In this document: positions 1-36,631 of the stretch, piece by piece
How positions within the stretch are numbered: position 1 is the stretch's first letter
Layout of the letters: each line of letters opens with the position of its first letter
Assembly: GCF_900103415.1 (NCBI RefSeq)
Contig: NZ_FMXB01000021.1
Span: 1-36,631, forward strand
Length of the DNA stretch: 36,631 nt
Origin: Methanobrevibacter millerae
GTDB lineage: Archaea; Methanobacteriota; Methanobacteria; Methanobacteriales; Methanobacteriaceae
Reading direction: 5' to 3'
Program-made: the position numbers and the translations under genes
Notes under the pieces: model-generated
Told to the model about the DNA's origin: nothing
Databases searched by the model: none
Seen by the model: the letters and a program-made list of their open reading frames with translations, nothing else

Positions 1-1
1 A

Positions 2-637
2 GCATTAACTCTTGCAGAACTATCTGCTTCAAGCATTGCTTTCATGATTATTGCCCTACCAGTTATTTTTGAATTGAATAGGCCGAAATTAGCAGAAATG
101 CTGGAAAATGTGGGTTTTCATAGAATGGCAAAATATTACCATACAAATAATACCATAGATATTTTATGGGACGCAATCGAATATTTGAATTTAGGAGAAC
201 TGGATAATGTGCCCTTCGAACAAAGGTTAATCTTTGCATTATTCTATTTATCCAGCATAAACACAAATGTTTTATTTACAAGCCATTTGATTATAAATCC
301 AAATTCTGATTTATACGAATCTTTAAATTTAATATTAAAGTCACCAGATTTAGATAAAGGTTTAAGAGAAATTCAAATTGAATCTAAAAGAATTAAACAA
401 AATGGTTATGAATCCCTTACTGGTTCCCCTTCACCAATAGAAAATCATGGAAAACTGTTAAGAGATGCGTATGAACATGCTAAAATGTGTTGGGAAGCAG
501 GTAATTATGTAGAATTTCTTAAAAATTGGTTAATTATGGATTTTATTATATTTTCATTGTCAGGGATTATTATAGATGCATTGGGTGAAGAAATTGTTGA
601 TGCATTACTAAATCTAAATAATACAAATAAAGGATGA
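2..637 (+). CDS. Hypothetical protein, 5' end outside the window
   Basis: I do not recognise this protein. The reading frame is open to the left edge: codons from position 2 run in frame into the ATG at 44, so that ATG is probably internal and the gene starts upstream. The visible 211 residues look mostly helical, with hydrophobic stretches near the visible start (around IAFMIIALPVIFEL) and near the end (WLIMDFIIFSLSGIIIDAL). These could be membrane segments or buried helices. A charged middle part contains many Lys and Glu. There is no signal peptide or known catalytic motif in what is visible. It ends nine bases before the TPR gene on the same strand, so the two are probably co-transcribed. 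Its stop region (AGGATGA) may also serve as the ribosome site of the next gene. Function unknown. Confidence 0.75.
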   Translation, partial: ALTLAELSASSIAFMIIALPVIFELNRPKLAEMLENVGFHRMAKYYHTNNTIDILWDAIEYLNLGELDNVPFEQRLIFALFYLSSINTNVLFTSHLIINPNSDLYESLNLILKSPDLDKGLREIQIESKRIKQNGYESLTGSPSPIENHGKLLRDAYEHAKMCWEAGNYVEFLKNWLIMDFIIFSLSGIIIDALGEEIVDALLNLNNTNKG

Positions 638-646
638 TAGATAGTT

Positions 647-1822
647 ATGAATATTTTATCAAAATTTAACAACAGAAAACTAAAAAATTGTTTTAAAAAA
701 GCAATAAAATTATATCGTGAAGGAAACTATGAAAAAAGCATTGAAATTTGCTTATACTTAATAAATGAAAATTTCAAGATTGTTGAATGCAATAATTTAA
801 TCTCTGAGGCATACTATGAAATGGAAGATTTAGAAAAATCTTTATTTTATTTAAATCAATACTTAGAATTGAATCCAGATAATATTGAAAATATAATAAA
901 TAAAGGAATGATTTTATATGAATTGAAAAGGTATGATGAATCTTTAGAAAATTATGACAATGCATTATTAATTGATAAAAATAATGATTATGCAAAAATA
1001 GGAAAATTACTTGATTTATTGGCCTTAAAAAGATTATCTGAAGCTAAAAATTTTATTAATTCATTTTGTATAACAACACAAGACGATACTTTGTTGAATA
1101 ATTATGCTAGTATTTTAAGTGGATTAGGAATGTTTGATGATGCCCTTAGTTATATAAATGAAGCATTGAAATTAAATCCAAATAAAGATAAATATTGGAA
1201 CAATAAAGGAGATATTTTATCGGAATTAGAAAAATATGAAGATGGATTAAAATGTTATGATAATGCTTTAAAAATAAATCCTGGAAATGAAATATCCTTA
1301 TCTGGAAAAGCTAGTATTTTTAAAGATTTGAAAGATTATGATAATGCTTTAAAATATTTTGATGAAGCTTTAGCCATTAATCCTTATTGTGTTGTATGCT
1401 GGGTTAACAAATCCATAACATATCATTTGTTAAAAGACTATGAAAATTTAGAATTATGCATCAACAAGGCATTAGAATTAGATCCAAATGATTCTAATAT
1501 TTGGAATAAGAAAGGATTATTTTTAGATGAAGTAGGCAGGTACGATGAAGCATTAATTTGCTTTGATAAAGCATTAGAAATTAATCCAAATGCCCTTGAT
1601 TTATATATTAACAAATCCAATACATTAGTTAATCTAAATCGTCTTGATGACGCTTTAAACGTCATCGATGAAGCATTCAGTTTAGATGACAACTGTCAGG
1701 ACATTGCTTTGCAAAAAGTAAAAATTCTAAAAGAGTTAGGCAGTACTGATGAGGCAGAAATATTAGAAAAAGAAGCTCAAAACATGCCAGAAATGGAGGA
1801 TTTACCATTATTTTATTATTAA
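647..1822 (+). CDS. Tetratricopeptide-repeat (TPR) protein
   Basis: A 391-residue protein made almost wholly of TPR units of about 34 residues, a fold that serves as a protein-interaction scaffold. I can see about ten units. The clearest are near residues 84-115, 183-214, 215-247, 249-282, 283-316 and 317-349. They show the usual pattern: W/Y-x-N-K-G in helix A, Y-D-x-A-L in helix B, and the turn L-x-x-N-P before the next unit (for example ALKINPGN, ALEINPNA). There is no signal peptide or membrane segment, so it is likely cytoplasmic. The ATG at 647 follows AGGATGA at 631-637, a reasonable archaeal ribosome site. It lies nine bases after the preceding gene and is probably in its operon. TPR proteins are common in methanogens; the partner cannot be deduced here, and a link to the adhesins downstream is not shown. 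Confidence 0.9.
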   Translation: MNILSKFNNRKLKNCFKKAIKLYREGNYEKSIEICLYLINENFKIVECNNLISEAYYEMEDLEKSLFYLNQYLELNPDNIENIINKGMILYELKRYDESLENYDNALLIDKNNDYAKIGKLLDLLALKRLSEAKNFINSFCITTQDDTLLNNYASILSGLGMFDDALSYINEALKLNPNKDKYWNNKGDILSELEKYEDGLKCYDNALKINPGNEISLSGKASIFKDLKDYDNALKYFDEALAINPYCVVCWVNKSITYHLLKDYENLELCINKALELDPNDSNIWNKKGLFLDEVGRYDEALICFDKALEINPNALDLYINKSNTLVNLNRLDDALNVIDEAFSLDDNCQDIALQKVKILKELGSTDEAEILEKEAQNMPEMEDLPLFYY

Positions 1823-2353
1823 TTTTACGTACTATCGAAAACGAAGAGAAAAATCATTTATGAATTAAATAAATCAATGTATTGGGCGAAAATGAGAAAA
1901 TGCCTGAGTATGATTAGAAAATAGGGGAGATTTTTTCAAATTTACTTTTTTCTAAACTCCATTAATACATTGCTGTTAATTTTATAGTCTATTAATATAA
2001 TTAAGTTAATATTATACTTTAAATGAGAATTTATCGTTTTTTAGAATTTATCAACCATAAGTTGAAAAAATCAATATTGCCTTTAAATGATTTTTTCGAT
2101 TCCCATTCATTTATTCTAACAGACCTTCCACTGAAGAAAAATTGGAATAAATTCAGTTCCTCGAAAAATTCGAACAACTCACCAGATAAAAATAACCGCA
2201 CCATAATCTGGTGAAGATTTCTACCCATTTTAATTAAAGAAACAACTGATAAAATCAATACTTGTTAATGAAAGTAGATGAATAATTAATGCAAATCTTA
2301 AAATAATTAATCGTTAATTGAAAAACACTAAATTAAAATTAATAATGGTATAT
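1823..2353. other. AT-rich spacer without a convincing gene
   Basis: This 531-base stretch separates the TPR gene from the 3' end of ALP1. A T-rich run around 1931-1958 could end the TPR transcript. Short overlapping reading frames on both strands (2023-2214 plus, 2031-2258 minus) lack a good ribosome site and resemble nothing I know. An eight-base inverted repeat, CACCAGAT at 2180-2187 and ATCTGGTG at 2206-2213, and a small hairpin TCGAA-AAA-TTCGA at 2161-2173 are the only structures I see. It could be decayed sequence or hold a small RNA; neither is supported. Confidence 0.5.
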
Positions 2354-2392
2354 GAAAAAATAAAAAAAGAGAGAAGTTAATTAAAACTTCTC
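2354..2392 (-). terminator. Hairpin and T-tract terminator of ALP1
   Basis: Read on the minus strand, eleven bases after the ALP1 stop codon there is a perfect eight-base stem, GAGAAGTT and AACTTCTC (plus-strand 2371-2378 and 2385-2392) with a six-base loop. It is followed by two T runs interrupted by single bases (plus-strand A runs at 2362-2368 and 2355-2360). This fits an intrinsic terminator; in archaea the T-tract alone is often enough. Confidence 0.75.
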
Positions 2393-2403
2393 ATGCTTAA
2401 TAC

Positions 2404-5400
2404 CTAAGCGGTTACAGTTACGTTGTTGGAGATTGCTGCTGCTCCGTAAGTAGCCGTAATGATGTATTTGCCAGGCATTAAGTTAATGTTTAATTTTGCA
2501 ACACCATTGCTGTCGGTTGTACGTTTGTAGAATACACCGTTAATGTTGAATTCGATTTCCTGATTAGCGTATGGCTTACCTTGACCGTCAACTAATGTGG
2601 CTTCGTAAGCACCAGCAACACCGTATTTCTTGGTTAAATCATTACCGGTTAATACAGGCAATACTGTAATATTGTTGGAAACTCTGCATCCTTTATACTC
2701 AGCAGTGATTATGTAGTCACCAGGGTTTAAGTTGATTGAGAGTTTTACTTGACCGCTTTCGTTGACTGTACGGTTGTAGAATACTCCGTTGATGTTGAAG
2801 GTTACAACGGTTCCGGCAGCAGCGACTTTACCGTCATCGCCTAAAACAGTAATCACATATTGTGATTCGTTTCTGAAGTATTTTACAAGGTCGTTTGCAT
2901 CTACAAATCTTGACAGGACAGTTATTGTGTTGTTTTTGACTTCTCCGGTTACAGGGTTGGTAATGACAATAGTGTAGTTACCAGCTTCCAGGTTGATGTT
3001 CATTCCTGCTTTACCGTTTGCGTCAGTTACTCTTGTGTAGACGTTGCCGTTTAATTCGAATGTTACGTTAGCGTTAGCTAATGGTTTTCCTTCAGCGTCT
3101 GTGAAGTTGGCTTCGAATCTGTCAGGAGCCTTTTCGACTTTGACCAAGTCTTCAGAGAAGATTGTTTCTTCAGGAGCTTCGACAGTAATCGTTGCAGTAG
3201 CGTTTGCTGAATCGTATTTCTTATCCCCTGTGTAGATAACGCTTACGGTATGGTTACCAGGAGCGAGTTCAGGCAATTCAAATGAAGCGGTTCCGTTTTC
3301 AACAGGAGCCCATGCAGTATGACCGTCAACGTCAGCTAAAACATATCCGGTTGCGTCTTCAGGCAAGGTCACTTCAATACCGTTTTCACTGATGTTAATG
3401 TCAGCTTTAGGATCGACTGGAGTGTCGTTCTTGCCGGATGAAGGAACTGTGATTGCAACGGTTGTGTTAGAAGGAGCGAATATGTCGTCACCGGTGTAGG
3501 TAACTTCAGCTTGATATTCGCCTTCGTCCAATCCGATAACTTCAATGGTAGCCTGACCGTCTTCGATAGGAGCGTAGTAACCTGTACCGTCAACGTCAAC
3601 TAAAACAATACCGGTAGCGTTTTCGTTAACGGTTACGGTAATTGTAGTGTTTTGAGCTGTTGCGGTTAGGTTAGCGTCTTCAGGTTCGATTTCAGGAACT
3701 TCCAAGGTTACTGTGTCGTTTGCAGGTGCGAAGATTTCGTCACCTAAGTAGCTGACGTCAACAGTGTAGTTTCCTGGGAAGAAAATGTCAATTACAATGT
3801 CTTCGCCATCGAATTCGAAGAACATGTCATCGTCGTCGTTTAATGTGACGAGAACGTAACCTGTTGCGTTTTCATTTAATGAAATTGTTACGGTAGCGTT
3901 TTCAGCAGTGACTTTGAGTTCAGGGTCTAAAGGTACGTATTCAGGAACTGTCACTTTAGCAGTAGCGTTGGCTGAATCGAAAACATCATCGCCCATGTAG
4001 GTAACGATAACCTCATATGTATCAGGAGCTAAATCACTTGCATCAACAATAATTGGAGCATCTTCAGCATCATAAATGAAACTGAATTCACCAACACTTA
4101 CAATTAACATGCCGGTTGCGTTTTCATTGATAGTTACAGTGATTGTAGTGTTTTCAACTGATACGGCTAATTCAGGGTTTTCCGGAACGACTTCAGGAAC
4201 CGTTACGGTAGAATTAGCAGTAGCATTAGCGAAAGTATCATCACCAGTGTATCTGACGACAACATCATAAGTTCCAGGAGCGAAATCGCTCACATCAATA
4301 ATGATAGGAGCGTCTTCAGTAATATTAATGAATACAAAGTCTCCGACACGAACAAGAATAGCACCGGTAGCGTTTTCATTAATTGTTACGGTAATTTCTG
4401 TACCGTTGACATTTAATTTGAGTTCTGGATCTAATGGTTCAGATACATTAATTGGAACTTCAAATGAAGCAGCGTTATAGTTATCGTCACCTAAGTATGT
4501 TACTTCAGCAGTGTAATTGCCAGGTGCTAATTCAGGAATATAAATAACAGCAGTACCATCTTCAACTTCTGCATAGTAACCTTTGCCGTTTACTTTAGCT
4601 AAAACGATACCTGTTGCATCAGCAGGTAAAGTTAAGGTAAGTGTTGATTCTTCAATGTCTGCAATTACTTCATAGTCAATTTCAGCATCTGCTTTGATGA
4701 TTTCAAATACTGTTTCAGCATAAGCAGGTCCATAGGAACCGCTACCAGGATAAGCTACGCTTACAGTGTAGTTGCCAGCAGCTAATTTACTAACATTCCA
4801 TGTTGCAACACCGTTATCAATAGGAACTTCATTAATTTCTCCATTGAAGTAGATAGTTACATTTCCAATTGCATCTTCAGCAATAGTTACAGTAATGATT
4901 TCATCATCGAATACCGTGAGGTTTTCTGCTGCAACAGACATGTTTGCGTCACATCCTAAAGCGTATAACTTTTTATCAGCAACAGCATAAATAATACCAT
5001 TGTAATCCATAGCTAATTGACCGGAGACTTTTGAACCTAAGTTAATAGTCCATAATAATTCACCGTCAGCACTGATAGCTACAACATCACCGGCAGCAGT
5101 ACTTACGTAAACATTGCTGTCAGCATCAAGAATAATACTTACACCACTAGCATTGAGAGCGTAAACTTCGCTTTCAGCACCATTATTTGCAGTATCATAT
5201 TTGTATAAGGTTCCGTTAGCATTTACTGCATATAATAATCCGTTTTCATTGTCAACAGCGAGAGTTGTTCCAATACCGTCTGTTACGGTTACATTCCATA
5301 CAATGCCTTCAATGTTAATTGCATAAATTCCATTAAGAGCAGGGTCTAAAACATAAGCAATGTTATTGGAATCAATTACAGCTCTTCCAACAGGTTTAAT

Positions 5401-8400
5401 GCTGGTATCACTGAATACAGCAGTATCGGTTGCAATTTCGACTATTTTGAATCCTTGAACGGTATTTGCATAAACATATCCGTTTTTATCAAATGAAGGA
5501 GTTGCTACAACACCCGGTGAACCATATCCGACACCATTAACTTCTACGATGAATGTTCCGTCAGAAACAGGAAGGCCTTGATAATCAGGTTCATTAGTGA
5601 ATATGTCAATCCAGTGGTTTCCATTCCAGCCACCACCATTGTTATATCCGTATTGGGTTACGACATATACTTTTCCATCCATAAATACAGGAGCATATGA
5701 ACTTGAAGCATACCAGAAGTTACCGCCAATGCTTTTACCTGTAGTTGCATCCAGAATAATCATTGCATTTCCAGATTGAGAATCAAATATTAATTCGTCG
5801 TTATAAATTGCAAGACCTGCAGTACCTACACCGCCAGTCCATCTTAAAGTACCGTCATTATTGAATGAATATACCTTAGAACCGTCAGTTAAGTAAATAT
5901 TTCCAAATGAATCAATGACAACTGATGAACGTAAATCACCGTTTAAAGCAGCACCCCATATTATGGATACTCCATCTCCACGGGTAGCATTTGCAATTCC
6001 GCTGTTTTGAGGATCATTACCCACATTAGGCCATTGTGAAGTTCTAGGGATGTAAATTGAAGCAGTACCATTATTTCCAAGATATTTATCATTACCATCA
6101 TATGCAACGATAACATCATATGAACCAGGTACCAATTTATCGAATGTTACACTGCCAGTACCGTTTTCGATAGTGCCTTCAGCAATAGTTTCATTGTTTA
6201 TAATTACAGCGTATTTACCGGTAGCATCGTCAATAGGAGTGTAATCATCGAATTCATAATAATCCTCAACTTCATCAGCAGTAATCATGACATCAATAAC
6301 AATTTTATCTTCTCCAATGTTTACGTTAGTAGCCACATTAGGGACGATAATTGCTTTAAATGTAGCATTGACCTCATCATAAGTATTATCACCAGTGAAT
6401 GTTAAGATAATGTCGTGAGTACCTGGAGCAATGCGCATTAATCCGAAGACATAGAAACCATCAGTATCATAAGCTGCGAAATAATTTCTCCAAAGCCCAA
6501 GTTCTTCCCCATCACAGTAACATTTAAATGGATTTCCAGTAGTTGTAATATTTGTATTATTATAAGCTAAATTAAAGATAAATTGTCCCATATCTCCACT
6601 ATTAAATATTAATTCTTCAGGAACATCAACAAATTCAACAGGTAATTTTGAAATATCTGCAGTAACATTACCTTCAGCAGGCATGAATGCATCATTACCT
6701 TCGAAAGTAGCAACAATGACCTGTTCGCCGCCAGGAAGAGTAGTAGTCCATTCAGCAGCGGTTCCGTTAACAGGAACAACTTGGATTAAATCGCCAACAG
6801 TGAAAATGATATTACCTTCAACAGTTTCATTCAATGTTGCAGTGATTGTTACATTGTCTAAAACTGAGAAGTTGCCTTCAGGAACAGTTACTTCAATAGA
6901 AATTGGATCTCTGTAACCAATAGCGAATAATGTTTTGTCAACTACAGCGTAAATGGTTCCGTCTTGAGCCATAGCTAAGCTGCCTGAACCTTTTGAGCCT
7001 AAGCTAATATTCCATAATAGGTTTCCTTCATTATCGAATGCGTAAAGGTTACCTTCTTTATCGTTTATGTAGACTTTACCGTCACCATCAATGATAATGG
7101 ATATTGCGGTAGCATTAATATTATATACTTCACTTACTTCCTGAGTTTCAGTGTCTATTTTATATACAATACCGTCAGTATTTACAGTGTAAAGAGCACC
7201 GTTTTCTGAATCAACTGCTAAAACGTCACCGCTGCTATTTGTAATGGTAACGTTCCATAAAGGACCTTCAATGGTAAATGCAACAATAGTGTTGTCTTTT
7301 GCAAATGCGTATGCGATATTGCTGTCATCAACAACTACACGTCCGCTGGTTGCAATGTCCGGAGATGAGAATATAATACTACGGTCTGCAAGTTTTGCAA
7401 CTTTAAGTCCTTGTTCAGTTACTGCATATACATATCCATTGTCGTCGAATGTAGGAGAACTTATTAAAGGACTATCAATGAACATATTATAACAGTCAGC
7501 CCACATGGTTCCATCATATTGTTCAGCGTATTCAGTCCATCCTAAATATCCACCATACTCCCATTGAGATGCAATATACACTTTATCATCAGTATAGACT
7601 ACAGGAGCATAGTTACTGGATAAATGCCACATATTACCTGCTACCTGTTTACCAGTCGTTACATCATAAACGCGTAATGCATTACCGGTTTGTGGGTTGA
7701 TAAGATATTGGTCCATGAATATTGCAATACCCGGTGCACCTTCACCAATTCTGAATATTTGAACACCGTCTTCACTAAACCCATAAACGGCTCCGGCCCA
7801 GAAATAGACATTTCCTCTTGAATCGATTACTGGAGATGCGCGTAAATCATTAGATACTGTTGAATTCCAAATGATGAATACATTATCTGAACGGGTAGCG
7901 TTAGTGCTGCCGGTATTTTTATAATCATTTCCTAAGTTAGTCCATTGGGAAGTTCCCGGAGTGATTAAAGTTACTTTTTCAGTGAATGTGTAGTTATTTC
8001 CATTATTAGCATATTCCCAAATAAATTCATAAATATGTTCGCCTTCGCTTACATTTCTTAATTCAAACTCTGGGTAATAATAACTCCTGAAACTAACATT
8101 ACCTAACTCTTCACCATTTTCTACAATATGTATTATTCCCGGACCATTTGGTTCTGTATTGAAAGAGAACAGTATATTGTTTTCAGTAATTCTGGTTTGA
8201 ACTTGAAGATTTGGAGTACTTTGAAGCAAAATCTCAATTTCAGCTCCTTCATATACAGAATCACCTGAATATTTGATTATTCTTGTTTCATTCATTAATG
8301 AATCATAAGGATCAAGCCAACCTTCCCATGTTAAAGTTGCTTTACCCTCAGAATCTAAGTCGGCAGAACTTGGCCAATCATAACTAAATGGACAAGTAAT

Positions 8401-11358
8401 ACTTCCTGTTGGAATTGGACCGTCTTCACTGCCCACAACAATTACATCAAATCTCTTATCAGTTCTGAATTGTTTAATGATAACTGGATCCACAATTAAA
8501 GTGACAGGTAATTTAAAAATACTTACCGTATCATTTGCACTACCTTTTTCAAAGTACATATCACCATTAAATGTTACAGTTAAATTGTAGGTTCCATTGC
8601 GTAAATCATTAAATGTTTCCTTTGCAACACCATTATTTAAATTTAAATCTCTTGAAATTGTGTTTGGACCTTCAAATTTAACATTGATTCTTCCTGTAGG
8701 GTTACCGTATTCATTTGTAAGATTAAATGTGAAAACAGTTCCTTCCTGAGTAATATTGAAAGTAACATTATGTTTAGTTAAATCTAATGTATCAATTAAA
8801 GAAGAAGGATTATGATTTTTATCACCAGTATAAGTAATATTTACACCATATATTCCGCTTGGTAATGTTTTGAGAGCTGGAATATTATACATTACACTAG
8901 TTCCACCAAATGAATTAACATAACCTGCGATATCAGCCTTAAAACCTCCGGTTGGTTGTACTTTATCATCCGTAATTCTAATTGTAACATAAGCATTGGA
9001 ATTAATAGTGTAAGTTATTGTAACTTCACCTTTTTCTATTTCAAACTTATTGTTTGATTTTACTTTATCAGACATAGGCACATAATTAGGATCACCAGAA
9101 TAATAACAATAAATATCATAAATTCCAGCATCCATATTGCTTCCAACATCTAATATTGCAACACCGTTTTCAAAAGTAACATCGAATTTTGTATTATTAA
9201 TGAATATTGCTCCTTTACCATTAACAAGGCCATTATCCCCTAATGCATATACAATAATCTTACCATCATCACCAACAGTAGTATTTTCAACATATATTGC
9301 ATCAATAGAAGTAATATTACCTAAAGCAAGAGTATACTCTACAGTATAATCATCAACTGTTGCAGTGATTTTACTTTCACTAGTAATATCGGAAGTGTAT
9401 GTAACGGTAGCTACACCATCAATTAATGCAGGTTCGGTTTCATTAACGTCTCCGGTTAATGTAATTTCTCTTAAAGGCAAAGCATTAATATCAGGAATGT
9501 CTCCCATATCAGAATCTTTCATGAATCCTGCTTTTACAGTAGTGCCTTCATTATATACACTTAACATTAAATATTTGTTAGGTATAGAAAGTTCATCGTT
9601 TAATCTTACTAATTTATCCGGTTCATTGGTTGCATACCAGTTGTATTCTTCAACAACATTTTTGTAATTATCTCTTAATCTGATTTGGGTAGTATCGTCA
9701 TAGAATACATTATATGAGATTGTTCCTTTACCGTCACCTTCATAGTAAATTGTAGGCCAATCATTGTCTGCATAATTATCATCGAATATACAGCCGATAA
9801 TATTTGCAACACGTGTTTGAATGGCTCCAACACCATTAGTTGCAGTGTTATTGATGAAAGTACAGTTTACAATATTATTGTTGGAATTAGAACCCACTGA
9901 GTAAATAGCGCCAGCTCTAGCTTCCCTACCTTCAAAATCATTATTAATAGCTTTATTACCTTTAAATACAGTATTAGTAACATTTAAATTTACATAATCT
10001 CTACAATAGATAGCTCCACCATATTGTTGGCTAGCTCTCCACCATCTTCCAGCATCTTTTGGAACATCAGTATTATTTTCAAATACTGAATCTTTAATTG
10101 TTAAAGTGGTTCTTTCATAAGCGTGAATTGCACCACCATTAGCTTCACTATTTTTTAAAGTGTTACCGACAAAAGTACAATTTTCAATAGTTAAACTACC
10201 GGTACGCAAATAGATTGCACCACCATGATCAGAAGTAGCAAGACCACCAGTAATAGTTAAATTGTTTAAAACTACATTAGCATTTTCATTATCTTTAATA
10301 TAGAATATTCTTACTAAATCAGTACCATTAATGGTGTAACCGTTACCATTGATAGTAAGATTTTTGTTAATTACGATACCATCTTTAAATAGGTTGACTT
10401 CATAAGGGTCTAAAACAATATTATAAGTTAAATTTACAACATCATTATCAGCAATCATATTATTTAAGTCAGAAAACATTCCTGGTGCGGGAATGAAAAT
10501 TGTATCTTCCCATGTTAATCCTGCAGTTGTATTACCATCAAGAACAACTTTTATATTATGGACCCCCAATTTTTTTTCAAATGTAACTGAAGCATTACCA
10601 TTTTCATCGACAGTACCATTAGCTACTGATTCAGTATCGGAATACACTGTGAAATTACCCGGTCCATCATTTGTCGTAATATTGACAGCTATAACATCCC
10701 CAATTGAAACTGTAGCTTCTACTTTTCTAGGTGGATAAAGAACTATTGTTACATTTTGAGAAAATGTTCTATTAGCATTATAAATAACAAGTTCATAAGT
10801 TCCTTCTTTTAAATCAGAATCTACCGGATAATCTGCATAACTATTAAGATATCTTAACTGAACGCCCTGATAATCCCCATCAGGATTTCTCCAAGGATTT
10901 CTACTATGATCCCAAGAACTTCCAGCAAAATCGTAATCAGAGTTTGTTTCATCCAAGGTTATTAAATTATTATTTTCATCAAAAGCCTGGAAATAAACTG
11001 TATTATATCTAAATCCATAATCTTCATAAGATCTGCCTTCAGGAGTTTCTTTAAAAGTAATTACGCCATCAACAGCATCCTTAAATTCAATTCTAGTTAA
11101 TTGACCATCACCAATTATTTCTTCATCCCCACTAACCCCCAATAGTTGAGAGCTATCTGAGTCATTCGTATCTATGTTATCATCACAAACATAGTCAAAT
11201 TCATCATTTCCCTCATCCAAGTCAATAGGACTTGATAAAGAAATGTCTGAATTTGAATCAATTTCTGCGTCAATATCAGCAGCACTGACAGCGCCAATAC
11301 TTAAAACCAATATTAACAGTATAGAAATAAATAAAAACTTAGACTTCATATTTACCAT
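2404..11358 (-). CDS. ALP1: giant secreted adhesin-like protein with beta-helix, two PQQ-like beta-propellers and Ig-like repeats
   Basis: A 2984-residue extracellular protein, probably wall-associated and involved in binding; the ligand is unknown. Domains in order: signal peptide, residues 1-27 (cleavage near AVSA-A); an unrecognised beta-rich N domain, about 70-290; right-handed parallel beta-helix, about 294-575, with turns such as GGAIY and IENCTF; four or five Ig-like modules, about 600-1130; PQQ/BamB-like propeller 1, about 1136-1480, opening TSQWTNLGND; a short Ig-like linker; propeller 2, about 1773-2134, opening TSQWPNVGND; an array of about eight Ig-like repeats of the Big_3 type with NENATG and Y-x-GDD motifs; a C-terminal triplet, 2736-2984, shared with ALP2-ALP5. 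There is no C-terminal membrane helix, LPxTG or archaeal sorting tail. The start is uncertain: ATG at 11358 lacks a ribosome site, and the fourth codon, ATG at 11349 (MKSKFLF), is equally likely. GC is much higher in the last third than in neighbouring genes. No residues pointing to an enzyme are visible. Confidence 0.93.
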   Translation of the reverse strand: MVNMKSKFLFISILLILVLSIGAVSAADIDAEIDSNSDISLSSPIDLDEGNDEFDYVCDDNIDTNDSDSSQLLGVSGDEEIIGDGQLTRIEFKDAVDGVITFKETPEGRSYEDYGFRYNTVYFQAFDENNNLITLDETNSDYDFAGSSWDHSRNPWRNPDGDYQGVQLRYLNSYADYPVDSDLKEGTYELVIYNANRTFSQNVTIVLYPPRKVEATVSIGDVIAVNITTNDGPGNFTVYSDTESVANGTVDENGNASVTFEKKLGVHNIKVVLDGNTTAGLTWEDTIFIPAPGMFSDLNNMIADNDVVNLTYNIVLDPYEVNLFKDGIVINKNLTINGNGYTINGTDLVRIFYIKDNENANVVLNNLTITGGLATSDHGGAIYLRTGSLTIENCTFVGNTLKNSEANGGAIHAYERTTLTIKDSVFENNTDVPKDAGRWWRASQQYGGAIYCRDYVNLNVTNTVFKGNKAINNDFEGREARAGAIYSVGSNSNNNIVNCTFINNTATNGVGAIQTRVANIIGCIFDDNYADNDWPTIYYEGDGKGTISYNVFYDDTTQIRLRDNYKNVVEEYNWYATNEPDKLVRLNDELSIPNKYLMLSVYNEGTTVKAGFMKDSDMGDIPDINALPLREITLTGDVNETEPALIDGVATVTYTSDITSESKITATVDDYTVEYTLALGNITSIDAIYVENTTVGDDGKIIVYALGDNGLVNGKGAIFINNTKFDVTFENGVAILDVGSNMDAGIYDIYCYYSGDPNYVPMSDKVKSNNKFEIEKGEVTITYTINSNAYVTIRITDDKVQPTGGFKADIAGYVNSFGGTSVMYNIPALKTLPSGIYGVNITYTGDKNHNPSSLIDTLDLTKHNVTFNITQEGTVFTFNLTNEYGNPTGRINVKFEGPNTISRDLNLNNGVAKETFNDLRNGTYNLTVTFNGDMYFEKGSANDTVSIFKLPVTLIVDPVIIKQFRTDKRFDVIVVGSEDGPIPTGSITCPFSYDWPSSADLDSEGKATLTWEGWLDPYDSLMNETRIIKYSGDSVYEGAEIEILLQSTPNLQVQTRITENNILFSFNTEPNGPGIIHIVENGEELGNVSFRSYYYPEFELRNVSEGEHIYEFIWEYANNGNNYTFTEKVTLITPGTSQWTNLGNDYKNTGSTNATRSDNVFIIWNSTVSNDLRASPVIDSRGNVYFWAGAVYGFSEDGVQIFRIGEGAPGIAIFMDQYLINPQTGNALRVYDVTTGKQVAGNMWHLSSNYAPVVYTDDKVYIASQWEYGGYLGWTEYAEQYDGTMWADCYNMFIDSPLISSPTFDDNGYVYAVTEQGLKVAKLADRSIIFSSPDIATSGRVVVDDSNIAYAFAKDNTIVAFTIEGPLWNVTITNSSGDVLAVDSENGALYTVNTDGIVYKIDTETQEVSEVYNINATAISIIIDGDGKVYINDKEGNLYAFDNEGNLLWNISLGSKGSGSLAMAQDGTIYAVVDKTLFAIGYRDPISIEVTVPEGNFSVLDNVTITATLNETVEGNIIFTVGDLIQVVPVNGTAAEWTTTLPGGEQVIVATFEGNDAFMPAEGNVTADISKLPVEFVDVPEELIFNSGDMGQFIFNLAYNNTNITTTGNPFKCYCDGEELGLWRNYFAAYDTDGFYVFGLMRIAPGTHDIILTFTGDNTYDEVNATFKAIIVPNVATNVNIGEDKIVIDVMITADEVEDYYEFDDYTPIDDATGKYAVIINNETIAEGTIENGTGSVTFDKLVPGSYDVIVAYDGNDKYLGNNGTASIYIPRTSQWPNVGNDPQNSGIANATRGDGVSIIWGAALNGDLRSSVVIDSFGNIYLTDGSKVYSFNNDGTLRWTGGVGTAGLAIYNDELIFDSQSGNAMIILDATTGKSIGGNFWYASSSYAPVFMDGKVYVVTQYGYNNGGGWNGNHWIDIFTNEPDYQGLPVSDGTFIVEVNGVGYGSPGVVATPSFDKNGYVYANTVQGFKIVEIATDTAVFSDTSIKPVGRAVIDSNNIAYVLDPALNGIYAINIEGIVWNVTVTDGIGTTLAVDNENGLLYAVNANGTLYKYDTANNGAESEVYALNASGVSIILDADSNVYVSTAAGDVVAISADGELLWTINLGSKVSGQLAMDYNGIIYAVADKKLYALGCDANMSVAAENLTVFDDEIITVTIAEDAIGNVTIYFNGEINEVPIDNGVATWNVSKLAAGNYTVSVAYPGSGSYGPAYAETVFEIIKADAEIDYEVIADIEESTLTLTLPADATGIVLAKVNGKGYYAEVEDGTAVIYIPELAPGNYTAEVTYLGDDNYNAASFEVPINVSEPLDPELKLNVNGTEITVTINENATGAILVRVGDFVFINITEDAPIIIDVSDFAPGTYDVVVRYTGDDTFANATANSTVTVPEVVPENPELAVSVENTTITVTINENATGMLIVSVGEFSFIYDAEDAPIIVDASDLAPDTYEVIVTYMGDDVFDSANATAKVTVPEYVPLDPELKVTAENATVTISLNENATGYVLVTLNDDDDMFFEFDGEDIVIDIFFPGNYTVDVSYLGDEIFAPANDTVTLEVPEIEPEDANLTATAQNTTITVTVNENATGIVLVDVDGTGYYAPIEDGQATIEVIGLDEGEYQAEVTYTGDDIFAPSNTTVAITVPSSGKNDTPVDPKADINISENGIEVTLPEDATGYVLADVDGHTAWAPVENGTASFELPELAPGNHTVSVIYTGDKKYDSANATATITVEAPEETIFSEDLVKVEKAPDRFEANFTDAEGKPLANANVTFELNGNVYTRVTDANGKAGMNINLEAGNYTIVITNPVTGEVKNNTITVLSRFVDANDLVKYFRNESQYVITVLGDDGKVAAAGTVVTFNINGVFYNRTVNESGQVKLSINLNPGDYIITAEYKGCRVSNNITVLPVLTGNDLTKKYGVAGAYEATLVDGQGKPYANQEIEFNINGVFYKRTTDSNGVAKLNINLMPGKYIITATYGAAAISNNVTVTA
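2407..3153 (-). repeat. C-terminal triplet of about 83-residue modules in ALP1
   Basis: Three tandem modules beginning EDLVKV, NDLVKYF and NDLTKKYG. Each has a core like F-N-I-N-G-V-F-Y-x-R and ends in a G-x-Y-I-I-T strand. They correspond one-to-one, in the same order, with the last three modules of ALP2, ALP3 and ALP4. The middle one holds the only cysteine (residue 2891, codon at 2686-2688), matching GCQASN in the paralogues. Conservation of order and of this end position suggests a terminal function such as wall attachment or secretion; this is inference. Confidence 0.8.
3157..4940 (-). repeat. Array of about eight Ig-like (Big_3-type) repeats in ALP1
   Basis: Residues of about 2140-2735 form tandem modules of 75-90 residues. 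Each contains a motif like T-V-N-E-N-A-T-G followed by V-x-V, a short acidic loop (for example EDGTAVIY), a P-G-N-Y-T turn and Y-x-GDD-x-F/Y-x-x-A before the final strand and a VPE linker. This is the pattern of Big_3-family bacterial Ig-like domains common in ALPs. The array probably acts as a stalk between the second propeller and the C-terminal triplet. Confidence 0.8.
4945..7953 (-). repeat. Duplicated PQQ-like beta-propeller pair inside ALP1
   Basis: Two copies, about 6915-7953 and 4945-6042, share matching landmarks in the same order: TSQW-x-N-x-GND, then VIDS-x-GN, Y-A-x-T-x-QG, LAVD-x-ENG and W-N/T-I-x-LGSK before a closing K-x-L-x-A strand. Each copy is about 350 residues, enough for a six- to eight-bladed propeller. 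An Ig-like linker separates them. The copies have diverged, so the duplication is old. Propellers of this class bind ligands or proteins; I see no PQQ-dependent dehydrogenase active-site context. Confidence 0.75.
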
Positions 11359-11687
11359 CTATATACTTTTTTCATGTAATTTCAATTAGAATTATTATTC
11401 AAGTAAAACTTAAATTAAAGAAAATTTAATTGATTACACGAATAGATATATGTCAATATTAATATATAAAACTATTCAATTGAACTTAATAATTGATAAA
11501 ATAATTTACAATAATATCAATTCACTCATAACCCCATTATTCATTCAAATATGGAATTAATTACAAACAAAAATATAATAATATAGTTTTTTCAAATTAA
11601 AATGAATTTTAGTAAAAAATATTAATTAATAAGTCAATAAAATTTTAATAATATAAAATTAATTTTTAATCAAATAAGGTGTGCAAA
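11359..11687. promoter_or_regulatory. Divergent promoter region between ALP1 and ALP2
   Basis: This 329-base spacer drives both directions. GC is extremely low (7 of 60 bases in 11461-11520). For ALP1 the best TATA-like box on the minus strand is TTTTATATATT (plus-strand 11461-11471), which would give a leader of about 80 bases; the palindrome TTCAATTGAA at 11475-11484 lies just upstream of it. For ALP2, boxes around 11614-11628 and 11643-11660 are possible, but the AT-richness makes any choice uncertain. The spacer does not share the 48-base element found upstream of ALP3 and ALP4. Confidence 0.5.
11677..11681 (+). promoter_or_regulatory. Ribosome-binding site of ALP2 (AGGTG)
   Basis: AGGTG matches the archaeal anti-Shine-Dalgarno and lies six bases before the ATG at 11688. 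An in-frame GTG at 11679 overlaps this site and would add three residues (MCK); it is more likely part of the ribosome site than the start codon. Confidence 0.7.
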
Positions 11688-14600
11688 ATGAGAAAAATAA
11701 TTCTAATTTCAATAATATTATGTACATTGCTATCCATAAGTTGCGTAAATGCAATTGAAGATATTAATGCTACATCAGATAATAATAGCCCAGATGAAGA
11801 ATGTATTTTAACAACCCCTATAGATGAAAATGAAAGCGAAGTGCTAGGATATGGGACTTATAACGGTCTTAATAATGAACCTGCATGGACAATAAACAAT
11901 TATGAAATAAAAATTAATAAAATCAATTCGGCAGATAATGTTGAAATTTTTCTTAATTTTTCGGGAATTACACATGTGACTGAATTTACTTTAGACGATT
12001 TTCCAGCATATATTGTGGAAAACGAAGAAACAATTGGAAAAGTACCTCTTTCAACAGTATCAAATAAAAATTATCCAACAACCATTGGCGCACCTTACTC
12101 ATTTAATGCGACATTTAATTATGCTTTAAAAAATTATGATACTGAATTAAAGGTAAAATTATGTAGTTTAGATTCAAATACTCTTATTTTCCATGAAAAC
12201 GAATTTATTTCACTTAGCAAATTAACTGATAATTCTATTGTGATTATAAATGAAAATGGCGAAATCATAACTTCCAATTCAAGTTGGACAAATTCAATTG
12301 ATTCACTGGAAAATGCAATAAAACTTGCTAATAATAACAGTACAATATACTTAAATGATTTGACACTATATTCGGATAAAATAAAGAATACAATTGAAAT
12401 AACAAAAAATATCACCATAATAGGAAAAAACGCAAGAATTAACGGGTTAGACAATGATTATCTTATTAATATAACATCAAATGTCAACTTTAAAAACATA
12501 ATTTTTGAAAACACATATGACTATATAATAAATGTTGAAAATGAATGTATTTTAGATAATTGTACTTTCACAGACACTTATGGAAAAGCAATTAACAATA
12601 ACGGCAAATTGAAAATAATAAATTCAAAATTCAGTGAAATTAAAAAATTTCAAACATTATCAAAATGGAAAACACTTGATAACAATGTAACTTCTTTAAT
12701 TTATAATCAAAATGAATTAGAAATCATTAATACGACTTTTAATGATATTATTTTACCTAAAAAAATAAAAATCATTAAAGATAAAATTGCCACACAAATT
12801 AGTAGCCCATCAGTAATATATAATGCCAATAATGCTTCAATAAACATCACAAACTCCATATTTGATAAAATTGACGCTAAATTAATGATTAATGACGGAA
12901 AAATATTTATAAATGATTGTAATTTCACAGAAATAAATGTGCAAACCCCAAATCTCGAGATAATACCTGATAAAGAGACCATTTTACAAACTTCAAGAGT
13001 CTATTCATATAAATTAAGATGGGACGATGAAGTGACAACAGGCCCGATTTATTCAAGCAACTTAATAAGCATTAATAATTCTAATTTTACAAATATTTCC
13101 CTGAAAGCTAACCGTTTTAGATCTTATACTGAAGGCTATGCTAAATTCGATTATTTTGTTAACAATAAAGATTATACAATTTATCTTAGGAAAGTCAAAA
13201 CAAACAATGAGTTTGAAGGCGGAATAATCTACAATACTGGAAAATTAGTGTTAACACAAACCAATATTGAAAATGCGGTAGCAACATCGGCCGGAGCGAT
13301 ATATAATACAGGAAATGCGACTATTGACGGATTAAATACTAATAATATACAGGCATTTTGGGGAACCGGCGGAGCAATAATAACAAAAGGAGAAATGAAT
13401 ATTAAAAATTCATATTTTAACAATAGTATTTTAGATATTACCCATACACAACTCGCCGGAGGTACAATTTATAATAATGGTGAATTAATAATAGAAAACA
13501 CCATTATAAATAAAACTCATGCATCAAACATGAGAGGCGGAGCAATATTCAATGAAGGAGAATTAAATATTAGTCATTCTGCTATAATCGGAAGTAGTGC
13601 ATATGATAAAGGGGGAGCAATATTCAATGACGGAACATTGAATGTTAATTCAACACTTTTTGAAGAATGTTCCGGTTCATATGGAGTTATCGACAATAAA
13701 GAAAATAGAAATGCTACGATATATAATTCATCTTTTATAAATTGTAAAATTGGATTAGATCAAAGTTATCCTGCAAGATATGTGGGAATAATTCTAAACG
13801 AAGGAAATATGCTATTTGAAAGAAATATTATTGACTTTAAAAATTATAAAGCAGATAGCGGTTCAGGAACATGGGGTATCCACAATAATGGAAAAATAAA
13901 AATATACCACAATCTATTCATAAACACTAACACGACAACAATAGTTGATAGATGGGGAGATGAATCAAAAAACATTGTCATATTCATAATTAATGAAGGT
14001 GGAGAAACAGATGTTGCTTATAACTACTTTGACACGAATGAGGACCCATATAATCATTTCTCAACAGCCCCTGTTGGCCATTATTTTGTTTTTGATGTAG
14101 AACAGGAATACTACCCACTTCAAATCGGAGAAAAAATAAATATCACAACAACATTGAAACTGGACAATGGAAAATACTATGAAAACTACGAATTACTCCC
14201 AAACATGACCGTCGAATTCACAATAACTGGAAACAATGAAAAACAAATAATCTATGCCCCATTGGTAAATGGAAAAGCAAGCATAGAATTCAATAAAACA
14301 GAAGCCAAAGGATCATACGATGTAACAGCAAGAATAGGATACTGCATCAAAGAAGTTGAAATAGACATCGGCAAAAACTACTCACAAATGGACGTGAAAG
14401 CAGAAGAAATCACATATCCAGAAAATGCAACATTCTACATGACCGTTACAGGAAACTTAACGCATCAACCAACAGGAAAAATCTCAGTAATAGTGGATGG
14501 AACAAAATACACAACAAATATTAAAAATACAAAAGCTCAACTAACAATTCCTGGATTAATTCCAAATACATATGACTTAATAATCCGTTACGAAGGGGAT

Positions 14601-17600
14601 GAAGACTATTTCAAGTCATTTTACCACCATAACTACACTGTCCACAAACAGCCAACAAGCATGAACATATCAATAGATGAAATTAACTATGGCGAAATAG
14701 GAATAGTGAAAGTTACATTATCACCGGAAAAAGTCTCAACACAAGCATATCTTTATATCATTGATGAAAACAACCAAACAACAAGAAAAACAGTCTATGT
14801 AAGAAACGGGACAGAACTGAAACTTAAAAACTTCGCAGCCGGAGAATACAACATAACAATAGAGACCTGGGAAAACAGATACTATGAATCAGCTAATGCT
14901 ACAGCAGTATTTAAAGTAAACAAATACCTGACAAATCTCACAATTAATGCAACTGACATTAATGCCGGCGAAATACAAAAATTAATAATTACCTTGCTGC
15001 CGAAAGGAGAGGTAGCTGGAGAAGCTAACCTCACGATAAACAATTACACGCAAATAATTTTCCTTAAAAACGGAGAAAATACAATAACAATAAAAAATCT
15101 CAGTGGAGGAATATACAACGTGACAGTGACATTTCCTGGAGATAAAAAATATGCAGCATTCACTGCAACAACAACATTCACTGTAATAAAACTTCAAAGT
15201 AACATTACTGCAAAAATAGAAAACAACATACTATACATTAATGCAACCCCAAACACAACCGGACTGGTGTTAATATACATTAATGATGACATTTATGAAG
15301 TTAATTTGACAAACAGCCAAATAATATTGCCAATTAACTTCACAAAAGCGGAAAACAATATATTCATTTATTATCAAGGAGATGGATACTACAATTACTC
15401 AATGACAAATTTAACATACGAATGTGAAGAATTATTGAATTTAACTGGATATGATTCATTATTCTACAATACAGAGAATGCAACAATATATATTACATTA
15501 ACGGATGAGGAAGGATATGGAATAGCAAACAAAACAATCACAATAGCGGTTAATAATGAAACATACACCAGAATAACCGGAAATGATGGAAGTGTAGAAT
15601 TAGAACTAGACTTACCGGTGGGAAGCTATGAAATAACCGCACAATACAGAAACAAAACAACAAAAAATAACATTAAAGTTATAGAAGATGCATTTATCCT
15701 AGGAAACGATACAAAAGCCTATGAAAATGTTGATTTCACATATACATTAATATTGGTCGACCACAATGAAACACCAATCATTAACGCTGAAATCACATTC
15801 AACTTTGAAAACAGGACATTCACCAATAAAACAGACAACAGCGGAAAAATAACACTGAACTTTAACCTGAAAGAAGGAAACTACACCATAACAAGCTCAT
15901 ACAAAACAGTCAACCACACAAACCAGATAATAATCGTTGACGACTCACATCTAATGGGAAATGACGTTAAAGCCTATTCAGGAACCAATTTTACATATAA
16001 AACAAAATTAACTGACCACAACAACAATCCAATAGAAAACGCCGAAATAACTTACACTATTGGAAATGAAACATTTACTAATACGACAAACGATAAAGGA
16101 GAATCAACACTAACATTTAACTTAGAAACTGGAAACTACACTATAATAGCTAAATATAAAAATAGAACTATTGAAAATACCTTTGAAATAATCGAAGACT
16201 ATATTTTAAGAGGAAATGATGTTAAAGCGTTTTCAGAAACTAACTTTACTTACAGAGTTAACTTAACAGACCACAACGGGAAAACAATCCAAAACGCAGA
16301 AATCACATTCAATATCAATGGAGAAAACTACACGAATACGACCAATAATAACGGCCAAGCTGTGTTAAACCTCAATTTAAAAGGTGGAAACTATATAATA
16401 ACCGTTAATTACAGAAACACATCAACCACAAATAACATTGAGATTGTTGAAGACTTCTTATTAATTGGTAATGATGTTAAAGCTTATGCGGAATATAATT
16501 TCACATACAGAGTTAATTTAACCGACCATAACGGAAATTTCGTGAAAGGTGCAGAAATCATATTTTCAATTGAAAATAAAACATTTACAAATAAAACAAA
16601 TGCTAATGGTCAAGCAATATTAACTTTAAGCCTCAAGGAAGGAAATTACACAATAACTGCGGCTTATAAAAATACAACGACCACAAACAATCTGGAAATC
16701 ATTGAAGACCACCAGATAACTGGTCAAAACATCAAAGCATACGAAAACACAGATTTCACATACACCATAACACTTACAAGAACGGATGGTACACCGCTAA
16801 TAAACAAAACAATAACCTTCATAATAAACAACAGAAGATACACTAACACAACGAATGAAGAAGGAAAAGCTTCAAGAACGCTTAATTTACCTGCAAACAA
16901 CTACACAATAACTGCAATATACAAAAACACCCAAATAACAAATAATCTAACGATAATAAGTGAAGATTATGTCCTTCAGGCAAATAATATACGAGCTTAC
17001 AGTCAAAGAGATTTCCAATACAAAGTAAACCTAACCGACCACAACGGAAATCCAGTTAAAAATGCTGAAATAACATTTAAAATGGATAACTTAACCTATT
17101 CAAACAAGACAAATGATAACGGTCAAGCAATATTAAACTTAAACCTTGAAAAAGGAAACTACACAATAAACGCCAGGTATAATGATGCGAAAATAACAAA
17201 TCACTTTGAAATCATTGAAACCTACACATTAAAAGGAATCAATGTGAAATCCTACGAAAACTTTGACTTCAGATACACTGTAAAATTAACAGACCACAAC
17301 AATAAAACAATATCCAACCAAGAAATAGTATTTACAATTGAAAATAAAACCTATACAAACAAAACTGATTCAAATGGTCAGGCCACATTAACATTGAACC
17401 TTAAAGAAGGAAACTATACAATTTCAGCCAAATATCAGGACATTACAACAACTAATCAGTTAAATATCATAAAATATGATTTGGAAAGAATAGAAAGTGA
17501 CGATTTAACAATGTATTACAAAGACGGATCCAAATTCACAGCAAGACTCATGAAAGATAACACGGCATTAATTAACAAAACAGTGCAATTCATAATTAAT

Positions 17601-18494
17601 GGAAACACTTACAGCAGAACAACAGATAATGAAGGTAATGCAAGAATCGCAATAAACCTCAACAGCGGAACACACAATATCACAAGCAAATACAAGAACA
17701 TTACAAAAACAAACACAATAACAATCAAATCAACAATAAACGGTTCAGACATTGTAAAAATGCATAAAAACGACACACAATACTATGCAACATTCTACAA
17801 CACCAAAGGAGAACCACTCAAAAACATAGACATACAATTCAACATAAACGGAGTATTATACACAAGAACAACCAACGAACAGGGAATAGCTAAAATGAAC
17901 ATCAACCTAAACCCAGGAAAATACATAATAACCGCAATAAACCCTAACAGCACAGAACAACACACAAACACAATTACAGTAATCTCAAAAATACAGGAAA
18001 ACAATGATTTAACCAAATACTACAAAAACAACTCACAATATGTGGCTAAAATCATAAAAACCGACGGAACAACAGCAAAAGCAGGTGAAAAAGTAACGTT
18101 CAACATCAACGGAGTATTTTATGAAAGATACACCAACGAAACAGGCCATGTTAAAATGAACATCAACCTAAACCCGGGAGAATACATTATTACTGCAGAC
18201 TACGAAGGATGTCAAGCATCAAATAAAATAACCGTACTCCCAACGTTAACGGCTAAGGATTTAACCAAAAAATACGGAACGAAAGAACCTTTCGAAGTAA
18301 AACTGGTTAACGGACAAGGAAAAGCATACACAAACGAAAAAATAACATTCAACATCAACGGAGTATTCTACGAAAGAACAACCAACGATGAGGGAATAGC
18401 TAAACTAAACATAAACCTAATGCCCGGCAAATACATAATAACCTCCACACACAACGGGCTAAACATAGCAAACACAGTCACAGTCAAAGAATAA
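11688..18494 (+). CDS. ALP2: adhesin-like protein with variable beta-helix head and 12-module stalk
   Basis: A 2268-residue secreted protein. Signal peptide 1-22, ending C-V-N-A. Residues of about 50-195 form an N domain of unknown type that only ALP3 shares. A long right-handed beta-helix spans about 200-790, with turns such as GGAIFNEG and ITNSIF. Five Ig-like modules follow at about 799-1245, one with the Big_3 signature GDEDYFKSF. Twelve modules of about 85 residues fill 1249-2268, each with an L-T-D-H-N-G turn, N-G-Q-A and G-N-Y-T-I. They resemble invasin-type Ig-like or carboxypeptidase-regulatory-like domains. There is no membrane anchor, LPxTG or pseudomurein-binding repeat that I recognise. 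The head suits carbohydrate binding or cleavage, but no catalytic residues are evident. I chose ATG 11688 for its AGGTG site. It is the first gene of the tandem family; its shared part is mosaic relative to ALP3 and ALP5. Confidence 0.95.
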   Translation: MRKIILISIILCTLLSISCVNAIEDINATSDNNSPDEECILTTPIDENESEVLGYGTYNGLNNEPAWTINNYEIKINKINSADNVEIFLNFSGITHVTEFTLDDFPAYIVENEETIGKVPLSTVSNKNYPTTIGAPYSFNATFNYALKNYDTELKVKLCSLDSNTLIFHENEFISLSKLTDNSIVIINENGEIITSNSSWTNSIDSLENAIKLANNNSTIYLNDLTLYSDKIKNTIEITKNITIIGKNARINGLDNDYLINITSNVNFKNIIFENTYDYIINVENECILDNCTFTDTYGKAINNNGKLKIINSKFSEIKKFQTLSKWKTLDNNVTSLIYNQNELEIINTTFNDIILPKKIKIIKDKIATQISSPSVIYNANNASINITNSIFDKIDAKLMINDGKIFINDCNFTEINVQTPNLEIIPDKETILQTSRVYSYKLRWDDEVTTGPIYSSNLISINNSNFTNISLKANRFRSYTEGYAKFDYFVNNKDYTIYLRKVKTNNEFEGGIIYNTGKLVLTQTNIENAVATSAGAIYNTGNATIDGLNTNNIQAFWGTGGAIITKGEMNIKNSYFNNSILDITHTQLAGGTIYNNGELIIENTIINKTHASNMRGGAIFNEGELNISHSAIIGSSAYDKGGAIFNDGTLNVNSTLFEECSGSYGVIDNKENRNATIYNSSFINCKIGLDQSYPARYVGIILNEGNMLFERNIIDFKNYKADSGSGTWGIHNNGKIKIYHNLFINTNTTTIVDRWGDESKNIVIFIINEGGETDVAYNYFDTNEDPYNHFSTAPVGHYFVFDVEQEYYPLQIGEKINITTTLKLDNGKYYENYELLPNMTVEFTITGNNEKQIIYAPLVNGKASIEFNKTEAKGSYDVTARIGYCIKEVEIDIGKNYSQMDVKAEEITYPENATFYMTVTGNLTHQPTGKISVIVDGTKYTTNIKNTKAQLTIPGLIPNTYDLIIRYEGDEDYFKSFYHHNYTVHKQPTSMNISIDEINYGEIGIVKVTLSPEKVSTQAYLYIIDENNQTTRKTVYVRNGTELKLKNFAAGEYNITIETWENRYYESANATAVFKVNKYLTNLTINATDINAGEIQKLIITLLPKGEVAGEANLTINNYTQIIFLKNGENTITIKNLSGGIYNVTVTFPGDKKYAAFTATTTFTVIKLQSNITAKIENNILYINATPNTTGLVLIYINDDIYEVNLTNSQIILPINFTKAENNIFIYYQGDGYYNYSMTNLTYECEELLNLTGYDSLFYNTENATIYITLTDEEGYGIANKTITIAVNNETYTRITGNDGSVELELDLPVGSYEITAQYRNKTTKNNIKVIEDAFILGNDTKAYENVDFTYTLILVDHNETPIINAEITFNFENRTFTNKTDNSGKITLNFNLKEGNYTITSSYKTVNHTNQIIIVDDSHLMGNDVKAYSGTNFTYKTKLTDHNNNPIENAEITYTIGNETFTNTTNDKGESTLTFNLETGNYTIIAKYKNRTIENTFEIIEDYILRGNDVKAFSETNFTYRVNLTDHNGKTIQNAEITFNINGENYTNTTNNNGQAVLNLNLKGGNYIITVNYRNTSTTNNIEIVEDFLLIGNDVKAYAEYNFTYRVNLTDHNGNFVKGAEIIFSIENKTFTNKTNANGQAILTLSLKEGNYTITAAYKNTTTTNNLEIIEDHQITGQNIKAYENTDFTYTITLTRTDGTPLINKTITFIINNRRYTNTTNEEGKASRTLNLPANNYTITAIYKNTQITNNLTIISEDYVLQANNIRAYSQRDFQYKVNLTDHNGNPVKNAEITFKMDNLTYSNKTNDNGQAILNLNLEKGNYTINARYNDAKITNHFEIIETYTLKGINVKSYENFDFRYTVKLTDHNNKTISNQEIVFTIENKTYTNKTDSNGQATLTLNLKEGNYTISAKYQDITTTNQLNIIKYDLERIESDDLTMYYKDGSKFTARLMKDNTALINKTVQFIINGNTYSRTTDNEGNARIAINLNSGTHNITSKYKNITKTNTITIKSTINGSDIVKMHKNDTQYYATFYNTKGEPLKNIDIQFNINGVLYTRTTNEQGIAKMNINLNPGKYIITAINPNSTEQHTNTITVISKIQENNDLTKYYKNNSQYVAKIIKTDGTTAKAGEKVTFNINGVFYERYTNETGHVKMNINLNPGEYIITADYEGCQASNKITVLPTLTAKDLTKKYGTKEPFEVKLVNGQGKAYTNEKITFNINGVFYERTTNDEGIAKLNINLMPGKYIITSTHNGLNIANTVTVKE
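16143..16283 (+). repeat. 141-bp segment identical to one in ALP5
   Basis: These 141 bases match 35226-35366 in ALP5 exactly, across the end of stalk module 3 and the start of module 4. The equivalent part of ALP3 and ALP4 carries many silent and coding differences. I compared the copies base by base; they break at T/C on the left and A/G on the right. Confidence 0.85.
16971..17271 (+). repeat. 301-bp segment identical to one in ALP3
   Basis: These 301 bases match 23969-24269 in ALP3 exactly and cover stalk module 7 plus the opening of module 8. ALP4 and ALP5 differ in the same interval at many positions, including the coding change from KMDNLTYSNKT to the ENETF/ENEMF forms. The match ends at G/A on the right and T/C on the left. 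Confidence 0.9.
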
Positions 18495-18536
18495 ACACAA
18501 AAAGAACCATCACCGACAATTTTATTTTTCACAAAT
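18495..18536 (+). terminator. T-rich 3' region of ALP2
   Basis: Immediately after the stop the sequence reads ACCATCACCGACAA followed by TTTTATTTTT, an archaeal-type T-tract terminator. Nearly the same bases follow the ALP3 stop, and a looser version follows ALP4, so the end signal was duplicated with the gene. Confidence 0.6.
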
Positions 18537-18541
18537 GACTT

Positions 18542-18589
18542 AAATTATTTAAACTATATTTGACATACATTAAAACAATTTTAAAAAAA
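18542..18589 (+). promoter_or_regulatory. Putative promoter of ALP3, shared with ALP4
   Basis: A 48-base block aligns without gaps to 25547-25594 upstream of ALP4, with 41 of 48 bases equal. It holds a TATA-like region (TTATTTAAACTATATTT) about 50-60 bases before the ATG. It then has a degenerate form of the ALP4 palindrome (TTTGACATACATTAAAA), then CAATTTT and an A-run. GAGTTGA just before the start may serve as a weak ribosome site. Confidence 0.55.
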
Positions 18590-18607
18590 TAATTTGAGTT
18601 GAAAAAA

Positions 18608-21600
18608 ATGAGTTTTAAACAAAGAATAATACTTATATCAATTTTAATACTTGCATTAATGATATTTTTATCACCAATAAATGCAATTGAATTAAATACA
18701 AACCAAAGTATTGACAAATCAAATGTTCCTCTTGAAATAAGCAATACTGACGACTTTAATGATGAAATTTATGCTAGTAGCGGCCAATACATAGACGATG
18801 GCAATTTTGAATATAATGATAGTGACTACTATGACTTTAGCGAAGATCCATCTATAGACTACTTTGTCTCTGGAGTATATCATGGCCCATATAAGGAGCC
18901 TGCAATTGTAATAGAAGAGTTCAATATTGATGTAGGAGATATTGATGCAAATAATTATGTGACAATTAACGTAAAGTTTAATGGAACCATATGCAGCAAT
19001 ATCTTTACTTTAGAAAGATATCCCTTAAAAATACAAGAAAATGATAAAATAATTGGAATAATTCCGGAAAATACTGTTTCAAATACAAATTATCCAACAG
19101 ACCCTAATGATTCCTCATGGTATGCTGTAGAATCAAATTATGCATTTACAACATCATTCAAATACAAGTTAAAAGACTATACTGCAGATTTAAGATTAAG
19201 ATTATGCAGTTTTTCTTCAAATGTTCTTGTTTTTCATGGTTCAAAAAAGCCTCAATTAACCAATTTAAATGAAAACTCAATCAGAATCATAAATAACAAC
19301 AAAGAATACACTTCAAATTCATCTTGGTTAAACAATGAAGAATCTTTGAAAAAAGCGCTTGAATTAGTGGAAGATAATGGAATAATCTATTTAAATAACA
19401 TGGAATTTTACATTAATTCAAAAATAAGCATCAATAAGAACATTTCAATAATTGGAAATAATGTAACAATTAATGCTTTAGAAACCCCCGAAATATTTGA
19501 AATCGTATCAAATGCAAAATTATCCAATATTAATTTTAAAAATGCTTCAGACTATATGTTAAATATTAAAAACGCTGATTGTACATTAGAAAACTGTATT
19601 TTTACACAAACAAATGCTAAAATAATTAATAATGCAGGTAATCTTAAAATAATCAACTCAACATTTAAGGATATTGATGGGATAAAAACATTCAATGAAA
19701 TGAAGATAAACCACAACACATTTACTTTAATTAATAATCAAAACACAATTGAAATAAAAAACACAACTTTTACAAACATTAAATTACCCAGATATATTGA
19801 ATTAGACGATCAAATAGTAAACTCAAGTTATTTAATTTATAATTTAGAAAATTCCGCTTTAAAAATGGACAATAGTATTTTTAATGAAGTATCCACCAAA
19901 ATAATCTACAATAATGGAAATATGCTTCTTAAAAATACAAATATTACAAATACCGATATTGAATTGCCAATACTAAAAACAACTACTTTAAATAAAAAGC
20001 TCCGGAATTATGAATTAATTTCATCCTACCTTAAAACTTATGATCCAATCACTCTTACCGGATTAATAGATAATCTGGGCGAAATTAATATCTCAAATTG
20101 CAATTTTGAAAACACCACTTGGGTTGGGAAAAAAACTATAAGCACCCCTATTACAAATTTGAATTATATATTATTTTATACAACCAATCCTTATGAAATA
20201 TATGGAGTATATGGTACCATGGCAACAAGCTTTTTAACAAAAGCTAGTGCAATAAACAATGAAGGAAGACTATACATTACAGAAAGCTCATTTAAAAGTT
20301 TAACTGCAACATCTGCTGGAGCAATATACAATTCAGGCAATGCGACTATTAATAAAATAACTACCAACAATATAAAAATAGAATTAATAGGAGGAGTAAT
20401 GGTAAATGACGGCAATATGAATATCACAAATTCTTACTTAAACGATAGTAGAGTTGATATATCTTACTCAGATACCCGGGGGTGTGCAATTTACAATTCA
20501 GGCAAACTAAACATAGAAAATACAACAATCAATAAAACATCTAATGGCTATATAACGAAAGGATCAATATACAACAAAGGTGAATTAAACATATCCAAAT
20601 CAATAATAAATAATAGTGATGCATATGATGGAGGAGCCATATGCAATGATGGAACATTAAATGTTGATTCAACACTTTTCGAGAAATGTTCTGGCTCATT
20701 TGGAATAATATTTAATCACGAAGAAAAAAATGCAACAATATACAATTCGTCTTTTATCGACTGTAAACTTAAATCACATTTTGGAATAATAGCAAATGAA
20801 GGAAATATGATTTTTGAAAGAAATACTCTTGATTTTAAAAATTATGAAGCAGATAGTGGCTCAGGAACATGGGGTATCCACAATAATGGAAAAATAAAAA
20901 TATACCACAACCTATTCATAAACACAAACACAACGCCAAAATATGATAGGTGGGGACATGCAACCAAAAACATTATTATATTCATAATTAATGAAGCTGG
21001 AGAAACAGATATCAGTTATAACTACTTTGACACAAATGAAGACCCATATAATCATTTCTCAACAGCCCCTGTTGGCCATTATTTTGTTTTTGATGTAGAA
21101 CAGGAATACTACCCACTTCAAATCGGAGAAAAAGTAAACATCACAACAACATTGAAACTGGACAATGGAAAATACTACGAAAACTACGATTTACTCCCAA
21201 ACATGACCGTCGAATTCACAATAACCGGAAACAATGAAAAACAAATAATCTATGTCCCATTAATAAATGGAAAAGCAAGCATAGAATTCAACAAAACACA
21301 AGAAAAAGGATTATACAATATAGCTGCAAGATTAGGATACTGCATCAAAGAAGTTGAAATAGATATCGGTAAAAACTACTCACAAATGGACGTGAAAGCA
21401 GAAGAAATAACATACCCTGATGATGCGACATTTTATATGACAGTAACAGGAAATTTAACGCACCAACCAACAGGAAAAATCTCAGTAATCATAGACGGAA
21501 CAAAATACACAACAAATATTAAAAATACAAAAGCAGAATTAACAATACCCGGATTAATCCCGGAAACGTATGACCTAATAATCAGATATGAAGGAGATGA

Positions 21601-24600
21601 AGACTATTTCAAGTCATTTTATCACCATAATTACACTGTCCACAAACAGCCAACAAGCATGAACATTACCTTGAATGAGATTAATTATGGCGAAATTGGA
21701 ATAATAAAAGTAACATTATCCCCTGAAAAAGTTTCAACACAGGCATACATGTACATTACAGATGAAAACAACCAAACAACAAGAAAAACCGTCTATGTAA
21801 GAAACAGTACTGAACTGAAACTTAAAAACTTCGCAGCCGGAGAATATAACATAACAATAAGCACCTGGGAAAACAGATACTATGAATCAGCCAATGCAAC
21901 AGCAATATTTAAAGTAAACAAATACCTGACAAACTTAACTATTAATGCAACTGACATTAATGCCGGTGAAATACAAAAATTAATAATCACATTAACACCT
22001 AAAGGAGAGGTTGCTGGAGAAGCCAACCTGACGATAAACAATTACACACAAATAATATTCCTTAAAAACGGAGAAAACACAATAACAATAGAAAATCTCA
22101 CCGGAGGAATATACAACGTAACCGTAACATTCCCTGGAGATAAAAAATACGCTGCATCCACTGCAACAACAACATTCACCGTAATAAAACAGCAAAGCAA
22201 CATTACTGCAAAAATAGAAAACAACATACTATACATTAATGCAACCCCAAACACAACCGGACTGGTGTTAATATACATTAATGATGACATATACGAAGTT
22301 AATTTGACAAACAGCCAAATAGTATTCCCAATTAACTTCACAAAAGCAGAAAACAACATATTCATTTATTATCAGGGAGATAAAAACTTTAATTATTCAA
22401 TGTGTAATTTAACCTATGAATGTGAAGAATTACTGAATTTAACTGGATATGATTCATTATTCTATAATACTGAAAACGCAACAATCTATATTACATTAAC
22501 GGATGAGGAAGGATATGGAATAGCAAACAGAACAATCACGATAACCGTTAATAATGAAACATACACCAGAATAACAGAAAATGATGGAAGTGTAGAATTA
22601 GAACTAGACTTGCCAGTTGGAACATATGAAATAACCGCACAATACAGAAACAAAACGGCAACAAACACAATAAAAGTCATAGAAGACGCATTTATCCTAG
22701 GAAACGATACAAAAGCCTATGAAAATGTTGATTTCACATATACATTAATATTGGTTGACCACAATGAAACACCAATCATTAATGCAGAAATAACATTCAA
22801 CTTTGAAAACAAAACATTCACCAATAAAACAGACACGAACGGGAAAATAACACTGAATTTTAACCTGAAAGAAGGAAACTACACAATAACAAGTTCCTAT
22901 AAAACAGTCAACCACACAAATCAAATAATTATCGTTGATGACTCACATCTAATGGGAAATGATGTTAGAGCCTATTCAGGAACAAATTTCACATATAAAA
23001 CAAAATTAACTGACCACAACAACAATCCAATTGAAAACGCAACAATAACATTCACAATAGGAAATGAAACATTTATAAATAAAACTAATTCAAAAGGCGA
23101 ATCAACGCTAATATTTAACTTAGAAACTGGAAACTACACAATAACTGCCCAATATAAAAACAGAACAATTGAAAATACTTTTGAAATAATCGAAGATTAT
23201 ATATTAAGAGGAAATGACGTTAAAGCATTTTCAGAAACTGATTTCACTTACAGAGTTAATTTAACAGACCATAATGGAAAAGCAATCAAAAATGCAGAAA
23301 TCACATTTAACATCAATGGAGAAAACTACACCAATACAACAAACAATAACGGCCAAGCAGTGTTAAACCTCAATTTAAAAGGTGGAAACTATATAATAAC
23401 CATTAATTACAGAAACACGACAACCACAAATAACATTGAGATTGTAGAAGACTTCTTATTAATTGGTAATGATGTTAAAGCTTATGCAGAAGATAACATC
23501 ACTTACAGAGTTAATTTAACAGACCATAATGGAAAAACGATAACCAATGCAGAAATCAACTTCACAATCAATAACATGACTTATCTAAATAAAACCGATG
23601 ATAATGGTCAAGCCACATTAACTTTAAGCCTCAAGGAAGGAAACTACACAATAACTGCAACCTACAAAAATACAACGACCACAAACAATCTGGAAATCAT
23701 AGAAGACCATCAAATAACTGGTCAAAACATCAAAGCCTACGAAAACACAGATTTCACATACACAATAACGCTTACAAGAACAGACGGTACGCCACTGACA
23801 AACAAAACAATCACATTCATAATAAACAACAGAAGATACACAAACGTGACAAATGAAGAAGGAAAAGCTTCAAGAACGCTTAATTTACCTGCAAACAACT
23901 ACACAATAACAGCAATATACAAAAACACACAAATAACAAATAATCTAACGATAATAAGCGAAGATTACGTCCTTCAGGCAAATAATATACGAGCTTACAG
24001 TCAAAGAGATTTCCAATACAAAGTAAACCTAACCGACCACAACGGAAATCCAGTTAAAAATGCTGAAATAACATTTAAAATGGATAACTTAACCTATTCA
24101 AACAAGACAAATGATAACGGTCAAGCAATATTAAACTTAAACCTTGAAAAAGGAAACTACACAATAAACGCCAGGTATAATGATGCGAAAATAACAAATC
24201 ACTTTGAAATCATTGAAACCTACACATTAAAAGGAATCAATGTGAAATCCTACGAAAACTTTGACTTCAAATACAGTGTAAAATTAACAAACCACAACAA
24301 TAAAACAATGTCAAACGAAGAAATAACATTTACGATTGAAAATAAAACATACACTAACAAAACAGACATTAATGGGCAAGCCACATTAACATTGAACCTT
24401 AAAGAAGGAAACTACACAATAACGACCAAATATGCAGACACCACAACAACCAATCAGTTAAACATCATAAAATATGATTTGGAAATAATGGAAAGTGACG
24501 ATTTAACAATGTATTACAAAGACGGATCTAAATTCACAGCAAGACTTTTAAAAGATAGTACCCCATTAATTAACAAAACTGTACAATTTATAATTAATGG

Positions 24601-25492
24601 AAACACATACAGCAGAACAACCGATAATGAAGGTTATGCAAGAATCGCAATAAACCTCAACAGCGGAACACATAATATCACAAGCAAATACAATAACATT
24701 ACAAAAACAAACACGATAACAATCAAATCAACAATAAACGGTTCAGACATTGTAAAAATGCATAAAAACGACACGCAATACTATGCAACATTCTACAACA
24801 CCAAAGGAGAAGCCCTTAAAAATACCGATGTTCAATTCAATATCAACGGAGTATTATACACAAGAACAACCAACGAACGGGGAATAGCTAAAATGAACAT
24901 CAACCTAAATCCTGGAGAATACATAATAACCGCAATAAATCCGAACAGTACAGAACAACACACAAACACGATTACAGTAATCTCAAAAATACAGGAAAAC
25001 AATGATTTAACCAAATACTATAAAAACGGCTCACAATATGTGGCTAAAATCATAAAAACCGACGGAACAACAGCAAAAGCCGGTGAAAAAGTAACGTTCA
25101 ACATCAACGGAGTATTCTACGAAAGATACACCAACGAAACAGGCCATGTTAAAATGAACATTAACTTAAACCCTGGAGAATACATTATTACTGCAGACTA
25201 CGAAGGATGTCAAGCATCAAATAAAATAACCGTACTCCCAACGTTAACGGCTAAGGATTTAACCAAAAAATACGGAACGAAAGAACCTTTCGAAGTAAAG
25301 CTGGTTAATGGACAAGGACAAGTATATGCAAACGAAAAAATAACATTCAACATCAACGGAGTATTCTACGAAAGAACAACCAACGAACAAGGAATAGCTA
25401 AACTAAACATCAACCTAATGCCCGGCAAATACATAATAACATCAACACACAACGGACTAAACATAGCAAACACAGTCACAGTCAAAGAATAA
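18608..25492 (+). CDS. ALP3: adhesin-like protein, close paralogue of ALP2
   Basis: A 2294-residue secreted protein. The signal peptide is residues 1-26 (ending S-P-I-N-A). Residues of about 70-230 form the same N domain as in ALP2, clearly homologous but much diverged. The beta-helix spans about 235-805, five Ig-like modules about 825-1270, and twelve stalk modules 1275-2294. From about residue 750 onward (SGSGTWG) the protein is nearly the same as ALP2, at a constant 6998-base offset, while the head before that point is only loosely similar. Module 5 is an outlier in the family (KTITNAEINFTINNM). I chose ATG 18608; an in-frame TTG at 18599 would add MKK and cannot be excluded. No anchor is visible. 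It lies 113 bases after ALP2, with its own promoter-like block, so independent transcription is likely. Confidence 0.95.
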   Translation: MSFKQRIILISILILALMIFLSPINAIELNTNQSIDKSNVPLEISNTDDFNDEIYASSGQYIDDGNFEYNDSDYYDFSEDPSIDYFVSGVYHGPYKEPAIVIEEFNIDVGDIDANNYVTINVKFNGTICSNIFTLERYPLKIQENDKIIGIIPENTVSNTNYPTDPNDSSWYAVESNYAFTTSFKYKLKDYTADLRLRLCSFSSNVLVFHGSKKPQLTNLNENSIRIINNNKEYTSNSSWLNNEESLKKALELVEDNGIIYLNNMEFYINSKISINKNISIIGNNVTINALETPEIFEIVSNAKLSNINFKNASDYMLNIKNADCTLENCIFTQTNAKIINNAGNLKIINSTFKDIDGIKTFNEMKINHNTFTLINNQNTIEIKNTTFTNIKLPRYIELDDQIVNSSYLIYNLENSALKMDNSIFNEVSTKIIYNNGNMLLKNTNITNTDIELPILKTTTLNKKLRNYELISSYLKTYDPITLTGLIDNLGEINISNCNFENTTWVGKKTISTPITNLNYILFYTTNPYEIYGVYGTMATSFLTKASAINNEGRLYITESSFKSLTATSAGAIYNSGNATINKITTNNIKIELIGGVMVNDGNMNITNSYLNDSRVDISYSDTRGCAIYNSGKLNIENTTINKTSNGYITKGSIYNKGELNISKSIINNSDAYDGGAICNDGTLNVDSTLFEKCSGSFGIIFNHEEKNATIYNSSFIDCKLKSHFGIIANEGNMIFERNTLDFKNYEADSGSGTWGIHNNGKIKIYHNLFINTNTTPKYDRWGHATKNIIIFIINEAGETDISYNYFDTNEDPYNHFSTAPVGHYFVFDVEQEYYPLQIGEKVNITTTLKLDNGKYYENYDLLPNMTVEFTITGNNEKQIIYVPLINGKASIEFNKTQEKGLYNIAARLGYCIKEVEIDIGKNYSQMDVKAEEITYPDDATFYMTVTGNLTHQPTGKISVIIDGTKYTTNIKNTKAELTIPGLIPETYDLIIRYEGDEDYFKSFYHHNYTVHKQPTSMNITLNEINYGEIGIIKVTLSPEKVSTQAYMYITDENNQTTRKTVYVRNSTELKLKNFAAGEYNITISTWENRYYESANATAIFKVNKYLTNLTINATDINAGEIQKLIITLTPKGEVAGEANLTINNYTQIIFLKNGENTITIENLTGGIYNVTVTFPGDKKYAASTATTTFTVIKQQSNITAKIENNILYINATPNTTGLVLIYINDDIYEVNLTNSQIVFPINFTKAENNIFIYYQGDKNFNYSMCNLTYECEELLNLTGYDSLFYNTENATIYITLTDEEGYGIANRTITITVNNETYTRITENDGSVELELDLPVGTYEITAQYRNKTATNTIKVIEDAFILGNDTKAYENVDFTYTLILVDHNETPIINAEITFNFENKTFTNKTDTNGKITLNFNLKEGNYTITSSYKTVNHTNQIIIVDDSHLMGNDVRAYSGTNFTYKTKLTDHNNNPIENATITFTIGNETFINKTNSKGESTLIFNLETGNYTITAQYKNRTIENTFEIIEDYILRGNDVKAFSETDFTYRVNLTDHNGKAIKNAEITFNINGENYTNTTNNNGQAVLNLNLKGGNYIITINYRNTTTTNNIEIVEDFLLIGNDVKAYAEDNITYRVNLTDHNGKTITNAEINFTINNMTYLNKTDDNGQATLTLSLKEGNYTITATYKNTTTTNNLEIIEDHQITGQNIKAYENTDFTYTITLTRTDGTPLTNKTITFIINNRRYTNVTNEEGKASRTLNLPANNYTITAIYKNTQITNNLTIISEDYVLQANNIRAYSQRDFQYKVNLTDHNGNPVKNAEITFKMDNLTYSNKTNDNGQAILNLNLEKGNYTINARYNDAKITNHFEIIETYTLKGINVKSYENFDFKYSVKLTNHNNKTMSNEEITFTIENKTYTNKTDINGQATLTLNLKEGNYTITTKYADTTTTNQLNIIKYDLEIMESDDLTMYYKDGSKFTARLLKDSTPLINKTVQFIINGNTYSRTTDNEGYARIAINLNSGTHNITSKYNNITKTNTITIKSTINGSDIVKMHKNDTQYYATFYNTKGEALKNTDVQFNINGVLYTRTTNERGIAKMNINLNPGEYIITAINPNSTEQHTNTITVISKIQENNDLTKYYKNGSQYVAKIIKTDGTTAKAGEKVTFNINGVFYERYTNETGHVKMNINLNPGEYIITADYEGCQASNKITVLPTLTAKDLTKKYGTKEPFEVKLVNGQGQVYANEKITFNINGVFYERTTNEQGIAKLNINLMPGKYIITSTHNGLNIANTVTVKE
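22430..25489 (+). repeat. Twelve-module stalk of ALP3
   Basis: Same twelve units, same order and same total length (3060 bases) as in ALP2 and ALP4. Modules 7 and 12 are closest to ALP2, modules 3 and 8 are closest to ALP4, and module 5 matches neither. Bases 25175-25299 are identical to 18177-18301 of ALP2 and include the penultimate module's lone cysteine (codon 25208-25210). Confidence 0.9.
23969..24269 (+). repeat. 301-bp segment identical to one in ALP2
   Basis: Partner copy of 16971-17271, covering module 7 of the ALP3 stalk. There is no mismatch over 301 bases, although ALP2 and ALP3 differ frequently in the modules on either side, for example in module 5. Confidence 0.9.
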
Positions 25493-25530
25493 ACACAAAA
25501 AGAACCATCACCAACAATTTTATTTTATAA
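25493..25530 (+). terminator. T-rich 3' region of ALP3
   Basis: The stop is followed by ACCATCACCAACAA and TTTTATTTTATAA, almost the same as after ALP2. T-tracts of this kind end transcription in archaea; no stem is needed and none is obvious. Confidence 0.6.
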
Positions 25531-25546
25531 ATCCTCAAAAATACCT

Positions 25547-25594
25547 AAATTATATAAATTCTATTTTACATAATGTAAAACAATTTTAAAAAAA
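25547..25594 (+). promoter_or_regulatory. Putative promoter and operator-like palindrome of ALP4
   Basis: TTATATAAA at about 25550-25558 is a good archaeal TATA box, about 60 bases before the ATG. Some 10-25 bases after it lies the perfect palindrome TTTTACATAATGTAAAA (25564-25580), which would cover or adjoin the transcription start. Such a position suits a repressor site. The ribosome site GAGGAT is at 25603-25608. The block is 41/48 identical to that of ALP3, where the palindrome is imperfect. Confidence 0.6.
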
Positions 25595-25614
25595 GTAAAG
25601 TTGAGGATTTGAAT

Positions 25615-28600
25615 ATGAAAATTAAAAGGATTTTTCCGATATTATTAATATTTTGCATATTATTATTTATGAATAGTGCAAATGCAATAGAAACTGACCT
25701 AAATGATACCATTTATACAGATACAATTCCAGATAATTCACTGGATTCACTTAGAGACATAATTGAAACTTCACAGGATAACACAACAATTAATATAGAC
25801 AATGAACAGTTAATTGCACCATACAATTTCTCACCCATAACCATTAATAGATCAATTTCAATAATTGGTGAAGATACGATAATACAGGGAAACGGAAATG
25901 GAAACCTGTTTATAATCAATAATAATGTTACACTTAAGAATTTGAGATTTACAAATACGGTATCATATACCATCATTAATAACGGGAATTTAATCCTTGA
26001 AAACTGCACATTTGAGGATTTATGGGAAAATGCTATAAATAATACGGGAAATCTTAAAATAATTGACTCAACTTTTGAAAATATTAAATCAATATACACA
26101 AACAAAAACATTAATTCACTAACCCCCTATTATCAAAACAAGGGAGTAATATACAATACTGGAACATTAACCATTGATAACTCCAGATTTAACAATATCA
26201 CCACCCCCAATCAAATAACATTCAATAATCAAAGCATTGTGAAAAAAGAAGGAATGATTTACAATTTAAACGAAACAAATATCTTAAATACTAACTTTAC
26301 AAAGATTACGGGAAGATTAATAAACAATACAGGCAAATTAAGGGTTGAAAATTCAGTTATTGAAAATATATATGCTGATGGAATTAATATTGAAATCGAC
26401 ACAAAAAGCAAAGAATACAATATCACTTACAGCGGACAACCCGAAGGTTTAATAGTTTACAATACAAATGAATTTATTTTAAGAAATACTACAATAAAAG
26501 ACCTATATTATGATGCATTCTGGTCAAGAATTACAAAAGTTCAAGCCAAAAACGGTCCAATATACAATTCAGGCAACTGTTCAATTGAAAATTCCTATTT
26601 TGAAAACATTGGAGTTAATTACGAAGAGTTATGGTCAAATGTCAACCCAATTTTGCGCGGCGGTGCAATTGCAAATTATGGAACATTAAACATTAAAGAC
26701 ACTAAAATAATAAAAACAGAAGCTGAATGGGGCGGAGCAATTTACAATGTCGGAAATGCAACACTAGACAATATTACAAGCAGATTATCTACTGCATTCA
26801 CACAGGGATATTCCATCTATAATGAAAATGAAATAATAATTACAAACTCCGTATTCGATGAAAACAATGATAAGAGTTATTCACTCGGATCACTTGGAGT
26901 CATACATAACCATGATGGAGGAAACTGTAAACTAATAAATTCAACGATTAAAAATAATAGGGTCGAATATGACGGCAGCTGGCCAGAGACATATCATGGA
27001 GTTGTTCAGAACGGAGGAAATATGGAAATAGAGCGATGTGTCTTTTACAATAACAAACCTGACGATAAATATTCCTTTGTTTCCGGATCATATAATATTT
27101 ACAATTGGGGAAACATGATTGCAACGCATAATCTATTTTTGGAAACCGGAATAGATGAACCTTATCATTGGTACGAAGAAAGAAACGATCCTTTTGCTTA
27201 CGCTTATAATAATGCCGGCACCATCAATATGAATTATAACTATTTTGATTTCAATTCCAATCCTTTTGAGATATATACTAATTTTGATGTTAATAACTTT
27301 TTTATTTTGGATTTAGAGCCAGAATACAGTGCGCTTAAAATCGGTGAAAAAACAAACATAACCGCCACATTAAAACTGGACAACGGCAAATTTTATAAAA
27401 ACTACGACTTGCTGCCTGACATTTATGTTACATTTAAAGTGAACGGACAGGAAATAGTGAAAAAGCTAATTGACGGAAAGGCAACAGTCGAATTCAATCA
27501 AAGTGATAAAAAAGGATCATACACTGCAAGTGTAATTCTTGGAAACTGCTCAGTATCTGTAGATATTGATGTGGGCAAGAATTATTCACAAATGGATGTT
27601 AAAGCAAATGATATCTTCTATGGAGATGATGCAATATTTTATATTAATGTTTCAGGCAATCTAACACATCAGCCAACCGGAAAGGTGTCTGTAATTATTG
27701 ATAAGCAAACATATACCACAGAAATAAAAAACGGAAAAGCTAAACTAATCATTTCAAAATTGAAACCTGATACATATAATGTGAAAGTCAGATACGAAGG
27801 AGATGAGGATTACTGCAAATCATTCCATTACCAGAATTTTACAGTGTCTAAAAGACCAACAAACATGAACATTTCAATAGATGAAATTTACTATGGCGGA
27901 ATTGGAATATTAAAAGTCACTTTAACACCCGAAACAGTTTCAACGCAAGCATACTTACATATTACTGATGAAAACAACCAAACAACAAGAAAAACAGTTT
28001 ACATAAGAAACGGTACGGAATTGAAACTTAAAAACTATGCTGCAGGAGAATACAATTTAACTTTAGAAATGTGGGAAAATTCATATTATTTGCCTTCAAA
28101 TGCAACGGCAATATTTAAAGTAAACAAATACCTGACTAACATAACAATCAATGCATCAGACATTAATGCGGGCGAAACCGAAATACTGAACATTACATTG
28201 CTGCCAATAGGAGAAGTTGCAGGAGAAGCCAACCTGACAATAAACAACTACACACAAATAATATTCCTTAAAAACGGACAAAACACCGTTAAAATAGAAA
28301 ATCTCGCTGGAGGGATATACAACGTAACAGTAACATTTCCGGGAGATAAAAAATACACAGCATCCACAGCAACATGCACATTCACTGTAATAAAATTACA
28401 GAGTAACATTACTGCAAGAATAGAAAACAATATACTATACATTAATGCAACCCCAAACACGACCGGACTGGTGTTAATATACATTAATGATGACATATAC
28501 GAAGTTAATTTGACAAACAGCCAGATAATATTGCCAATTAATTTCACAAAAGCGGAAAACAATATTTTCATTTATTATCAGGGAGATAAAAACTTTAATT

Positions 28601-31600
28601 ATTCAATGTGTAATTTAACCTATGAATGTGAAGAATTACTGAACCTAACTGGATACGACTCATTATTCTACAATACAGAAAACGCAACGATATATATTAC
28701 ATTAACGGATGAGGAAGGATATGGAATAGCAAACAGGACAATCACAATAACCGTTAATAATGAAACATACACCAGAATAACCAGAAATGATGGAAGTGTA
28801 GAATTAGAACTGGACTTGCTAGTTGGAAGCTATGAAATAACCTCCCAATACAGAAACAAAACTACCACAAACACCATAAAAGTCATAGAAGACGCATTTA
28901 TTCTTGCAAATGATACAAAAGCCTACGAAAATGTTGATTTCACATATACATTAATATTGGTCGACCACAATGAAAACCCGATAAAAAATGCTGAAATAAC
29001 ATTCAACTTTGAAAACAGGACATTTTCAAATAAAACGGACAACAGCGGAAAAATAACACTGAACTTTAACCTGAAAGAAGGAAACTACACAATAACAAGC
29101 TCCTACAAATCAGTCAACCACACAAACCAGATAATAATCGTTGACGACTCACATCTAATGGGAAATGACATTAAAGCCTATTCAGGAACCAATTTCACAT
29201 ATAAAACAAAATTAACTGACCACAACAACAATCCAATAGAAAACGCAACAATAACATTCACAATAGGAAATGAAACATTTACAAATAAAACTAATTCAAA
29301 AGGTGAATCAACATTAACATTTAACTTAGAAACTGGAATCTACACAATAACTGCCCAATATAAAAACAGGACAATTGAAAATACCTTTGAAATAATCGAA
29401 GACTATATTTTAAGAGGTAATGATGTTAAAGCATATTCCGAAACCAATTTCGCCTACAGAGTTAATTTAACCGACCATAATGGAAAAGCAATCCAAAACG
29501 CAGAAATCACATTTAACATCAATGGAGAAAACCATATCAATACAACCAATAATAACGGCCAAGCAGTGTTAAACCTCAATTTAAAAGGTGGAAACTATAT
29601 AATAACCGTTAATTACAGAAGCACATCAACCACAAATAACATTGAGATTGTTGAAGACTTCTTATTAATTGGTAATGACGTTAAAGCTTATGCAGAAGAT
29701 AACTTCACATACAAAGTTAATTTAACCGACCATAACGGAAATCCAGTTAAAAATGCTGAAATCATATTTTCAATTGAAAATAAAACATTTACAAATAAAA
29801 CAAATGACAACGGTCAAGCCACATTAACTTTAAGCCTAGAAGAAGGAAACTACACAATAAAAGCAACATACAAAAATACAACAACCACAAACAATCTGGA
29901 AATCAACGAAGACCACCAGATAACTGGTCAAAACATCAAAGCATACGAAAACACAGACTTCACATACACAATAACACTTACAAGAACAGACGGCACACCA
30001 CTGACAAACAAAACAATCACATTCATAATAAACAACAGAAGATACACTAACACAACGAATGAAGAAGGAAAAGCTTCAAGAACATTAAATTTACCTGCAA
30101 ACAACTACACAATAACCTCAATATACAAAAACACCTCAATAAAAAATAATTTAACAATAATAAGTGAAGATTATGTCCTTCAGGCAAATAATATACGAGC
30201 TTACAGTCAAAGAGATTTCCAATACAAAGTAAATCTAACCGATAATAACGGAAATCCAGTTAAAAATGCTGAAATAATATTTATACTTGAAAATGAAACA
30301 TTTATTAATAAAACTGATGATAATGGCCAAGCAATATTGAATTTAAACCTTGAAAAAGGAAACTACACAATAAAAGCCAGTTACGGCAACGCAAAAATAA
30401 CAAATCACTTTGAAATCATTGAAACCTACACATTAAAAGGAATCAATGTGAAATCCTATGAAAACTTTGACTTCAGATACATTGTAAAATTAACAAACCA
30501 CAACAATAAAACAATGTCAAATGAAGAAATCATATTTACAATTGAAAATAAAACCTACACTAACAAAACAGACATTAATGGGCAGGCTACATTAACATTA
30601 AACCTTAAAGAAGGAAACTATACAATTTCAGCCAAATATGCAGACGTTACAACAACAAATCAGTTAAATATCATAAAATATGATTTGGAAATAATAGAAA
30701 GTTACGATTTAACAATGTATTACAAAGACGGATCCAAATTCACAGCAAGACTTTTAAAAGATAACACGCCATTAATTAACAAAACAGTGCAATTCATAAT
30801 TAATGGAAACACCTACAGCAGAACAACAGATAATGAAGGCTATGCAAGAATCGCAATAAACCTCAACAGCGGAACACACAACATCACAAGCAAATACAAC
30901 AACATTACAAAAACAAACACAATAACAATCAAATCAACAATTAACGGATCAGACATCACCAAAATGCATAAAAACAACACGCAATACTACGCAACATTCT
31001 ACAACACAAAAGGAGAAGCCCTTAAAAACACAGACATACAATTCAACATCAACGGAGTATTATACACAAGAACAACAAATGAAAAAGGAATAGCTAAAAT
31101 GAACATCAACCTAAACCCAGGAACTTATATTATAACCGCAATAAATCCGAACAGTACAGAACAACACACAAACACAATTACGGTAATCTCAAAAATACAG
31201 GAAAACAAGGATTTAACCAAATACTACAAAAACAACTCACAATACATGCCCAAAATAATAAAATCCGACGGAACAACAGCAAAAGCAGGTGAAAAAGTAA
31301 CGTTCAACATCAACGGAGTATTCTACGAAAGATACACCAACGAAACAGGGCATGTTAAAATGAACATTAATTTAAACCCCGGAACTTACATAATAACCGC
31401 AGACTACGAAGGATGTCAAGCATCAAATAAAATAACCGTACTCCCAACGTTAACGGCTAAGGATTTGACCAAAAAATACGGAACGAAAGAACCTTTTGAA
31501 GTAATGCTGGTTAACGGACAAGGACAAGCATATGCAAACGAAAAAATAACATTCAACATCAACGGAGTATTCTACGAAAGAACAACCAACGAAGATGGCA

Positions 31601-31698
31601 TAGCTAAACTAAACATTAACCTAATGCCCGGCAAATACATAATAACATCAACGCACAACGGGCTAAACATAGCAAACACGGTCACAGTCAAAGAATAA
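25615..31698 (+). CDS. ALP4: adhesin-like protein lacking the N domain
   Basis: A 2027-residue secreted protein, shorter than ALP2 and ALP3 because the extra N domain is missing and the head is shorter. Signal peptide 1-24 (ending S-A-N-A). The right-handed beta-helix starts almost at once, about residues 44-540, with turns such as GGAIANYG and GGAIYNVG. Five Ig-like modules lie at about 563-1005, and twelve stalk modules at 1008-2027. The head sequence is unlike ALP2 or ALP3, yet the stalk is at a constant 6206-base offset from ALP3. In the fourth Ig-like module it shares GETEILNITL with ALP5, where ALP2 and ALP3 have GEIQKLIITL. ATG 25615 is preferred because GAGGAT lies six bases upstream; an in-frame TTG at 25609 would add two residues. 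No wall anchor is recognised. Confidence 0.95.
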   Translation: MKIKRIFPILLIFCILLFMNSANAIETDLNDTIYTDTIPDNSLDSLRDIIETSQDNTTINIDNEQLIAPYNFSPITINRSISIIGEDTIIQGNGNGNLFIINNNVTLKNLRFTNTVSYTIINNGNLILENCTFEDLWENAINNTGNLKIIDSTFENIKSIYTNKNINSLTPYYQNKGVIYNTGTLTIDNSRFNNITTPNQITFNNQSIVKKEGMIYNLNETNILNTNFTKITGRLINNTGKLRVENSVIENIYADGINIEIDTKSKEYNITYSGQPEGLIVYNTNEFILRNTTIKDLYYDAFWSRITKVQAKNGPIYNSGNCSIENSYFENIGVNYEELWSNVNPILRGGAIANYGTLNIKDTKIIKTEAEWGGAIYNVGNATLDNITSRLSTAFTQGYSIYNENEIIITNSVFDENNDKSYSLGSLGVIHNHDGGNCKLINSTIKNNRVEYDGSWPETYHGVVQNGGNMEIERCVFYNNKPDDKYSFVSGSYNIYNWGNMIATHNLFLETGIDEPYHWYEERNDPFAYAYNNAGTINMNYNYFDFNSNPFEIYTNFDVNNFFILDLEPEYSALKIGEKTNITATLKLDNGKFYKNYDLLPDIYVTFKVNGQEIVKKLIDGKATVEFNQSDKKGSYTASVILGNCSVSVDIDVGKNYSQMDVKANDIFYGDDAIFYINVSGNLTHQPTGKVSVIIDKQTYTTEIKNGKAKLIISKLKPDTYNVKVRYEGDEDYCKSFHYQNFTVSKRPTNMNISIDEIYYGGIGILKVTLTPETVSTQAYLHITDENNQTTRKTVYIRNGTELKLKNYAAGEYNLTLEMWENSYYLPSNATAIFKVNKYLTNITINASDINAGETEILNITLLPIGEVAGEANLTINNYTQIIFLKNGQNTVKIENLAGGIYNVTVTFPGDKKYTASTATCTFTVIKLQSNITARIENNILYINATPNTTGLVLIYINDDIYEVNLTNSQIILPINFTKAENNIFIYYQGDKNFNYSMCNLTYECEELLNLTGYDSLFYNTENATIYITLTDEEGYGIANRTITITVNNETYTRITRNDGSVELELDLLVGSYEITSQYRNKTTTNTIKVIEDAFILANDTKAYENVDFTYTLILVDHNENPIKNAEITFNFENRTFSNKTDNSGKITLNFNLKEGNYTITSSYKSVNHTNQIIIVDDSHLMGNDIKAYSGTNFTYKTKLTDHNNNPIENATITFTIGNETFTNKTNSKGESTLTFNLETGIYTITAQYKNRTIENTFEIIEDYILRGNDVKAYSETNFAYRVNLTDHNGKAIQNAEITFNINGENHINTTNNNGQAVLNLNLKGGNYIITVNYRSTSTTNNIEIVEDFLLIGNDVKAYAEDNFTYKVNLTDHNGNPVKNAEIIFSIENKTFTNKTNDNGQATLTLSLEEGNYTIKATYKNTTTTNNLEINEDHQITGQNIKAYENTDFTYTITLTRTDGTPLTNKTITFIINNRRYTNTTNEEGKASRTLNLPANNYTITSIYKNTSIKNNLTIISEDYVLQANNIRAYSQRDFQYKVNLTDNNGNPVKNAEIIFILENETFINKTDDNGQAILNLNLEKGNYTIKASYGNAKITNHFEIIETYTLKGINVKSYENFDFRYIVKLTNHNNKTMSNEEIIFTIENKTYTNKTDINGQATLTLNLKEGNYTISAKYADVTTTNQLNIIKYDLEIIESYDLTMYYKDGSKFTARLLKDNTPLINKTVQFIINGNTYSRTTDNEGYARIAINLNSGTHNITSKYNNITKTNTITIKSTINGSDITKMHKNNTQYYATFYNTKGEALKNTDIQFNINGVLYTRTTNEKGIAKMNINLNPGTYIITAINPNSTEQHTNTITVISKIQENKDLTKYYKNNSQYMPKIIKSDGTTAKAGEKVTFNINGVFYERYTNETGHVKMNINLNPGTYIITADYEGCQASNKITVLPTLTAKDLTKKYGTKEPFEVMLVNGQGQAYANEKITFNINGVFYERTTNEDGIAKLNINLMPGKYIITSTHNGLNIANTVTVKE
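28636..31695 (+). repeat. Twelve-module stalk of ALP4
   Basis: The same twelve units, equal in length to those of ALP2 and ALP3. Module 7 carries the ENETFINKT form that resembles ALP5, while modules 3 and 8 (PIENATITF, MSNEE) resemble ALP3. The penultimate module's cysteine codon is at 31414-31416. Confidence 0.9.
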
Positions 31699-31740
31699 GC
31701 ACTAAATAAACCATCACCATTAATTTTTTCCTTATTTCTA
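31699..31740 (+). terminator. T-rich 3' region of ALP4
   Basis: After the stop, ACCATCACC is kept from the ALP2 and ALP3 ends, followed by TTAATTTTTTCCTTATTTC. The T-tract fits an archaeal terminator. The sequence after it is unrelated to the ALP3-ALP4 spacer. Confidence 0.5.
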
Positions 31741-31752
31741 CAAAACTTAAAA

Positions 31753-31793
31753 TTTATAAAGTTAAATTTATATAAATTAAAATCAATTGGGAG
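31753..31793 (+). promoter_or_regulatory. Putative promoter and ribosome site of ALP5
   Basis: Two TATA-like boxes are visible: TTTATAAA at 31753-31760 and TTTATATAAA at 31767-31776. The second is only 27-36 bases from the ATG, so a start directed by it would fall after the ribosome site GGGAG (31789-31793). The first box is therefore the better candidate. The 48-base block of ALP3 and ALP4 is absent, so ALP5 may be regulated differently. Confidence 0.45.
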
Positions 31794-31802
31794 ATTGACA
31801 TT

Positions 31803-34800
31803 ATGAAATTAAAAAAAATATTGGAAATATTGCTAATTTTAATAGTACTAATCAATATTTCAGTAATTTATGCAGCGGACAATGACACTAATACTTTAAG
31901 CAAAAGTAACGATTTTAATATCTACGTTGATAGCGATAATGGAAATGATGATTATGACGGGAACAGCTGGCAAACTCCCGTTCAAACAATCGGGAAAGCC
32001 CTTTCATTGACAAATAATACCTCAAATATTTATTTAAGTAATGGAACTTACAAAGGAATCAATAACACACAACTTAAAATTGAAAACAAAAATATAATCA
32101 ACATTATTGGTTCTGATAACACCATAATTGATGGTGAAAATCTAAATCAGATTCTAACATTATCCAACATCAATAAAATAACCCTAAACAATCTCCAATT
32201 TATTAATGCAATTAATAAGAATTCTAATTATGGAGTCGCAATTTCAATTAAGGATAATGCAACCGTTTTCATTGATAACTGCCAATTCAGAGACAATACA
32301 AAATCCAGCATATACAATAACGGAAATTTGACCATAACGAACACATATTTTACAAATAACAAAGATCGTGTAGGGGACAGATGGAATAGTATTTTAGGTG
32401 GTGCAATATACAATTCAGGAACCTTAAACATTAATAACTCAACTTTTAGAGAAAATTATGCTGGAAGCGGTGGTGCGATATACAATTCAGGAAACCTAAT
32501 GGTTAGCAATTCAACATTCAGATACAATAAAGCTACATCCCACGGATCTTCTTTGATTGTTGACAGCATCAAATACCGCAGCGATGGCGGCAGAGGCGGA
32601 GACATTTGCAATTTTGGAAATGCAACTGTAATTAATTCCACTTTTAGAGAAACGCAATTGATTGATTTGGGAGCCCGTGGCGGTTCAATCTATAATAACG
32701 GAACAATGCTACTTAAACAAATTGTAATTTCAGATATTGCTTTGATAAGTGATGACGCTGTGGGCAGACACTCAGCCGGAACGGCAATTGCAAATATAGC
32801 AAATCTTACATTAGAAGATTCATTAATTGCAAATATTACAACACACGTCACTTATGAAGGAAGACTTCAGGGAGCAATCCAAAATGAAGGATTGTTAACT
32901 GCAAGAAGAACAATTTTTGAAAACAATAAAGTTGATAAATTAAATTATCATTATATCTACTATGATATAGGCTCCGGAAATATCTACAATACCGGTGAAG
33001 GGCTTTTAGATATTACTTCTTGTATCTTTTTAAATAACAATACAAGAATATTGGAGACTGTACCTCAGGACATATGTATACGTGGGGGAGGAGCATTATG
33101 TCTTGAAAACAACTCCTGGAATGGAGAAAACCCATTTAAAAATCATCATATTTACGGAACATTGAATGTGACAAGATATTGGACCATAAGCCTGGAACCT
33201 GAATATTCAATGCTTGAAATTGGAGAAAAAACAAACGTAAGCGAAATCATGAGATTAATGTATGAAAAAAATACTGTTGATTATTCACAATTGCCTGACT
33301 TATATGTTACTTTTAACGTTAATGGAGAGATTATAACTAAAAAATTAATTAACGGAATAGCAACAGTTGAATTTAACCAGAGCGAAACTAAAGGATCTTA
33401 TATAGTTACAGCCGCATTGGAAAACAATGTTCAAAAAGCGGATATTGATGTTGGAAAAGAGAAAAGTCAAATGGAAGTTGAAGCAGCCGAAATTTATTAT
33501 GGCGATGATGCAGTATTTAATATAATCGTGACTGGAAATTATTCACACCAGCCAACAGGAAAAATATCCATTATTATTGATGAAACAAAATACACTACAG
33601 ACATTAAAAATACAAAAGCAATTATAGCAATTCCCAAATTAATACCTAAGACTTATGACTTGATAATCCGATATGAAGGAGATGAAGACTACTTTAAATC
33701 ATTCCATCATCAAAACTACACGGTTCATAAAAGACCAACAAATATGAGCTTGGAAATACCTGAAATCAATTACGGCGAAATTGGAATCATAACAGTCACA
33801 TTATCTCCCGAAGAAGTGTCAACACAAGCATATATGTACATTACTGATGAAAACAACCAGACAACAAAGAAAACTGTCTATGTAAGAAACGGAACTGAAG
33901 TGAAACTAAAAAATTTCGCATCAGGAACATATAACATAACAATAGAGACCTGGGAAAACAGATACTATGAATCAACAAATGCAACGGCAATATTTAAAGT
34001 AAATAAATTCATGACGAACTTAAAAATCAATGCATCAGACATTAATGCGGGCGAAACCGAAATACTGAACATTACATTGCTGCCAAAAGGAGAAGTTGCG
34101 GGAGAAGCCAACTTGACAATTAACAATTACACGCAAATAATATTCCTTAAAAACGGAGAAAACACCGTTAAAATAGAAAATCTCACCGGAGGAATATACA
34201 ACGTGACAGTAACATTTCCGGGAGACAAGAAATATGCTGCTGCTACAGCATCAACCACATTTACAGTAATGAAACTGCAAAGCAACATAACGGCGAGAAT
34301 AGAAAACAACATATTATACATTAATACAACGCCAAACACTACGGGATTAGTATTAATATATATTAATGAGGACATATACGAAGTTAATTTGACAAACAGC
34401 CAAATAATATTCCCAATTAACTTCACAAAAGCAGAAAACAACATATTCATTTATTATCAAGGAGATAAAAACTTTAATTATTCAATGTATTATTTAACCT
34501 ACGAATGTGAAGAATTACTGAATTTAACTGTTTATGATTCATTATTCTACAATACAGAAAACGCAACAATTTACATAACATTAACCGATGAAGAAGGATA
34601 CGGAATAGCAAACAGGACAATCACAATAACTGTTAATAATGAAACATACACCAAAATAACAGAAAATGATGGAAGTGTATCATTAGAACTGAACTTACCA
34701 GTTGGAAGCTATGAAATAATCGCCCAATACAGAAATAAAGCGGCAACAAACACCATAAAAGTCATAGAAGATGCATTTATTCTTGCAAACGATACAAAAG

Positions 34801-36631
34801 CCTATGAAAATATTGATTTCACATATACATTAATATTGGTTGACCACAATGAAACCCCAATCATTAATGCGGAAATAACATTCAACTTTGAAAACAGGAC
34901 ATTCACCAATAAAACAGACAACAACGGAGAAATAATACTGAACTTTAACCTGAAAGAAGGAAATTACACTATAACAAGCTCATACAAAACAGTCAACAAC
35001 ACAAACCATATAATAATCGTTGACGACTCACATCTAATAGGGAATGACGTAAAGGCCTACAGTGGAACCAATTTCACATATAAAACAAAATTAACGAATC
35101 ACAACAACAATCCAATAGAAAACGCCGAAATAACCTACATTATAGGAAATGAAACATTTACAAATAAAACTAATTCAAAAGGCGAATCAACGCTAACATT
35201 TAACTTAGAAACTGGAAACTACACCATAATAGCTAAATATAAAAATAGAACTATTGAAAATACCTTTGAAATAATCGAAGACTATATTTTAAGAGGAAAT
35301 GATGTTAAAGCGTTTTCAGAAACTAACTTTACTTACAGAGTTAACTTAACAGACCACAACGGGAAAGCAATCCAAAACGCAGAAATCGCATTTAACATCA
35401 ATGGAGAAAACTACACCAATACAACCAATAATAACGGCCAAGCAGTGTTAAACCTCAATTTAAAAGGTGGAAACTATATAATAACCGTTAATTATAGGAA
35501 CACAACAACCAAAAATAACATTGAGATTATTGAAGACTTCTTATTAATTGGTAATGACATTAAAGCTTATGCAGAAGATAATTTCACATACAGAGTTAAT
35601 TTAACCGATCATAACGGAAATTTCGTGGAAAATGCAGAAATCATATTTTCAATTGAAAATAAAACATTTACAAATAAAACAAATATTAATGGTCAAGCCA
35701 TATTAACTTTAAGCCTCAAGGAAGGAAACTACGCCATAAATGTTAATTATAGAAATGCAACAACTACAAACAATCTGGAAATCATCGAAGACCACCAGAT
35801 AACTGGCCAAAACATCAAAGCATACGAAAACACAGACTTTACATACACAATAACCTTGACAAGAACAGACGGCACACCACTGACAAACAAAACAATCACA
35901 TTCATAATAAATAACAGAAGATACACAAACACCAGTAATGAAGAAGGAAAAGCATCAAGAACGCTTAATTTACCTGCAAACAACTACACAATAACAGCAA
36001 TATACAAAAATACTCAAATAACAAATAACCTAACGATAATAAGCGAAGATTATATCCTTCAGGCAAATAATATACGAGCTTACAGTCAAAGAGATTTCCA
36101 ATACAAAGTAAACCTAACAGACCATAACGGAAATCCAATTAAAAATGCTGAAATAACATTCATATTTGAAAATGAGATGTTCATTAATAAAACTGACGAT
36201 AACGGCCAAGCAATATTGAATTTAAACCTTGAAAAAGGAAACTACACAATAAACGCCAGGTATAATGATGCGAAAATAACAAATCACTTTGAAATCATTG
36301 AAACCTACACATTAAAAGGAATCAATGTGAAATCCTATGAAAACTTTGACTTCAAATACGTCGTAAAATTAACAAACCACAACAATAAAACAATATCCAA
36401 CCAAGAAATAACATTTACAATTGAAAATAAAACCTATACAAACAAAACTGATTCAAATGGTCAGGCCACATTAACATTAAACCTTAAAAGTGGAAACTAC
36501 ACAATAACGGCCAAATATAATGACATTACAACAACCAATCAGTTAAACATCATAAAATATGATTTGGAAAGAATAGAAAGTGACAATTTAACAATGTATT
36601 ACAAAGACGGATCCAAATTCACAGCAAGACT
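31803..36631 (+). CDS. ALP5: adhesin-like protein, 3' end outside the window
   Basis: A fourth tandem paralogue whose frame stays open to the right edge; 1609 residues are visible and about 410 are expected to be missing, judging from ALP4. The signal peptide is residues 1-24 (ending V-I-Y-A). The mature protein starts with YVDSDNGNDDYDG and a W-Q-T-P-V-Q-T-I motif (about 38-65). This is the DUF1565-like opening of many pectin-lyase-fold proteins, and none of the other three has it. The beta-helix runs to about 456 with turns such as GGAIYNSG. The first Ig-like module (about 460-550) contains a divergent stretch, EIMRLMYEKNTVDY. Four more Ig-like modules follow, then stalk modules 1-8 and the start of 9. 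GGGAG at 31789-31793 precedes the ATG by nine bases. Stalk offset from ALP4 is a constant 5879 bases. Confidence 0.92.
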   Translation, partial: MKLKKILEILLILIVLINISVIYAADNDTNTLSKSNDFNIYVDSDNGNDDYDGNSWQTPVQTIGKALSLTNNTSNIYLSNGTYKGINNTQLKIENKNIINIIGSDNTIIDGENLNQILTLSNINKITLNNLQFINAINKNSNYGVAISIKDNATVFIDNCQFRDNTKSSIYNNGNLTITNTYFTNNKDRVGDRWNSILGGAIYNSGTLNINNSTFRENYAGSGGAIYNSGNLMVSNSTFRYNKATSHGSSLIVDSIKYRSDGGRGGDICNFGNATVINSTFRETQLIDLGARGGSIYNNGTMLLKQIVISDIALISDDAVGRHSAGTAIANIANLTLEDSLIANITTHVTYEGRLQGAIQNEGLLTARRTIFENNKVDKLNYHYIYYDIGSGNIYNTGEGLLDITSCIFLNNNTRILETVPQDICIRGGGALCLENNSWNGENPFKNHHIYGTLNVTRYWTISLEPEYSMLEIGEKTNVSEIMRLMYEKNTVDYSQLPDLYVTFNVNGEIITKKLINGIATVEFNQSETKGSYIVTAALENNVQKADIDVGKEKSQMEVEAAEIYYGDDAVFNIIVTGNYSHQPTGKISIIIDETKYTTDIKNTKAIIAIPKLIPKTYDLIIRYEGDEDYFKSFHHQNYTVHKRPTNMSLEIPEINYGEIGIITVTLSPEEVSTQAYMYITDENNQTTKKTVYVRNGTEVKLKNFASGTYNITIETWENRYYESTNATAIFKVNKFMTNLKINASDINAGETEILNITLLPKGEVAGEANLTINNYTQIIFLKNGENTVKIENLTGGIYNVTVTFPGDKKYAAATASTTFTVMKLQSNITARIENNILYINTTPNTTGLVLIYINEDIYEVNLTNSQIIFPINFTKAENNIFIYYQGDKNFNYSMYYLTYECEELLNLTVYDSLFYNTENATIYITLTDEEGYGIANRTITITVNNETYTKITENDGSVSLELNLPVGSYEIIAQYRNKAATNTIKVIEDAFILANDTKAYENIDFTYTLILVDHNETPIINAEITFNFENRTFTNKTDNNGEIILNFNLKEGNYTITSSYKTVNNTNHIIIVDDSHLIGNDVKAYSGTNFTYKTKLTNHNNNPIENAEITYIIGNETFTNKTNSKGESTLTFNLETGNYTIIAKYKNRTIENTFEIIEDYILRGNDVKAFSETNFTYRVNLTDHNGKAIQNAEIAFNINGENYTNTTNNNGQAVLNLNLKGGNYIITVNYRNTTTKNNIEIIEDFLLIGNDIKAYAEDNFTYRVNLTDHNGNFVENAEIIFSIENKTFTNKTNINGQAILTLSLKEGNYAINVNYRNATTTNNLEIIEDHQITGQNIKAYENTDFTYTITLTRTDGTPLTNKTITFIINNRRYTNTSNEEGKASRTLNLPANNYTITAIYKNTQITNNLTIISEDYILQANNIRAYSQRDFQYKVNLTDHNGNPIKNAEITFIFENEMFINKTDDNGQAILNLNLEKGNYTINARYNDAKITNHFEIIETYTLKGINVKSYENFDFKYVVKLTNHNNKTISNQEITFTIENKTYTNKTDSNGQATLTLNLKSGNYTITAKYNDITTTNQLNIIKYDLERIESDNLTMYYKDGSKFTAR
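34515..36631 (+). repeat. Stalk modules 1-8 and part of 9 of ALP5
   Basis: These are the same units, in the same order, as in ALP2-ALP4, cut by the window edge within module 9 (after YYKDGSKFTARL). Modules 3, 4, 5 and 8 resemble ALP2 (IIAKYKNRT, KAFSETNF, NGNFV, ISNQE), whereas modules 2 and 7 resemble ALP4. Bases 35226-35366 are identical to 16143-16283. Confidence 0.88.
35226..35366 (+). repeat. 141-bp segment identical to one in ALP2
   Basis: Partner copy of 16143-16283, about 19 kb away with two paralogues between that do not share the match. Confidence 0.85.

Follow-up and report, generated by a model that had tools for sequence, protein, structure and literature searches.

Introduction

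The M1-C domain was described as a C-terminal domain, weakly Big_1-like, common to 44 adhesin-like proteins of Methanobrevibacter ruminantium M1, and its attachment to the cell wall was a proposal rather than a demonstration (Leahy et al., 2010; PMC2812497). Pseudomurein-binding (PMB) domains are found at either end of a protein or in its middle (PMC3124540), and in PeiP and PeiW, two phage lysins, wall binding requires the four pseudomurein-binding repeats (PMBRs) at the N-terminus (PMC6189367). In the accessible part of a 2024 survey of M. smithii adhesins, membrane helices are considered as anchors and the unit treated here is not discussed. The giant adhesins of gut methanogens serve as targets for vaccines meant to lower ruminant methane, and they make up most of the vesicle cargo of human-gut methanogens; the present analysis bears on how these proteins are held on the pseudomurein wall.

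In this study, we analyzed a 36,631-nucleotide stretch of the Methanobrevibacter millerae genome (NZ_FMXB01000021.1, positions 1 to 36,631; hereafter the window). A reading of these letters without database searches (the sequence-only reading) had noticed a three-module unit at the end of unlike adhesin-like proteins, and had taken it for a candidate new attachment or export module, possibly with a cysteine-based link.

Results and Discussion

A common C-terminal unit in the adhesin-like genes of the window

The adhesin-like genes of the window and their modules are listed in Table 1. Module parsing identified three Ig-like modules, C1-C2-C3, as the final 248 residues of ALP1 (2407-3150, minus strand), and ALP2-ALP4 share these modules in the same order, as the sequence-only reading had it. 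At matching positions, ALP1 and ALP2 are 43% (C1), 63% (C2) and 64% (C3) identical, while the modules within ALP1 show 35-47% identity to each other. Outside the modules the two proteins resemble each other over short stretches at 22-32% identity, the signal-peptide region excepted, which agrees with the earlier view that they are otherwise unlike. Translation also confirmed the motifs that had been listed, with DLTKKYG and MPGKYIIT located in C3, FNINGVFY in both C2 and C3, and a single cysteine in the middle module of ALP1. The description of the unit as a triplet is right for ALP1; most proteins, including ALP2-ALP4, end in a quartet with the additional module C0.

The window stops where a run of 480 Ns begins (contig positions 36632-37111), and this run interrupts ALP5. 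The C2-C3 end of ALP5 resumes past the gap at contig positions 37271-37498 in a different frame, but this change of frame should not be read as a real frameshift because the assembly gap lies between. Other adhesin genes, on contigs C3, C16 and C24, are likewise interrupted by N-runs.

Table 1. Positions of the adhesin-like genes and cassette modules in the window.
Feature	Position	Strand	Length	Remarks
ALP1 gene	2404..11358	-	2984 aa	stop codon at 2404; layout: signal peptide, beta-helix-like region, Big_3_5 repeats, PQQ/propeller domains, then C1-C2-C3
ALP1 signal peptide	11278..11358	-		MVNMKSKFLFISILLILVLSIGAVSAA; called by sequence and heuristic test
ALP1 module C1	2893..3150	-	86 aa	
ALP1 module C2	2641..2892	-	84 aa	middle module; lone Cys
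ALP1 C2 Cys codon	2686..2688	-		TGC, within YKGCRVSN
ALP1 module C3	2407..2640	-	78 aa	last module; flush with stop codon
ALP2	11679..18494	+	2271 aa	C0-C1-C2-C3 at end
ALP2 quartet	17502..18491	+		C0 17502-17747, C1 17748-18005, C2 18006-18257, C3 18258-18491
ALP3	18599-25492	+		quartet C0-C1-C2-C3 at 24500..25489
ALP4	25609-31698	+		quartet C0-C1-C2-C3 at 30706..31695
ALP5	31803..36631	+		broken by assembly gap just beyond window

Conservation and distribution of the cassette

Parsing of the source genome (2.72 Mb, 48 contigs) in the stretches around module matches revealed 57 proteins with a C-terminal cassette, usually of the four modules C0-C1-C2-C3, and these proteins stop within 0-3 residues, nearly all within 0-1, of the last strand. 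When models were trained on half of the cassette-ended proteins and applied to the other half, the last three modules were assigned the order C1-C2-C3 in 261 of 280 held-out trials. The mean identity among 54 clean triplets was 56.5%, compared with 25.9% for the preceding 250 aa and 23.1% for the shuffled control, and the regions upstream of the triplets split into 16 unlinked clusters; therefore, one conserved cassette sits on many unrelated bodies. The end unit is ordered, conserved and modular far beyond chance, and few protein ends are commoner in these genomes. The existence of a discrete modular unit on unrelated adhesin-like proteins that have no other recognizable anchor was thus borne out.

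A search of 152 genomes of the phylum demonstrated that a strong match to the window-type unit usually pairs with a weak match to M1-C, and vice versa, and that some genomes carry both. In pseudomurein-walled genera with few adhesins the cassette was absent or very weak in this search, so the cassette tracks adhesins rather than the wall. The phylum search scored 18 candidates per genome and the scan of genome contigs favors close relatives, so that the counts of both are not censuses.

Fold and sequence family

AlphaFold2 modeling of the ALP2 quartet with 45 sequences predicted four confident Ig-like domains (pLDDT 96.1, pTM 0.76), with the cysteine position located between the two final strands of C2. 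Sequence and fold searches pointed to generic Ig-like tandems, and the fold search told nothing beyond this; the best match was to an ice-binding RTX adhesin, in its extender domains (4p99). ALP2 (212 bits) and ALP3 (203 bits) exceeded the Big_1 cut-off (PF02369, 34.9 bits), and ALP1 fell just below it (34.2 bits, E = 2.8e-8), its best stretch being residues 2918-2983, in C3. Single cassette modules share fold and sequence family with Big_1 and Big_3_5 (PF16640), but those models cover single generic domains, whereas the cassette of the window is an ordered unit. Neither Pfam nor NCBIfam held a model for the window unit or for M1-C, and the pseudomurein-binding repeat model (PF09373) had no match in ALP1-ALP3.

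Such a fold would also suit a structural stalk or end-cap, in which stiff Ig repeats space or protect other domains and bind no ligand. The generic tandem fold, the extender domains as best solved relatives and the standing of Big repeats as the standard stalk unit of fibrillar adhesins are all consistent with this, yet we consider it rather improbable. The order of the modules is fixed and their identity high, while neighboring Ig stalk repeats are at background; the cassette lies at the extreme end and not between anchor and tip; and, as described below, a viral lysin consists of the modules and a catalytic domain alone.

Signal peptides, other anchors and the cysteine

All 46 C-terminal-type proteins with a readable N-terminus possess a signal-like hydrophobic segment followed by a small-x-Ala site, as called by a heuristic rather than by a trained predictor. 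None of these 46 proteins showed an LPxTG motif or a second membrane helix, as the sequence-only reading had stated for the window, and none has a sortase-type end (LPxTG, membrane helix, basic tail). Three adhesins lack the cassette at their end and have a membrane helix there instead, followed by a basic tail.

Other kinds of protein ends were noticed during the survey. The cassette-free adhesin-like proteins of L236:1-3060, L045:3317-5620 (minus) and L054:7788-9266 (minus) finish with a [TS]GNP[IL] motif that is followed by a membrane helix and then a basic tail, which recalls a tripartite sorting signal. Genes adjoining cassette adhesin genes (L061:6120-8000, minus; L042:3-1484; L070:1635-4031; L067:5130-6983) encode proteins in which a Ser-rich stretch is combined with a membrane helix at the C-terminus and a tail of the YRRK type; one of them is CobN/Mg-chelatase-like (E = 5e-64) and one has a right-handed beta-helix.

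The nearly flush C-terminal stop of the cassette-ended proteins could point to a sorting or export signal or to a covalent, for example cysteine-based, attachment, comparable to type IX C-terminal domains or sortase signals. The type IX models TIGR04183 and TIGR04131 gave no match above threshold, and the sub-threshold matches to TIGR04183 (best E = 7e-4) came from some N-terminal-type proteins. At the C2 position, 56 paralogues have Cys (24), Leu (25), Ala (3), Ser (3) or Tyr (1), and the suggested cysteine link is unlikely because Leu replaces Cys in about half of the copies. An export role is likewise unnecessary, since ordinary signal peptides are present, one such archaeal signal being functional in E. 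coli (PMC4823517), and since the viral lysin that bears the modules has no signal peptide. A C-terminal sorting signal was rejected on placement, as the unit also occurs N-terminally and in mid-protein, and together these observations make sorting or covalent attachment highly improbable.

Cassettes in wall enzymes

Seventeen further proteins of the source genome have cassette modules away from the C-terminus, mostly directly after the signal peptide. The full four-module stretch is present in eight of them, and some have C1-like copies in the place of C2. The C-terminal partners of N-terminal cassettes include Transglut_core (four proteins), DUF4015 glycosidase-like, pseudomurein-binding repeat and Peptidase_C71-like domains. 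Among the stretches read in M. smithii PS, the cassette is C-terminal in 26 proteins and elsewhere in 6, and the full triplets of relatives are C-terminal in 103 cases, not C-terminal in 18 and cut by a contig edge in one. The supposition that the unit is always C-terminal therefore fails, both in the source genome and in relatives, and the mid-protein placements that the sequence-only reading had named beforehand as speaking against its proposal do occur. Nor is the unit mutually exclusive with known anchors, as the cassette and pseudomurein-binding repeats are found in a single protein. Because several of the enzymes also carry PMBRs, the cassette need not be their wall binder.

A 1500-aa secreted protein on contig C2 (L235:1905-6404, minus) combines an Ig cassette and a DUF4015 glycosidase-like domain with pseudomurein-binding repeats and a transglutaminase/Peptidase_C71-like domain, the Peptidase_C71 match being weak. 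It is a candidate wall autolysin.

The transglutaminase fusions also allow a more specific idea, in which transglutaminases secreted by the cell itself would use the cassette as a docking tag and would then cross-link adhesins covalently to pseudomurein or to one another. Several secreted transglutaminases carry an N-terminal cassette, and enzyme and adhesin might meet on one envelope polymer. We regard this as a long shot; if it were true, it would represent an archaeal counterpart of sortase anchoring made of Ig modules, which at least one virus would have copied into its lysin.

A viral lysin carrying the modules

The 87-kb IMG/VR viral contig IMGVR_UViG_3300028048_001915 (L243) encodes a 431-aa protein that has no signal peptide and consists of three cassette-family modules (153.7 bits with the triplet model) followed by Peptidase_C71, the pseudomurein endoisopeptidase domain (E = 1e-8). 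The modules are approximately 32% identical to host copies, and the gene adjoins two integrase-like genes. Known phage lysins such as PeiP and PeiW have their wall-binding repeats at the N-terminus, where this lysin has three Ig modules instead. This fusion is the strongest hint of envelope binding, though a single example. The cassette was not found in the endoisopeptidases of MSTV1 and vir323, nor in most of the proviral Peptidase_C71 proteins examined, so that the fusion is rare.

Two other viral matches were not retained. On viral contig L242, a tail-like protein runs into cassette modules, and the contig was discarded as a probable chimera because it has bacterial-type phage tail genes and because the modules begin mid-domain and are followed by an insertion-sequence transposase. 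The match in vir249, weak (29%) and close to the C-terminus of a tail-associated protein, was set aside.

A separate feature of L243 is a series of about 10 small paralogous ORFs of approximately 150 aa (MKDxNNLLxxNxWSxxEY...) at positions 1-5463. Most of them begin with GTG on the final base of the preceding stop, and the final two, near two integrase-like genes, are encoded on the other strand. The run has the look of an array of tail-adhesin variants that can be inverted.

A proposed envelope-binding cassette

Its presence in wall enzymes and in a single viral enzyme that cuts the wall makes it probable that the block sticks proteins to the cell envelope. The explanation that we prefer, with about even confidence, is that C0-C1-C2-C3 is a Big_1-type Ig cassette that binds the cell's own envelope polymer non-covalently. 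The protein would be exported via an ordinary N-terminal signal peptide, which would then be removed, and the cassette would bind a repeated polymer of the envelope, either pseudomurein or a glycopolymer on it, with several modules at once. In adhesins, a C-terminal cassette would leave the long N-terminal part facing outward, so that the adhesin may be retained on the cell; in wall-remodeling enzymes, an N-terminal cassette would keep the C-terminal catalytic domain on its substrate.

Evidence from a tested relative and from membrane vesicles has to be weighed here. We assigned Mru_1499 of M. ruminantium M1 to L305:329-3361 (minus), because it matches the published map in its 18-aa signal peptide and in the position of its transglutaminase (879-981). 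Mru_1499 (Ng et al., 2016, via PMC9213418) has three tandem Big_1 domains after the signal peptide, PMBRs and a C-terminal transglutaminase, which is the architecture of the N-terminal-type cassette proteins of the source genome. Its N-terminal triplet is 36% identical to that of the window but lacks the KYYRN signature, and the published assays of the protein addressed adhesion to protozoa and bacteria rather than wall binding. It is reported to bind protozoa and Butyrivibrio (PMC9213418; PMC4823517), and for protozoa its first Big_1 domain is reportedly needed (PMC9213418). We also observed pseudomurein-binding repeats in it (62 bits), a match that goes unmentioned in the accessible description in PMC9213418. 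The transglutaminase-plus-PMBR layout of Mru_1499 points to a wall enzyme no less than to an adhesin.

In the vesicles of M. smithii and M. intestini, adhesin-like proteins account for 46 of 229 proteins, compared with approximately 4% of the proteins identified in the membrane fraction (PMC12134236), and vesicles also contain abundant Msm_1398, an M. smithii adhesin that ends in four Ig domains and may be one of the cassette proteins (PMC12134362).

These data count against an envelope anchor in two ways, as the Big_1 result for Mru_1499 concerns adhesion to other cells, and as vesicle enrichment of adhesins is unexpected if they are firmly held by the wall. They would agree with a cassette that acts as an adhesive tip for protozoa, H2-producing bacteria or mucus glycans, with the adhesin held otherwise, for example by an uncleaved N-terminal helix; the N-terminal helices of adhesins were indeed taken as membrane anchors by Gupta and Seedorf (PMC11532034). 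We nevertheless judge the adhesive tip to be unlikely, although the least so of the alternatives. A signal-peptidase-like site lies behind the helix in every testable protein (46/46), the cassette is highly conserved among 54 paralogues where one would expect variation in tips that meet diverse partners, and a tip would make no sense beside the signal peptide of wall enzymes or in a viral lysin. The Mru_1499 and vesicle data fit a sticky module with leaky retention, or a non-anchoring role. The attachment role suggested by the sequence-only reading stays plausible and is strengthened by the wall-enzyme and viral-lysin fusions, while a role as anchor only is opposed by Mru_1499 and the vesicles.

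Comparison with known systems

To call the cassette a new module, as had been done, overstates the case, since wall attachment through a C-terminal domain was already put forward for M1-C in 2010 and M1-C is homologous to the window unit. For this comparison, M1-C was rebuilt from the C-termini of the M. ruminantium M1 genome. Among 40 stretches of that genome, 31 proteins end in modules of the superfamily, mostly in a two-module unit, and the alignment of M1-C with C2-C3 of the window had an HHalign probability of 99.7% with 34% identity over 150 columns. Like the window unit in the 57 proteins that it ends, as opposed to the 17 that carry it elsewhere, M1-C is an adhesin end unit, flush with the stop codon, with weak Big_1 similarity and a proposed role in wall attachment. 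The rebuilt M1-C has two modules (IGFNGxVYNRTTNETG ... FTVNGKTYSAxTNSKG ... KLTIK-end), whereas the window unit has three to four modules with the signatures FNINGVFY and KYYRNxSQY, and each of them is dominant in different lineages. By their sequences, the two appear to be homologous yet distinct subfamilies.

What is new here are the N-terminal placements in enzymes, the fusion in a viral lysin and the connection with the Mru_1499 triplet, which has been tested. The occurrences in wall enzymes and in the viral lysin make the vague proposal of 2010 simply testable, and the cassette is a possible targeting domain for methanogen-specific lysins. In its use the cassette resembles the PMB domain (PF09373), which also consists of repeated modules, is placed at either protein end and occurs in wall proteins and phage endoisopeptidases (PMC3124540; PMC6189367). 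The PMBR differs from it in being a motif of 30-35 aa with unrelated sequence, and in having its pseudomurein binding experimentally shown.
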